DNA of 64,000 bases, taken from the NCBI GenBank assembly GCA_029935315.1, contig JAOZKN010000003.1:3430-67429 (forward strand), read 5' to 3'. The DNA comes from Desulfocapsa sp. GTDB lineage: Bacteria > Desulfobacterota > Desulfobulbia > Desulfobulbales > Desulfocapsaceae. Shown here piece after piece: positions 1 through 64,000 of the stretch (the stretch's first letter is position 1; every line of letters starts with the position of its first letter). The position numbers were made by a program, and so were the translations under genes. The notes beneath the pieces are model-generated. The model was not told the DNA's origin, searched no databases, and saw only the letters and a list, made by a program, of their open reading frames with translations.

Positions 1-5
1 TTTTT

Positions 6-854
6 ATGGCCAAAAAATCCAGACGTTTTCAGGTAACTGGAGGCTCCTCACCAATCATTCGCTTTTTCCTTGGCTTTTTTATTATCATTGGCTGCGCTGT
101 TTTTATAGGATGTCCGATCAAACTGATTCAACGGCTGGCCTGTGGCGATTTAACGGCTGTAGTAGCACTGCTTGGTCTCCTTTTTGGCGTTTGGCTGGGA
201 GCAAAATATATCCGGGCAGGCGTTGTTCTTGAACGGGTGAAAACCATGCCCCAATTAAATGGTTATATTTTCCCGGCCCTCGGAGTACTTCTTCTCGTTT
301 TTCTACTCCTCAGGCCATCGTTTATTCATCAGGGACAAACTGGGCCTGCAGCCCAACACGCACCCATTCTTATTTCACTTGCCATCAGTCTGTTTGTTGG
401 TGCCTTGTCCCAGCGTTCTGGACTCTGTATTACCGGCGGTATACGGAATTTTTTCTTATTTCGCGAAACAACTCTCCTCTTTGGAGTTATTACTTTTTTC
501 GTTTCAGCCCTGCTCCTCAGTCTGCTCACCGGACAATTTAATCTGGGTCTTCAGGGACAACCAGCCTCTCACATGGGCCATGGATGGACATTTCTGGCAA
601 TGACTCTCGTCGGACTGGCGTCCGTCATTATCGACGGCTGTCCCTTCAGACAGCTGGTTAAAGCCGGTCAGGGTGATGTGGATGCTGGGATTACCTGTTT
701 TGGAATGCTCACCGGTGCAGCCATGGTGATCACCTGGCTCTTACGATCAACTTCAGCCGGCCCGTCCTTTAACGGAAAAATTGCAGTGCTGACAGGTCTG
801 ATCTTTTGTTTTATTGTTGTGCTTAGTTATCGCAAGGGTAGCAGTATAACATAG
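6..854 (+). CDS. yedE: YedE/YeeE-family putative selenium/sulfur transporter, probably 5'-truncated by the window edge
   Basis: Multi-TM protein with repeated YeeE/YedE signatures IGCPIKLIQRLACGD and IDGCPFRQLVKAGQGD; the start 'RRFQVTGGSSPIIRF' resembles an internal part of full-length YedE, so the N-terminus probably lies upstream of base 1. Confidence 0.8.
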   Translation: MAKKSRRFQVTGGSSPIIRFFLGFFIIIGCAVFIGCPIKLIQRLACGDLTAVVALLGLLFGVWLGAKYIRAGVVLERVKTMPQLNGYIFPALGVLLLVFLLLRPSFIHQGQTGPAAQHAPILISLAISLFVGALSQRSGLCITGGIRNFFLFRETTLLFGVITFFVSALLLSLLTGQFNLGLQGQPASHMGHGWTFLAMTLVGLASVIIDGCPFRQLVKAGQGDVDAGITCFGMLTGAAMVITWLLRSTSAGPSFNGKIAVLTGLIFCFIVVLSYRKGSSIT

Positions 855-934
855 TAGCCGTTATTGAATAGTTAAACCAACCACACTCAGAATTACTTAC
901 AAGCATTTGTCCCCAGGCGGGACAGGGAGGCATC

Positions 935-1489
935 ATGGGTTTTCTCAACAAGCTTGGTTTTGCAAAAAAAGATGAAGATAAAAAAGAATCAGTCACTCGT
1001 GGATTACTGGTATTTGCCCACCCCACAACAGTTATCTCAGTAGAAGAAATACTCCGCGATGAAGGATATACAATTCGCGTTGTCAGCCCCCCTCCCGCCT
1101 ACCGTACAGGATGTGACTTAAGTGTTGAATTCCCACTTGAAGCTGAAGCCGCTATTACCGAGCTACTCAATAGTGTCGGTATGGCTCCACTGGATGTCGT
1201 TCCCATCACCTCCAAAGGAATGGAGCCTTTACAATTTGTCCGTACTACCGTATATGATGATAGATATGTAATGATCAGAGCGGCAAACATGAAAATGACC
1301 GTTGACAAAGAAACGAAAACAATTGTAAATATTTCAGGCGGCGGTTGTCCCGATGTCCCTTTTCTGGCCACTGCCATGCTTGGTAAAACACTTAGTGATG
1401 CCCCCGATCCGGGAGAAGTTGGATTCTCACTCTGTGCCTATTCTTTAAATACGTCCCGGGAAGAACTCATCCGGATCCTAGGAGCTTAA
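935..1489 (+). CDS. DUF3343-containing protein
   Basis: N-terminal 'RGLLVFAHPTTVISVEEILRDEGYTIRVVSPPPAYRTGCDLSVEF' is DUF3343-like; C-terminal extension with GGGCPDVPFLA. Downstream of yedE. Confidence 0.7.
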   Translation: MGFLNKLGFAKKDEDKKESVTRGLLVFAHPTTVISVEEILRDEGYTIRVVSPPPAYRTGCDLSVEFPLEAEAAITELLNSVGMAPLDVVPITSKGMEPLQFVRTTVYDDRYVMIRAANMKMTVDKETKTIVNISGGGCPDVPFLATAMLGKTLSDAPDPGEVGFSLCAYSLNTSREELIRILGA

Positions 1490-1492
1490 TGC

Positions 1493-2356
1493 ATGTTATT
1501 GTTAGCCGGCTCAGTTCCAGTTGAAAAGCTGCCTCTGTTAATTGGTCCCATTGAAGTAACCGCCAATGGAATTAAGATCGATGGCCATGAGTTGCCCATG
1601 AACAGGGGCAACGAAGCTATGATGACTGCAGCCTGCCTTATCTGTCAGGAATATGGAATAGATGCCCCTGTTGGTATGGTAGCCGGTGATATTGGAAAGC
1701 GTGAGGGCAGTATTGCCATCTATAAACATCTTGCTGAGCACCTTCCTGAAATGGATGTCGAGGTCATGACGCTTCATTATGTCATGCCGGATCTTAAATT
1801 AAATAAAAAGATCCTGGAAACTGTCGACACCATGGAAAACAAACCTATAATGATTGCTGATGCCGGCAGTATGTATGTTGCCAAGGCTGGCGGCGACTCT
1901 CACTATTATACTGTTTTCACACCAGATCTTGGAGAAACTGCCTTCCTCGCCGATGAAAAAGCTGATCACCCCAGCTTCACCCGGGGTTTTATTTTTAACA
2001 TGGAAGAAGATGTCCCTGAATTAATCCGCAGGGCCTACGCGGGAAATAATGCTGCTCCCACCATGTTTGTTAAAGGCAAAATTGACTATATATGTCAAGA
2101 TGGCGAAATTGTCGATACCATCGATTCGCCCTTGGTTGCAACCATGGAACCTATTGGTGGAACTGGTGACTTAATCACCGGTATGATAAGTGGACTTATC
2201 TACGCTGGCCTGTCCCCCTTGCAAGCGTGTCGCATTGCCGGACGGGTAAACCGGGTAGCGGGTGAACTTGCACAACCGACTCCTGCAACCCAGATTGATA
2301 AAATTCTTCATTTTCTTCCTCAGGCACTTAACAAAGTACAGAAGCAATTAGGATAA
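1493..2356 (+). CDS. Ribokinase-superfamily / NAD(P)H-hydrate dehydratase-like protein
   Basis: C-terminal GGTGDLITGMISGLIYAGLSPLQAC matches the GTGD anion-hole motif of ribokinase/YjeF-C folds; starts 3 nt after the previous stop. Confidence 0.65.
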   Translation: MLLLAGSVPVEKLPLLIGPIEVTANGIKIDGHELPMNRGNEAMMTAACLICQEYGIDAPVGMVAGDIGKREGSIAIYKHLAEHLPEMDVEVMTLHYVMPDLKLNKKILETVDTMENKPIMIADAGSMYVAKAGGDSHYYTVFTPDLGETAFLADEKADHPSFTRGFIFNMEEDVPELIRRAYAGNNAAPTMFVKGKIDYICQDGEIVDTIDSPLVATMEPIGGTGDLITGMISGLIYAGLSPLQACRIAGRVNRVAGELAQPTPATQIDKILHFLPQALNKVQKQLG

Positions 2357-2359
2357 TTT

Positions 2360-2623
2360 ATGGCAACCATCATCATCCCCTTTCCGTTTCGCAAGCATAC
2401 GGATAGTCAGCGAGAAGTCACTGTCAGTGGCAACACACTCTCTGAAAGCCTGGAAGACCTGCTCAAACAACATTCAGGTTTACAGGTCATCCATGACCAA
2501 CCTGGTCTGCTCTCTATTTTTATCAACGGAAAAGCAGTGGCCGCAACGCCTGACGAGTGGAAAAACATCGCCATTACTGATAGTGACGAAATATCCCTGA
2601 TCATTCCCATTGCCGGAGGTTGA
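2360..2623 (+). CDS. ThiS/MoaD-like sulfur carrier protein
   Basis: 87 aa, beta-grasp-like pattern, ends in ...IPIAGG with a free C-terminal Gly-Gly; adjacent JAMM and E1 genes. Confidence 0.85.
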   Translation: MATIIIPFPFRKHTDSQREVTVSGNTLSESLEDLLKQHSGLQVIHDQPGLLSIFINGKAVAATPDEWKNIAITDSDEISLIIPIAGG

Positions 2624-2626
2624 CAA

Positions 2627-3181
2627 TTGAGCTGGCACCATGAGATTGAGCAGATTGTCCTTCCAGATGCCTTCTGGGGTGAGATTGTAAGCCATTGTAA
2701 AAGAAAGCTTGCTGGTGATTTTCTGCCGGGAGAAAGTGAAGTAAAAAGAGCCTATGGTATCCTTGCCGGCGTTCAGGAAGGGAAAGAACTCCGCGTAAAA
2801 CTTGTTCTTCCAGTGAAAAAAAATGCCAGGAATCAGGGTCCCTTGAAGACCTATATGGATAACATGATGACAGAGCATGCTGTGGCATCTACAACCCCTC
2901 TCAGTCAGCGGGGATGGATCACTGATCCTGAAGAGTTGATGGACTGTTTTCAACAGTGTGATAAACAGAATCTCCAGATTTTTGGTACGTATCACATGCA
3001 TATCGTGCCCTGGGAAGGCGATCCCATTCGTGATACCCCCACGGTACTTGATACCGTTCTTGCCAAAGACAGTAATCTTTTTTCCTTTATAATATCTATG
3101 GTTGATATGGAAAATCCCTCAATGAGGGCCTTTTACGAAGGCGCTCTTGAAAAACCGACCCCACTTATCATCAACTCCTGA
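2627..3181 (+). CDS. JAMM/JAB (Mov34/MPN) metalloprotease-like protein (TTG start)
   Basis: HMHIVPWEGDPIRD fits H-x-H-x10-D of JAMM proteases, with Pro instead of the usual Ser; next to the GG-terminal carrier. Confidence 0.7.
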   Translation: MSWHHEIEQIVLPDAFWGEIVSHCKRKLAGDFLPGESEVKRAYGILAGVQEGKELRVKLVLPVKKNARNQGPLKTYMDNMMTEHAVASTTPLSQRGWITDPEELMDCFQQCDKQNLQIFGTYHMHIVPWEGDPIRDTPTVLDTVLAKDSNLFSFIISMVDMENPSMRAFYEGALEKPTPLIINS

Positions 3182-3197
3182 AACCAGGCACATGTGA

Positions 3198-4400
3198 ATG
3201 ATAACCAGGCTCTCTGCAACATCTGACGTAATTGTCGAATATACTGACCCCGAGGAAGGATTTAAGGGATGGCTGGTGATAGACTCCCTTGCACATAACC
3301 TTTGTGCCGGTGGTCTCAGAGTACAAAAAGGACTCAGTCTGCAATGTGTTAAGGACCTTGCGGCCACCATGACTCTGAAAATGAGAATTGCCGGAATCAG
3401 AGCAGATGGTGCCAAAAGCGGGATTGATTACGACCCTTCAAGGCCAGGAAAAGAAGAGGCACTCTACCGCTTTATCCGGGCAATAAAACCATATATTCTC
3501 GAACGCTATTCCATGGGACCGGATATGAACACATCCATGCCCGAACTGGACGCCATCTGTTCCCGGCTTGGAATATCCTCCATCAAAACTGCTGTTGCCC
3601 ATACCCAAAACTACACGGCCGAAGAGTTCAAAGAAAGAATCGACTTGCTGTCCCAACCTATCAGCCACGCAAGCCTTGGTAAATTGCGTGCAGGATCAGG
3701 ACTTGCTGCCGCCTGTTTCGGAACCCTTGATTTCCTCGACATTCCGGCAAAAAAAGCCACCGTTATCATCCAGGGATTTGGTGGCCTTGCCGCTGGTGCT
3801 GCCTACTTCCTTCACAAGACCGGTGTAAATATAATTGGTGTAGCTGACCATGAAAAAAGCCTTATCCATCCCGGTGGTGAAGCTTTGGATATACCTTATT
3901 TACTCAAAAATTCGGTAAACGGACTCCTTCCCGACAATGCTCCTTCTGGTGAATATGGAAACAGCGAAGATATTTACAAGGTAGCATGTGATGTTTTTAT
4001 CCCTGCCGCCATCGAGGAGGCTGTCTGTGCCCAGGTGGCCAGGTCCATTCAGGTGCGTGCCATTACCTGCGGAGCGAATCTGGCTGTTGTTCCTGAAGCT
4101 CAGCAGCTTTTGCATGATCGTGGTATCCTCCTCATTCCTGATATGATAGCCGGATGCGGCGGGTCCTTATCCATGGAAGGCTTGTTTGCACCTGAGTCGT
4201 TGCCCACGGCCGATGAGGTTATTCAACATGTGGACACAAAAACCCGTGCCATTGTCATGAACATACTCCAGCGCAGCCGGGAGGAAGGACTTCTGCCACG
4301 GGAAATTGCCCTGCAAATTTGTTCTGAATCCAGGATCTATCCTGACAGCAGGCCTTATGGTTCTCTCACGAAAGGGAGTCATTCAACACCAAGCCTGTAA
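3198..4400 (+). CDS. Glu/Leu/Phe/Val dehydrogenase family protein
   Basis: MTLKMRIAGIRADGAKSGI (catalytic-lysine region) and GFGGLAAGAAYFL nucleotide-binding loop. Confidence 0.85.
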   Translation: MITRLSATSDVIVEYTDPEEGFKGWLVIDSLAHNLCAGGLRVQKGLSLQCVKDLAATMTLKMRIAGIRADGAKSGIDYDPSRPGKEEALYRFIRAIKPYILERYSMGPDMNTSMPELDAICSRLGISSIKTAVAHTQNYTAEEFKERIDLLSQPISHASLGKLRAGSGLAAACFGTLDFLDIPAKKATVIIQGFGGLAAGAAYFLHKTGVNIIGVADHEKSLIHPGGEALDIPYLLKNSVNGLLPDNAPSGEYGNSEDIYKVACDVFIPAAIEEAVCAQVARSIQVRAITCGANLAVVPEAQQLLHDRGILLIPDMIAGCGGSLSMEGLFAPESLPTADEVIQHVDTKTRAIVMNILQRSREEGLLPREIALQICSESRIYPDSRPYGSLTKGSHSTPSL

Positions 4401-4434
4401 ATTAAACACAACCCAATGTAAACACCCCGCGACT

Positions 4435-5811
4435 ATGCCTGTTCATCCTTTTGATTATACTATCAACCCCCACGTTTATAGCACGGCTGAATTTGAAGCC
4501 CTGTTTGATGAGAAAACCATGTTCCAACGCTGGCTTGATTTTGAAGCGGCCCTGGCAAAAGTGCAAGGTGCACATGGTGTTATTCCTCAGGAAGCAGCTC
4601 TTGAGATAGAAAAAAAAGCCAAACTCAAACACATTGACTTAGACAGTGTCCGCGAGGGATATGGTAAAAGCCGCAACTCTGTGGTGCCTTTGCTTGCCGG
4701 CCTGCGGCGTGCCTGTAACGCACCTCACGGTGAATATGTCCATTACGGGGCAACCACCCAGGATGTTATTGATACCGGTGAAATTTTAGCATTACGTGAT
4801 ACCCTCTCATTGGTGTACCGTGATTTAAGAGCCCTTGAGGATCTCTGTCTCCAGCTCGGTATCAAACATCGTGCAACTCCCATGGCTGCCAGATCGCATG
4901 GGCAACAGGCCCTGCCAACCACCTTCGGTCTGAAAGTTGCAGTCTGGGCCACAGAGATACGACGCCACATTAACAGAATCCGCCATCTTTATACCATCAT
5001 CAACAGTGGCCAACTAAGCGGCGCAGTCGGTACTTTTGCTGCCCTTGGCCCCCAGGGCATCGAAATTGCCAGAGAGACCATGGAAAACCTGGGTCTTGGC
5101 CATGATCCTCTTTCCTGGCACACCTCCCGCGACAATATTGCCGAACTGGCTTCTAACTTTGCCATTATGGCCATGACCCTGGCAAAAATTGCCAATGAAA
5201 TTTTCCAACTCCAGAAAACAGAAATTGGTGAATTACTTGAGCCTTCCATTGCAGGCGCCCTTGCCAGCAGCACAATGCCCCACAAACAGAATCCCGTCAT
5301 CTGTCAACGGGTCGTAGCACTTTCAAAACATATCAGAGGCCTTGCCGCGACCATTACAGAAAGCGTGGCCCATGAACATGAACGGGATCCTCGCAGTCTC
5401 TGGGCAGAATGGCTGGCAATTCCTCAACTTTGCATTTACAGCGGAAATGTTCTACACTCCATGGTAAATGTTCTGTCCGGTATAACCGTTCGCGAAGATC
5501 GAATGCTTGAAAATCTATACCGACAAAAGCACCTGATAACCACAGAATGGCTTCTTTTTCAATTGAGCAAGAGCCTGGGAAAAAGTAAATCACTGGACAA
5601 ACTGCATACACTCTCAGGGCAGGCTGAAACCAGTGGCATTTCCCTTAAAGAGGCTGTTCTTCAAGACGAAGAGATAGGCAGTTTATTCACAAGAGATGAT
5701 CTTGCCCCCCTTGACCAGCCTGAGCAATATACCGGCCAGGCGGTACAGATTGTCGATGGGACCCTGTCTGAGATTGCAAGGCTGCGAAAGACTGACCCAA
5801 AAACGTTATAG
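4435..5811 (+). CDS. Aspartase/fumarase-superfamily lyase (adenylosuccinate lyase-like), copy 1
   Basis: SSTMPHKQNPVICQ superfamily signature, HYGATTQDVIDT and ARSHGQQALPTTFG. The 4306 start in the ORF track overlaps the upstream gene; the in-frame ATG at 4435 is preferred. Confidence 0.85.
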   Translation: MPVHPFDYTINPHVYSTAEFEALFDEKTMFQRWLDFEAALAKVQGAHGVIPQEAALEIEKKAKLKHIDLDSVREGYGKSRNSVVPLLAGLRRACNAPHGEYVHYGATTQDVIDTGEILALRDTLSLVYRDLRALEDLCLQLGIKHRATPMAARSHGQQALPTTFGLKVAVWATEIRRHINRIRHLYTIINSGQLSGAVGTFAALGPQGIEIARETMENLGLGHDPLSWHTSRDNIAELASNFAIMAMTLAKIANEIFQLQKTEIGELLEPSIAGALASSTMPHKQNPVICQRVVALSKHIRGLAATITESVAHEHERDPRSLWAEWLAIPQLCIYSGNVLHSMVNVLSGITVREDRMLENLYRQKHLITTEWLLFQLSKSLGKSKSLDKLHTLSGQAETSGISLKEAVLQDEEIGSLFTRDDLAPLDQPEQYTGQAVQIVDGTLSEIARLRKTDPKTL

Positions 5812-5817
5812 GACATT

Positions 5818-7296
5818 ATGCAAAAGCAATCATCCCCCTGCAGCTGTAATATAAGTAGTCATATTGTTGACTCCGGTTTTTACAGCTCTGGATATACAAC
5901 ACCTGAGGCTCGTGAAATATTTTGCGATCTTCGTCGCTATCAACGATGGCTGGATGTTGAGGCAGCCCTGGCCATGGCCCAGGCAGAACTGGGTCTTATC
6001 CCTGTTCCAGCTGCCGAAAATATACGGGATAATGCAAGGATCATGACACTGGACCTTAATGCCATACGTGCCGGGCTCAAGGTAACCAGCCACTCACTTA
6101 TGCCGCTGCTCGATGCACTGAGTCACGTTTGCAACAAGGAAGCCGGACAATTTATTCATTTCGGTGCGACCACTCAGGATATCCAGGATACTGCCCAGAT
6201 CCTTGAGATACAGGATGTTTTTGAAATTATCGAACGTGATCTGACCATCGTCATTGAACAGGTGGCAGTCCTTGCTGAGAAACACATGAACCTGGTCACC
6301 ATTGGCCGAACCCATACCCAGCACGCCCTGCCCATGACCATGGGCCTGAAAATCGGGGTCTGGCTCGATGAGTTATGGCGAAATTACGAACGCCTGCAGG
6401 AACTGAAGGAACGGCTGCTGGTCAGCCAATTGTTCGGTGGGGTTGGAACCATGGACCCTTTTGGCGACAAGGCTTTTGAATTACTTGATCTTTTCTCAGA
6501 GAAAGTTGGCCTCCAGGCCCCGAACGTTGCCTGGCACGCCTCTCGTGACCGTATCACCGAATACCTGGTAACTCTGGCCATAATCTCCGGAACCCTTGCA
6601 AAAATTGCCGATGAGATTCGTTGCCTTGCCAGAAATGAAATCGGGGAAATGGAAGAGCCTTTCCAGATGGGAAAAATTGGCAGCAGCACCATGCCCCACA
6701 AGCGAAACCCTGAAATGTGTGAGCAGGTGGTTGTCCTTGCCAAATTAATTAACTCCAACGCCTCTCTGGGTTTTGACGGCATGCTCAACGAACACGAGCG
6801 AGACTATCGTTCCGTCCGTCTTGAATGGGTTACCATTACGGACAGCTCACTTTTTGCCTGCGGACAACTCTCTTTGATGAAAGATATCCTCAGTGACCTT
6901 CGGATTCATGAAGATAAGGTGGAAAAGAATGTAAATATGGCAGCCCCCCTGATCTCCACCGAGGCACTGATGTTTTTTCTCGGCTTAAAAATCGGCAAAC
7001 AGATCGCCCACACCCTTATTTATGAAACATCCATGGAGTCCATTGAAAATGCAGAGCCCTTCCTTGACATCCTTATGAACCGGCCCGAAATGGCAGACCA
7101 TTTTACCAGGGAAGAAGTACAGCAGGTTATGCTGCCTAAAAACCACATCGGCATGTCAGAAAAACTCACAAAACGCACCATTGATTACGTCAGAGGAAAA
7201 CTCGCCGAGCAAAACAAACACGGCGGTGTCAAGAAAGTCTGTCCACTGATGTCAAAGAATGGTATCTGTTGTCAATCCTTGTCAGAGACGTCGTAA
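5818..7296 (+). CDS. Aspartase/fumarase-superfamily lyase (adenylosuccinate lyase-like), copy 2
   Basis: GSSTMPHKRNPEMCE, HFGATTQDIQDT, GRTHTQHALPMTMG; divergent paralogue of the preceding gene. Confidence 0.85.
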   Translation: MQKQSSPCSCNISSHIVDSGFYSSGYTTPEAREIFCDLRRYQRWLDVEAALAMAQAELGLIPVPAAENIRDNARIMTLDLNAIRAGLKVTSHSLMPLLDALSHVCNKEAGQFIHFGATTQDIQDTAQILEIQDVFEIIERDLTIVIEQVAVLAEKHMNLVTIGRTHTQHALPMTMGLKIGVWLDELWRNYERLQELKERLLVSQLFGGVGTMDPFGDKAFELLDLFSEKVGLQAPNVAWHASRDRITEYLVTLAIISGTLAKIADEIRCLARNEIGEMEEPFQMGKIGSSTMPHKRNPEMCEQVVVLAKLINSNASLGFDGMLNEHERDYRSVRLEWVTITDSSLFACGQLSLMKDILSDLRIHEDKVEKNVNMAAPLISTEALMFFLGLKIGKQIAHTLIYETSMESIENAEPFLDILMNRPEMADHFTREEVQQVMLPKNHIGMSEKLTKRTIDYVRGKLAEQNKHGGVKKVCPLMSKNGICCQSLSETS

Positions 7297-7334
7297 AAAT
7301 ATCCTCCACCGTCACCCAAAAAAGAGAACACAAT

Positions 7335-8060
7335 ATGTTTGATTATGAACGTTACAAACGACAGCTGCTGATTGATGGATGGGGAACAGAGACTCAGGAA
7401 AAATTGCAAACCAGTAAGGTTTTCATTGCTGGTGCCGGTGGCCTTGGTTGCCCTGTTGCCCTGAACTTAACCACTGCCGGAGTGGGCAATATACGAGTCT
7501 GTGATGCAGATGTGGTTGACATCAGTAATCTAAACCGCCAGTTTCTTCACCCTGAGAAAAATATCGGTGTTGAAAAAACAACCTCAGCGGTGCAAACGCT
7601 CTCCAACCTAAATTCCGCTGTTCATTTTACCACTCTTACCACCAAAATCACCGAAGACAATGTCGATGAACTTGTTGCTGACGCCGATATTATCCTCGAT
7701 TGCCTCGATAATTTTGAAGCACGCTATGCCCTCAACGCCTGTGCCGTCCGCCAGGGTATCCCCCTGATCCATGCAGCTGTCTGGGGACTGGAAGGAAGAG
7801 TGACTGTCTTTACCCCACCCACCACCCCTTGCCTTTCCTGCATCTTTCCCGTTGCATCGAAACAACAGGAAACAATACCTGTCCTTGGAACCATAACCTG
7901 CGCTACCGGAAGCATGCAGGCCATGGAAGCAATCAAATACCTGGGCGGGATGTCCCCTTCCCTGCAAAACAAGATGCTGATTATGGATTTTTCTGCCATG
8001 CATTTCCAGACACTTGAAATCTCAAAAAACAGGGACTGTCCAATCTGTTCACATCTGTAA
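7335..8060 (+). CDS. ThiF/MoeB/HesA-family E1-like adenylyltransferase
   Basis: GAGGLGCPVALNLTTAGVG, DISNLNRQFLH, CLSC...CPIC Zn-binding cysteine pairs. ATG at 7335 (MFDYERYKRQLLIDGWG) preferred over the 7269 start. Confidence 0.88.
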   Translation: MFDYERYKRQLLIDGWGTETQEKLQTSKVFIAGAGGLGCPVALNLTTAGVGNIRVCDADVVDISNLNRQFLHPEKNIGVEKTTSAVQTLSNLNSAVHFTTLTTKITEDNVDELVADADIILDCLDNFEARYALNACAVRQGIPLIHAAVWGLEGRVTVFTPPTTPCLSCIFPVASKQQETIPVLGTITCATGSMQAMEAIKYLGGMSPSLQNKMLIMDFSAMHFQTLEISKNRDCPICSHL

Positions 8061-8244
8061 ATTTTCTCAAAGTATCACCCCCAAGGCTCCATTCCACCAG
8101 CATGGGCCCAGCTGGATCAATTCCCCTTTTTTCTCCTCATTTTTTTGTGTATCTTTGTTAATGATGTTTTTTGCTGTTGCAGCTATTATTGATGGCGATT
8201 GTAAAAGCAGGCTTTCTTTTCTTTTGTTATTATAACCATTAACA

Positions 8245-9795
8245 ATGAAACCATCAAAAACCCTCTACATAGCCGGACATATCCTCCTGCTTCTTTTTAT
8301 CACCTCTGATGTCATGGCCGAAAACTGCCTCGAAGCACGTGAATGGTTCGAAGAAGGACTGAGTCTTGCCGACAATTCAGAGCAGGAAGTATCCTATTAC
8401 CAGCAGGCAATCCACCTCTGCCATGAATTTGTAGCTGCCCACAACAGGCTGGGCGAGGTGTATAAAAATCAGAAAAAATATAACTTAAGTATCCAGGCAT
8501 TCAAACAAGCCAGAATCCAGGCTTTGTCAAGTGACCGCTTTGCAACACGTTCCGACTCCCGGACACTATTTCTTGAATCCGCTGTCAGCCTTGGCGAAAT
8601 CTACAGAATACAGGGAGAATATGAACCTGCAGCAGAAGAATTCACAAAAGCCTTAGAGCTGGATCCTGACTCACGTGCAGCCAAAAACAACCTGCAATAC
8701 GTCTACAAACGACTCCACCATTACGATGATGTTCTCCCCTCCAATAACAATTTGCTGAACAATGCCATCTTCACCAGAATACCGGGTCTGACCCTTCCGG
8801 ACAGTACTTATTCTTTTGACTTCCAATGGAAACACTGGGACCAGGAATCCACCCCGGTTAACGTAGACATGCTGCACCCGGATGAGATTGTCATCCTCCC
8901 GGACAATCAACACTCTACCATTGCCGGATTAGTTGAGGATGGTTTTTTGACCGCTTCCGCTCCGGAAGAATTGTCATCAACTATAAATGTTTTTGCGTTA
9001 TCCATGCGTTACGGGATCACCAACGATATCACTCTTGGCCTGGTTCCAAAGGTACTTTCTCAATCGCTTGATATTAGCTTGAGCGGTTTTAACGAACTTG
9101 ACATTCCAACAAATACAGAATTGGGTGATACGGAACTACTCCTCAAATACCACCTCTGGGGAAAACAGAAACAGCATATTTCTTTCTATACTCTGCTTAA
9201 CATTCCCACCGGAAAAGAGATAAAAGTCACTGGAAAAGAGCCCTTAATTACCCGTGTTGCGGTGCAACACGATGACGGCAGTGTGGGAGTAGAAACATTT
9301 GAGTTTGATTTTGTCCGCTACGTGCCTTTTGGCTCAGAAAGTTTTGATATTACTCCAGGGCTTGCTCTCACCATTGGGTTGGATCCATTTGTCTTCCATA
9401 GCAACATACAATATAAATTCACCGACGGAATCCTTATCGGGGATGAGTTCCGTTTTAATATTGCAACCATTTACAGTATGAATCCAAGTGTCAATGCAAC
9501 CATGGAAATGAACTTCCGCTGGCGGGGAGAGGCGAGAAGACGATTCCATACTGTCCTCTTTAAATTCCAGCCTGATGCCATAATGAGGGGTGGAGTCACA
9601 GCCGGACCAGTCGCCGTTGAATCATTCTATACTGAAGAAGGAGGGAGCACCCTCTTCCTCTCTCCCGGCCTGCAATTCACTGTGGCTGATGGTATCAGAA
9701 TTGAAGCAGGTATACAGATTCCGGTTATTAAACAAACCCCAGGATGGACAGAAAGCATTGTCTTCCAACTGGGCATTACTTTTTTATCCTTCTAG
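8245..9795 (+). CDS. TPR-containing outer-membrane beta-barrel (transporter/porin-like) protein
   Basis: Signal peptide; TPR pattern (EYEPAAEEFTKALELDPDSRAAKNNL); C-terminal half of alternating amphipathic strands ending ...FQLGITFLSF (C-terminal aromatic). Confidence 0.7.
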   Translation: MKPSKTLYIAGHILLLLFITSDVMAENCLEAREWFEEGLSLADNSEQEVSYYQQAIHLCHEFVAAHNRLGEVYKNQKKYNLSIQAFKQARIQALSSDRFATRSDSRTLFLESAVSLGEIYRIQGEYEPAAEEFTKALELDPDSRAAKNNLQYVYKRLHHYDDVLPSNNNLLNNAIFTRIPGLTLPDSTYSFDFQWKHWDQESTPVNVDMLHPDEIVILPDNQHSTIAGLVEDGFLTASAPEELSSTINVFALSMRYGITNDITLGLVPKVLSQSLDISLSGFNELDIPTNTELGDTELLLKYHLWGKQKQHISFYTLLNIPTGKEIKVTGKEPLITRVAVQHDDGSVGVETFEFDFVRYVPFGSESFDITPGLALTIGLDPFVFHSNIQYKFTDGILIGDEFRFNIATIYSMNPSVNATMEMNFRWRGEARRRFHTVLFKFQPDAIMRGGVTAGPVAVESFYTEEGGSTLFLSPGLQFTVADGIRIEAGIQIPVIKQTPGWTESIVFQLGITFLSF

Positions 9796-9806
9796 GCCAA
9801 TTGCAT

Positions 9807-11123
9807 ATGAATATTTCGTTGATCTCCAGCATAAAACGGCCTGAAGCCGTTCGTCAGCAGTGGCCTTTTCCCTGCCTGACGCTGTGGATCATCCTTTCCT
9901 GTTGTGCAATAACAGGCTGCAGCAATGATATTTTTAACAGCCCCCGGATAGCTCTGGATACTGTAAAAAAGAATCCCATCCCGGAAGCACACGTTATTAT
10001 TACCCAGAACAACATCTACCAGAACAATCGTTCCGGCATCAGAACACGAGGCAATATGCCGATACATATTCAGAAAAACAATATTTATCAGAATGGCCAG
10101 GGTGGAATTAACCTCAACTACTCTGCCCGGGTACGCATCACAGACTGCACTCTTTCCCAAAACAAAAACAGTGGCATAAGTGCCGACAATGCCATACACC
10201 TTCAGATTAAAAGAAACAAAATTCTCCAGAATGAGCGTGGAGGCATACGGATACGATCGGCTCAACAGCTTACGCCTACAAACACCAGCGTAACTATTGA
10301 AAACAACTCAGTATTTCTCAACAACAATGGCGGCATCCACACCGTTTCAGACACTTCCCTTCCAATTCGTCTTCATATTTCAGGAAACAGTATATACCGT
10401 AACCAGAAAACCGGAATTAGAATTGAAGACAACGTTCATATGACTGCGTTCAATAACGAAATTTATAAAAACAGCACCTCAGGTATCGCAGCCTACAGCA
10501 ATAAAGCTGTTTCACCGATGCTTGATGCCTATCAAAATAAAATATTCTTCAACCAGGGCTCCGGAATTCTTATCCATAGCGGCATTACAGGGCAGATAGG
10601 ACTCAGTAATAATCTTGTATTCAATAACTATCGTGGCGGAATAGCCTGCGGCCTGTGGGGTGAATCCAGTAATGAACAAATTGACGTGGAGATATTTCAC
10701 AACACCATCGTTGCCAATGGCAGTGATGCTGAGGGAGCCGGTATCCGCAATGACAGCATTGGCAATGTAAAGATCAAAAACAATATTATTGCCTACAATT
10801 TCACCACCGGTATCATGACTGACAAGTGCTGGGGAAGCTCTTACAACCTGCTCTTTGCCAATGGCGAAACCTCCACAACAAGTGAACTGTCCACAAGTCC
10901 TCTCTCCTTCCTCATCGATAAAAAGCAATATGCAGGCTGCCAGACCTGGCAGCGTGGAGATGTTCTTGATGTACCGGAATTTACCAATCCAGACCAATAT
11001 AATTTCACATTGCAAATGCATTCACCGGCCATTGGTGCTGCCGCGCCGATCAACTCAGCATACTTTCACGATACTCCGTCTGACAATCTCGGGGCGAATC
11101 TCTTCCTTATCCCTGCAGAATGA
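9807..11123 (+). CDS. Right-handed parallel beta-helix lipoprotein
   Basis: Lipobox-like CCAITGC near the N-terminus; many N-x-I-x-x-N-x-x-x-G-I coils. In-frame ATG at 9807 preferred over 9744. Confidence 0.78.
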   Translation: MNISLISSIKRPEAVRQQWPFPCLTLWIILSCCAITGCSNDIFNSPRIALDTVKKNPIPEAHVIITQNNIYQNNRSGIRTRGNMPIHIQKNNIYQNGQGGINLNYSARVRITDCTLSQNKNSGISADNAIHLQIKRNKILQNERGGIRIRSAQQLTPTNTSVTIENNSVFLNNNGGIHTVSDTSLPIRLHISGNSIYRNQKTGIRIEDNVHMTAFNNEIYKNSTSGIAAYSNKAVSPMLDAYQNKIFFNQGSGILIHSGITGQIGLSNNLVFNNYRGGIACGLWGESSNEQIDVEIFHNTIVANGSDAEGAGIRNDSIGNVKIKNNIIAYNFTTGIMTDKCWGSSYNLLFANGETSTTSELSTSPLSFLIDKKQYAGCQTWQRGDVLDVPEFTNPDQYNFTLQMHSPAIGAAAPINSAYFHDTPSDNLGANLFLIPAE

Positions 11124-12043
11124 AATCCAAGTCCTCCATACATCCCGCTAAAGAAATTGCGAAGAACAGCCCATCTCCTGTTCTCAGGCAGCTTCTTGTT
11201 CTTTTCTTTGCTGTGGCGTATTCTGCCTTTCTCTTCCCCGGCAACGCGCTGACAGCCGAGCTGAATCCACCTGAAAACAACTACCCCGAAATAAGCAAAG
11301 ATATGCCGACAGAGGAGTGCATGCAGTGTCACCCCTCCATAGCAACACTTCTCCGTACAAAAGGCGCCATGCATGCTCATGTGGAATGCAGACAGTGTCA
11401 TTTGCAGGTCCACGCCTACATTACAGGCAAGACCAACTACGCAGACATCCTGCCCAAATGCGACCGCTGTCATGCCCATCCCCACGGGGAGGAACTGACC
11501 CAATGCAGCAGCTGTCACCAGGAAGCGCATGCTCCACTTGAGATTCCTGCCAATCGTGCCCTTTCCCAGGGCTGTTACGTCTGCCACCCTGAGTTAGACA
11601 AAGATATAAAGATCTTCCCCACCAAACATACCTACCTGTACTGTACCTCGTGTCACCACACAAGACATGGCCGAAAACCTGTCTGCCAGGAGTGTCATCA
11701 GCCTCATGCTGGCAGAATAGGAGCATCTGGTCTTATAACTGATAGTACAAACCCGCTGGATCAATGTATTTCATGCCACCCTCCGCATAAAGCACTGAAA
11801 GTTACTTATCCTGATGATACCGAGAACACGGTATGCGCTTTCTGTCACCACAAGGCGGATGAAATGCTGCGGCGGAAGTATACAAAACATACCGCCCTCC
11901 TCTGCATCGCATGCCACCCCGGCCAGCACAAGACCATCAAACGATGCAAAGAGTGTCATGGGACGCCACACCCAGAGGATATGTTGAAAAAGTTCAGTTC
12001 CTGTGGTGCCTGCCACGGGGTTGCCCATAGCGTGGTACGATAA
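11120..12043 (+). CDS. Multiheme c-type cytochrome, 12 CxxCH motifs
   Basis: Direct count of CxxCH: CMQCH, CRQCH, CDRCH, CSSCH, CYVCH, CTSCH, CQECH, CISCH, CAFCH, CIACH, CKECH, CGACH; N-terminal signal/TM segment. Confidence 0.93.
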   Translation: MKSKSSIHPAKEIAKNSPSPVLRQLLVLFFAVAYSAFLFPGNALTAELNPPENNYPEISKDMPTEECMQCHPSIATLLRTKGAMHAHVECRQCHLQVHAYITGKTNYADILPKCDRCHAHPHGEELTQCSSCHQEAHAPLEIPANRALSQGCYVCHPELDKDIKIFPTKHTYLYCTSCHHTRHGRKPVCQECHQPHAGRIGASGLITDSTNPLDQCISCHPPHKALKVTYPDDTENTVCAFCHHKADEMLRRKYTKHTALLCIACHPGQHKTIKRCKECHGTPHPEDMLKKFSSCGACHGVAHSVVR

Positions 12044-13294
12044 ATGCCCCGGGCACGAAACCGATGCAGCACCCTGTGCGCACTGTTCCTCCTGGCAACA
12101 CTGGCATGTTTCGTGGTCCCCGCAACGGCAGGCAACTATGTTGAAAAACAGGAACATTATCCCACATCCATACCTGATACCGGCCAGGAGCTCTGCTATA
12201 ACACAGTAAAAGAGATTCCCTGTCCAGGTCCTGGTGAACCATTTTACGGCCAGGATGCAAATTATTCTATTCATACACCGGTTTATACCACCAGCAATCA
12301 AGGTGCTACTGCTACCGTCACCGATCATATTACCGGCCTGACCTGGCAGCGCAGACCAGACCCTCTGCTCAAGACATGGAGTGAGGCCATTGATTATACA
12401 GGGGAACTCAACTTATCCGGCTTTAATGACTGGCGACTGCCAAGCAAACAGGAACTGCAAACTATTTTTTCCTTTGGCAAGGCACCGGGACAGCTGCAGC
12501 AAGTAGTCCACGAGACACAAACACCTGGACAGAACAAAGAAAGGAGCTGCGCCTGGACCATCAGCAACCAGGTCTTTCCCAGTCTTGAAGCGAAAACCAT
12601 CTGCCTGCCTGACAAACAGGGTGCAATCAGCAGTAAATATAAAAAACAATATGTATACGCTGTACGTGGTCCGTCCTATATGACAGGCCATCTCAGAGAC
12701 AATGGCAACCAGACCATAACGGATCAATACACTGGACTTATGTGGCAAAAGAGAGAAATACTCCCCCAGAAATGGGGAAATGCACTTGCCTACTGTGAAG
12801 AACTGCAACTGGCTGGCTTTGATGACTGGCGTCTGCCAACACTGAAGGAACTTATGACTCTGGTCAACGAAGACCATAACACCGCCTCCATTGATACAAG
12901 TTTTTTCCCTGCAACCCGTACTGCAGCGTACTGGACCAGCACCACCTTCTCAGGACACCCTGGATTTGCCTGGTATATACGCTTTGATACCGGACTTGAA
13001 TACAACGGAGGATACAAAGGGCGTCGTTATTTCGTGCGGGCAGTACGAAGCGGTGGTGCCATAGCAGAAGCAGCACAAAAAACAGTGCTGAAGCCGTTGC
13101 CTGTAGTGGAAGAGCAGCCTGAAGAGATAGTCCCGGTGGCCACCAAAACAGTTACAGTCGAAGATCCCGTCGAAGCAACAATAGCATCCGAGCCTGTCAA
13201 GGCTGAAGAGCCCACCGAAACAACGCCACCCGATGCCAGCGAAATGGATATTTTTGAACCATACCCTCTGGACTATCAACTGTATGAAGAATAA
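12044..13294 (+). CDS. DUF1566 domain protein (two repeats), secreted
   Basis: ITGLTWQRR...LSGFNDWRLPSKQELQTIF and YTGLMWQKR...LAGFDDWRLPTLKELMTLV; signal peptide; Pro/Glu/Thr-rich C-terminus. Confidence 0.8.
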   Translation: MPRARNRCSTLCALFLLATLACFVVPATAGNYVEKQEHYPTSIPDTGQELCYNTVKEIPCPGPGEPFYGQDANYSIHTPVYTTSNQGATATVTDHITGLTWQRRPDPLLKTWSEAIDYTGELNLSGFNDWRLPSKQELQTIFSFGKAPGQLQQVVHETQTPGQNKERSCAWTISNQVFPSLEAKTICLPDKQGAISSKYKKQYVYAVRGPSYMTGHLRDNGNQTITDQYTGLMWQKREILPQKWGNALAYCEELQLAGFDDWRLPTLKELMTLVNEDHNTASIDTSFFPATRTAAYWTSTTFSGHPGFAWYIRFDTGLEYNGGYKGRRYFVRAVRSGGAIAEAAQKTVLKPLPVVEEQPEEIVPVATKTVTVEDPVEATIASEPVKAEEPTETTPPDASEMDIFEPYPLDYQLYEE

Positions 13295-13412
13295 TGGAGC
13301 AGATAGCTGATTCGCAGAGCCCTCCGTACCGCACACAGTAGGAGCATGAGCATTTGCCTGCACGCCATGAGCAATTTGCAATACTGCTGCCAGGGAGGAG
13401 ATCGGGGGGGGA

Positions 13413-13441
13413 AGGATAGATGAAGTGGTTTCATCTATCCT
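13413..13441. terminator. Hairpin between convergent genes
   Basis: Perfect 12-bp stem aggatagatgaa-gtggt-ttcatctatcct between the + DUF1566 gene and the - metal-ABC-linked gene. Confidence 0.55.
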
Positions 13442-13457
13442 GTCAATACAGATGCAA

Positions 13458-13889
13458 TTATGGGGTTTTCTTAGACGCTGCCTCCTGGGCGGCATCCAAA
13501 AAATCCTGTTTCAGTAACTTGAAATCAGCACCATGTCCGCTATCTATTCGCAGAACAATACTTAAATCATCCTGCACTGGTGAAACAAACTGAAAAAGCC
13601 CCTCTTTATCAGTTACGCCTTCAAGTAATTTCTCACCATCTTTATCCACAACAAATATTTTGCCATTTTGCACCTTGTTTCCACCCATGAAAAAAGCTTC
13701 CACAAAGACAGTATCATTTTCAACATAGCACCAAAGGACTGTTGCATGGGCGTAGGCAATGGAGGCAGCAAACAATAAGACTACAAGTCCCGCAGCCAGA
13801 CTCAGTTTACCTTTACCCATGGCAGCAAAACGAAATACAGATTTACCAATAGACATACAACTCTCCTGCGATGTGGAAAATCTTTTCAT
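13458..13889 (-). CDS. Small secreted/membrane-anchored protein with carboxypeptidase-regulatory-like fold, metal ABC-linked
   Basis: N-terminal TM/signal; 'GKIFVVDKDGEKLLEGVTDKEGLFQF' beta-sandwich repeat; starts 1 nt after the permease stop. Confidence 0.55.
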   Translation of the reverse strand: MKRFSTSQESCMSIGKSVFRFAAMGKGKLSLAAGLVVLLFAASIAYAHATVLWCYVENDTVFVEAFFMGGNKVQNGKIFVVDKDGEKLLEGVTDKEGLFQFVSPVQDDLSIVLRIDSGHGADFKLLKQDFLDAAQEAASKKTP

Positions 13890-14783
13890 TTATATTTCTC
13901 CCTGGCTCAGGCCACCCTTAGAGAAGAGCGGACGGAGCAACAACGAGCCATAAAACAGAATGCTGGAGACAAGAACAATAACGGCTCCACTTGGAATTGG
14001 CAGAAAACCCGACAGCACCATACCGAAAGTCGTACTGATAGTTGAAAACAAAACACTGACCCAAACAAACTGACGGAGATTTTTCACAATATTCTGTGCC
14101 CCGGCAGCCGGTACTACAACAAGCACCAGTACCAGTAAGGCACCAATCAGTTTCAGGCTGGCCACCACAACCACAGTCATCAAACAGACAAAAACATATT
14201 CAAGAAAAACAGGAGAGAGACCACGCGCCTTGGCAAGAATCGGATTAAAACCACCAAGCATAACCTTATTAAAATTGAAGGCGAAAAGTATTCCAACCAC
14301 CAGGGAGGCAACGGCCAGAGTTATCAGATCGGTATCATTTAAAGTTATCAAGCTGCCAAAAAGAATCCCCTCGACCTGGTGCACATTAAACTGACTGGTG
14401 ACGACAATCATCAGGATAATGCCAACACCGAGCACCTGAGCCAGAACAACACCAATAATAGTATCATTCGATAACCGTGAGCGATTTTTTACGAATGTCA
14501 TAACCAGGGCGACAATCAGACAGAAACCGTACAAACCGGCGTAGGTCCCTTCAATGGGTTCACCAAAGAGGAGGCCGATGGCCACTCCTGACATGGCTGC
14601 ATTCCCAATGGTTTGGGTGAAAAAAGAGAGCTTCTTCGTGACTACGACGGTTCCCATGGCTCCAAGCAGGGGCCCGATAATGATGGCGGCAAGCAGACCG
14701 CGAATCATAAATGTATGCTCAAAGATGGACGGCAGATATCCGGAAACTGCCCAACCACTTATTAAATCATAAATATATTCCAT
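13890..14783 (-). CDS. Metal ABC transporter permease (ZnuB/MntB-type, ABC-3 family)
   Basis: Multi-TM ABC-3 features (ALRGLLAAIIIGPLLGAMGTVVVTKKLSFFTQTIGNAAMSGVAIG-like, LLVLVLVVVPAAGA). Confidence 0.88.
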   Translation of the reverse strand: MEYIYDLISGWAVSGYLPSIFEHTFMIRGLLAAIIIGPLLGAMGTVVVTKKLSFFTQTIGNAAMSGVAIGLLFGEPIEGTYAGLYGFCLIVALVMTFVKNRSRLSNDTIIGVVLAQVLGVGIILMIVVTSQFNVHQVEGILFGSLITLNDTDLITLAVASLVVGILFAFNFNKVMLGGFNPILAKARGLSPVFLEYVFVCLMTVVVVASLKLIGALLVLVLVVVPAAGAQNIVKNLRQFVWVSVLFSTISTTFGMVLSGFLPIPSGAVIVLVSSILFYGSLLLRPLFSKGGLSQGEI

Positions 14784-14889
14784 AGCACACCATAAATTGA
14801 CAACATCGTAAAACGACGATTGCGTTTTCGGTAGCTTTCTGCATAAACTTTACAGAGAAGCTACGGCGCAATCCTCTCAGGAGAACTTG

Positions 14890-15594
14890 TTATGTTACAT
14901 TAGTAACCAGCGCAGACAGACTGAGATCATCGGGAGAACCATCGTAGGTCACAGTTCGATTGATTGCTGTCACTCGATCAGCAATACGGAGAATCGTCTG
15001 CATATCATGACTCACCAATAATATAGAATGACCATGCTCCTGCTTTAACTGAATAAGCATCTTCTCAAAATGACGTGCTCCAACCTCATCCACATTACTC
15101 GCCGGTTCATCCAGAAGCAGAAGTTCAGGCTTTGGTACCAAAGCCTGCGCCAGCAGCACTCGACGAAATTCCCCACCTGACAGGTAGCCGACACCACGAT
15201 CAATAAGGTGAGCACATTCGGTAACTTTCAATATCTCAAGGATTTCCTCGCGCATGGGCCTCCGACGTCCCAGAAACAGAGGAAATTTACGTAACATAAG
15301 GTATAAAAAATCAAAGACAGTGATGGGCACAGAATGATCAAATTCCAGAAGTTGTGGAACATAGCCAATTCGTCCGTTATCACTAAAACGGAAGTTAATG
15401 CTGCCCTTGTGGGGCATACCACCCATAATACTTCGAATCAGGGTTGTTTTTCCGGCACCATTCGGTCCGATCAGGGCATGAATGTGACCATGCCTCACAT
15501 CCATATTGACATCATTGAGAATTTTGTTCCCGCCAAGAGTAAGAGACAAGTCCCTAATCTCAAGCAGGTTATCACTGACGGGTTCTGTTATCAT
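14890..15594 (-). CDS. Metal ABC transporter ATP-binding protein (ZnuC-type)
   Basis: Walker A GPNGAGKTTL, LSGGEFRRVLLAQAL, Walker B LLLLDEPASNVD. Confidence 0.92.
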   Translation of the reverse strand: MITEPVSDNLLEIRDLSLTLGGNKILNDVNMDVRHGHIHALIGPNGAGKTTLIRSIMGGMPHKGSINFRFSDNGRIGYVPQLLEFDHSVPITVFDFLYLMLRKFPLFLGRRRPMREEILEILKVTECAHLIDRGVGYLSGGEFRRVLLAQALVPKPELLLLDEPASNVDEVGARHFEKMLIQLKQEHGHSILLVSHDMQTILRIADRVTAINRTVTYDGSPDDLSLSALVTNVT

Positions 15595-16520
15595 TTTACG
15601 CCTGAGGCCGTAGCAAGAGCCTGAACGATGCCAGCCATATTTTGTTTCATATCCTCTTCAAAAAGCCCGGCATCGTATGTTCCCGTGGAGACATGGGAAA
15701 GACTGTATATACGACAACCAGTCTCCTGAAAGATGATATCAACATATCGTTTTTCATAATCAAGTTCAGTGAAAAGTATATTCACTTTTGCTCTTTTGAT
15801 ACGTTTGATAGTATCCTGTAACTGCCGCGCACTGGGCTCTATTCCATGCCTGGGCTGTACCACCGCTGACACCTTAATCCCCAGCTCCTGAAAAAGATAA
15901 GCATAGCCATCATGCACAGTGGCGATGCGCAGAGTAGCAGTATCGATACTATCAATTTCTGCAAGGGTTGCAGCCAGCATCTTACGCAGTTTTTTCACAT
16001 ATGCCCGGCTGTTCTTTTTGTACACAGACGCCTGATCAGGACACAATTTACCGAGTTCTGCGGCAATCATCTGTATCTGTTGTACGGCAACAGTGATCCC
16101 AAGATAGGTATGGCTGTTATACGAAACTTTTTTTTCACCTTCTCCCTCAAAATCATAATGCGTCGCATAAGAGGGGATCAAGGGCAAGCCCATACTGGTG
16201 TTAATGATCTTCAGCCCTTTCAGGTCAGTGGCCTTCAGCATTGGATCCACAAACTCATCGTGCCCGAGTCCGTTAATAATTAAAGCATCCAGATTCTGTA
16301 AATGCTTAAGATCTGCGGGCATTGGCTGATAGGTATGGGGATCAGAACCGGGTGGGATCAGAGGCATTACTCTTGCGTTCCCCCTAACAATATTCTCAAC
16401 CCATGAGTAATAGGGGTGAAGGGAAACACCAATGGTCAAATCACAGCCACTCGTTGCAGACAGGCCTGCAGAAGGTACTGTCAGTAACAAGCTGAGAAAA
16501 AAGAAAACGATTTTATTCAT
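15591..16520 (-). CDS. Metal ABC transporter substrate-binding protein (ZnuA-type)
   Basis: SLHPYYSWVENIVRGNARVMPLIPPGSDPHTYQPMPADLKHLQNLDALIINGLGHDEFV; signal peptide from ATG at 16520. Confidence 0.88.
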   Translation of the reverse strand: MNKIVFFFLSLLLTVPSAGLSATSGCDLTIGVSLHPYYSWVENIVRGNARVMPLIPPGSDPHTYQPMPADLKHLQNLDALIINGLGHDEFVDPMLKATDLKGLKIINTSMGLPLIPSYATHYDFEGEGEKKVSYNSHTYLGITVAVQQIQMIAAELGKLCPDQASVYKKNSRAYVKKLRKMLAATLAEIDSIDTATLRIATVHDGYAYLFQELGIKVSAVVQPRHGIEPSARQLQDTIKRIKRAKVNILFTELDYEKRYVDIIFQETGCRIYSLSHVSTGTYDAGLFEEDMKQNMAGIVQALATASGVK

Positions 16521-16630
16521 TATTATTATGCTCTTTATATGAGTTATCGTTATTGGTATAAGCTCTTTCTGGCATCGTATGTATCTCCTGAAGCCATCTC
16601 CGTTCCAGTTTTTCAGGAACGGATCACCCT

Positions 16631-17401
16631 TCACTGACCGGGTTCTTCAGAAAGCTCCATCTCTGTGTTTCCCGCCATGGAATTTTCTGCAACAATCCAT
16701 TTCCAGCCACGCTCTGCAAGATCTTCTCCCGGGTAATCAACAGTTTGTGGATTGACCCAGATTTGCGCAGTAAAACGCATGAGCGTATTGTTATCCTTCC
16801 CTAAATGGGGGTGGGGATGCTGCTCACTCTGCAGATCAATAATACGAAGAATAAAGCTGTTTTCCAGGGGATCTCCTCCCTGTTGTTTGGCCGCAGCAGC
16901 GCCGACATTTATTCCGTAATAATCAACCCAGCCATCACTCTGGTATCGTTTCCAGACAAAACCCCGCAGATCAACAGGTAAAAAGATATTTGCAAAAGGT
17001 GGCAAGACCTCTTCTTGCAAGGTGTCAATACCTGGCCAGCTTCCGTTCTCTTCACGCAGGGTTAGCACATCGGCAACAACACCCAGTAATGAACGATAGA
17101 GGGTGGGGGCCTGGCTTTTTAAGTGCAGATTTTTAATCTGGTAGGGGCGTAACTGCACACCGGACGTGCTTGAATTCATCTGGGTAAAGCGTATCCCCAT
17201 GAGTAACACAATCAGTGCAATCACTCCGGCCAGAGCCAGAGCCTCACGTCGGGCACCCTTGGGCTGAACAAGAAATACCCTGCATTCATTCTGGGGAGGG
17301 GTGTTTTCCATGGGATCAAACTCTCCGTTCACTACACATTTCACATTTTTTAAGGTTGTGCTGAAAAAAACAATCCGCAAAACAACTTCTGCGCTAAGCA
17401 A
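16631..17401 (-). CDS. Single-TM protein linked to the metal ABC operon (possibly DUF6162-like)
   Basis: TM LALAGVIALIVLLMGIRF followed by an extracytoplasmic domain; directly upstream of the znuA-like gene. Family name is a recollection, not a search result. Confidence 0.5.
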   Translation of the reverse strand: MLSAEVVLRIVFFSTTLKNVKCVVNGEFDPMENTPPQNECRVFLVQPKGARREALALAGVIALIVLLMGIRFTQMNSSTSGVQLRPYQIKNLHLKSQAPTLYRSLLGVVADVLTLREENGSWPGIDTLQEEVLPPFANIFLPVDLRGFVWKRYQSDGWVDYYGINVGAAAAKQQGGDPLENSFILRIIDLQSEQHPHPHLGKDNNTLMRFTAQIWVNPQTVDYPGEDLAERGWKWIVAENSMAGNTEMELSEEPGQ

Positions 17402-17689
17402 AATAGCGTAGCCTTACTACTCCAGTCAAGAACAATCTCTCTATTTCCAGTGTGTCAGAGGCAAAAAATCTACCCGCTGCACATGCAGTACCACGTAAAT
17501 TGAGAGACAAGAGGACAAAGCATTTCAACCGGAAGTCAAACTCTGCCACAGCACCTTCTCCGGCACCTGGCCATCAACTTTCAGCAGACATGTAATGGGA
17601 TCCAATATTGGCAGGCAAGCCACTCCTCATCGCCCCTGAAAATCTATCATCCATTGTTTTCTCCCCGGTAATTCCCGAGGAGACATCTA

Positions 17690-20600
17690 CTATTCAGCAG
17701 GCAGGTTGGCAGGCACAGCAGACTCAACGGGTACGTCGGCAGGCACTGCAGATACAACTGCAAACTCTTCAGGTAACTCAGCAAAATCATTCTTCTGGTA
17801 CTGATAACCCGGGTCTGTGACGTCTTGTTTTACTGCAGCATCAAAATAACTCGTAATATCAGCACTTCCATTTCCATCAAAAGCAGGGGCGCTGGAAAGA
17901 GCTGATGCACCCGCCTGAGTATCAAGATAATTCACCGTATTGTTCCACAAATTATTATGTTTGTTCTGTATAATAGCTCCAGGTTCCTGAAACAGATCCG
18001 GGCCGATATAGTTAACAAGCCCGCCAACAAGATTATTACTGATAATATTATTTTCGACCACTGCTGTAAATCCTGCCGGTTGCGGATACCCCAGAACAAG
18101 CCCACCACCCCTGATTTTTATCTTCCCGGGATTGTTCGAATCAATGGTATTGTTTGTAATAAAAACATTACTCAGATTAAAAGAGCTTACATTCACCCCA
18201 AGGTGGTCGTTTCTGACAACAAGATTATTTTTGATAATAATATCATCGAAGGCAAAACGTTTAATGGTAGACAATGGACTGATAACAATACCATCAAAAT
18301 TATTAAAAACGTGGTTACCCTCTATTACAGGAGAGGCCACCTCACGAGCACCAACTCCCAGACGATTATTATATATATAATTAGCTCGAATTCTGGGCCG
18401 TGCCTTTCCCCGGCAACCAATCCCTACAATATTATTCTCATACACCCGGTTATTGTAAATATGGGCCATACTGTCCTTCCCATTTCCAATCCCCACGTCA
18501 TTGTTATAAATCAGGTTTCCATGTACCTTTGCCTTATTCGTCAGGGCAGGCGAGCCATGTATGCCCATCCCGTGGTTATTCCCGGTAATCCTGTTATTAA
18601 AAATATCCGGTGACGAATCCCAAATATTTATCCCATGGCCCAGCTCACCACTACCACCACCAGTGATCACAAAACCTTCAATTTTTCCTGCACGATCTCC
18701 AAGATAAAAAACTGCAATGGTATTCTTATTCCCTTTTTGACGGCCACCATCAATAATCGGCCAGTTTTTTCCAATGAGATTAACGCTTTTGTCTATAACC
18801 AGCAATTCGGCATAACGCCCTTCCTGAACGATGATATCGTCCCCGGGGCTTGCAGCATCCAAAGCGGCCTGAATAGTTGGATATTCCTCAGGAACACGGC
18901 GAATTCCCGCAGTAACGGGTTTCCTGGTACTGATATTGATCGCCACTGCTGCACTGTCAAGTTCGCCATCGTTCACGACCAGCTGCACAGTATAGGAGCC
19001 ATCCACATCAAGATGAAACGAACTGCTGTCCCCACTACTGCTGGAGAGACTCGCCTGACTGCCTGCTGGCTTAAAGATCATGGTCCATTGATAACTGAGC
19101 GGGGCTCCTTCAGGATCTTTACTGGCATTTCCATAGACTGTGAGCGTATCTCCTGCCTTCATTTGAGAAATAACTTCAGCAATAGTTGCCACAGGCTTCC
19201 GATTCATCGGTACATGTATTTGCACTGTCTGGAGCTCACTGGCTACGCCCTGTGAATCAGTAACAAGCAAACTGGCGATATAGTCACCAGCTTTATCAAT
19301 TTTAAATGCAGTTTTCACTCTGTCTGCTTTGCGCAGTTTTGCAGCACTGCCCTCAGGAGTCTGAGTAAGTGTCCACTGATATGTCAACATATCTCCATCG
19401 GGGTCAAGACTCTCTTTCCCGTCAAGGACTGCCCGACTTCCAACAAACGCCTGGGGTACCGCTCCAATGACCGCTTGCGGAGAACTGTTCCCCGTTCTCT
19501 CTTCGGCTTTGGCCAGGGGGCCGCCATAAAAGCCCATATCATTTCGCTCAGAGCCAAGGGAAGAGGGGAAATGAACATCATTAAACTCAGGCTTACGATC
19601 ACCACTGTCTATTGCAGGAGAACGTGCCTGCAGGTGATAATCGTGCCCCGCCCTGTCCTTAAAAAGAGGGTCTGCGATAATATTTCTTGTTTTCTGGTAA
19701 CTGGTCTCATCTTCATACCCTCCGAACTGTGGCTTAACACACCAGAGGTAATGCGGATCACAGTCTCCACCGTTACCGTTTGCAAAAAGTAAATTATGGT
19801 CATACCCCTTGCCGGCGCCACGAATACCAGCATCAATGTTATGACTAACTATATTATTTTTGATCGTTGGAACTGCTGTGGGATCCTCAATAAGAATTCC
19901 GGCCCAGTCATTCCCGTCAATTGTGTTATTAATAATTTCAACAGGCATTGGTACACTACGAATTCCTGCACGCGCATTGTCATAAATAAGGTTATTGACA
20001 ATACTCCCGGTGGCAGTCTGCACATTTATACCGGAACGCTTGTTACTGTGTAAGATATTCTCCACAATCTCAAACGTAGATACAGGTTTTTTACCGCTGC
20101 CAATTGCCGAGAACCCATTATCCCAGATCTGATTTCCTTTGATTGTGAGCGCAGAGCCCTTCTGCAGGTACACACCTGCCTGTTCATTTGCGTAAATACG
20201 GTTGTTTACTATAAGGGCAGAGCTTGTACTGCAAAAAATACCGGAAGGTTCATTGTCCCTGACAGTATTATTCTGTAGCGTTGGTGAACTCTGGTTACAA
20301 TAAATCCCGGAACCTTCTGAGGTATCAGCGTTTTGCAGTAATGTACCATGGATAATTGTAAATCCATCAAGGACGGCACCATCGGCACAATGCACCACCG
20401 GCCCTTTTGCCTTGATACCGTCAATAATCGTCTCAAGCGTGGTGATATCCCGCCTGGAGAAATCTGCACTCCAGCCTCCCTCCAGGATCACCCCTTCTTT
20501 CATCTTGATACGCTCAAAATACGTACCACCCGCAACTTTAATGGTATCTCCGGAAACAGCCGCAGCCAAGGCCTTGCTGATACTTGAATGCTGGGCTGGT

Positions 20601-20707
20601 ACTTGCAGCTCAGCAGCAACACCCAATTCACCGAAGACAGTAAGGGAAAGAAACAGACAGGTAACAGCAAGGGGAGTGTTCAAATTTCTTTTTTTCATAT
20701 CATTCAT
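17690..20707 (-). CDS. Large secreted parallel beta-helix protein with central PKD/REJ-like domains
   Basis: Two blocks of NN.I..N..GI coils flanking 'LDPDGDMLTYQWTLTQTPEGSAA' and 'KDPEGAPLSYQWTMIFKPAGSQA' PKD-like repeats; signal peptide. Confidence 0.8.
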   Translation of the reverse strand: MNDMKKRNLNTPLAVTCLFLSLTVFGELGVAAELQVPAQHSSISKALAAAVSGDTIKVAGGTYFERIKMKEGVILEGGWSADFSRRDITTLETIIDGIKAKGPVVHCADGAVLDGFTIIHGTLLQNADTSEGSGIYCNQSSPTLQNNTVRDNEPSGIFCSTSSALIVNNRIYANEQAGVYLQKGSALTIKGNQIWDNGFSAIGSGKKPVSTFEIVENILHSNKRSGINVQTATGSIVNNLIYDNARAGIRSVPMPVEIINNTIDGNDWAGILIEDPTAVPTIKNNIVSHNIDAGIRGAGKGYDHNLLFANGNGGDCDPHYLWCVKPQFGGYEDETSYQKTRNIIADPLFKDRAGHDYHLQARSPAIDSGDRKPEFNDVHFPSSLGSERNDMGFYGGPLAKAEERTGNSSPQAVIGAVPQAFVGSRAVLDGKESLDPDGDMLTYQWTLTQTPEGSAAKLRKADRVKTAFKIDKAGDYIASLLVTDSQGVASELQTVQIHVPMNRKPVATIAEVISQMKAGDTLTVYGNASKDPEGAPLSYQWTMIFKPAGSQASLSSSSGDSSSFHLDVDGSYTVQLVVNDGELDSAAVAINISTRKPVTAGIRRVPEEYPTIQAALDAASPGDDIIVQEGRYAELLVIDKSVNLIGKNWPIIDGGRQKGNKNTIAVFYLGDRAGKIEGFVITGGGSGELGHGINIWDSSPDIFNNRITGNNHGMGIHGSPALTNKAKVHGNLIYNNDVGIGNGKDSMAHIYNNRVYENNIVGIGCRGKARPRIRANYIYNNRLGVGAREVASPVIEGNHVFNNFDGIVISPLSTIKRFAFDDIIIKNNLVVRNDHLGVNVSSFNLSNVFITNNTIDSNNPGKIKIRGGGLVLGYPQPAGFTAVVENNIISNNLVGGLVNYIGPDLFQEPGAIIQNKHNNLWNNTVNYLDTQAGASALSSAPAFDGNGSADITSYFDAAVKQDVTDPGYQYQKNDFAELPEEFAVVSAVPADVPVESAVPANLPAE

Positions 20708-20719
20708 TATTGCCAGGTA

Positions 20720-21799
20720 TCATTTTTGAGTTATGACAGCACCGGGACCACCATAGGCCCCCATATCATTGACAGATCCATCAACATTCTCATAAAACGG
20801 GTCTATATTTCCTGCATTCATCGCTGGAGACCCCGGTAACAGATGGAAGTCACCTGCTTTTGCATCGACGAACAATGGATCTGCCGCAAGGTTTCCATTC
20901 ATTCCACGGAAAGTACCATCCCCAATCACTGAATTCACCGGGCGGGCAGAAGGACCAACCTGTTTCAGAAAAAGATCATCTTTTGTATTATGCCAGAGTA
21001 TAATATTTGTCAAGCGAACAGAACCCTTGTCAACCACGATTCCGCCACCAAAATCTGCAATATTTTCAACGATGGTCGTGTTGGCAATATCGGGTGCAGC
21101 ACGGTCAAAAGAAAGCCCTCCTCCGTAGGCTGCCCTGTTTTTCCAGATAACATTATTCCTCACGCGAATGGAATCACGGTAACCGGCAATTGCCCCACCA
21201 GAATTCACGGCCTCGTTGGCGATAAAGCGATTGTTCGTAAGCAAAGCGGAAGAACGATAGGAGAACAGGCCACCACCGGTAACAATTGCCTTATTACCTT
21301 CAATAATATTTCTGTCTATTCTTGGGGTAGAAAGTATATCACAATAAATACCTCCTCCATACACCGCTTCATTGCCTGTAATCACATTATTTCTTATTAC
21401 GGGAGCAGATTCCGGGGCACAATAAATCCCCCCGCCCTTTAAGTCCTTCTTCCGGGGACTGGACATGCTGCGAATGGTAAAGCCTTCCAAAACAGCCTTA
21501 CTCCCTGCTGAAAAACTGACCACAGGCCCTCTCCCTGTACCCTGAAGGATCGTCTGTTCGGGACCTGCAGCACTTTTTAATATCAGCAAATCATTGACAA
21601 TCAGCAAATTATCAAAAAAAAACTTATAGGTACCCGGTGCAACAATTATAGTATCACCAGACTCCGCTTTACTTACAATGTCCTGCAGTGAAAGTGTTTT
21701 CTGCGGAAAATAAAGTGTTGCCGCAAAAGAACGATCCGGAAAAAATCCCAGGAGAACACAAAAAGTACCCGTAAGGAGCAGACGATATATTTTATTCAT
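20720..21799 (-). CDS. Secreted parallel beta-helix (choice-of-anchor/NosD-like) protein
   Basis: GGGIYCAPESAPVIRNNVITGNEAVYGGGIYC repeats; ATG at 21799 (MNKIYRLLLTGTFCVLLG) preferred, overlapping the upstream stop. Confidence 0.8.
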   Translation of the reverse strand: MNKIYRLLLTGTFCVLLGFFPDRSFAATLYFPQKTLSLQDIVSKAESGDTIIVAPGTYKFFFDNLLIVNDLLILKSAAGPEQTILQGTGRGPVVSFSAGSKAVLEGFTIRSMSSPRKKDLKGGGIYCAPESAPVIRNNVITGNEAVYGGGIYCDILSTPRIDRNIIEGNKAIVTGGGLFSYRSSALLTNNRFIANEAVNSGGAIAGYRDSIRVRNNVIWKNRAAYGGGLSFDRAAPDIANTTIVENIADFGGGIVVDKGSVRLTNIILWHNTKDDLFLKQVGPSARPVNSVIGDGTFRGMNGNLAADPLFVDAKAGDFHLLPGSPAMNAGNIDPFYENVDGSVNDMGAYGGPGAVITQK

Positions 21800-23024
21800 T
21801 TTCCCAGGAGGTAAAATCAATCCCTGCTGTAACATTTTGATAAATGGTATTGCGCCGAATAACGGCAGTCTTGATATCAGTTATACGAATACCAGCAGTC
21901 AGGTTCCCATGAATGTCATTATCTTCAATGACAATATGATCAACACTCCATAAAGCGATTCCGGCTTTGCGGTTATCAAACATAGTATTATAACGAATCC
22001 TGACGTTATCCACTCTTTTGCAAAGAATAGCAGATGTCATATTTCCATAAATAATATTGTTTTCCACAACAGCATCAGCTTCAGTCTCCATGCCACCCAG
22101 CCCCTTCAATCCAATACCGGCTCTCCTGTTATTGAACAAGGTGTTTCCCCGAATTAGCAGGGGTTTTTCAAAAGAAGAGAAGTTAATCGCTCCAACCCCG
22201 ACCCCGTTAGCATAAATCACATTATTTTCAATGATCGGCCTCGCCATTTCCCGAACACCAATTCCTGGTGCAACACGATCATCATCCCACCCTTCCGGGT
22301 ACTCGTTGTCAAAAATTTCATTATCGATGATATGGGCCTCGGAATTACTTCCGTTTCCAATACCTAGGGAATAATTTTTGTAGATCACATTATTGCGAAT
22401 CACGGGCCGGGCAACTGCGTCCAGCGCCGGCCCCATACCGACACCAAGACCGGTCGCCAAAATCGCTCCCCAGCTTTTATTGCCGGTAAAAATGTTATTT
22501 TCAACCAATGGAGAACAGCCGCGAATTTCCATAAGGAATAAATTTATACCAGAAATATATTTGGGCATATTCTGAAAAGTGAATCCATCGACCCGCATGG
22601 GGGCAACCGCTTCCGTGGGAAACTGGATCAGGTATCCGGCCTCTTCAAGCTCACTGCCATCGATAATCGTCCTGAGCGTTCGGCGCAGCACCTTTTTCAG
22701 ACCCGGGCCATCAACCAGTGCATTGCCGTCTTCACCGTCGTAACTTACCAGATTCACGCCCTCTTTGAGGACGATACGTTCATAGTAGGTCCCGGGGTAG
22801 ACGAGAACGGTATCTCCTTCGTAGGCCTCCTCCATGGCCTCCATAATGCTAAAATAATCATCGGGCACCAGTAGTTCAATGGCTTCTGCAGAGGATGCAG
22901 AAAAAAAAAGGAGCAAAATGGGACACAGGAGAGAAAAAACCGGGAAGCATTTAAAAAAACGCAGCAGGCGAAGAGTAGAGATATTTGGGGGCAAGGAAAT
23001 TTGGCATTCAACTTCTCTGTTCAT
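21792..23024 (-). CDS. Secreted parallel beta-helix (NosD-like) protein
   Basis: IIENNVIYANGVGVG, IVIEDNDIHGNLTAGIRI repeats; signal segment near the N-terminus. Confidence 0.8.
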   Translation of the reverse strand: MNREVECQISLPPNISTLRLLRFFKCFPVFSLLCPILLLFFSASSAEAIELLVPDDYFSIMEAMEEAYEGDTVLVYPGTYYERIVLKEGVNLVSYDGEDGNALVDGPGLKKVLRRTLRTIIDGSELEEAGYLIQFPTEAVAPMRVDGFTFQNMPKYISGINLFLMEIRGCSPLVENNIFTGNKSWGAILATGLGVGMGPALDAVARPVIRNNVIYKNYSLGIGNGSNSEAHIIDNEIFDNEYPEGWDDDRVAPGIGVREMARPIIENNVIYANGVGVGAINFSSFEKPLLIRGNTLFNNRRAGIGLKGLGGMETEADAVVENNIIYGNMTSAILCKRVDNVRIRYNTMFDNRKAGIALWSVDHIVIEDNDIHGNLTAGIRITDIKTAVIRRNTIYQNVTAGIDFTSWENE

Positions 23025-23149
23025 TCCACTTTATTACTCTTTTCTGCAAAAAAAGGCTATTTTTTCCTTCTAAACGAAGTGAAATCGGCCCATCTGAGTC
23101 TTGTAAACAAGAGCAATTTCAGGACAATTAAACCAGAACGCTCTTTTTT

Positions 23150-23165
23150 ATGAATGAACATTCAT
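23150..23165. promoter_or_regulatory. Candidate operator: 16-bp inverted repeat atgaatg-aa-cattcat
   Basis: Perfect 7-bp arms with 2-bp spacer in the intergenic region between divergent beta-helix and cytochrome genes; TetR-operator-like geometry. Confidence 0.35.
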
Positions 23166-23393
23166 TGAAAGGTTGACCCACACGGTTTCTTGGATTATCC
23201 TGCCCCGATGTGTGTATTTCGATGATAAGCATGCTCTGTTTCATATCACACACTGTGTGTAAAGAAATGCTGCCATCTATGTAAAGACGTATACATTTTT
23301 TCAGTAAATATAACAGTTCAGAATGAGGCCTGTGTTGGGTGACATTCTGAAAAATTTTATCATTTCAATACATGAAATGTTTTAGGGGGAGTT

Positions 23394-24182
23394 ATGAAAA
23401 AATCCATCTTCACGGCAGCCTTTTTGCTGGCCGTCAGTTTTGTTATCTCAACAGGTACTGCCTGGGCCGCCGATCCAGAACTGGAAGACAGCGACTGCAT
23501 CAAATGTCACACACAGATTGCCAATGACAATAAGGCCGACGGTGGGAAGCATCTCTCAGAAGTCGCTTGTCTTGATTGTCACGTTGGTGGCCATCCCCCT
23601 GGAATCCCAAAAGGTGACATGATCCCTCAGTGTTCCATGTGTCACGAGGGAGAAGCACATTACGAAGTGCCTAACTGCCTGGGATGTCACCAGAACCCGC
23701 ACCAACCCCTTCGTATCGTTTTCGGTGAGGACAATGTGGCAGTATGTAATACTTGTCATACCACTCAGGTAAGTGAAGTACAAAACAACCCCAGTGCCCA
23801 TGGTGAGTTTGACTGTGCGTCCTGCCACCATGACAAACACGGCTATATTCCAGACTGTATGGAATGTCATGAGCCGCATCGTGACGGGCAGACATATGCC
23901 GTCTGTATCACTTGTCACCTTGTCCATCAGCCAACGAATGTCACCTACGTAGAGAGTATCCCAAATCAGGATTGTGGCGCTTGTCACGGTGACCTGACTA
24001 CTCTTCTCGCTGATGGCGCAAGCAAGCATGCTGCTCTGCAATGTGCAACCTGCCATAAAGACACACATGGTTTTATCCCTGCATGTCAAACTTGTCACGG
24101 AGTGCCTCATCCGCAATCAATGATGGATAAGTTTCCGAAATGTCTGGATTGTCATAAAGATCCACATGACCTTGATGTCTAA
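23394..24182 (+). CDS. Multiheme c-type cytochrome, 12 CxxCH motifs
   Basis: CIKCH, CLDCH, CSMCH, CLGCH, CNTCH, CASCH, CMECH, CITCH, CGACH, CATCH, CQTCH, CLDCH; signal peptide. Confidence 0.93.
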   Translation: MKKSIFTAAFLLAVSFVISTGTAWAADPELEDSDCIKCHTQIANDNKADGGKHLSEVACLDCHVGGHPPGIPKGDMIPQCSMCHEGEAHYEVPNCLGCHQNPHQPLRIVFGEDNVAVCNTCHTTQVSEVQNNPSAHGEFDCASCHHDKHGYIPDCMECHEPHRDGQTYAVCITCHLVHQPTNVTYVESIPNQDCGACHGDLTTLLADGASKHAALQCATCHKDTHGFIPACQTCHGVPHPQSMMDKFPKCLDCHKDPHDLDV

Positions 24183-24208
24183 TGCGTGAAAAAGGGAGAA
24201 AAAGACCA

Positions 24209-25180
24209 ATGAAGAGCATAAACAAACTCAGAGTACTGGCAGGACTTACAGTCCTGTCATGCTCGATAGCATTTATGGGCTGCGCCAATCAGGAACAGGA
24301 TACGGCAGCACCGGCTGACGCTGACCAGGCAGCCATGGTAGAAACTGTTCAGAGCAGTGGCGAAACAGCTCAAATGCCAGCTGAACAACAGGCATCTGAG
24401 GCACCACTGTATATGGAGTTGCCCAGAAGCCTGAGTCCTGTTGAATGTGGTGGCTGTCACTACGGTCAATACACCAGGCTCCAGAAGAGTGACTCAAAGC
24501 ATCGCTTTGACTGCCTTGACTGTCATGATCAACTGCACGCCAACATTCCCAGCAAAAACAACTATAACGAAATATTACCAAAGTGTGCGACCTGTCATGA
24601 AATGCCTCATGGTGAGGCATTTCCAAATTGTGCACAATGTCATCAGGATCCCCATTCGCCTTTGATCATTCCATTTGCAGGTGTTCAGGGAAATATCAAA
24701 AACAATGCGGGTAAAGACGTTGTTGCCTGTGAGGTATGCCACTACGACACCGAAGGGAAGGAAATGGAAACCTACCCAAGCAAACATAACGTTGATGTGG
24801 GATGTACCGGTTGTCACGGTGATGAAAAGCATGGTGTTCGCCCAAGCTGTTTTGACTGTCATGAACCCCATACTGCTGAGCAGGTATATGCAGACTGCCT
24901 TGTCTGTCACCAGCCACATAGTGCAATGAACATTCTTCCGTATCCCGAAGAAATGTCAAATACAGTCTGTGCTGCCTGTCATACAGGAATATATGACAAC
25001 TTACAGGCAAACCACACCAAACATACGGATCTGCAGTGCGCAAGCTGCCATGTTACCCATGGCCAGATTCCACGATGTCAGGACTGCCATGATGAACCCC
25101 ATGGTGCTGCTGTACATAAACGATTCCCTGACTGTCTGGAATGCCATGTGGACCCACATGACCTCCCCGTAAAGCCATAG
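24209..25180 (+). CDS. Multiheme c-type cytochrome lipoprotein, 12 CxxCH motifs
   Basis: MKSINKLRVLAGLTVLSCSIAFMGCANQEQ lipobox; CGGCH, CLDCH, CATCH, CAQCH, CEVCH, CTGCH, CFDCH, CLVCH, CAACH, CASCH, CQDCH, CLECH. ATG at 24209 preferred over 24182. Confidence 0.92.
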   Translation: MKSINKLRVLAGLTVLSCSIAFMGCANQEQDTAAPADADQAAMVETVQSSGETAQMPAEQQASEAPLYMELPRSLSPVECGGCHYGQYTRLQKSDSKHRFDCLDCHDQLHANIPSKNNYNEILPKCATCHEMPHGEAFPNCAQCHQDPHSPLIIPFAGVQGNIKNNAGKDVVACEVCHYDTEGKEMETYPSKHNVDVGCTGCHGDEKHGVRPSCFDCHEPHTAEQVYADCLVCHQPHSAMNILPYPEEMSNTVCAACHTGIYDNLQANHTKHTDLQCASCHVTHGQIPRCQDCHDEPHGAAVHKRFPDCLECHVDPHDLPVKP

Positions 25181-25199
25181 TCCTTTAATAACGAATACC

Positions 25200-25237
25200 C
25201 TCTCCTGATCTTCCGTGTTACTGGAAGATCAGGAGAG
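25200..25237. terminator. Bidirectional-type hairpin between convergent genes
   Basis: ctctcctgatcttcc-gtgttact-ggaagatcaggagag, 15-bp perfect stem. Confidence 0.65.
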
Positions 25238-25326
25238 ACTTCTCCATCGCAGCCCCCTCCCCCCCCTTTTTCAGACTTCCTACTAACTGATTGTCACGAC
25301 AAGCATATCCCTGGTCACCAGCCGGA

Positions 25327-27534
25327 TCAATTATCAAGTAACCTTGCCAGTCCTTCTGGCGTATTCACCGGCATTTTACAACTAAAGTCTTCGCACACAT
25401 AGGCTGTGGCTTTTCCTTCTCTCTTTTCAACAGTTTCAAGAAAGGGCAGGTGAACCCCAAGGAATTTTTGATTTTTCCCGCCATCAGCCAAAAGCAGTAG
25501 AGTATTAGGGAGGAACCTGGAATGGATCTCCCGCAGCAGTGCACGGGTATCATCACTGCCTTTCTCACCGGCAATCACTATCTGTTTTGGCTTATCCAGC
25601 TGAAAGTCCATTGCACTGAGCAACAGGGGCATGGCTGGCGGATAACTGGAAAGCGTAGTGGCAAAAGAGGCTATCCCCCTGCCTGCAACTTCGGCCCACT
25701 CCGGCTTATTGATCAGAGCCGCCAGTCTCAATAAATTAAGCACAGCCACAGAATTTCCGGAAGGCTCGGCTCCGTCGTATGCCTCCTTTAATCTGGCCAG
25801 AAGCTCTGCGGATCGGGGGGTATCATAAAAACCACCCCGGGGATCAGTAAATTCCACTATCTGTTTCTCTGTCAGTTCAATGGCCTGTTGCAGGCGGGAA
25901 ACATCATGATCTGCGGTATACAAATCCAGCAAGCCCTGGATCAAAAAGCTATAATCATCGAGACCAGCAGAATATTTGGCTTCTCCGTCCCTGTAACGTC
26001 GCTTCAGGTGACCGTTCACCACTAAACGTTTAAGAATAAAATCAGCAGCCCCGTTCGCTGCCGCCAGATACCGCCGGTCTTCAAGAATCATTGCGGCTTT
26101 GGCAAAGGCGGAAATCATCAGCCCATTCCAGGCCGTAATAATCTTATCATCAAGATGGGGGGGAGTCCGTATGACGCGTTGCTGGAGCAGTTTTAGCTTT
26201 GCTGCCTGTAGAAGCTGGGCAGCTTCTTTTTCGCTTATTTCGGTTTTCTGCGCGACTTCAACAAGATCCTTTGCCTGATATAAAATATTACGCCCTGTGA
26301 ATTCTTTTTGCGGATCATGGAGGGCATTACCAGCCTTTTTCACACCATAATAACGCTTAAATAGCATGGTCTCCCGGGCCGTCAACAGCGCATCTATTTC
26401 CTCTTCAGTCCAGAGATAATAGGCACCTTCGCTGTGCTCCCCGGGGTTGTATGGATTCTCGGAATCCGCATCCTCTGCCGAGTAAAACCCTCCTTCAGGA
26501 TCCTGCATCTCCCGCAAAACATACTCAAGTATCTCAACAGCGACTCGCTTATATGTGGGATCAGCATTTAACTGGAATGCAGACAGGTACAGCGATGCCA
26601 GCTGACTCTGATCGTAGAGCATCTTCTCAAAATGTGGGATACGCCACTGGGTATCTACAGAATAACGATGAAATCCGCCGCCAATATGGTCATACATCCC
26701 ACCAGCGGCCATCTGATCAAGGGTAAAAAGTGCGATATCCCTGGCTTCCACCTCGCCAGTTTTTGCATAATAACGAAGAAGAAAATCGGGGAGGACCGGA
26801 CGTGGAAACTTTGGTGCCTGCCCGAATCCTCCGTACTTCGCTTCGTAGTCCGCGGCTATCTGCCGAAAGCCTTTCTTCAGCCACTCCGGGTCTATGTTTT
26901 CAGGCTTGCCGGCACCAGTCCCCTTTTGAATATGCGCAGTCACCTGTTCAGCTGAAAGATGTAAACTCTTTCGATCCGTCTCCCATGCCTTCTGTACTGC
27001 AGTGACTATTTGCAAAAATCCTGGACGTCCTTGTGCCGGCCTTGGGGGAAAGTAGGTCCCGGCGTAAAATGGCCTGGTGTCGGGAAGCAAAAAAACTGAC
27101 ATGGGCCAGCCACCTCCGCCGGTCATGGCTCTTGTCGCAGCCATATACAACTGATCAATACCGGGCCGTTCTTCTCTGTCCACTTTAATGGAAACAAAAT
27201 ACCTGTTAAGAAAAGCAGCTATCTCCAGATCTTCAAAAGATTCGTGCGCCATTACATGACACCAGTGACAGGTCGAGTAACCAATGGAGAGAAATATAGG
27301 TTTATTTTCTTGGCGGGCAATGGCCAGCGCTTCCTCCCCCCATGGATACCAGTTTACCGGGTTAAAAGCGTGTTGTTGAAGATAAGGACTCTTTTCCTCA
27401 ATAAGATGATTGGCTTTCTGTTGTTGCATACTATTTCCCTTGGCTTCACCTGAGCTTTGTGCAGCACTCAGGACAAAGAAAATGAAAAGAAAAAGGAAAA
27501 CACTCTTTTTAGATAGTTGAATTACAGGTCTCAT
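25327..27534 (-). CDS. Thioredoxin domain-containing protein, YyaL/DUF255 (spermatogenesis-associated 20-like)
   Basis: [58 protein letters not shown]; signal segment from ATG at 27534. Confidence 0.92.
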
Positions 27535-27649
27535 ACTCAGGAACATTAAGTCTGAACACACGTTAAGCAATAATTTTTCTCAAAAACTAAGGGGCTTTGG
27601 CGACAAAAATAGGCATTTCTACCAGGATCAAATTAGGTATTTTCGCCTA

Positions 27650-27678
27650 TTGTTTAATTTTTTTCCCTGCCATATACT
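27650..27678 (+). promoter_or_regulatory. Candidate sigma70-type promoter for the PilZ gene
   Basis: TTGTTT - 17 nt - TATACT, about 50 nt upstream of the start codon. Confidence 0.4.
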
Positions 27679-27732
27679 TAAAGAATAATCACGTTCATTA
27701 ACAGAATTATCGCTACATTCAGGAGTTCGACC

Positions 27733-28080
27733 ATGAATAAACGAAAGCATTCTCGAGTGCGTAACAACATGGAAGTTCACATTTCTGACAAGGCCGGATT
27801 CTGTACTGGTACGCTGAAAGATTTTTCACGCTTTGGCCTCTGCATCACTGACCTTCCACGAAAGATTCACTGTAAAAACGGATCTTTCGAAGCAATCTTT
27901 ACCTGTGCCGAACGTAAATTCAAATTACGGGTTGAAGAAAAGTGGAGTCAAAGAGAAGGCCTGATAAATATAGTTGGTGCCAACATAAACGATGTCGCCT
28001 GGGACTGGACAGAAATGGTTATGCGCTACGAATCGGTGGATGATGATGTCTGGGGAAATCGGCAACCTCTTCAGGCCTGA
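27733..28080 (+). CDS. PilZ domain protein
   Basis: NKRKHSRVRNNMEVHI...GTLKDFSRFGLCI fits PilZ RxxxR ... (D/N)xSxxG. Confidence 0.75.
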   Translation: MNKRKHSRVRNNMEVHISDKAGFCTGTLKDFSRFGLCITDLPRKIHCKNGSFEAIFTCAERKFKLRVEEKWSQREGLINIVGANINDVAWDWTEMVMRYESVDDDVWGNRQPLQA

Positions 28081-28342
28081 GAATTCTCAGCCATACTTTA
28101 TTGCTGCGTGGAAATTCCCTCTTACATACTATTTTAAGGAATTTCCTGATCTTCTTCGCATCCACCAGGAATTCGTTTTGGCCAAATCCCTGTTCCAGTA
28201 TTTTGAAGGTTTTATTTGCCAGTACAATGACACACACTGATCTGTCTTTTTTATATGGTTGCAGCAACACTGCCTCACCCGATTGTAACTTGCTCAGCCG
28301 TGACATTGTTTCATGTAACAGCCGTCCTTTATCTACCTGCAT
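28019..28342 (-). CDS. Small conserved-looking protein of unknown function
   Basis: Protein-like composition 'LQSGEAVLLQPYKKDRSVCVIVLANKTFKILEQGFGQNEFLVDAKKIRKFLKIVCKREFPRSNKVWLRI'; overlaps the PilZ 3' end antisense by ~60 bp. Confidence 0.5.
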   Translation of the reverse strand: MQVDKGRLLHETMSRLSKLQSGEAVLLQPYKKDRSVCVIVLANKTFKILEQGFGQNEFLVDAKKIRKFLKIVCKREFPRSNKVWLRILRPEEVADFPRHHHPPIRSA

Positions 28343-28454
28343 GTGGGAATATCCATGTACTGGAGGAGTAAAAAAACAATTTTATTTCAAAATCGCTTTA
28401 CGATACAATTAATACTATACGAACATATGAATCTGCAGACATAATAAGCAGCAA

Positions 28455-29336
28455 TTGCTATTCGAGGATCCTATGCAGCTGGAAAGACAAGGTAAACATG
28501 ACGACCCGAAGCTCTCCTTTCATCTTATGAAGTTTGCTGTCCAGGAATTCCGCAAGAACAGTGACGAACTCAGCGCCGATGAGTACCGTCAGATATCGCA
28601 GCAGGCCAGAGAAGAAATGCTTCTCCACCAGATCATTCTGGCTTCCAGTGAAGCCTGCTGTGTTGTTGTACCTGCCCCTGTTTTCGAGCAGACCCTCCAC
28701 GCAATTATTGCAGAATCCCCGAGTGATGCTGCCTTTCACGATATGCTGGCCGCAAACAACCTCAAGTTGTCAGACTATGTGCAGGCATTGCACAACGATC
28801 TCCGTGTGGAAACAGTACTTGGAAAAATCTCGTCCACAGTAGAGTCAGTAACCTCTGCCGAAATGCAAAGGTACTACAAGAACCACGAAACAAATTTCAA
28901 GCGTGAAGAGCAACGGCAGGCGTCCCTTATTCAAATTTTTTCGCAGTCTGATAGCGGTGTAGATCCTTCCTTTACCACTATTTCAGAAATTCATAAGAGG
29001 CTTTGCCAACATCCCGAGAACTTTGCCCGGGAAGCGCGAACATTTTCAGAGTGCGACACCAGCAAAGATGGTGGCCAACTTGGAATCGTCAAGGCCGGTG
29101 AGCTCTGCAGTGAGCTGAGCAATACTCTTTTTTCCCTGGAGTGCGGTGAAATCAGCAAGATTGTGGAGAGGGACAAGGCGTATCATATTCTCAGATGCGA
29201 TGCAATTTACCCTGCCATAAACGTTCCATTTAAAGATGCCACGAGCCAGATACTCCATCATCTGTTAAAAGAAAAAAAACTCAGTTCCTGTCGACTCTGG
29301 CTTCAAACTCTCGTGCGAGGTTGCGAACAGACATAA
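28455..29336 (+). CDS. NifM-like parvulin-type peptidyl-prolyl isomerase
   Basis: SurA_N-like N-terminus, rotamase region REEQRQASLIQIF...CDTSKDGGQLGIVKAGEL...LECGEISKIVERDKAYHILRC. Confidence 0.75.
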   Translation: MLFEDPMQLERQGKHDDPKLSFHLMKFAVQEFRKNSDELSADEYRQISQQAREEMLLHQIILASSEACCVVVPAPVFEQTLHAIIAESPSDAAFHDMLAANNLKLSDYVQALHNDLRVETVLGKISSTVESVTSAEMQRYYKNHETNFKREEQRQASLIQIFSQSDSGVDPSFTTISEIHKRLCQHPENFAREARTFSECDTSKDGGQLGIVKAGELCSELSNTLFSLECGEISKIVERDKAYHILRCDAIYPAINVPFKDATSQILHHLLKEKKLSSCRLWLQTLVRGCEQT

Positions 29337-29355
29337 CAGCATATTCCCGGACAGC

Positions 29356-30501
29356 TCAGGAAGAAAGCACTGAACTGAGCTTTTTTCTATTCCCGCTGAT
29401 TCCAGCCGGCAGTATTTTCTGCATACGTTTTTTCAGACGATATCTATGCCAGTAGGTCACAGGGGCTTTACTCACTCGTATTGTATTTGCCAGAGTGGCC
29501 TCAGGAAACAGGATAAGATCAAGCAGGTGGTAGGTTGTGGTACTACTTCCCAAAAAATGAGTACAGCCAGCACAATAGCTGACAATGGGTGTTTCATCTG
29601 CCTCCTGTACCCGCTTTGCTGTCCATTGCATTGCAAAATCAGGTCGTAAGAACCCGGCAGAACCACCTTCACCACAACAAAAGGATTTGCTGCGCTTGTG
29701 CGGCATCTCCCGTACAGTCAGCCCCTGTTGCTGCACAAGCTTCCTGGCACTGGACTGGACCTCCTCAGCAAAGCGCACACCGCAGGGATCGTGTATGGTA
29801 ATTTCTTTGTGCAGCCGGCCACTGACAATCCCTGTTTCAACCAACACTTCGTACACCGTCTTCACCTCAAACGTTTTTCCATATTCTGAAAAAATACGGT
29901 AACAATTCGGGCAGGCCACCAGAATTTTTTCAATGGAATGTGCTCGCAAAATATCACATAACTCCTGAAACATAGCAGAGAAATGCGCCGTATCGCCAAG
30001 ATCATGGGACGGCTTGGTGCAGCAATCCAAAACCAGACCCAGGTCTGGAACCGTCTCCTGCAAGACCTTGAACAGACGAGTAAAAGTCTGTGGGCGGCTG
30101 CCGGGAAAGGCACAGCCGGGGAAGAAGACAGTACGACACTTCCGGGGAAAATGGTAGTAGGAAAAAAGGGAGGAACTGCCACGTTTTTCGTAAGCACGGA
30201 TGGTTCTGTGCGCTTTTAATCGCCCACGTTTGCCCGCCACAAGTTCACGACGCATGGCGAGGAACATGGCAGATGGATCCAGACCTTTGGGACAAACCCC
30301 GTGACACAAGCCACAGAGGCTACACTCAAAGGGATAATTCTCATCCTGAGGATCATGCCTTGCCGGTTTCAGCCATCTGCTGGCCAGGGTTTGCGGTGAA
30401 CCATACTCTTGCAGAAAAGCGCATTCCTTCACACATATCCCACAGTCTATGCAATCTTTGGCAACAATCCTGATCGGTGATATTTCACTCGTGCCCGTCA
30501 T
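29356..30501 (-). CDS. (Fe-S)-binding protein, HdrD/GlpC-like with CCG domains
   Basis: CIDCGICVKEC, CSLCGLCHGVCP 4Fe-4S motifs; HDPCG and SFCCGEGG CCG-type motifs. Confidence 0.85.
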   Translation of the reverse strand: MTGTSEISPIRIVAKDCIDCGICVKECAFLQEYGSPQTLASRWLKPARHDPQDENYPFECSLCGLCHGVCPKGLDPSAMFLAMRRELVAGKRGRLKAHRTIRAYEKRGSSSLFSYYHFPRKCRTVFFPGCAFPGSRPQTFTRLFKVLQETVPDLGLVLDCCTKPSHDLGDTAHFSAMFQELCDILRAHSIEKILVACPNCYRIFSEYGKTFEVKTVYEVLVETGIVSGRLHKEITIHDPCGVRFAEEVQSSARKLVQQQGLTVREMPHKRSKSFCCGEGGSAGFLRPDFAMQWTAKRVQEADETPIVSYCAGCTHFLGSSTTTYHLLDLILFPEATLANTIRVSKAPVTYWHRYRLKKRMQKILPAGISGNRKKLSSVLSS

Positions 30502-30505
30502 CTCT

Positions 30506-31123
30506 TCAAGAGGGGCTTACCACTTTAGCTGCCATCGCCATGGTATTCATAATGTCATACATATTGGTGATACTTCCCACCTTGCGTTTCTTTTCAAGGT
30601 GAAAAAATTCAAGACAGGTGCCACAGGACCAGATAGTTACACCTTTTCTCTCAAGCTTCTGCAATGCCTCTAAACCTTTACTGGTAGTTGCTGCAAGCTT
30701 TACCCCACCATTATAAAGAAGGATATGCGAAGGAAGAGGTGCAACCTGCTCAATGGTGGTCACGTACGTCTGCAACAGTGCCCAGCCCAGTTCATCGGAG
30801 CCACTTCCCATGGAGTCTGAAGAAATCACATAGATCAGATTTCTCCCACCAGGAATATCGCATGCATAGTCTTCCTTGCGAAAGTTCTCACCGGCGACGG
30901 ATCGTGTACCGGGAATCAGAGTAATGACAAAACTATTGCTACCATCTTGTACAACACTCGTTTCACAGCCCTGACTTTTCGCAAAGCGGAGAACATTTTC
31001 CCGGGAAGCGTCATTGTCTACCTCAACAGAAAAACTTTTTCCTTTATTTTCCTCGAGGTATGTTTTTGTGCGCAGTACCGGTTCCGGGCAATTCAAACCT
31101 CTGCAATCCAGTGTCTCCATCAA
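30506..31123 (-). CDS. yedF: Sulfurtransferase-like selenium metabolism protein YedF
   Basis: TusA-like METLDCRGLNCPEPVLRTK N-terminus fused to a DsrE-like domain (YVISSDSMGSGSDELGWALL...SCGTCLEFF). Confidence 0.85.
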   Translation of the reverse strand: MMETLDCRGLNCPEPVLRTKTYLEENKGKSFSVEVDNDASRENVLRFAKSQGCETSVVQDGSNSFVITLIPGTRSVAGENFRKEDYACDIPGGRNLIYVISSDSMGSGSDELGWALLQTYVTTIEQVAPLPSHILLYNGGVKLAATTSKGLEALQKLERKGVTIWSCGTCLEFFHLEKKRKVGSITNMYDIMNTMAMAAKVVSPS

Positions 31124-31139
31124 CTAATCCTTGGGTACA

Positions 31140-31185
31140 AACAAAAAAAGCTATTTTCATCCAGTTTCAGGACAAAAACAGCTTT
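31140..31185 (-). terminator. Rho-independent terminator downstream of the coiled-coil gene
   Basis: On the - strand: aaagctgtttttgtcc-tgaaact-ggatgaaaatagcttt (wobble-compensated stem) followed by a T-run. Confidence 0.65.
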
Positions 31186-31210
31186 CTCATTTCAGCAGCG
31201 GCGAAATAAA

Positions 31211-32053
31211 TCAGTGTGCAGGTACATGCTCTTCATTGGATTCCACAACTTCCTCTATTACTGCGTCAACAACAACCTGGGCACTCAGTTGATGCTGAAG
31301 CTCTTCAATCACGACAAACTTGCGGGCAAGTTCCTGCTCAAGCGCAATGCGGGTTTCTTCAAGAATTGCCAGGGAATTATTCTGTGCTGCAATTTTAGAA
31401 AGCAAAACATTCATATTCAATGTGGTTCGGGACAGCTCTGTTCCTTTAGCAACAAGAAGTTTAGTCCGCTCTTGCAGGGCTCTCTCAAGGGAAGCAACAC
31501 GACCAGCAGAATTCTCGATCTCAGCTGAAAGCTCCTGGTTTTTTGCACTATAGGCATCAATACTATTTGCCAGACTGCCCTTCATCTCTTCAAGACCGGT
31601 AGCATTATCTTCGGCCGCTGCGAGGGCACTCGCCTTCTCGTCCAGTTCAGCTCTGACAGCAATCAGTTTTTCTTCAAGGCTTGCAATTTCTGAAGCACGC
31701 TGACCACGCTGTGCCTGCAGCAGTTGGAGAGCCTCAGAATTATCAGCTTCTGCCAATTCCTTTTTCAAACTTGCAAGTTCATGCTGCTGACTTGAAACAC
31801 TTGCCTTTAATACTTCGGCATCTTTTGTCAGATTTTGATTCCGTGCTTTCAGCTTTTCAACTTCTGCATGTGCTGTTTCCAGTACCGCACTGTCGGCCTC
31901 AGCAGCCGGCTGTGCAGCAGCGTCATGAGATTGCTCTTTCATAGCAGCAAGTTGTCTTTCCAGACCCTCACTTTTTTTGTCCTGTACAGAACCCCAGATT
32001 GTCCCCACCAGACAGAGAACAACCAAGGCAATGATAATGTTGTTTTTACTCAT
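31211..32053 (-). CDS. Membrane-anchored coiled-coil protein
   Basis: N-terminal TM (IIIALVVLCLVGTIWG) followed by long Ala/Glu/Leu-rich heptad-like sequence. Confidence 0.65.
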   Translation of the reverse strand: MSKNNIIIALVVLCLVGTIWGSVQDKKSEGLERQLAAMKEQSHDAAAQPAAEADSAVLETAHAEVEKLKARNQNLTKDAEVLKASVSSQQHELASLKKELAEADNSEALQLLQAQRGQRASEIASLEEKLIAVRAELDEKASALAAAEDNATGLEEMKGSLANSIDAYSAKNQELSAEIENSAGRVASLERALQERTKLLVAKGTELSRTTLNMNVLLSKIAAQNNSLAILEETRIALEQELARKFVVIEELQHQLSAQVVVDAVIEEVVESNEEHVPAH

Positions 32054-32179
32054 GACCTTTTCCTCACAAAAATATATTAATGAATATCCTCAATTACAAA
32101 TATGATTCAAGCGGTAATTAACCTACAGAAGATATGGGCAAGTGTCAATATCATTGTGGGCCAAAATACGTTCCAGACA

Positions 32180-34018
32180 TTAGTCTTCCGGCAGCTGTCG
32201 AACGGCACCCTTATCGGCTGAAGCCGCCAACATAGCATAGGCCCTCAACGCCATAGAAACATGACGATCACGGCCAACGGGAGAAAAAGCATTTTTCCCT
32301 TTACTCATTTCTTCTGTACGGCGCGCATCAAGCTCATCACCGGTGAGTCTTACATTGATTTTACGTTCCGGAATATCTATTTCAATAATATCGCCATCAC
32401 GCACCAGACCAATTGCTCCACCGGCTGCTGCTTCTGGTGAAACATGGCCAATGGACAGTCCGGAGGTGCCTCCGGAAAACCTGCCGTCTGTGATAAGGGC
32501 ACATTCTGTTCCAAGGTGCACAGACTTCAGATAGGATGTGGGATACAGCATCTCCTGCATTCCGGGCCCGCCTTTTGGTCCCTCGTAACAAATCATCACC
32601 ACATCGCCAGCCTTCACCCTGCCATCAAGTATGGCATCACAAGCGGCATCCTGTGAAGAGTAGACCCTGGCCGTTCCATGGAACTGAAAAACCGAGGGAT
32701 CGACTCCTGCAGTTTTTACAATGCAGCCATTTTCTGCGATATTACCGTACAGTATGGCCAGGCCGCCATCCTTACTGTAGGCATGTTCCACGTCCCGAAT
32801 ACACCCATCTTCACGATCAAGATCGGCCTCTCCGTAGAGGACATCCTGGGAGCCCATAAGCAGATTTCTCCCACTCTGGGCCGGAGCACTGCGATAGAGA
32901 TTACGAGCCTCTTCCCCGCAGGCATCTCCTGCAATATCCCACCGGGCAAGAATTTCCTTTAATGTTTCCCCTTCCACCCTGCTGACGCTGTTATCCAGCA
33001 TGCCAGCCCGATCGAGCTCAGCCAGAATTGCCATAATGCCCCCGGCACGATTCACATCTTCCATATGATAGTGAGATGACGGCGCGACTTTACAAAGATT
33101 GGGAATTTTCCGGGAAAGATCGTCAATATCCTCCATGCTGAAATCGACCTCGGCGCTATGGGCGATGGCCAGCAGATGGAGCACAGTATTTGTGGATCCA
33201 CCCATGGCGATATCAAGGGTCATGGCATTGAGAAAAGCAGCACGGGTGGCAATACTGCGGGGCAGCACAGAGCTGTCCTCCTTATTGTACCAGGCCTCGG
33301 CCATATCCACGATTCGATGTGCCGCACGTTCAAAAAGCTGTAAGCGATTGCTGTGGGTTGCAACAACAGTACCATTCCCCGGTAACGCCAGCCCTAAGGC
33401 TTCATTCAATGAATTCATGGAGTTGGCTGTAAACATACCGGAACAGGAACCACAGGTGGGACAGGCACAGCGCTCCACCACATCCACCTCTTCGTCACTC
33501 ACATCTCTGTCCGCGCCCATGACCATGGCGTCTACCAGATCGTAGCGTTTTTCACCATCAACACCAGCTTCCATGGGGCCACCGGAAACAAAAATAGCCG
33601 GGATATTCAGGCGCATGGCAGCCATAAGCATACCCGGTGTAATCTTATCGCAATTACTGATGCAGACCATGGCATCAACGGTGTGCGCGTTGCACATATA
33701 CTCCACACTGTCTGCAATAAGTTCTCTGGATGGCAGCGAATAAAGCATTCCTGCATGGCCCATTGCAATACCATCATCGATGGCAATGGTATTAAATTCA
33801 GCGGCAAAGCAACCGCGTTCAGCAATCTGCTTTTTAATTTTCTGTCCGATTTCATGGAGATGAACATGTCCCGGCACAAACTGGGTAAAGGAGTTGACAA
33901 TAGCTATCACCGGCTTACCAAACTGCTCTTCCGTCATACCATTGGCTCGCCAGAGACTGCGAGCTCCAGCCATTTTCCTGCCTTGAGTAGTGGTGTCACT
34001 TCGTAATGGAATTGTCAT
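32180..34018 (-). CDS. ilvD: Dihydroxy-acid dehydratase
   Basis: [47 protein letters not shown], full length. Confidence 0.97.
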
Positions 34019-34378
34019 AATATTTTACCCTGTCTCTGTTTCCTGATTAAAAAAAAATTTGATTTTCTTGTCTCTTTGATCACAATATACTATTAATTTA
34101 TAAAGGTATGTAACCGAATCCCTTCACATCATGTATGAAGAACAAGTAGCCATTACAAAAAAACAACAGATTGATTGCCAATGCAATCTTTTTCCTGTTC
34201 ACTTTTGTACTGCGCTCTGTTTTTCTTATAATCGTCACCCTCAGGGATTGTCAATTTAAACAGATCTGCATCGCCGCCGGGGGCTCCATCTACACGTTTT
34301 TCTCCCTGCCGCTTCGCATATCCGCTAAACTGGGCAAGTGCAGGATTCAGGCATAATATTTTTCCAAGGGAAGAACAC

Positions 34379-35545
34379 ATGAAACAAGCTGAAATAGAAT
34401 ACTGGATCACAACGATGCTCGCGGCCTACGAAAATGTTTCAGATCTGAACATTACCGTGGGGAAAACACTGCAGGTGGAATCTGCTGGTGTCTTAATGCC
34501 AGTACCAGTAACGCCTCCCATTGGTGAGCTCACCCCATTTCAAGCGGAAGTTTTTGCCCTGAATCTTATCGGCAACAACAAGCGACTCCTGAGAGACCTG
34601 GTGGAAAATGGATCCTGCGATCTTTCCTATTCGCTAAACGACAAAGTCCGGTTCAGGGTGAACATATTCACCCAGAAAGGGCGATTTTCCACAGTCCTGC
34701 GAAAACTGGAGACCACGATTCCAACCATTGATGAGATGAACTTCCCCTCCTCCTTCAAAAGCATGGCTGGTGAACTCAATGGCCTGGTTCTTTTTACGGG
34801 TGCGACAGGTAGTGGTAAAACGACATCCCTTGCTGCCCTGTTACACCACATCAATACAAAACGTGCAGCTCATATTATCACCCTGGAGGATCCCATTGAA
34901 TATATTCATCCGCAAATCAAAGCGACATTCAATCAGCGGGAACTGGGAAATGACTTCGTTTCATTTCCCTCCGGTATGCGTGCAGCTCTTCGTCAGGCGC
35001 CCAAGGTAATTCTGGTGGGTGAAATGCGTGACCGTGAAACCATGGAGATTGGCCTCACTGCTGCAGAAACCGGACATCTGGTTCTTTCCACACTGCACAC
35101 CATTGATGCCGGACAAACAATCAACCGTATCCTTGGCATGTTTGACCAGGATGAACAACCGCAGATCAGGAACAGACTCTCCGACACCCTCCGCTGGGTT
35201 GTCGGGCAGCGGCTCCTCCCCAAAATTGGCGGCGGTCGTATTGCTGCAATGGAAGTTCTCTGCACCAGTCTGCGCGTAAGGGATCTTATTATTAATGGTG
35301 AAGACGAAGAGAAAACATTTTACAAAATTATCCAGGCAGGATCCGCCAGACAAATGCGCACATTTGACCAGCACATTCTCGAACTCTACGAATCAGAACT
35401 TATCACCGAGCCGACCGCCATACGCTACAGCTCATTTAGAAATGAGATTATGCGTGGCCTGGATACCATCAAATCATCACGAGGCGAGGCGACATCAAGC
35501 CTTTCCGGACTGGCCATGGAAGAAGAGGAACAAAACCGCTGGTAA
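34379..35545 (+). CDS. PilT/PilU-type twitching-motility ATPase
   Basis: Walker A GATGSGKTTSLAALL, HIITLEDPIEYIH, LVGEMRDRETMEIGLTAAETGHLVLSTLHT. Confidence 0.9.
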   Translation: MKQAEIEYWITTMLAAYENVSDLNITVGKTLQVESAGVLMPVPVTPPIGELTPFQAEVFALNLIGNNKRLLRDLVENGSCDLSYSLNDKVRFRVNIFTQKGRFSTVLRKLETTIPTIDEMNFPSSFKSMAGELNGLVLFTGATGSGKTTSLAALLHHINTKRAAHIITLEDPIEYIHPQIKATFNQRELGNDFVSFPSGMRAALRQAPKVILVGEMRDRETMEIGLTAAETGHLVLSTLHTIDAGQTINRILGMFDQDEQPQIRNRLSDTLRWVVGQRLLPKIGGGRIAAMEVLCTSLRVRDLIINGEDEEKTFYKIIQAGSARQMRTFDQHILELYESELITEPTAIRYSSFRNEIMRGLDTIKSSRGEATSSLSGLAMEEEEQNRW

Positions 35546-35556
35546 CGAGGATCACA

Positions 35557-36246
35557 ATGAAGATAACATGCCCTAACTGCTCTAAGACACTAAAAATCAG
35601 CGACAAAATAAGAAAAGGCCTCGAACAACTGGGGCCCGGTCGTGTCCTGAGACTGAACTGCCCGAAGTGCAAGGAGTCCATAGCCCTCGACGCGAGTCAT
35701 CTTCCTGCCAACAACCAGCAGGGTGAGGTGGTCGTGGGCAGCACAATCAAACCTCCCTCCGCGCCGGATATTACCTGGCTGAAAAACGGCGTTTTCGAGG
35801 AAGAAGAGGTCGTGGAAGATATTCCTCAAACCTTAATCCTGGCCAAACCCGGTGCAGAGCGAGACAATATCTGCAAGGCGGTTGAAAATATCGGCTACCA
35901 GGCTACTTTTGTCAGGTCTGGCAAAGAGGCCATGGAAAAATTACAGTTCACCAATTACGCCAGTGTCATTTTACACGACAACTTTGAAGAAAGTGGCCTG
36001 CGCACATCGGACTTCCACCAGTTTATGCGTGACATGTCTATGCATAAACGTCGTTTTATCTTTTACATCCTCATTGGCCCCGGCTTCTCCACCCTGTATG
36101 ACCTTGAAGCCCTTTCCTATTCGGCAAACCTCGTGGTAAATTCTTCTGAGATATCAGAATTACTTACTATTTTCAGAAAAGCCATCCCTCAGTACGAGAA
36201 GCTTTTCGGCGACCTTATGGCTGAAATAAATGCCTATAGTGGCTAA
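35557..36246 (+). CDS. Zinc-ribbon protein with receiver-like domain
   Basis: MKITCPNCSKTLKISD...LNCPKCKESI zinc ribbon, then a CheY-like alpha/beta domain (TLILAKPGAERDNICKAVENIGYQATFVRSGKEAMEKL). Confidence 0.65.
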   Translation: MKITCPNCSKTLKISDKIRKGLEQLGPGRVLRLNCPKCKESIALDASHLPANNQQGEVVVGSTIKPPSAPDITWLKNGVFEEEEVVEDIPQTLILAKPGAERDNICKAVENIGYQATFVRSGKEAMEKLQFTNYASVILHDNFEESGLRTSDFHQFMRDMSMHKRRFIFYILIGPGFSTLYDLEALSYSANLVVNSSEISELLTIFRKAIPQYEKLFGDLMAEINAYSG

Positions 36247-36285
36247 GGAAAACAAAAAAGAACATCGATAAAAAAAGTTTGAATT

Positions 36286-36314
36286 TTGAGATTTGAACCC
36301 GGCTGTGATATAAT
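36286..36314 (+). promoter_or_regulatory. Candidate sigma70-type promoter for the CBS gene
   Basis: TTGAGA - 17 nt - TATAAT upstream of 36371. Confidence 0.5.
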
Positions 36315-36370
36315 TCTCCATAGGGAAGGTTACATCCCGACAACACAAAACTGAACACCAAGGAGAAACC

Positions 36371-36820
36371 ATGCTCACAGCTCAAGACATCATGACCCGC
36401 GATGTTGTTTCTGTCCAGAATGAAACACCCGTTGCAGACCTTGCCCGCCTCCTCACTAAAAACAATATAAGCGGCGTACCCGTTTTAGATGCTGAAGGGC
36501 ATGTGATTGCAATCGTCACCGAAAGTGACCTGATCGACGGGACCAAAAAGCTGCATATCCCCACCGTCCTCACCATCCTCGACTCTTTTCTCTACCTGGA
36601 AAGCCCTGCGAAGATGGAGGTGGAAATGAAAAAAATAGCAGCCACCAAGGTGGTTGATATCTGCAGCTCCCTCATCATAACTGTTCCCCCCAACATGCCC
36701 CTCGAGGAAATCGCAACGATTATGGCGGAAAAGAATATTCACACATTACCAGTTCTGGATAACGATAAACTGGTAGGAGTTATAGGGAAAAAAGACATTA
36801 TCAAAACACTGATCAACTAG
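36371..36820 (+). CDS. CBS domain-pair protein
   Basis: AQDIMTRDVVSVQNETPVADLARLLTKNNISGVPVLDAEGHVIAIVTESDLI ... VVDICSSLIITVPPNMPLEEIATIMAEKNIHTLPVLDNDKLVGVIGKKDI. Confidence 0.9.
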   Translation: MLTAQDIMTRDVVSVQNETPVADLARLLTKNNISGVPVLDAEGHVIAIVTESDLIDGTKKLHIPTVLTILDSFLYLESPAKMEVEMKKIAATKVVDICSSLIITVPPNMPLEEIATIMAEKNIHTLPVLDNDKLVGVIGKKDIIKTLIN

Positions 36821-36921
36821 CACCACTCCCATCTTTTAACATTCATTCTTTTTTTACAGGATTTGAGCAAGAAGTTCTTGTCTTTCCATTTTTCTTTTGC
36901 TATAAAGCAATGTTCATTTTG

Positions 36922-36960
36922 AAGGGTTACGGCTCATACCTGTAACCTTTCTTTATTTTA
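36922..36960 (+). terminator. Hairpin plus T-rich tract between the CBS gene and rpsA (terminator or leader attenuator)
   Basis: aagggttac-ggctcatacct-gtaaccttt followed by ctttatttta. Confidence 0.5.
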
Positions 36961-37039
36961 CAGGAGGTGGTGCAGAATACCACCATACCAATAACCTTAA
37001 CACCGGGTCGCAGTCAGACCACAAAAAGAGTAGAAGCCC

Positions 37040-38815
37040 ATGACAGAGGAACTTAATCAAACACCCCAGGACAGCGACGAAGAGTTAAGCTTTGCAGAAC
37101 TCTTTGAAATGGAAGAAAACAACACAGTGGTTAACGTCGGAGACGTTGCCGTCGGTACCATCATTGGTACTGTGGACGATTACGTCCTTGTGGATGTCGG
37201 AGACAAGGCAGAGAGCTACATTGCCAAATCCGAATTCCAGCTGGAAGACGATGTCGAATTCAATATAGGCGATACATTTGATGTATTCGTAGAACGCCGT
37301 AGAGATGAAGGTGGACTCCTCCTGTCACGGGACAAGGCTATTGCCATCAAAGTATGGGAAGCCATTGCCACAATTCAGGAAGCAGACGAAACCATCGAAG
37401 GAAAAATTGAGAATCGCGTTAAAGGCGGCATGTCCGTTAATATCGGCGTTCCCGCTTTCCTCCCCTATTCTCAGATTGATCTGCGACCAGTTAAAGATCT
37501 CGATGCACTCATCGGCGAATCTTTTGATTTTAAGATCCTCAAGTTCAACCGCAAGCGCAATAACGTGGTTATTTCCCGTCGTGCCATCCTCGAGGAAGCC
37601 CGCGCAGAACTTCGCGAGAAGATGCGTTCAGTTCTCGAAGAAGGTCAGATCATCAAGGGAGCAATCACCAATATCACCGATTACGGTCTCTTTATCGACA
37701 TGGGCGGCATGGACGGTCTCTGTCATATCACTGATCTTTCATGGGGCCGCGTATCCCATCCTGCCAAGCTGTACAAAGTTGGCCAGGAACTGGAAGTCAA
37801 AGTCCTCAAGTATGACAAGGACAATGATCGCGTATCCCTTGGTGTTAAACAGCTGAAAGCTGATCCATGGGCAACCGTTGCCGATCGTTTCCCTGTTGGC
37901 GAAAAAGCCACGGGTACTGTTGTTTCCATCACCGATTACGGTGCATTTATTGAACTTGAAGAAGGTGTTGAAGGTCTGATCCATGTTTCCGAAATGACAT
38001 GGTCCAAAAAGCCTCGTCATCCATCCAAGATCGTTACTGTTGGTGACGAAGTGGAGATCATGGTTCTCAACATCGAACCTGAAACCAAACGCATCTCCCT
38101 TGGCATGAAACAACTTCTGCCAAATCCATGGGATATGGTTACCGACAACTATCCTGTTGGTTCCGTTATTGAAGGAAAAGTTAAGAACATCACTGATTTT
38201 GGTATCTTTATCGGTATTGAAGAAGGCATTGATGGTCTTATCCACGTATCCGATCTCTCCTGGACCGAACGTATCAAGCATCCATCTGAAAAGTACTCAA
38301 AAGGCGAGACTATTCAGGCAGCTGTTCTGAAAATCGACAAAGAACACGAGCGTTTCTCCTTGGGTATCAAGCAGCTTGAGCCAGATCCATGGCAGGCGGC
38401 ATACAACAACTATCCTTCCGGAACCATCATTGAAGGAAAGATCACCAACGTCACTGACTTTGGTGTGTTTGTACAGCTTGAAGAAGGAATCGAAGGACTT
38501 GTTCATGTCTCTGAGATTTCCAAAGATAAGATCAAGACCCCGGTTGGCATGTATCAGGTCGGTGATGAGCTGAAAGCCATCGTTATCAACGTATCTGCCA
38601 AAGACAGAAAGATTGGACTCTCCATCAAGACTCTTGAAGAGGAAGGTGAAGAGGGCGCTGCTGAGAATTACGCCAAGAAGAAAGAAGAGGCCGCTGCTGC
38701 TGCTCCTTCCACCTTCGGTGATCTGCTCAAGGCTGCTGCCGGAGACGGTGATGACGCCGCTGAAGCTCCTGCGGAAGCAGAGTCTTCTGAAGACGAAACT
38801 TCTGAAGAGAAGTAA
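37040..38815 (+). CDS. rpsA: 30S ribosomal protein S1
   Basis: Six S1 repeats, e.g. GTVVSITDYGAFIELEEGVEGLIHVSEMTW; acidic C-terminus. Confidence 0.96.
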   Translation: MTEELNQTPQDSDEELSFAELFEMEENNTVVNVGDVAVGTIIGTVDDYVLVDVGDKAESYIAKSEFQLEDDVEFNIGDTFDVFVERRRDEGGLLLSRDKAIAIKVWEAIATIQEADETIEGKIENRVKGGMSVNIGVPAFLPYSQIDLRPVKDLDALIGESFDFKILKFNRKRNNVVISRRAILEEARAELREKMRSVLEEGQIIKGAITNITDYGLFIDMGGMDGLCHITDLSWGRVSHPAKLYKVGQELEVKVLKYDKDNDRVSLGVKQLKADPWATVADRFPVGEKATGTVVSITDYGAFIELEEGVEGLIHVSEMTWSKKPRHPSKIVTVGDEVEIMVLNIEPETKRISLGMKQLLPNPWDMVTDNYPVGSVIEGKVKNITDFGIFIGIEEGIDGLIHVSDLSWTERIKHPSEKYSKGETIQAAVLKIDKEHERFSLGIKQLEPDPWQAAYNNYPSGTIIEGKITNVTDFGVFVQLEEGIEGLVHVSEISKDKIKTPVGMYQVGDELKAIVINVSAKDRKIGLSIKTLEEEGEEGAAENYAKKKEEAAAAAPSTFGDLLKAAAGDGDDAAEAPAEAESSEDETSEEK

Positions 38816-38842
38816 ATCTTCAGCCAGTCACCTGGCAAAGAC

Positions 38843-38892
38843 AGGTTGTTTTACCTAAAGAGAATCTCTTACGGGTAAAACAACCTTTTTTT
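38843..38892 (+). terminator. Rho-independent terminator of rpsA
   Basis: aggttgttttacc ... ggtaaaacaacct followed by a T-run; 13-bp stem. Confidence 0.85.
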
Positions 38893-38938
38893 ATACCTAT
38901 TCATATTTTATCCACTTTACAGGTGGAAAGCTGGAATC

Positions 38939-39217
38939 ATGTTAAAAAAAGAACTTGTTAATGAAGTTAGTAGTGAGCTGTCTCTCCATAAACAGGATGT
39001 CACTTCGGCGCTGGACATCATGCTGAAAACCATGGAAAATGCTCTGAAAGAAGAGCGTCGAATTGAGCTTAGAGGGTTTGGCAGTTTTGCTGTTCGCAAG
39101 CGTAAAGCCAGAAGCACCAAAAACCCGAAAACCGGAACAATCATGAACATTCCGGAGCGAAAGACCATTCATTTCACCATGAGTAAATCTCTAAAAGAAG
39201 CACTTATTAAAGAATAG
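38939..39217 (+). CDS. HU/IHF-family DNA-binding protein
   Basis: KKELVNEVSSELSLHKQDVTSALDIMLKTMENAL...IELRGFGSFAVRKRKARSTKNPKTG. Confidence 0.93.
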   Translation: MLKKELVNEVSSELSLHKQDVTSALDIMLKTMENALKEERRIELRGFGSFAVRKRKARSTKNPKTGTIMNIPERKTIHFTMSKSLKEALIKE

Positions 39218-39220
39218 AGA

Positions 39221-39832
39221 CTAGAGGAAGGGCGCAACATCACCTTTACCTTCCCGTAATATAATGGGAGAATTACCGGTAAGATCAATAAGTGTCGATG
39301 GATCGGTGTACACATCACCGCCATCAATGACCAGCTCCACCCGTTTACCAAACAGCAGATCAATCTCGTACGGGTCAGCGGCGGCTGGTTCATCCTCTTC
39401 GCGGGGAAGCGAAGTATTGATTAATGGGTTTCCAAGGGTTTCCAGAAGCATTCTGCAGATAGGATTTTCCGGCACCCTGATACCCACTGTTTTTTGTTTT
39501 GTGGCCATGGCCTTTGGGACCAGTTTCGTCCCCGGGAGAACAAAGGTGTAGGGCCCCGGGAGATTGCGTTTCAACAGTCGGTAGGCAACGTTTGAGACAT
39601 GGGCGTAACTACTGATATCTTTGAGATCAGAACACATAAAGGAAAAGGGCTTTCCTTTAGGCCTGCTCTTTATAAGATTTATCTTTTTTACCGCTTTCTG
39701 GTTAGAGAAATCACAACCAATCCCATAGCCCGTATCCGTGGGATAGCAGATAACAGCACCGCGGCGCAACTGGTCGACCACTTGCTGAATCAGTCTCTGC
39801 TGCGGATTATGGGGATTAATTTCCAGTAACAT
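39221..39832 (-). CDS. L-threonylcarbamoyladenylate synthase family (Sua5/YciO/YrdC)
   Basis: GAVICYPTDTGYGIGCDFSNQKAVKKINLIKSRPKGKPFSFMCSDLKDIS; ATG at 39832 preferred. Confidence 0.9.
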   Translation of the reverse strand: MLLEINPHNPQQRLIQQVVDQLRRGAVICYPTDTGYGIGCDFSNQKAVKKINLIKSRPKGKPFSFMCSDLKDISSYAHVSNVAYRLLKRNLPGPYTFVLPGTKLVPKAMATKQKTVGIRVPENPICRMLLETLGNPLINTSLPREEDEPAAADPYEIDLLFGKRVELVIDGGDVYTDPSTLIDLTGNSPIILREGKGDVAPFL

Positions 39833-39968
39833 TGTTTCTCCTTTCTTCCAGTAAAGCACAGCTGTTCACAGAAAACAAAAGCTTAAAAATTTCTTTTGTG
39901 CTTTTTCCTGTAACTGCTAAAATAGTTTTACGTTATAATTTACTCATTTTTGTAACCATTCTCTTTAG

Positions 39969-41453
<1,485 letters not shown>

Positions 41454-41473
41454 AAAAGATAAAGAGACCCTCT

Positions 41474-43024
41474 ATGAATATCCATGAACAGAAGATATTA
41501 ATCCTCGATTTCGGTTCTCAAACGACCCAGCTCATTGCCAGACGTATCCGTGAGCAGAAAGTCTACTGTGAAATCCATCCCTTTTCCAAAAATCTCAAGG
41601 CTATCAAATCGATGCAGCCTACCGGGATTATTCTTTCCGGTGGCCCCCGTTCTGTCTATGACGATGACGCACCCCATTCGGATCCGGCAATCTTCGAGCT
41701 TGGCCTTCCCATCCTTGGTATCTGCTACGGCGCACAACTGATGGTGCAGCAGCTTGGCGGCCGTGTTGAAAATGCGGATATGCGTGAATTTGGCAAAGCG
41801 GATCTCAAGGTACAATACACGGAAGGACTCTTTGCCGGGCTTGCCACAGATGGTGCCAAGCATCAGGTATGGATGAGTCATGGTGATCGCATAGAAGAAA
41901 TTCCAGCGGGCTTTGAGGTCACTGCAGCAAGTGACCACTCACCGTATGCGGCACTGCGCCACAAAGAAAAACCATTTACAGCAGTGCAATTCCATCCTGA
42001 AGTCGTGCACAGTCTGATTGGTACCGATGTGCTGCGTAATTTTATTTTTGGCATCTGCAACTGTAAACCCAACTGGACCATGGCCTCCTTTATCGACTCC
42101 AACGTCAAGGCAATTCAGGAAAAGGTTGGAAAAAACAAGGTACTCTGTGCCCTGTCCGGTGGGGTGGACTCTTCCGTGACCGCAGCCATTGTCCACAAGG
42201 CAATCGGAGACCAGCTCACCTGTATTTATGTAAATAATGGTCTTATGCGCATAGGAGAAAGCGAGGCGATTCTTCGCTTTTTCCGGGACAAAACCCAGCT
42301 CCACGTCATCGATGTGAACGCCACCGATTTTTTTCTTTCAGAACTTGACGGAGTGCTGGATCCTGAAGTCAAACGGAAACGTATCGGCCTTGGCTTTATT
42401 AAAATATTTGAAGAAGAGGCCACAAAGCTTGGCGAGGTCAACTACCTTGCCCAGGGAACTCTTTACCCCGATGTTATCGAGTCCGTATCTTTTATGGGAG
42501 AAGCACCCATAAAATCTCACCACAATGTTGGTGGGCTGCCGGAAGTTATGAAGCTTGACCTAATCGAACCCCTGCGCGAGCTCTTCAAAGATGAGGTTCG
42601 GCTCCTGGGGCTCGAACTTGGACTTCCGGAAGAGGCCATTTACAGACAGCCATTTCCCGGTCCCGGCCTTGGAATCCGCATCATGGGCGAAGTCAATGAA
42701 GAAAGACTCGACATCCTGCGTAAAGCCGATGTCATTGTCCTGGAAGAGATGAAGAAGAGTGGCTGGTATCGAAAAGTATGGCAATCCTTTGCAGTACTGC
42801 TCCCCATCCAGACCGTTGGCGTTATGGGTGACAACCGTACCTATGAAAATGTTATTGCCATACGCTCCGTGGACTCCAAAGATGCCATGACCGCAGACTG
42901 GTCAAGACTGCCATACGATCTGCTGGGAATCATTTCAAACCGTATTATCAATGAAGTGCGTGGTGTAAACCGGGTTGTTTTTGATATCTCATCCAAACCA
43001 CCTGCAACCATTGAGTGGGAATAA
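41474..43024 (+). CDS. guaA: GMP synthase (glutamine-hydrolysing)
   Basis: GICYGAQLM class I amidotransferase, ALSGGVDSSV PP-loop, C-terminal PATIEWE. Confidence 0.97.
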   Translation: MNIHEQKILILDFGSQTTQLIARRIREQKVYCEIHPFSKNLKAIKSMQPTGIILSGGPRSVYDDDAPHSDPAIFELGLPILGICYGAQLMVQQLGGRVENADMREFGKADLKVQYTEGLFAGLATDGAKHQVWMSHGDRIEEIPAGFEVTAASDHSPYAALRHKEKPFTAVQFHPEVVHSLIGTDVLRNFIFGICNCKPNWTMASFIDSNVKAIQEKVGKNKVLCALSGGVDSSVTAAIVHKAIGDQLTCIYVNNGLMRIGESEAILRFFRDKTQLHVIDVNATDFFLSELDGVLDPEVKRKRIGLGFIKIFEEEATKLGEVNYLAQGTLYPDVIESVSFMGEAPIKSHHNVGGLPEVMKLDLIEPLRELFKDEVRLLGLELGLPEEAIYRQPFPGPGLGIRIMGEVNEERLDILRKADVIVLEEMKKSGWYRKVWQSFAVLLPIQTVGVMGDNRTYENVIAIRSVDSKDAMTADWSRLPYDLLGIISNRIINEVRGVNRVVFDISSKPPATIEWE

Positions 43025-43068
43025 AGCACTCAGTATCGAACCCAGACTCTGATACAGCGAGTAGCTTA

Positions 43069-43094
43069 AACACCGAATGGCAACATTCGGTGTT
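43069..43094 (+). terminator. Hairpin downstream of guaA
   Basis: aacaccgaatg-gcaa-cattcggtgtt, 11-bp perfect stem; followed by a pyrimidine-rich rather than pure T tract. Confidence 0.5.
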
Positions 43095-43253
43095 CCCTCC
43101 CCCTCCATTTTATCTCCAGATAAGCAAGTCATAACTCCTCCTGCCACCTCCACACAAGGTGTTCTCCGGCAAGGAAGAATATTTGCTTTCTTTCATCTGA
43201 TTGTGTACAGATAATTATTATAACCACTATTCTTCGTAAGGATTTTTCCTATA

Positions 43254-45359
43254 ATGCAATCCAATACACTCTACATTGCTTCCCTGGAGCCCTATGCCGG
43301 AAAACTCATCGTCACCATGGGGATTATGGAGTTTCTCACCCGCTCCATGGGAAACGTTGCTTTCTTCCGCCCGGTTATTGATACAGATAGACATGAACAA
43401 GACGCAGACATTGAGCTTATCAGAGGGCGCTACTGCCCCTCAATGGACTATGAAGAGTGTTTTGGTTTTCAGGCAACAGAAGTAAAATCCTTTGTGGCGG
43501 AAGATCGCTTTAAATTCTTCCTCGAAGAACTGCTCAAACGTCTCAGTTCCCTGAAGAAAAAATATGACTTTGTCCTTTGCGAGGGATTAAACTCCAACGC
43601 CTTTCTCTCCGCCTTTGATATGGACATCAATATGGAGATTGCCAAGAATCTTGGTTGCCCCTTTGTGGGAGTTATCAGCGGCATGAACCAGGCCCCTCGT
43701 GACATCGCCAGCGAAATAAAGATCACGAGCGATGCCATCAAGGAAGCAGGCTGCTTCCATTATGCCACCTTTGTTAATCGCATGGCCGAGGATACCCTGG
43801 GCGTGCTGGAGGTAGAACTGGACGAACCTGACGATGAAAACAGCGTACCCATTTTTCTTATTCCCGAAAACTCCGAACTGGACAAACCGTCCATTGGAGA
43901 CATCGGTGACAATCTGAACTGCACAAATGTACTGGAACGAGCTGAAGGTATGGATCGTATCGTCAAGCAGTTCAAAATTGCAGCCATGACCATGGAGCAT
44001 TTCCTGGATCATGTGGAGGACGGTGACCTGATAATCGTACCAGGCGACCGGGATGATATTATTCTGGCCTCACTCTCCACTCTGTTTTGTTCCAACTATC
44101 CAAATATTGCAGGTATTCTGCTCTCCGGCGGGTTTATTCCGGGGCCAAACACCATGCGCCTGCTCAGCGGCAGGGATAGCAGTGTCCCTATACTGAGCGT
44201 ACAAACGGATACCTACACCACAACAACTGATGCTGCTGCCGTCCCGGCTATCATCAGTCCCGGGGATGATCGTAAGATTGCCCTGGCACTGGGACTTTTT
44301 GAAACCCATGTGGACGGGGAACGCCTCAAACAACTGGCAGAACTCTCCAGGACATCGGAGACCATGACTCCTGTCATGTTTGAATATGGTTTATTTGAAA
44401 GAGCACGAACGGATAAAAAACACATTGTCCTGCCGGAAGCAACGGATGAACGTATCCTGCGGGCAACGGAGATTCTGCTGCGACGGGATGTGGTGGATAT
44501 TACTTTACTGGGGAACCCGGATGAAATTTCTACCCGGGCCGCCGCCCTTGGCCTGGATCTCAGTGGTGCCTCTCTGATTGACCCTGCAAAATCTTCACTC
44601 ACCGAAGAATTTGCCCAAACCTTTTACGAACTGCGAAAACACAAAAACATGACCCTCGACGGAGCACGGGACGCCATGTCCAGCCCGTCAGCCTATTTTG
44701 GTACAATGATGGTCTACGCAGGCAAGGCTGATGGTATGGTTTCCGGCGCCATACACACCACAGCCAATACCATTCGTCCAGCCCTGCAGATCATTAAAAC
44801 CACCCCCGGAATATCGGTCGTTTCCTCTGTTTTTCTCATGTGTCTTGATACCCGCGTGCTGGTGTATGGCGACTGTGCCGTTAATCCCGATCCAAATTCG
44901 GAGCAACTTGCAGAAATAGCCATTTCATCAGCCGACACGGCCAGAACATTTGGTATCGATCCCAAGGTTGCCATGCTCTCTTATTCCTCCGGGGCATCAG
45001 GAACCGGGGCGGATGTAGAAAAAGTCCGGGAAGGAACCCGCATTGCCAAAGAGAAGCGACCAGATCTGCTGATTGAAGGTCCAATCCAGTACGACGCAGC
45101 CATTGAACCAAGTGTTGCCAGAACAAAGATGCCGGACAGTCCCGTGGCAGGACGTGCCACTGTTTTTATTTTCCCGGATCTCAACACCGGAAACAATACC
45201 TATAAAGCCGTACAGCGTTCTTCTGGTGCCGTTGCCATTGGCCCGGTTCTGCAGGGCTTGAAAAAACCGGTGAACGATCTCAGTCGTGGTTGCCTGGTGA
45301 CTGACATTATCAACACTGTGGCCATTACCGCCATCCAGGCACAATCCATTCAACAATAG
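43254..45359 (+). CDS. pta: Phosphate acetyltransferase, long form (BioD-like + DRTGG + PTA)
   Basis: N-terminal MQSNTLYIASLEPYAGKLIV, middle DRTGG-like region, C-terminal KHIVLPEATDERILRATEILLRR ... SYSSGASGTGADVEKV. Confidence 0.94.
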   Translation: MQSNTLYIASLEPYAGKLIVTMGIMEFLTRSMGNVAFFRPVIDTDRHEQDADIELIRGRYCPSMDYEECFGFQATEVKSFVAEDRFKFFLEELLKRLSSLKKKYDFVLCEGLNSNAFLSAFDMDINMEIAKNLGCPFVGVISGMNQAPRDIASEIKITSDAIKEAGCFHYATFVNRMAEDTLGVLEVELDEPDDENSVPIFLIPENSELDKPSIGDIGDNLNCTNVLERAEGMDRIVKQFKIAAMTMEHFLDHVEDGDLIIVPGDRDDIILASLSTLFCSNYPNIAGILLSGGFIPGPNTMRLLSGRDSSVPILSVQTDTYTTTTDAAAVPAIISPGDDRKIALALGLFETHVDGERLKQLAELSRTSETMTPVMFEYGLFERARTDKKHIVLPEATDERILRATEILLRRDVVDITLLGNPDEISTRAAALGLDLSGASLIDPAKSSLTEEFAQTFYELRKHKNMTLDGARDAMSSPSAYFGTMMVYAGKADGMVSGAIHTTANTIRPALQIIKTTPGISVVSSVFLMCLDTRVLVYGDCAVNPDPNSEQLAEIAISSADTARTFGIDPKVAMLSYSSGASGTGADVEKVREGTRIAKEKRPDLLIEGPIQYDAAIEPSVARTKMPDSPVAGRATVFIFPDLNTGNNTYKAVQRSSGAVAIGPVLQGLKKPVNDLSRGCLVTDIINTVAITAIQAQSIQQ

Positions 45360-45457
45360 CACGAGATTCTTACTCCTTTACAAAAAAAGTTCAACAAAGT
45401 CTGCCACATTTACCACATCTCATCGTGAAGTCGGCAGGCCATCAGTCAGGAAAAATT

Positions 45458-46231
45458 ATGACACTGAAAACAGGAATATATGTAGATGCCGAGAACATAC
45501 GACTCTGCGGCGGATACGGGATGCGCTATGATATCCTTGTGGATCTGGCAAACCTGGGAAATTCAACACTCTTGCGTGCCAACTGCTATCTCGCTGAAAA
45601 TGGTGAACGCACCAGGGAAGACCGCGACTATCGCCAGAAACTCTACCGCTACCACGACATTCTGCGCCAGTGCGGCTTTAAGGTAATCAAAAAATTTGTA
45701 AAACACTTTGTGGATGATGAAGGTATTCTGACCACTAAGGCCAATGCGGACATGGATCTTGCCATCGATGCACTGCTGCAGGCCAGAAACCTTGACAAGG
45801 TTATCCTCCTCACCGGTGACGGTGATTTTATCCGGCTCGTGCAGGCCTTGCAGAATATGGGCTGCCGCGTGGAAGTCATTGCCTTTAATAATGTGAGCGG
45901 AGAGCTCAAAGAAGAGGTGGACAGCTTTCTTTCAGGCTTTCTTATTCCAGGCCTGCTGCCCATTCAGAATGACGGTGGCCCCTGGTACCGTGGATTTCCA
46001 ATCAACTATAATGCTGACCGTGGATTTGGCTTTATGCGTTACTATCGTATGACTGCAAATGGCCTTGAAACAGAAAGCGTCTTCTTTCACTGCTCTCAAT
46101 CAAGTGTCAGTTCAGATACTCTCTTTCTTGACTCCAACAATATATTTGAATTCAAGATTATCGCAAATTCTGACAACAGCAATAAAACAGAAGCCCGGGA
46201 AATCACTTCCATCGATGAAATCCAACCCTGA
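45458..46231 (+). CDS. NYN/LabA-type PIN-fold protein with C-terminal cold-shock-like segment
   Basis: GIYVDAENIRL, NADMDLAIDAL, LLTGDGDFIRLVQALQNMGCRVEVI; then YNADRGFGFMRYYR...ESVFFHCSQ. Confidence 0.75.
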   Translation: MTLKTGIYVDAENIRLCGGYGMRYDILVDLANLGNSTLLRANCYLAENGERTREDRDYRQKLYRYHDILRQCGFKVIKKFVKHFVDDEGILTTKANADMDLAIDALLQARNLDKVILLTGDGDFIRLVQALQNMGCRVEVIAFNNVSGELKEEVDSFLSGFLIPGLLPIQNDGGPWYRGFPINYNADRGFGFMRYYRMTANGLETESVFFHCSQSSVSSDTLFLDSNNIFEFKIIANSDNSNKTEAREITSIDEIQP

Positions 46232-46406
46232 GTTATTCACAGAAATAACAATTTACAATGTTCAGCCTCAGATTGTAACAGGTACTGTACCGATGTATTA
46301 AGTAAGTGACAGAAGAAATTTTGCCCCTACTTTCAATGGTACAATGAGAAAAACACTTCACAATTGGTGAAGAAACGTCACAAATGCAAGGCATCCAGAA
46401 CAATTT

Positions 46407-48254
46407 ATGTCGCTAAAATATCATATTGTCTTTTCATTCTTCCTCTTTCTCCTTTTCCCTCCCCTACAAGCCGTTATCCCGACAGAAGCATTTGCTGATG
46501 AAGTAACTAAGGGTTTCCAGGCTATGGAACATGACACCAGGCTTGTAAACAGCGCACAGTTACTCACCCCCTTGCAAACAACTGCCCAGGAGATCAAGGT
46601 TATTGTCAGTATTGATGACTCGATCCAGCCCCAGACACTGGTTACAGCAAAATCAAAAGGGAAAAATTTTCGTAAAGGAAATACCGCCTACAACCTGCAA
46701 GACCAAAGAATTACACGATTACTGCGAGAGACAGTTGCAAACAGGCTTTCTATTTTTCTCAGCAAAACTACCAGTCCAAATATCCGAATCAAAAAAACAT
46801 TTACCTATACATCTGCTTTTGCAGCCACAGTAAACGCTGAAGGATTGAAAGAACTGTTATCACAACCTGATGTTCTCTCAATCAGCGAAGACATCCCCCT
46901 CAAAGCACATACCAGCCAGGGTCTTTCACTAATGAACAGCCTGCCATCCAGAAACATCTATGATGGAAGCGGAATTGCAATAGCCATCGTTGACACCGGG
47001 ATTGACTCATCCCATCCGGGCCTTGGTGGAAGTGGAACATTTCCCAACAGCAAAGTCATAGGCGGTTATGACTTTGGTGATAATGATGCTGATCCCCGTC
47101 CAGACTTAGACAGCGGCGAGGCACACGGAACAGCATGTGCAGGGATAGCCGCTGGAGATATTGACGCAACAGGTGATTATATTGGCGGTGTTGCTCCGGG
47201 TGCAAAACTCTATTCCTTAAAAATTACTGAAGGAGACGGTGGCACAGCCTATGCTTCATCTCTGATAGCCGCCTGGGAATGGTGTCTGACCCACCAGTAT
47301 GATGATCCAGACAACCCCATTTTGATAATCAGCACAAGCTTTGGTGGTGGGAGATACTTCTCTGCATGTGACGATGAAGTACCAGGCCTGAGCCAGACAG
47401 TAAGTAATGCAGTGTCTGCCGGTATCAGCATATTTGTCTCCTCTGGAAATGAAGGATACTGCGACTCGCTGGCATGGCCTGCCTGTGTTTCACATGTGAA
47501 TGCCGTGGGAGCTGTGTATGATTCTGCATTTGGCGACTACTATCCCTGCATTCCCTCAGCTTCCTGCGCAGAGAAAGTGTTCACCACCGGTTGTGGTGAT
47601 TACAGCTATTATGCAGTGGATTCCACCGCAGCAGATCACGTTGCTTCCTACTCAAACAGTGCCTCATTCTTAACACTCTTTGCGCCATCAAATATGGCAC
47701 ACACCACTGATATCACAGGGACAGGAGGCTATAGCAGTAATGATTACATCAGTAATTTCGGAGGAACATCTGCATCATGCCCTTATGCTGCAGGAGCTGC
47801 TGCTGTTTTACAACATGCTGCCAAGACAACTACAGGTACGTATTTGCAACCTGGCCAACTACAGGACTATCTCATACAGTACGGAGATTCAGTGACCGAC
47901 ACCAAAGTTGCGATCACAAAGTCCAGGATTAATCTTGATAACGCTGTCAGCCAGTTACCAACGGGTACCACATATACAATTACTGCTTCCGCGGAATCAA
48001 ATGGTGTTATTACTCCTTCAGATGTGATAATCGTAGCCGAAACCAGTGATCAGACTTTCACCATAACAGCTGCCCCTGGCTACCAGATTAAAGATGTCAA
48101 AGTTGATAACAGTTCAATTGGAGCGGTGAGCTTTTATACATTTTATTCCCTGACTGACAACCACAACATCAGTGCCAGTTTTGAGTTACTACCAGCAAAA
48201 CCTTTTTCCTGGCTTCTCATCATTCAGGCTATTATTTCATCTCAGCATCGATAA
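46407..48254 (+). CDS. Secreted S8-family subtilisin-like serine protease
   Basis: IVDTGIDSSHPGL, HGTACAGIAAG, GGTSASCPYAAGAAAVL (D/H/S triad); InlB-B-like repeat; unusual C-terminal tail SWLLIIQAIISSQHR. Confidence 0.9.
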   Translation: MSLKYHIVFSFFLFLLFPPLQAVIPTEAFADEVTKGFQAMEHDTRLVNSAQLLTPLQTTAQEIKVIVSIDDSIQPQTLVTAKSKGKNFRKGNTAYNLQDQRITRLLRETVANRLSIFLSKTTSPNIRIKKTFTYTSAFAATVNAEGLKELLSQPDVLSISEDIPLKAHTSQGLSLMNSLPSRNIYDGSGIAIAIVDTGIDSSHPGLGGSGTFPNSKVIGGYDFGDNDADPRPDLDSGEAHGTACAGIAAGDIDATGDYIGGVAPGAKLYSLKITEGDGGTAYASSLIAAWEWCLTHQYDDPDNPILIISTSFGGGRYFSACDDEVPGLSQTVSNAVSAGISIFVSSGNEGYCDSLAWPACVSHVNAVGAVYDSAFGDYYPCIPSASCAEKVFTTGCGDYSYYAVDSTAADHVASYSNSASFLTLFAPSNMAHTTDITGTGGYSSNDYISNFGGTSASCPYAAGAAAVLQHAAKTTTGTYLQPGQLQDYLIQYGDSVTDTKVAITKSRINLDNAVSQLPTGTTYTITASAESNGVITPSDVIIVAETSDQTFTITAAPGYQIKDVKVDNSSIGAVSFYTFYSLTDNHNISASFELLPAKPFSWLLIIQAIISSQHR

Positions 48255-48381
48255 TTTTCCAAGGTCTCCTTCGTGTTTCTATTCATTCCCATTTCATTCG
48301 ATGGTCAAACATTTCGGGTGACGCTTTCAACAATGACCTCAACTGTACTGAGGCTGACTGCTGACAATCCGGATAAAATTA

Positions 48382-50605
48382 TCAACCAGCATGAAATTTT
48401 TTCATCTCTTCAACCTGATTGGGAAAAAATATCCAGTTACTGTCCACAAGTTTCTTCAGGGCAGGTAGGGCTGCCGGATCAGCGATGGAGCCCAGAACCA
48501 GGATGATTCTGCTGTTTTGTTCAATTGACATTCACCCCAGGCAACGATAATTAAACAACTCAACTAGATCGGGAACTAATGCAGCAGTTTTATACTCCGC
48601 AGCAAGGGCCATGGCTACAGCGTCAACTGTTTCATCAGAAGAATGCAGCATATCCCGCAAATATTGAACCGCGTCCTGATCTTGCACAGAGAGCAATATT
48701 TTCAGGGCCGACATTCGGACGGATTCATCGTGATGTGTCATCACAGGTCGCAACAATGGTGCAGCACCACCCACTCCCAGATCTTTAACAATAGCGAGAA
48801 AGAGTAATACCTTATCACGCTTCTCCCCGGAAAGCCGGCGAAGGATCTCAGCCAAAGCCTCCACCCGGTAATTCCAGAAATATTCGTCCACCTTCCTTTT
48901 TATCTGCTCACCTTTCTCCTCACAGTAAAAATCAAGCAGTTCAGATACAGCCTTGGCTCCCCTGGCAATAAGTGCCTGGACTGCAAGGTCTTTATCCTTT
49001 CCTGATGCCTCAGGAAGAAGAGTGGCAATTGATTCAAGATATTCCCTCCCCTCAATCCTGCCCAGACAATCTCCAGCACCCCCCTGCATAACAGGAGAGG
49101 AATGGTTTTCGACATGCCTGGACAGCATGCTAGAAATTGGTTCTATAAGAGCAAAATTTCCTACTGCCGGTAACTCCAGTGCCATGTCTATAAGCTTTTG
49201 CCCATACCTGGCATACTCCTCCTCGTCTTCTGTTTCCTCCATCAGCGCCAGGATAAGACACGTTACCTGATTGACCAGATAGTGTTCATCCATGCTCTTC
49301 TCCTGCTCTTTAAGAGAAAAACCAATTGGTGGCTCTAAATGGGTTTGGCTCTGACCAAGTGCTTGCAGCAGAGCACCGTATTCCGGTACCACATAGTTTT
49401 CACACTGCTCCCTAGCCATCAATGTCCTGACTTCACGAGAGGCTGGGGACGAGGCAGAAGCACTGTCTCCAGTGAGCTCACTCCCAGAGAACCCCTGGAT
49501 AAGCGCAAGAAGTCCCGGTGAGATTTCCCGACCGGCATCATTGGCGACATCCAGCATCTCTAAAACAAGGGTTGAAGAAAAGGCCGACAACAGTTTCGCA
49601 TTGCTTTTTTTGTCCTGATTTCCCTGGCATTTATCCAGAGTCGTCGCCAGGAACTGTTTACGAAGGGCAGGGTTCAACTCATCAAGCATACTTACCACCA
49701 TGGATATCTCTTCTGCATCCAGGGAACCAGAGTCAACAGATCTCCTACCTACTGGATTAACATCTTTCTTTCCACTCCAGTCATCAACCGGACTCAATAT
49801 TCCATCCAACATTACCCGGTAATTTCGAAGATTGGCATCGATAGCAAGTCCATTTTCATTAATAAAGCGAGCCAGCTGAACCGGATCCACTGCAATATCT
49901 CCCTGGCTGACACCAGTCCTTCCCTCACCGTCATCATCACCCTCTCTGCCGCTGAACCCTCCACGCAATAAACGTCTGGTAAATGCCAGCCACAGATTCC
50001 CTCTGCGTCCCTTTCTAACTGTTACCCCTTGTTACATCTTTTCCATCCTTGCCATCCTGAGAAGAGAGCTGAAATAAATGATAATCGATAGTCAGCAGTT
50101 CAATATGGCTCCCCCCGCGAGAAATCAGTTCTTGCTGTATACCTTCCTCACCCGCAGCAACCTCAGAGATATCGCATAAAAGTTGAAAAAAACAAATGAG
50201 TGACTTCCTGACGAGACCTTTGTGAAAGGTAAGGGAAGCAATACCATGCCGACTCAATGCCCTGGCAAAACTGGTCACAGCCTGAATACCAGGGCCAACC
50301 GGCACCTCATTGTGAATCAAAATATCTTTTGCAACACCAAAGACGAGAGGATCCTGATCCTTTAAGTCCGTAACCAGAGCCTTATAGACCTGTTCTATGC
50401 TACGTTTCACCTGCTGGTGATTGAGAGGATAAAGCCGAATATTTTTCAGGGTAATAGAACAACTGGAAAGCAGAGGAATGTATCGGTCATTTACACACGC
50501 CTCATGAAGAGAAGCATCTGCAGAACTGTCGGATAGGGATAATGGTTTGTTTTTCCTATTAATTGTATCGCTCATTTTGTAGACCGATTTTGTTGTAACT
50601 CTCAC
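48382..50605 (-). pseudogene. HEAT-repeat protein gene disrupted by a frameshift and an in-frame TGA (ORFs 50015..50605, 48532..49968 and a 3' fragment 48382..48531)
   Basis: Translation continues across the 48532-48534 TGA in the same frame (MSIEQNSRIILVLGSIADPAALPALKKLVDSNWIFFPNQVEEMKKFHAG*), and a 1-nt change in the C4 run at 50025-50028 would join the N-terminal ORF to QGVTVRKGRRGNLWLAFTRRLLRG... . Confidence 0.65.
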
Positions 50606-50971
50606 TCAGAAAAACCTGCGAAGACCTATTTCATTCGTTTACAGCATTCATCGTTGATTCTAAGTGACAAGTAGTCTCTTTCAAGCTGCCAGATGTGCCC
50701 AAAAGAAACAATATACCATCACCCTTCTCCTTAACAATTATAAAAGGTTATCAAAATTAGCAGCTGAAAGTCAATGCCATTTTAGCCACACAGAGAATCA
50801 TAACTTCAAAAAAATGCCATACCCTTCTTCCTCAACTTTTGCTCCCTACACAAAACATTTCCTCAAGCAACAAACCACAAAATGTGGTATAAATTCTCCA
50901 ATTGAGATCAATTCCCACTTTTTATTTTTGGACGAGACTAAAAACTTCAGCTACTTACCACCAGGAACGAT

Positions 50972-53900
50972 ATGATGAAAAACAAATTCACTTTGTATCT
51001 TGTCTTATTAACTCTTAGCGTCTCTTTCCATTCTCCTCTTGATGCAGCAATAACGACCACGTTAGCTACCACAGGAGAAGATATAGTTTGGTCAATCCAA
51101 GGAATACCTGACAGCAAAATCCAATTCCTCAACCACGACTCAAGTGCAGATATTTATTACTATCGTGCACCGTTAAGGATGGGTGTAACCACTCAAATAG
51201 ATGTGGACATTCCTGAGGCTACGCCCCTCCCAGGCAGTGGATCACAACGGCGACTGCGAGTAAGTATTCCTGATGCCGGGACTCGATGGGTTGCTCAAAA
51301 AGAATGGTTTGCCAGCGATGGTACACCTGCACCAACAACGGTAGAACTGAAGCATCGCTCTAAATTCAGCCCTTACCAGAGAAATCCTGCCTATCCAGAC
51401 TCTCGTTTTCAGCCAGATAAAAATATAATGATTGAAGATGCCACTTTTTCCATTGATACAGGGATGCGAATGAGTCATATTTTTATCCTCCCTGAAGCAC
51501 TTATTGGATTGGACAATTCGTTAAATAATGGATTGCCCATATATGCTAAAACAGAACCAGACTCTAAAACAAAAAAACCTTATGGCTGCAATGGCTGCTC
51601 CGAGATGGGCCTACCGGGATACAGAGTTAATATGGCCAACCTCATGCCAGTTATCCAGGACACTCTATTCCAATGGGGAGGTCGTGGCCCTTCGGTGTCC
51701 CTTGCCTTAACCTGGAATGCGAGACAGGCCGAGGGACATACTAATTTTGGTACTGGCTGGCGTTTTTCCTATGATAGTTGGCTGAAAGAGACGGCCGAAG
51801 GCGTTATTATCGAACAGGATAATGGTGGACAACTTCATTTCAACATTCCACTCACTGCAAATAATAACATCACCTATATTCCTCCTGTCGTTAATGGCGA
51901 CAGAGAAATAATAGTTGAATATACGCCACCAGCAGTTGTCCCTTCTTACAAACCGGAATGGGATGGTGAATTTACACCTGATCGCTCTGGGTATCGTTTA
52001 AAAAAGAACACTGAAGGTGATCCATTAATACGTACATTTACCCTGAGCCCTCCTGACCAGAAGTTGTCGTATATTTTCCAGGGGCCCTCTGGAACGACAG
52101 ATCTGATTCCACTTATCGCCATCGAAGACTGGAACGGCAATCGCGTTCAAATCACTCGAAACGCTGCTGACGCAATCACTCAGATTACCGATGCCGTTGG
52201 CCGTTCAGCGACACTCAGCTATAACCCAACAGGTCAATGTACCTCTCTCACTATTCCGGGCGGGCAACAGCTCTCTTTCAACTTCAGTGGCTCCGAGCTG
52301 ATTCAAACTGTCGATTTAATATCGAATAAGAGCGATTATACATATAATGGCGATAAATATATTACAGAGATGAACACAGAGGGACGATCCTGGCTATTCG
52401 ACTGGACAACCACCGAAAACATTACTCACCTCAGTTCTGTGACCAACCCCAGCAAAAAAAGCACACAGTACGCAATCTCTATATTTGACTTTGCTCACAG
52501 GCAGACAAGAATTACTGATGCGACCGGTCGTTCCTTCACTTACAACTATTCCAATGGAATTTATCGATCAAACACTCGCCAACAATCCCCAACCATTGTT
52601 TATGATGCTACGGGGCGTCCGTCTGCTGTCTATAAACAAAGTTCAACCAGAGACCCACGAACATTTGAATATGACGATGATGGTAACCTGACCCGTTTTA
52701 CAGAATATGATACAGGGGTACATACCTACACATATAACGAGAAAGGCCAGGTAACTCAATATACTGACGCCCTCGACAATATCTGGCTCACAGAATTCGA
52801 TGCCTTTGGTAATGAAACCCGTAATCAATCACCTGCTGGTCGGGTGCAACAGAATGAGTACGATGCTTTTGGCCAGCACATCCAATCAACAGATCCAATG
52901 GGAAATAGTATACAATGGACATATGATTCTTTTGGAAATGTACAAACCAGCACTAATGCGGAAGGTGCCGCCACAACTTACAGCTACGACAGTAACGGCT
53001 TCGAATTAACCAATGTGACAAACGCCCTTGGACAAACAACTTCTTTTTCCTACGATGCCAATCGCAGACCGATACGCACGACCTATCCTGACGGGACATA
53101 TAAAGAAACATTGTATGACTGCTGTGCAGCCATTGGTGTTCGCAATGAAAATGGTGACATTCGCACACTAACCAGATCCCCTTCTCTAAAAGTTCTCACA
53201 GAATCAGACTACCTTGGGAATACTGTAAGCAATACATACGATGCTTCCGGACGACAGACGAAATCTGTTGATCCAGAAGGAAGGGCTACCATTTCATCCT
53301 ATAATAGTCTCGGTCAGATATCCTCTGTCCAGAATGCAATAGGTGACACGGTGACGTGGATTTACCAATCTAATGGCAACCAGTTATATTCTCACACGCT
53401 TTCCCAGGAGCCTTTAGCGGAAATACGAACACATATGCAGTGGTGGGGGGGGCTAACACGCGCAAATAATATGGCAACAGGGCTGGATAAAATGGGGCGT
53501 TTAAATCGAATCATGCCTTTTTTCGATTATGAACGAATTCTTGACTTCAGTCGTGATGCTGATGGCTTACTAACAGAAAAATCATCTAACATCAATTCTA
53601 CTGTTACATCTCTAGCCACCTTTACCCGCGATGCAAACGGATCATTAACTTCTACTACCCATCCCCTTGGCACTGACACATATCAACGCAATGGCCGAAA
53701 ACAGGTGACCCGAAAAACTTGGTACGATACGAAGATCGCAGATTTTAATTATGGTATTACTGGTCGGCTTGCATCACTGGAATATCCAGATGGTTCCCTG
53801 GCTGTTTACACATATGATAGCAGGGGACGTACCACCAATATTGCATGGAAAGGACAAACATTGCAAACCCAATACGACGGAGTCGGTAATATAATTCGGG

Positions 53901-55237
53901 AAACCCGTTCAAACGGTATTACGAGTGATGTCAGCAGTGATAAAAATAGCAGGCCCATAAGAATTCATCATCATACTGCAACAGGGTCACTCTTTGATTT
54001 ACAATGCAGCAGAAATGCAAACGGCTTAATCACCACTTGTAGCAAGAGTGGGACAGCAAGCAGTTGGACGCCAATCCTCACCGCAGAAAACACCAACACA
54101 CAGTACAAATATGATCATTCTTTTACCATAGACACACGTAATGGCCAATCAGCCTCAACTGATGTAAACGGCAATCAGACAACAATCCCGGGATCACGAG
54201 GATTTACAGGTACTTTTGATTTCCAGAATCTACTCATCTCCTGGGACGCAAATACCATTAGTAATACAGCTATATATGATGGGCAAAACAGACTGATTCA
54301 ATGGACCAGAGGAAGTGTAATACGAAAATTCCATTATGACAGCCAGGACAGACTTCTCTTTGAAACTGATGAGAACGATACAATAACAGCTATGTGGCTG
54401 TATCGTGGGAAACAGATCGTGGCCATGACCGATAACAACGGGCTATATTTTTATCATAATGATCTGAGCGCCAATGTGACTTTTCTATCAGACGAAGCAG
54501 GGGAAATTGTAGCCACATATCGCTACTTACCTTTTGGACTACAAACAGAATCTGTAAGCACCGTCCGAAACCCTTTTACTTTTGTTGGCTCATATGGCGT
54601 CCTGGATTTAGGTGACAGCTTATATTATATGCGTAGTCGGACATATGATGCCATGACCCAGGCTTTTCTTTCCAATGATCCTTTAGGGATGGGGGTCACC
54701 ACGAACGCAAGAGAGTATGCGAATAATAATCCAATCAATTGGATGGATCCCGACGGACGTTCAAGTTGCCAGGCCGGTTATTCACTTGATGGTGTTGCAG
54801 AATCATATCAATTCTCTGCAGATCAGACAGGGGAGCCATATGTCAAAAAACCGTATTATAGCAGACGGCCACAAAGTGGCCAATGGTCTGCAGACAGTAT
54901 GAAATGTGCAACAACAACGTTAGCGAATGTTGCCGGCGCAAATAAAGCATATGGCAGTTCAGCTGGTGCCTATCAGATTGCGAATAAATTACGCCAGGGA
55001 AACTATGTTGATGCCGCATTTGATGCGGGAGCAAGCGCGATAGGGAAGGCCCATCCTATCGCTGGTGCTATGACTATGTTTATGGGGGCAAACCAATGCG
55101 GCGAGAAAGATGATGCAGCGGAGGCCGCACTGATACAAAAATTCAAAAATGACCCCAATAGCTATTACAATAAGCATAGCAAAAAGTCTCCCTCATATGG
55201 TGATTTCACAATTCCACCATTTACTTTAGACGACTAA
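50972..55237 (+). CDS. RHS/YD-repeat secreted protein with RHS-associated core and short variable C-terminus
   Basis: Many YD repeats (YDAFGQHIQSTDPMGN...YDSFGNVQTSTNAEG); core FLSNDPLGMGVTTNAREYANNNPINWMDPDG; signal peptide. Confidence 0.93.
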   Translation: MMKNKFTLYLVLLTLSVSFHSPLDAAITTTLATTGEDIVWSIQGIPDSKIQFLNHDSSADIYYYRAPLRMGVTTQIDVDIPEATPLPGSGSQRRLRVSIPDAGTRWVAQKEWFASDGTPAPTTVELKHRSKFSPYQRNPAYPDSRFQPDKNIMIEDATFSIDTGMRMSHIFILPEALIGLDNSLNNGLPIYAKTEPDSKTKKPYGCNGCSEMGLPGYRVNMANLMPVIQDTLFQWGGRGPSVSLALTWNARQAEGHTNFGTGWRFSYDSWLKETAEGVIIEQDNGGQLHFNIPLTANNNITYIPPVVNGDREIIVEYTPPAVVPSYKPEWDGEFTPDRSGYRLKKNTEGDPLIRTFTLSPPDQKLSYIFQGPSGTTDLIPLIAIEDWNGNRVQITRNAADAITQITDAVGRSATLSYNPTGQCTSLTIPGGQQLSFNFSGSELIQTVDLISNKSDYTYNGDKYITEMNTEGRSWLFDWTTTENITHLSSVTNPSKKSTQYAISIFDFAHRQTRITDATGRSFTYNYSNGIYRSNTRQQSPTIVYDATGRPSAVYKQSSTRDPRTFEYDDDGNLTRFTEYDTGVHTYTYNEKGQVTQYTDALDNIWLTEFDAFGNETRNQSPAGRVQQNEYDAFGQHIQSTDPMGNSIQWTYDSFGNVQTSTNAEGAATTYSYDSNGFELTNVTNALGQTTSFSYDANRRPIRTTYPDGTYKETLYDCCAAIGVRNENGDIRTLTRSPSLKVLTESDYLGNTVSNTYDASGRQTKSVDPEGRATISSYNSLGQISSVQNAIGDTVTWIYQSNGNQLYSHTLSQEPLAEIRTHMQWWGGLTRANNMATGLDKMGRLNRIMPFFDYERILDFSRDADGLLTEKSSNINSTVTSLATFTRDANGSLTSTTHPLGTDTYQRNGRKQVTRKTWYDTKIADFNYGITGRLASLEYPDGSLAVYTYDSRGRTTNIAWKGQTLQTQYDGVGNIIRETRSNGITSDVSSDKNSRPIRIHHHTATGSLFDLQCSRNANGLITTCSKSGTASSWTPILTAENTNTQYKYDHSFTIDTRNGQSASTDVNGNQTTIPGSRGFTGTFDFQNLLISWDANTISNTAIYDGQNRLIQWTRGSVIRKFHYDSQDRLLFETDENDTITAMWLYRGKQIVAMTDNNGLYFYHNDLSANVTFLSDEAGEIVATYRYLPFGLQTESVSTVRNPFTFVGSYGVLDLGDSLYYMRSRTYDAMTQAFLSNDPLGMGVTTNAREYANNNPINWMDPDGRSSCQAGYSLDGVAESYQFSADQTGEPYVKKPYYSRRPQSGQWSADSMKCATTTLANVAGANKAYGSSAGAYQIANKLRQGNYVDAAFDAGASAIGKAHPIAGAMTMFMGANQCGEKDDAAEAALIQKFKNDPNSYYNKHSKKSPSYGDFTIPPFTLDD

Positions 55238-55417
55238 GGGCATGTAAAGAAATAACATGGCCAATTTGCATCTTGTATTCGTGTCATCTTTAAATGTTGT
55301 TCAATCGGAAAGTCCTCAACGTAGCCAGCTACGCCTGCGGCTTTCCTTAATCACAACATTTAAATACAACACAAACCCAAGCGAAATTTCAGCCATGTTA
55401 TTTCCTTACAAGCCCTA
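55235..55417. repeat. ~183-bp imperfect palindromic (MITE/REP-like) intergenic element
   Basis: Left taaggg-catgtaaagaaataacatggcc...tttaaatgttgt...ggaaag..cgtagc mirrors right gctacg..ctttcc...acaacatttaaa...gccatgttatttccttacaagccct around a gtagc-ca-gctac centre at ~55326. Confidence 0.75.
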
Positions 55418-55448
55418 ACTGCCGTATTCGAGAACAATTATGACAAAT

Positions 55449-55928
55449 ATGAAAAAAATACCCCTTTTTGTTTTTATGCTATCCCTACTCTTTCTTCACA
55501 GCCTGCTCTATGCTGCTGACGAAACAGTGAATTATGCATACGACACCCTCAATCGCCTTACCAGCGTAGAATATGTTGGAAAAGGATCAATTCACTACAG
55601 TTATGATAAAGCTGGAGATATTACAAACCTGACAATTCTTGTTACGAACAGTCCTATCGTAGATACGGACCTAGACGGTATTGACGATAACTGGGAAGAA
55701 TTATACTTTGGAAATATTACAACAATTTCTGCCATAACTGATTTTGACGGTGATGGGTATTCAGATTTGTGGGAATATCTCAACTGGAAAGAAGGTGTTT
55801 TAGATAACAGCAAACAGGTGTTTGATCCAGCCGTAAAAAACACGGCTAATACTCGAGGTTATGATGACAAAGGAGGTTCTTTCTTTCTGATGGTACTCCC
55901 TGCGATCCTCAATAGCTCTAGAAAGTAA
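55449..55928 (+). CDS. Small secreted YD-repeat protein with DxDxDG Ca-binding-like motif and hydrophobic C-terminal tail
   Basis: Signal peptide; VNYAYDTLNRLTSVEYVGKGSIHYSYDKAGDI; DTDLDGIDDNWEELYFG...DFDGDGYSDLWEYLN; tail SFFLMVLPAILNSSRK. Confidence 0.75.
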   Translation: MKKIPLFVFMLSLLFLHSLLYAADETVNYAYDTLNRLTSVEYVGKGSIHYSYDKAGDITNLTILVTNSPIVDTDLDGIDDNWEELYFGNITTISAITDFDGDGYSDLWEYLNWKEGVLDNSKQVFDPAVKNTANTRGYDDKGGSFFLMVLPAILNSSRK

Positions 55929-56046
55929 ACGCACCCACACAAAAACAGGCAGTTACCTCTAAACCGAAAACAACTATCATTGACAAATGCGGTAGCTCCC
56001 GACTATGCTGGCTAATTGAAAATATTTTCTTTAGCAACCCAAACTC

Positions 56047-59000
56047 TTGGGAGAAAACAAGAATATGTCCATTCCATTCATTGCAAAACCTGGCAGAGGA
56101 ATAACCTTTTCTCTCTGTTTATTTTTTCTTTTTTCTATCCTTGCAGTGCCAGCAGTATATGCAAACGAGTATAATTTTCCAGGTGGGGTAAAAGAGCCAG
56201 ACGAGAAAACAAGACTCTGGGCCGAAAAGAATATAACCCGAATATCATCTGAGACAACAATCCAGTCCCACGATGTTCCTGTTTTGCAACCTCATGCCAG
56301 CATCCCGTCTCGAGTGATTAACATAGAGTACCTTCCAAAAGTCGGCAGACAGGTACATGGAGCATGTACAGCCTGGGCAACAACCTATTATCATAAAACA
56401 TGGCAGGAAGCTAAAGAACATAACTGGGTCCGTCCTGACCCGGCCATTACCCCTGAGCGTGTCATGAGTCCAGCGTTTACCTATAATCTTTCCAATGGTG
56501 GGGTCGACGAAGGTTCTTCCTTTGAAATGAACTATGGCTATCTGGAAAAATATGGTGCTGTGGGGTGTGATGTTATGGATGCCAACGCATCGCCGGGTTG
56601 GATACCCAGCAGTGAACAGATCATCAGCGCCTTTCCGTATCGCGCCCAAGAACTTTTCCAGATAAATTTATACACCGCTGCTGAGCTCCAGTTGTTAAAA
56701 GAGCATCTGGCGAGCGGAGATCTGGCAACCACATCTTTAACCATATACAGCAATTTTCACTCCTATCCTGCTGGAGAAGGAATTGACAGTGAGGTCTATT
56801 ATAAAATTTCCGGCAATGCTTATACAGACTGGTGTAACGTTCCTCCTTGTCCGGCCCTCCATGCTCTCGCTATAATTGGATATGACGACAACAAAACCTA
56901 TACCGACAATGAAGGTGTGGTCCATACAGGTGCTGTATTGCTGGTTAATTCCTGGGGTAATGGATGGGGACTTTACCTAGAGGAAGCTGAGGAAGGTGGG
57001 TTTATCTGGGTGGGCTACGATTTTTTGCTGGCTCTGAAACATAACGTGTATTGGATGAGTGACAGAATCGGATATGTGCCAACGCTGATTGGCACATATG
57101 AGCTGTTTCATCCACGACAGGGGGAGTTAAGCATAGACTTACTTGCTGGAGACAAGGACGCTCCTGACTGGAGCATGGACGTATCTCTCTTGCTCAATGA
57201 TATACCACGCAGCATAAACCAAACCATTGCTTTTGATGCCACGGATTATGCATCTTTAATAAACTATAGCTGGTGGCTCAGAGTGCGCGATATGGACATC
57301 CCAGGGTTATGGAGTCCTCCGGAAACCGGAGCCATTAGCAGTTTTACTATTAAACGCTTAGATGGGAAGATTTGGGAGGCAGAAGATGTTCCCATGGACA
57401 CAGTGGATTTTAATGCCAGTGATCCCGCAACATCTTACAGTTATCTGAATATTGCCCTTGTCCAACCCAGTGAAACTGATTTTGATGATATGTCTCCTGC
57501 CTCTTCGTCACATGTCTGGGCAGATTTAGACAGAGATACAGACATGGATTTGCTGTTTTTTGAAAATAGTGGCGAATGTCGCATCTTGATGAACAATGGT
57601 AATGGTAATTTGCAGGAAGTGGGGTGTACGCTCCCAGAACTCGGAGGGGTTGATATCGCTATTGCAGATGTTAATGGTGATGGGCTTGCAGATATTACCT
57701 GTAATGGATACAACGACGGTACCCCCGGAACATGGATTTACTTCAATGCAGGCAACTTTATATTCTATGATAGTGGAATTGAATTGCCCCCTTCTTATGG
57801 CACCTTGCAGTGGCTTGATTATAACCGCGATACACGCCTGGACCTCTCTTTAAATATCAAAAGTGATACTGGAGATGCGGTTGATGTCTTGCTCCAAAAC
57901 GTTGACGGCAGTTTCCAGCGTGCAGAACTTGGCTTGCCTGGAGCCAAGCATTTTGGCTGGACAGATTACAACAGGGATGGAATGGATGATATTGCTGTGG
58001 GGAGGCAACTCTATTACCAGAGCAACAACACCCTCACTCCTGCTCAATCAATCTCGCAGTCTGGCTTTGATAGTTGGATTGACGTGGACAACGATGGATG
58101 GATGGACCTGGCCATGACCGGACAAAACAATTCAAGTGGTGTCATTTGGCGCAACAATCAGGATGGCACCTTTTCAAAATTTGTTTCTATTACCGATGAT
58201 TATTTTATGGGGGGAGGGACCTGGGGCGACTTGGATAATGACGGATTGTCAGACTATGCTGTATGGGCAGATTATCTAACGGATGCAGGTGTCGCCGATA
58301 TTAATGTCAAAACACAGGTCTGGAGAAATCGCGGTAATAGTCCTTTTCAGAATTTGGGTTTTGATTTCACCCCTGTTTCTTTACTTTACCAAAATGAAAA
58401 GTTCCCCCGTGTCCAGTGGGTTGACTATGACGGTGACTTCGATCTTGATTTGTCCATAGCCGGACCTGGCTATAGAGATGACGGCTTCCTAAGAAAATTT
58501 TCTCTATATGATAACAAAACAGCCCAGGTTGAAGGGCTGGACAAGCCCAACACTCCACCGCAACCTCCGACTATCCTGAACTCAGAACTTTTGCAAGACG
58601 GCTCTATTGTTCTCAGTTGGAATAGTGGATCAGATGCAGAAACAAGTTCTACAGGCCTCCATTACAATTTACGTATAGGCAGAAATCCGGAAACAGGTGA
58701 TATCCTTCCCCAGGATTTTAATGCCCCAGGAACAGGACATCTGTTCCGTCCAACCCTTACCGACAATCAACTGGGAGTGAAATTCAAATCCGTCCCAGCT
58801 GCTGCTTTTTATTGGAGTGTACAATCCGTTGATACTGGCTACGCCAGATCAGACTGGACAGAACCGCAGATTTTTTCCATGCCCGGTGTTTCCCTACCTG
58901 GTGACTTGAATGATGATAACAAGATAGATGTCGCTGATATTATCAAAGTCGCGAGAATGGCACAAGGCTTGGAAACACCTCAACCTGCTGTTGCTGACCG

Positions 59001-61263
59001 TAACGGCGATGCACAAGTTGACTCCCGTGACGTTGCTTTGCTGGAAAACGTCCTGCTGGGAATAAACAGCAGTGGGCAAAACATAATAGCTGAGCAAAGT
59101 ATTGGCCCTGCTGGGGGTACGCTAAGTGCGCAGGATTTTCTCCTGACAGTTCCTGCAGGTGCCTTTAGCGAACTGACCGATTTATCATTGCAAGCCCGTG
59201 AAACTGACAGACCTTTTGGGGATGACCAGTTAGCTGCCATGTTTAGCATTAATGGGCTGCCAGAGACGCTATATAAATCACTCACTATTCGCTTACATGC
59301 CGAAGAATCGCCTAGCAAAGATGTATATGTAGTCACTGGTGGGAACGTTCTTCCAAAGGGAAGCACCACAATAGTACGTTCACACGTACAACAGCCCACG
59401 AAAAACCTGGGAAATGACTGGTATGAGGTTACGATTTCTGCTAGCAATACAGAACTATCGGCACAACAAGTAAGCATGTCGAATAGTATCCAGGCAATGG
59501 AGGACAGCAGTACAATAACACCAGTCCAGGTGGGTACTGAAGTTACCCTGACCCAAGGTTGGTGGACAATATATGATAGCCCACATTTTCGTTTTTATGT
59601 GGCACGGAATAAGCTGACGTCTGCCCAACTCAGTGAGTTGGGTGGAGCGTTTGAAGATGCTTATACAACCCTTACCTCTCCGCCCTATTCATTTAAGTGC
59701 GCATTTGCCCCAGGTAACAACAACAGATTGCCAGTATATGTCAAGTCTCTCAAACCTGGAAAATACGGCGAGCAAATCAGCGGCAAATTCAGCGACCTGG
59801 CAGGATACATTGAAATCAATATAGATAAGATATCTGAAGTGCGGGAGATGCGACAAAGTGCTATGCACGAATTTTTTCACTATATTCAGGATCAATATAA
59901 TCCTGAATCGGGATTGATAAAAAGTATATATGGATCCACCTTTATAATGCTTGCAGAAGCCTCTTCTGTCTGGTCTGAAGAACTCTCTGATAACCCGGTA
60001 CTTCCGTCAAAAGTCTTTTCTGAAAATGTCTGGGAATCCGTGGTGGCAGGTGTGCACGCAGGTACTATCGGTACAAGCTCTCTTAGAGCAGCAAAAGGCT
60101 ACGGAAATGCTGGATTGATAAAATATCTGGTGGATCAACCCACCGGTTTCAGTATTCGTCGCCTCTGGGAAGATATTGCCCTGGGAATGGATGCTCTTCC
60201 AGCCCTTTTCCTGCAAACGCCAAACGTTTCTGCCTGGTGGGGTGATTATGCCTCGAAACTGACAACCGGGAAGCTCTATCCCCTCCCTTATTCCGAGGCT
60301 GTGAGTATTGGTAAAAAGAGGTTTATTGTAAAAGATCAGCACTATCTGAATGAACGCCTTGAAGGGGCCATACATTTTTCCTTGCCGGATTTCAGTGCAA
60401 ATCGTGCTAAATTACTTTTTAATGCTACCTCAAAGCCATTACTGGATGCAAGCCATACCCTCAGCTGTAAACTTACTCGGCCTTCGGGTGATCTTTCAGA
60501 CTTACAGCTCTTTCTACTCAAGTATAAAGATGCTGGTGAAGACGTCTTGCATGGAGAAATAATCGGAGAAGGTGTGGAAGCAAATGGCAGCCTTAAATTT
60601 GATGTTCCCAATATTAAAGCTATTGTTGATGCCAATGAGACAATTGTGCCGTTGATCGTGAACAGAAACGGCACGGTACCCTACGACGGCAAGATAGAAG
60701 CTGACTTCATTATGGCCGTCACCCATGATACACCAAAAACACTAGAGGAATTTGAGGCCCCTGGTTGGAAAACTTACGGCGGTGCTCCTGTTATAAAAAC
60801 TGCTGGAGAGATATCGGGAAAAGGCTGGTCCAGATTTAAACAGCAAAACATTCCAACAGAATCATATCGGAAACTTCCTTTCTTGGTACTCAATATGCCC
60901 GGACAGACACCGTCTGACATGGACATCACCTACGCTGCGGAAATCACAACCGACAGTACAGTGACGGGCCCAGATCAATTTGGGCTCACCACCGTCTGGC
61001 ATGTGCCAACAATCACAACCCACACATTGAAACAATCTCTCCATTATGGGCTGGAAGAGGATTTTGTTACTATTGGTGACCAGCACTCAATAGATGGGCA
61101 TTTTTCCATTACTGTTCCAGATGATGTTATAGCTGTTTCAGGTATTATTAATGTTGTATATGACGTTACTGAAACCAAATACGATTCGGATAACAATCAA
61201 TTTTCCCAGACAACTCACTCTGACGTCGAGATGGCTATACTAGCATTTTTTATTTTTCCATAA
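56047..61263 (+). CDS. Large secreted protein: papain-like (C1) domain, FG-GAP/VCBS-like repeats, dockerin, putative HEXXH metallopeptidase domain
   Basis: HGACTAWATTYYH (Cys), CPALHALAIIGYDD (His), VLLVNSWGNGWG (Asn); repeated D.N.DG/ADVNGDG segments; dockerin GDLNDDNKIDVADIIKVARMAQG...ADRNGDAQVDSRDVALLENVLLG; MRQSAMHEFFHYIQDQYN. Confidence 0.85.
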   Translation: MGENKNMSIPFIAKPGRGITFSLCLFFLFSILAVPAVYANEYNFPGGVKEPDEKTRLWAEKNITRISSETTIQSHDVPVLQPHASIPSRVINIEYLPKVGRQVHGACTAWATTYYHKTWQEAKEHNWVRPDPAITPERVMSPAFTYNLSNGGVDEGSSFEMNYGYLEKYGAVGCDVMDANASPGWIPSSEQIISAFPYRAQELFQINLYTAAELQLLKEHLASGDLATTSLTIYSNFHSYPAGEGIDSEVYYKISGNAYTDWCNVPPCPALHALAIIGYDDNKTYTDNEGVVHTGAVLLVNSWGNGWGLYLEEAEEGGFIWVGYDFLLALKHNVYWMSDRIGYVPTLIGTYELFHPRQGELSIDLLAGDKDAPDWSMDVSLLLNDIPRSINQTIAFDATDYASLINYSWWLRVRDMDIPGLWSPPETGAISSFTIKRLDGKIWEAEDVPMDTVDFNASDPATSYSYLNIALVQPSETDFDDMSPASSSHVWADLDRDTDMDLLFFENSGECRILMNNGNGNLQEVGCTLPELGGVDIAIADVNGDGLADITCNGYNDGTPGTWIYFNAGNFIFYDSGIELPPSYGTLQWLDYNRDTRLDLSLNIKSDTGDAVDVLLQNVDGSFQRAELGLPGAKHFGWTDYNRDGMDDIAVGRQLYYQSNNTLTPAQSISQSGFDSWIDVDNDGWMDLAMTGQNNSSGVIWRNNQDGTFSKFVSITDDYFMGGGTWGDLDNDGLSDYAVWADYLTDAGVADINVKTQVWRNRGNSPFQNLGFDFTPVSLLYQNEKFPRVQWVDYDGDFDLDLSIAGPGYRDDGFLRKFSLYDNKTAQVEGLDKPNTPPQPPTILNSELLQDGSIVLSWNSGSDAETSSTGLHYNLRIGRNPETGDILPQDFNAPGTGHLFRPTLTDNQLGVKFKSVPAAAFYWSVQSVDTGYARSDWTEPQIFSMPGVSLPGDLNDDNKIDVADIIKVARMAQGLETPQPAVADRNGDAQVDSRDVALLENVLLGINSSGQNIIAEQSIGPAGGTLSAQDFLLTVPAGAFSELTDLSLQARETDRPFGDDQLAAMFSINGLPETLYKSLTIRLHAEESPSKDVYVVTGGNVLPKGSTTIVRSHVQQPTKNLGNDWYEVTISASNTELSAQQVSMSNSIQAMEDSSTITPVQVGTEVTLTQGWWTIYDSPHFRFYVARNKLTSAQLSELGGAFEDAYTTLTSPPYSFKCAFAPGNNNRLPVYVKSLKPGKYGEQISGKFSDLAGYIEINIDKISEVREMRQSAMHEFFHYIQDQYNPESGLIKSIYGSTFIMLAEASSVWSEELSDNPVLPSKVFSENVWESVVAGVHAGTIGTSSLRAAKGYGNAGLIKYLVDQPTGFSIRRLWEDIALGMDALPALFLQTPNVSAWWGDYASKLTTGKLYPLPYSEAVSIGKKRFIVKDQHYLNERLEGAIHFSLPDFSANRAKLLFNATSKPLLDASHTLSCKLTRPSGDLSDLQLFLLKYKDAGEDVLHGEIIGEGVEANGSLKFDVPNIKAIVDANETIVPLIVNRNGTVPYDGKIEADFIMAVTHDTPKTLEEFEAPGWKTYGGAPVIKTAGEISGKGWSRFKQQNIPTESYRKLPFLVLNMPGQTPSDMDITYAAEITTDSTVTGPDQFGLTTVWHVPTITTHTLKQSLHYGLEEDFVTIGDQHSIDGHFSITVPDDVIAVSGIINVVYDVTETKYDSDNNQFSQTTHSDVEMAILAFFIFP

Positions 61264-61279
61264 CAATGGAGATTCACGG

Positions 61280-62140
61280 ATGAACACAATTCTTCGACAG
61301 AACAAACTCCTAAGATATGGTTGCTTGGCGATATTCTGCCAGGTTAATTTGATTATTTTTCTGTTGTCACCTATGGCTATGGCTCAACCTGTTCTGCAAC
61401 TCAGTTCAACAAATGTGCCGCAAGGTGGAGTCGCAACCCTTGGCTTGTCCATTTCTGACATAACAGGAGAAACCTACGGCGGTATAAACGCAGATATTAT
61501 CCTGCCTTCTTGTATAACCCCGCTTGGCGTGTACCCGTCAGAGTCACTATCAGATAACTTTTTTGTTCATTCCGTTCCCTTCAGCAAACTAGGGGTAAAC
61601 GGGATTAAACTCATTGTTTACTCTGCTACTGAGTCGTTCACAAACAATACCACACTGGCCAATATTGTTATTCAGGTAGCTGACAACTGTAGTACTCAGA
61701 TTTATCCAATTACATTTGCAGGAAGCAACAGTGATGAGAGCATCAATATCAAACATGCCATTGCATCACCAGGCAGTGTTTCCGTTAGTCATAGCATAGC
61801 TGACGCAACTCTGACAGTTACAGCCTATACTCCAGACCTGGATTCTGACAATGACGGTATGGATGACGACTGGGAGCTGTTGTTTTTCGGAGATTTATCC
61901 CACGACGGAACAGCTGATTCGGATGCTGATGGCTACACCGACCTTCAGGAATTCTTAAACTACACACAAGGATTAACTGACAGTAGCGGAAACATTTTTG
62001 ATCCAGCAGCTTTTAATGCAGCATACAGTCCTGGCTACAATGCTTCATCTGCCTCTCCACCTCCCCCTGCCGGTAGCGCCAGTGGTTCATCTTTCTGGCT
62101 CATGATGATGCCAGCCATTTTGATCAGTACGGAGGAGTAG
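61280..62140 (+). CDS. Secreted cohesin-domain-like protein with Ca-binding-like motif and hydrophobic C-terminal tail
   Basis: Cohesin-like PVLQLSSTNVPQGGVATLGLSISDITGETYGGINADIILPSCITPLGV...LANIVIQVADNCSTQIYPITFAG; DLDSDNDGMDDDWELLFFGDL...DSDADGYTDLQEFLNY; tail SSFWLMMMPAILISTEE. Confidence 0.75.
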   Translation: MNTILRQNKLLRYGCLAIFCQVNLIIFLLSPMAMAQPVLQLSSTNVPQGGVATLGLSISDITGETYGGINADIILPSCITPLGVYPSESLSDNFFVHSVPFSKLGVNGIKLIVYSATESFTNNTTLANIVIQVADNCSTQIYPITFAGSNSDESINIKHAIASPGSVSVSHSIADATLTVTAYTPDLDSDNDGMDDDWELLFFGDLSHDGTADSDADGYTDLQEFLNYTQGLTDSSGNIFDPAAFNAAYSPGYNASSASPPPPAGSASGSSFWLMMMPAILISTEE

Positions 62141-62229
62141 AAGTGTTGTCGGGTTAGAATCGCATCTTTCCCGACAAGGAGCGATTAACTGCCCAAACAG
62201 GAACATTTTGTGAGAAGAGCTATAATACC

Positions 62230-62273
62230 TGGCCGAAGCGACTTGTGGGTGTTATGGTCGCTGCTTCAGGCCA
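62230..62273 (+). terminator. Hairpin downstream of the cohesin-like gene
   Basis: tggccgaagcgac ... gtcgctgcttcaggcca with a small bulge; no clear T-run. Confidence 0.35.
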
Positions 62274-62354
62274 ATTCCATTGGCTACCTACACGAACACA
62301 TAGCAATTCAAAAGGAACGCTCCAGCTTCAGACAAGACCAGCACTGTCCAACAC

Positions 62355-62984
62355 ATGAAAATAGTAGCATTTAGTGACACCCATATGCTCCACCAGAGAG
62401 TGGACATCCCGGATGGAGACCTCCTTATTTTCGCCGGCGACATGTCCGTCTGTAGAACAGTGCAGGATGTGGCAGGCTTTAACAACTTCCTGAAAAGTCT
62501 TCCCCATCCCCACAAGATTGTCATCGGTGGCAACCATGACCACCTTCTGGCATCTTCTCCTGAACTTGGCCAGGAATTACTGCAAGACGCCATATATCTG
62601 CAAGATTCTTCCGTAATGCTCAAGGGAATTAAAATTTACGGGTCTCCCTGGCAACCAACCTTTAACACCAGGGCCTGCGATGCGTTTGCCCTGCCACGTG
62701 GAAACGTTATGCGTAACAAATGGGATCGTATCCCTGATGATACAGATATCCTTATCACCCATTCACCACCCTGCGGAATCATGGATGAGGATGGCGGTGT
62801 GAGCCATGGCTGTACAGACCTTCTGCATCGCGTCCAGCAAATCCAACCCAGATTCCATATCTTTGGCCATATCCACAACCATAACGGCATGCAGACCATT
62901 GGTAAAACCTGCTTTATCAACTGCAATGTGAAGGCAAAAAAAGGAATCGTCCGTCCGGCTCTTGCATTTGATTATTATTCATAA
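62355..62984 (+). CDS. Calcineurin-like metallophosphoesterase
   Basis: MKIVAFSDTHMLH, IFAGDMS, IGGNHDH, ITHSPP, FGHIHN motifs. Confidence 0.92.
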   Translation: MKIVAFSDTHMLHQRVDIPDGDLLIFAGDMSVCRTVQDVAGFNNFLKSLPHPHKIVIGGNHDHLLASSPELGQELLQDAIYLQDSSVMLKGIKIYGSPWQPTFNTRACDAFALPRGNVMRNKWDRIPDDTDILITHSPPCGIMDEDGGVSHGCTDLLHRVQQIQPRFHIFGHIHNHNGMQTIGKTCFINCNVKAKKGIVRPALAFDYYS

Positions 62985-63040
62985 TAGAGTAGGGTAATAG
63001 TTTAGCTAATACCCTTTTTATTTGAACGGAGTCGTGTACC

Positions 63041-64000
63041 ATGACAGAGCAACAGCAGATTCTTATCGGCGGCAATAAAGCCGGCAGGCAACTTCTTCTT
63101 GACCCCGCCATGGCCAACCGTCATGGTCTAATTACCGGGGCTACTGGCACTGGAAAAACAGTCACCCTGCAGGTTCTTGCAGAAGCCTTCTCCCGTCTTG
63201 GTGTTCCTGTCTTTTCTGCCGATGTAAAGGGTGATCTTTCTGGTATCGCCAACCCCGGCAAGCCCCACGAAAAAGTAAGTGAACGACTCAGGCATATGGG
63301 AGTGACAGATCACCCTTTTGCAGGTTGCCCCACATTATTCTGGGATATAGAAGGAAAAACCGGGCATCCCGTACGTACCACCGTCTCTGAAATGGGTCCG
63401 GTGCTACTGGCTAACATCCTTGAATTAAATGATACCCAGACCGGCATTCTCCACGTCTCTTTTTCCATTGCCGACGATCAGGGACTGCTGCTGCTCGATC
63501 TCAAAGATTTACGTTCCATGCTGCACTGGATGGCTGAAAACCGTAAAACCCTTTCCGCCGATTATGGAAATATTGCCAGCCAGTCTGTGTCAGCCATTCA
63601 GCGTAAACTTCTGGTCTTAAAGGAGGCCGGCGGTGAACAATTCTTTGGAGAACCGGCACTCAGCATTGAAGATCTGATGCATGTGGATTTTTCAGGGCGC
63701 GGGGTAGTGAGTCTTCTTGATGCCTCATCGCTCTATTCCAACCCCAAAATATACACCACCTTCCTCCTCTGGCTGCTTTCTGAGCTGATGGAAGAGTTAC
63801 CCGAACGGGGAGATGCCCCCTTACCAAAACTTGTCTTCTTTTTTGATGAGGCACACCTTCTTTTTAACAACTCGCCTAAGAGTCTCATTGACCGCATTAC
63901 CCAGGTAGTGCGCCTTATTCGCTCCAAGGGTGTGGGAATTTTCTTTGTCAGTCAATATCCAAATGATATTCCCGATGAAGTACTGGGACAACTTGGCTGT
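63041..64000 (+). CDS. HerA/DUF853-like (YjgR-type) ATPase, 3'-truncated by the window
   Basis: ATG at 63041; [38 protein letters not shown] Walker A region; [11 protein letters not shown] Walker B; open to the window end. Confidence 0.88.

Follow-up and report, generated by a model that had tools for sequence, protein, structure and literature searches.

What could be the product of a run of genes in which a ThiS-like carrier and an E1 enzyme stand beside a JAMM-fold protein, an amino-acid dehydrogenase and two lyases? The question is raised by a 64,000-nucleotide stretch of a Desulfocapsa sp. contig (the window), for which an initial annotation had described eight co-directional, tightly spaced genes and suggested a protein-thiocarboxylate pathway. 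The eight genes, at positions 935-8060, are indeed intact, are all encoded by the + strand, 3-38 nt apart, and give the corresponding family matches. They belong to a conserved, hitherto undescribed cluster, for which searches of the main texts of open-licence PMC papers found no description.

Extent of the gene cluster

The limits initially drawn at 935-8060 hold for the eight genes but not for the locus, which reaches far past them on both sides and of which they form only the middle; the YedE gene (6-854) is a member of the same run. The fullest copies, in genomes G174 and G083, begin with genes for an OpuAC-like protein, a NicO nickel exporter, a TPR protein, a PhnD-like protein, a NosD-like beta-helix protein, a further TPR protein and YedE; continue with those for Se_S_carrier, a YjeF-like kinase, ThiS, the JAMM-fold protein, the amino-acid dehydrogenase, two fumarase-superfamily lyases and E1; and carry, 3' of E1, genes for outer-membrane-type, beta-helix and 12-haem proteins. 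The nickel exporter, YedE, the NosD-like, PhnD-like and beta-helix proteins and the cytochromes had been missed by the initial annotation. Among the proteins of the run, only YedE reaches the equivalog cut-off of a profile model. As noted earlier for the eight genes, there is no PLP enzyme: no CysM/MetY-like synthase is encoded in the run or by its conserved neighbours, and ThiG/MoaE is absent from the run.

Putative sulfur-relay genes and the JAMM-fold protein

The YedE-type sulfur/selenium membrane transporter is represented by its 3' part (6..854, + strand; TIGR04112, 302 bits against a cut-off of 200, model positions 66-336), the 5' part being separated from it by a run of N (G000:C151) and lying outside the window; in clade A, YedE is found immediately 5' of Se_S_carrier. 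The latter (DUF3343; 935..1489, +; PF11823, 54.7 bits) carries an extra C-terminal half, and the alignment reveals invariant cysteines in the motifs RTGCD, GGGCPDVP and SLCAYS; its AlphaFold model (pLDDT 77.7) had no Foldseek match at E <= 0.001. It is followed by a YjeF C-terminal/NNRD-like kinase (Carb_kinase; 1493..2356, +; PF01256, 38.8 bits), whose GGTGD motif is present in every homologue listed, and by the ThiS-like carrier (2360..2623, +; PF02597, 31.5 bits), which ends in IPIAGG and whose GG terminus is shared by the 6/6 members listed. The ThiF/MoeB-family E1 (about 7335..8060, +; PF00899, 247 bits) displays a GAGGLG motif and two CxxC motifs, and scores under the MoeB and ThiF equivalog cut-offs.

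The JAMM/JAB-fold protein (2627..3181, +, TTG start) gives no Pfam match on its own, and its assignment comes from family profile and structure matches. The family profile matches the JAMM structure 2kks (7.7e-07) and, weakly, JAMM1, while a Foldseek search with the AlphaFold model (pLDDT 74.5) retrieved 2kks (4.9e-08), a bacterial Ubl-deubiquitinase complex and JAMM1. The JAMM-like character initially recognized is thus borne out for the fold and for the metal ligands H123 and H125 (HxH) and D136, invariant in the family, but not for the catalytic Glu, whose position is occupied by Arg or Lys in 27/27 members.

The placement of E1 at the core of the pathway, as first proposed, is not supported: the cluster-type enzyme is limited to non-cable clade-A genomes and a second order, and is absent from cable bacteria and clade B, where the best match is a generic MoeB (34-38% identity). 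By annotation, cable and clade-B clusters also have no ThiS. Since an E1 of the cluster type is missing from cable bacteria and the catalytic Glu from the JAMM family, the ThiS/E1 part of the locus looks accessory.

Dehydrogenase and lyases

The ELFV-type amino-acid dehydrogenase (3198..4400, +; PF00208/PF02812) retains the catalytic Lys (GAK) and Asp (GPD) in 38/38 members, and the Lys that binds the side-chain carboxylate of Glu is replaced by Ala, both in the alignment with 2tmg and in the same 38/38 members. The two aspartase/fumarase-superfamily lyases that follow, A (about 4435..5811, +; PF00206; SSTMPHKQN loop) and B (5818..7296, +; SSTMPHKRN loop), are 35% identical to each other. Both fall below the cut-off of 600 bits of the XcbD model NF052536 (3-sulfopropionylcysteine synthase), at 429 bits for A and 459 for B, and below that of the purB model TIGR00928 (305 and 319 bits, respectively, against 326.2).

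Distribution, cable bacteria and nickel

Conservation of the neighbourhood, proposed as a check in the initial annotation, extends far beyond close relatives, to several families of Desulfobulbales and to a second order. With identity thresholds of at least 70% for the kinase and at least 56% for JAMM, cluster-type versions of both occur in the same 19/196 Desulfobulbales genomes, with one discordance (a 72%-complete draft), and the conservation of this pairing and of gene order exceeds chance. Six JAMM-less genomes (G011, G066, G072, G032, G012, G041) gave no match to the NosD-like protein or the lyases at the thresholds used. Many genomes that encode JAMM are not those of cable bacteria, and homologous clusters in many other lineages rule out a cable-only trait; no nickel dithiolene-like cofactor has been reported in those organisms. 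Giant multihaem cytochromes adjoin clade-B clusters, and 12-haem proteins those of clade A.

All cable bacteria examined (12 genomes of Ca. Electrothrix and Ca. Electronema) carry the whole cluster or part of it. The kinase, JAMM and dehydrogenase genes were each found in 12/12 genomes, the NosD-like protein in 11/11, and lyases A and B each in 10 of the 11 drafts tested. The genes are arranged in conserved blocks, one consisting of a DASS-type transporter, OpuAC-like, TPR, PhnD-like, NosD-like and TPR proteins and YedE, another of Se_S_carrier and the kinase, and a third of JAMM, the dehydrogenase and lyase A.

NicO lies directly after lyase B in about ten clade-B Desulfobulbales genomes; in G174 and G083 it is flanked by the OpuAC-like gene on one side and a TPR gene on the other. 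Its co-occurrence with JAMM (29/44 versus 7/152 genomes) gives a Fisher p of about 3e-17, relatedness being ignored. It had no match in the window's own genome, was not detected in 3/12 cable genomes, and in some cable genomes is only loosely linked to lyase B, at a distance of ~17-20 kb. RcnA, the nickel exporter of cable bacteria, which the literature describes as confined to them within the order, shares 55-66% identity with the NicO of clade-B clusters and 66-69% over 237 positions with that of G182; judged by these identities, it is an orthologue of the NicO encoded inside related clusters.

These observations bear on the NiBiD (nickel bis-dithiolene-like) cofactor of cable bacteria, a periplasmic entity with nickel and sulfur ligands (PMC8238962, PMC10959288, PMC11247825), which is present in the fibres and whose biosynthesis has not been assigned to any genes (PMC10959288, PMC11247825). 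RcnA has been proposed to serve this Ni(dithiolene)-like cofactor (PMC10959288, PMC11247825), and NiBiD occurs in Ca. E. yaqonensis YB6, a strain without rcnA (PMC12093952). The locus resembles what such a cofactor would call for in that its core occurs in all sampled cable genomes and related clusters encode the RcnA orthologue; it differs in that it is also present in lineages without a known cofactor, and the literature cited assigns no synthesis gene.

Proposed function and alternative explanations

The reading that we favour, and to which we would give about an even chance, is that the locus serves to make a nickel-sulfur cofactor and to assemble it in the envelope, the cofactor being most likely a nickel dithiolene of the NiBiD type known from cable bacteria. 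The nickel exporter, the NosD-like, PhnD-like and beta-helix proteins, YedE and the cytochromes point to such a cofactor. The support consists of gene content, gene order, co-occurrence and active-site conservation, and is guilt by association; to our knowledge, no enzyme of the locus is an established dithiolene maker. The NikL-like gene of the window and the DUF4198 gene in G183 and G068 (see below) add to the nickel evidence. Counting against the reading are the many JAMM-encoding genomes outside cable bacteria, the lack of a NicO match in the window's own genome and in three cable genomes, the loose linkage of NicO to lyase B, the rcnA-free strain YB6, and the chance that the metal ABC transporter of the window carries Zn or Mn. 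YedE and Se_S_carrier, with the kinase, would import and relay sulfur, which ThiS and its E1 may, in certain lineages, supply as carrier thiocarboxylate. Together, the dehydrogenase and the two lyases could then generate an unsaturated sulfur-bearing ligand, interconverting amino and keto acids and adding or eliminating C-S bonds, and the JAMM-fold protein might either hold a metal or act on a carrier. Nickel would reach the periplasm through NicO/RcnA; there, assembly or insertion of the complex may fall to the NosD-like beta-helix protein together with the two binding-protein-like proteins. In hosts other than cable bacteria, the linked beta-helix and multihaem proteins are possible recipients.

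Comparison with known systems clarifies what is shared and what is not. The CysO/CysM/Mec+ and HcyS thiocarboxylate pathways unite a GG-terminal carrier, an E1 and a JAMM-fold protein in one operon, as does the locus, which nonetheless has no PLP synthase, has lost the JAMM catalytic Glu, includes lyases, a dehydrogenase and nickel genes, and in many of its holders is without carrier and E1. Bacterial coenzyme M synthesis employs two fumarase-superfamily lyases, XcbC and XcbD, one of them making a C-S bond; the locus also has two, both scoring high on the XcbD model, but they remain under its cut-off and far below XcbC, and the run has no phosphosulfolactate or PLP genes. NosD is thought to assemble or insert the Cu-S site of N2O reductase, and in NosDFY/NosL maturation of the CuZ centre, as here, a periplasmic beta-helix protein of NosD type stands beside metal and sulfur delivery, although the metal in the locus is nickel rather than copper and the NosF/NosY pair was not seen in the run. 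The YTD cluster of sulfur disproportionators, with TusA and DsrEFH-like proteins, likewise joins a YedE-related transporter to sulfur-relay proteins in Desulfobulbales (PMC13047784), but lacks JAMM, dehydrogenase, lyases and NicO; its proteins differ, and identity with it was ruled out.

The suggestion from which the analysis set out, a thiocarboxylate pathway of the CysO/HcyS kind, would yield a small sulfur amino acid or thiol: E1 would activate ThiS, the lyases and dehydrogenase would construct the product, whether attached to the carrier or free of it, and JAMM would release it, the nickel genes being neighbours for another reason. Carrier, E1 and JAMM do occur in one run, the nearest models of the lyases are the C-S-forming XcbD and PRK08937, and the gene set is conserved in several families. 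Nevertheless, JAMM, dehydrogenase and lyases persist in cable and clade-B genomes that have no cluster-type E1, the loss of the JAMM Glu and the want of a PLP enzyme fit poorly, and the linkage of NicO, NosD-like and beta-helix genes is left unexplained, making this pathway unlikely; what survives of the suggestion is a dedicated gene set for sulfur trafficking and C-S-type chemistry, and not the analogy as its core. Distinctly unlikely, too, is a module of periplasmic sulfur/metal homeostasis that serves the extracellular electron transfer of sulfur-cycling bacteria, in which the product of the enzymes would be a soluble thiol chelator or redox shuttle that is exported along with nickel or zinc and used by the beta-helix and multihaem proteins: the cytochromes beside clusters of both clades and the binding-protein-like and DASS-type transporters would suit it, but it predicts neither universal retention in cable bacteria nor the NosD-like protein.

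A selenium pathway, in which YedE, Se_S_carrier and the kinase would channel selenium towards a labile cofactor or a metabolite that contains it, is highly improbable. YedE is an equivalog match, and YedE and DUF3343 have been proposed as selenium genes, but the same work left DUF3343 open for sulfur (PMC5322559), and in G085 and the four Electronema genomes, all of which retain genes of the locus, no SelD match exceeds the cut-off. That ordinary thiamine or molybdopterin genes simply adjoin purine and amino-acid enzymes is scarcely credible: family-level matches to ThiS, ThiF/MoeB, PurB-like and glutamate-dehydrogenase-like proteins exist, yet the genes cluster conservedly with unrelated envelope genes. 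The sub-cut-off scores of all proteins but YedE, three other ThiF-family genes in the host genome and the missing ThiG/MoaE partners are grounds for rejecting a thiamine/Moco operon, in agreement with the initial annotation.

The nickel-sulfur cofactor reading matters because cable fibres conduct electrons over centimetres via a cofactor new to biology, whose genes are little known in the literature. The presence of all or part of the cluster in all cable bacteria examined, and its repeated occurrence beside a nickel exporter, make it a concrete candidate for the Ni-S cofactor pathway of these electric wires. Its short list of conserved enzymes, with the matching exporter, renders the question testable by reconstitution and indicates other hosts for study. 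If the reading is correct, molybdopterin would no longer be the one biological route to a metal dithiolene.

Flanking genes of the window

Several further genes lie 3' of E1. A TPR plus outer-membrane-type protein (8245..9795, +), a linked accessory, follows E1 also in G174, G083 and the second order, and has no close homologue in cable bacteria. Next come a syntenic right-handed beta-helix (NosD/Beta_helix) protein of uncertain start codon (9744..11123, +; PF13229, PF05048), a multihaem cytochrome with 12 CxxCH motifs (11120..12043, +), syntenic in G174, G083 and the second order, and a syntenic Lcl_C (DUF1566) protein (12044..13294, +; PF07603), likewise a linked accessory. On the - strand, a weak match to the NikL family of nickel/cobalt transport subunits (13458..13889; NF058648, 83.6 bits, below the cut-off of 100), whose homologue adjoins the Lcl_C gene in G588, is followed by an ABC-3/ZnuA-type metal ABC transporter (13890..16634, -; PF00950, PF00005, PF01297), the cargo of which could be Zn or Mn. 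Three further beta-helix proteins of 1005, 371 and 410 aa (17690..23024, -; PF13229/PF05048) have homologues immediately 3' of E1 in G183 and G068, where DUF4198 lies 3' of the beta-helix genes, and two in G085. Two more cytochromes, each with 12 CxxCH motifs (23394..25180, +), are candidate members of the locus.

Extent and distribution of the locus

The eight genes at 935-8060 run in one direction, as the initial annotation proposed, with intergenic gaps of 3-38 nt, and domain searches support a Se_S_carrier (DUF3343) protein, a YjeF/NNRD-like kinase carrying GGTGD, a ThiS carrier with a C-terminal GG, an ELFV dehydrogenase, two fumarase-superfamily lyases (A and B) and a ThiF/MoeB E1. The JAMM assignment is also borne out by matches to JAMM structures: the family sequence profile (27 members) matches 2kks and, weakly, JAMM1, while a predicted AlphaFold model (pLDDT 74.5) resembles 2kks, a bacterial Ubl-deubiquitinase complex and JAMM1.

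This run is only the middle of a longer locus. On its 5' side lies YedE, read on the + strand from window base 6, with its 3' part at 6-854 and its 5' part beyond a run of N, and TPR, PhnD-like, NosD-like and TPR genes stand further upstream on the contig. The N run, which has a repeated flank (about 3064-3434 of contig C151 in G000, the genome of the window, before window base 1), may be either a scaffold join or a withheld stretch. Two genomes of another family, G174 and G083, carry the order OpuAC-like, NicO, TPR, PhnD-like, NosD-like, TPR, YedE, Se_S_carrier, kinase, ThiS, JAMM, dehydrogenase, lyase A, lyase B and E1, followed, as in the window, by a TPR/outer-membrane-type protein, a beta-helix protein, a 12-haem cytochrome and an Lcl_C protein. 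Comparable runs occur in G183 (from the window's genus), family f3, g61 (a genus of family f12) and one Desulfocapsa MAG, and also in another order of the phylum, in which the JAMM gene is present in 9 of 49 genomes; the neighbourhood, whose conservation had been put forward as a check, thus recurs in other families and beyond the order.

Identity of the JAMM protein to that of the window separates two clades. Clade A (at least 56%) takes in the window together with its close relatives and the cable bacteria. Clade B (42-50%) consists of other Desulfobulbales, in which JAMM is followed by envelope genes, the dehydrogenase and lyases A and B, often by NicO, and then by OpuAC-like, TPR and PhnD-like genes. 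Next to clade-B clusters (loci L074:8645-16999, L076, L083 and L072) are genes for giant multihaem cytochromes, with as much as 2785 aa visible.

Kinase, JAMM and dehydrogenase are present in all 12 sampled genomes of Ca. Electrothrix and Ca. Electronema; among the 11 cable genomes tested, the NosD-like protein occurs in every one and lyases A and B in 10 each, the gaps falling in draft genomes. The Electrothrix locus is split into a block of DASS-type transporter, OpuAC-like, TPR, PhnD-like, NosD-like, TPR and YedE genes, and others holding Se_S_carrier with kinase, JAMM with dehydrogenase and lyase A, and lyase B. The DASS/CitMHS-type anion transporter 5' of the OpuAC-like gene (L129:5871-7259, with matching sites in other Electrothrix and second-order loci) could import a dicarboxylate or sulfur-oxyanion substrate.

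In gene trees, the cable bacteria form one group within clade A, near sequences from the window, Desulfocapsa and g61, and G183 clusters with family f3, a placement that makes transfer between lineages likely. At the thresholds used, kinase and JAMM were absent from most of the genomes sampled in the window's genus. A separate yedE-TusA-Se_S_carrier-kinase operon in other Desulfobulbales (L025-L034; kinase 41-47% identical), at least some of which lack JAMM, is a putative paralogous sulfur or selenium relay.

Active sites and the thiocarboxylate reading

The initial annotation saw a candidate protein-thiocarboxylate pathway built on ThiS, E1 and JAMM. The genes are there, but the JAMM active site and the distribution of the E1 tell against this reading. 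The JAMM proteins retain the two His residues and the Asp, yet all 27 have Arg or Lys where the alignment with 2kks places the catalytic Glu, which makes a protease role doubtful; the cluster-type E1 was not found in cable bacteria or clade B, so that ThiS and E1 appear to be an optional source of sulfur. The dehydrogenase retains the catalytic Lys and Asp, with Ala in place of the side-chain-binding Lys of glutamate dehydrogenases, and glutamate is on these residues an unlikely substrate. The fumarase-superfamily loop is kept in the window lyases and most homologues, and both lyases score highly, yet below the cut-off, against the model of the C-S-forming lyase XcbD.

Nickel genes and a candidate cofactor pathway

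Within the order, RcnA has been reported only from cable bacteria and linked there to the nickel cofactor (PMC11247825). NicO/RcnA was found here in 36 of 196 genomes of the order, namely 29 of 44 with JAMM versus 7 of 152 without (Fisher p about 3e-17, descriptive since relatedness is ignored), and in about ten clade-B genomes it lies directly 3' of lyase B. Identity to the cable RcnA core is 55-66% for clade-B NicO and 66-69% for the protein of genome G182; the NicO proteins encoded within the G174 and G083 loci are farther off (48-51%). A search of the window's own genome for NicO gave no match; the window holds a weak NikL-family match (83.6 bits, cut-off 100) adjoining an ABC-3/ZnuA transporter, and in genome G588 a NikL homologue adjoins the Lcl_C gene.

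Cable fibres contain a nickel bis(1,2-dithiolene)-like cofactor whose biosynthetic genes have been described as little known (PMC10959288). Judged by gene content, linkage and conserved residues, the locus is a good candidate for this pathway, because all sampled cable bacteria retain its core, it encodes a sulfur relay and C-S-type lyases, an orthologue of the cable nickel exporter sits within it in related lineages, and it includes a NosD-type periplasmic protein. Against the cofactor reading stand the many non-cable holders, which are not known to have the cofactor, the lack of NicO in some genomes, including that of the window, and Ca. E. yaqonensis, which is reported to have the cofactor but no rcnA (PMC12093952). 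The parts of the locus belong to known families; their combination fits no known pathway among those tested, and a literature search found no paper on it.

Elsewhere in the window, inspection by eye placed a TusA-type sulfur-relay protein beside an Fe-S heterodisulfide-reductase-like protein at 29356-31123 (- strand), some 20 kb from the locus, a subtilisin-like secreted protein at 46407-48254 (+) and an RHS/YD-repeat protein of 1421 aa at 50972-55237 (+).
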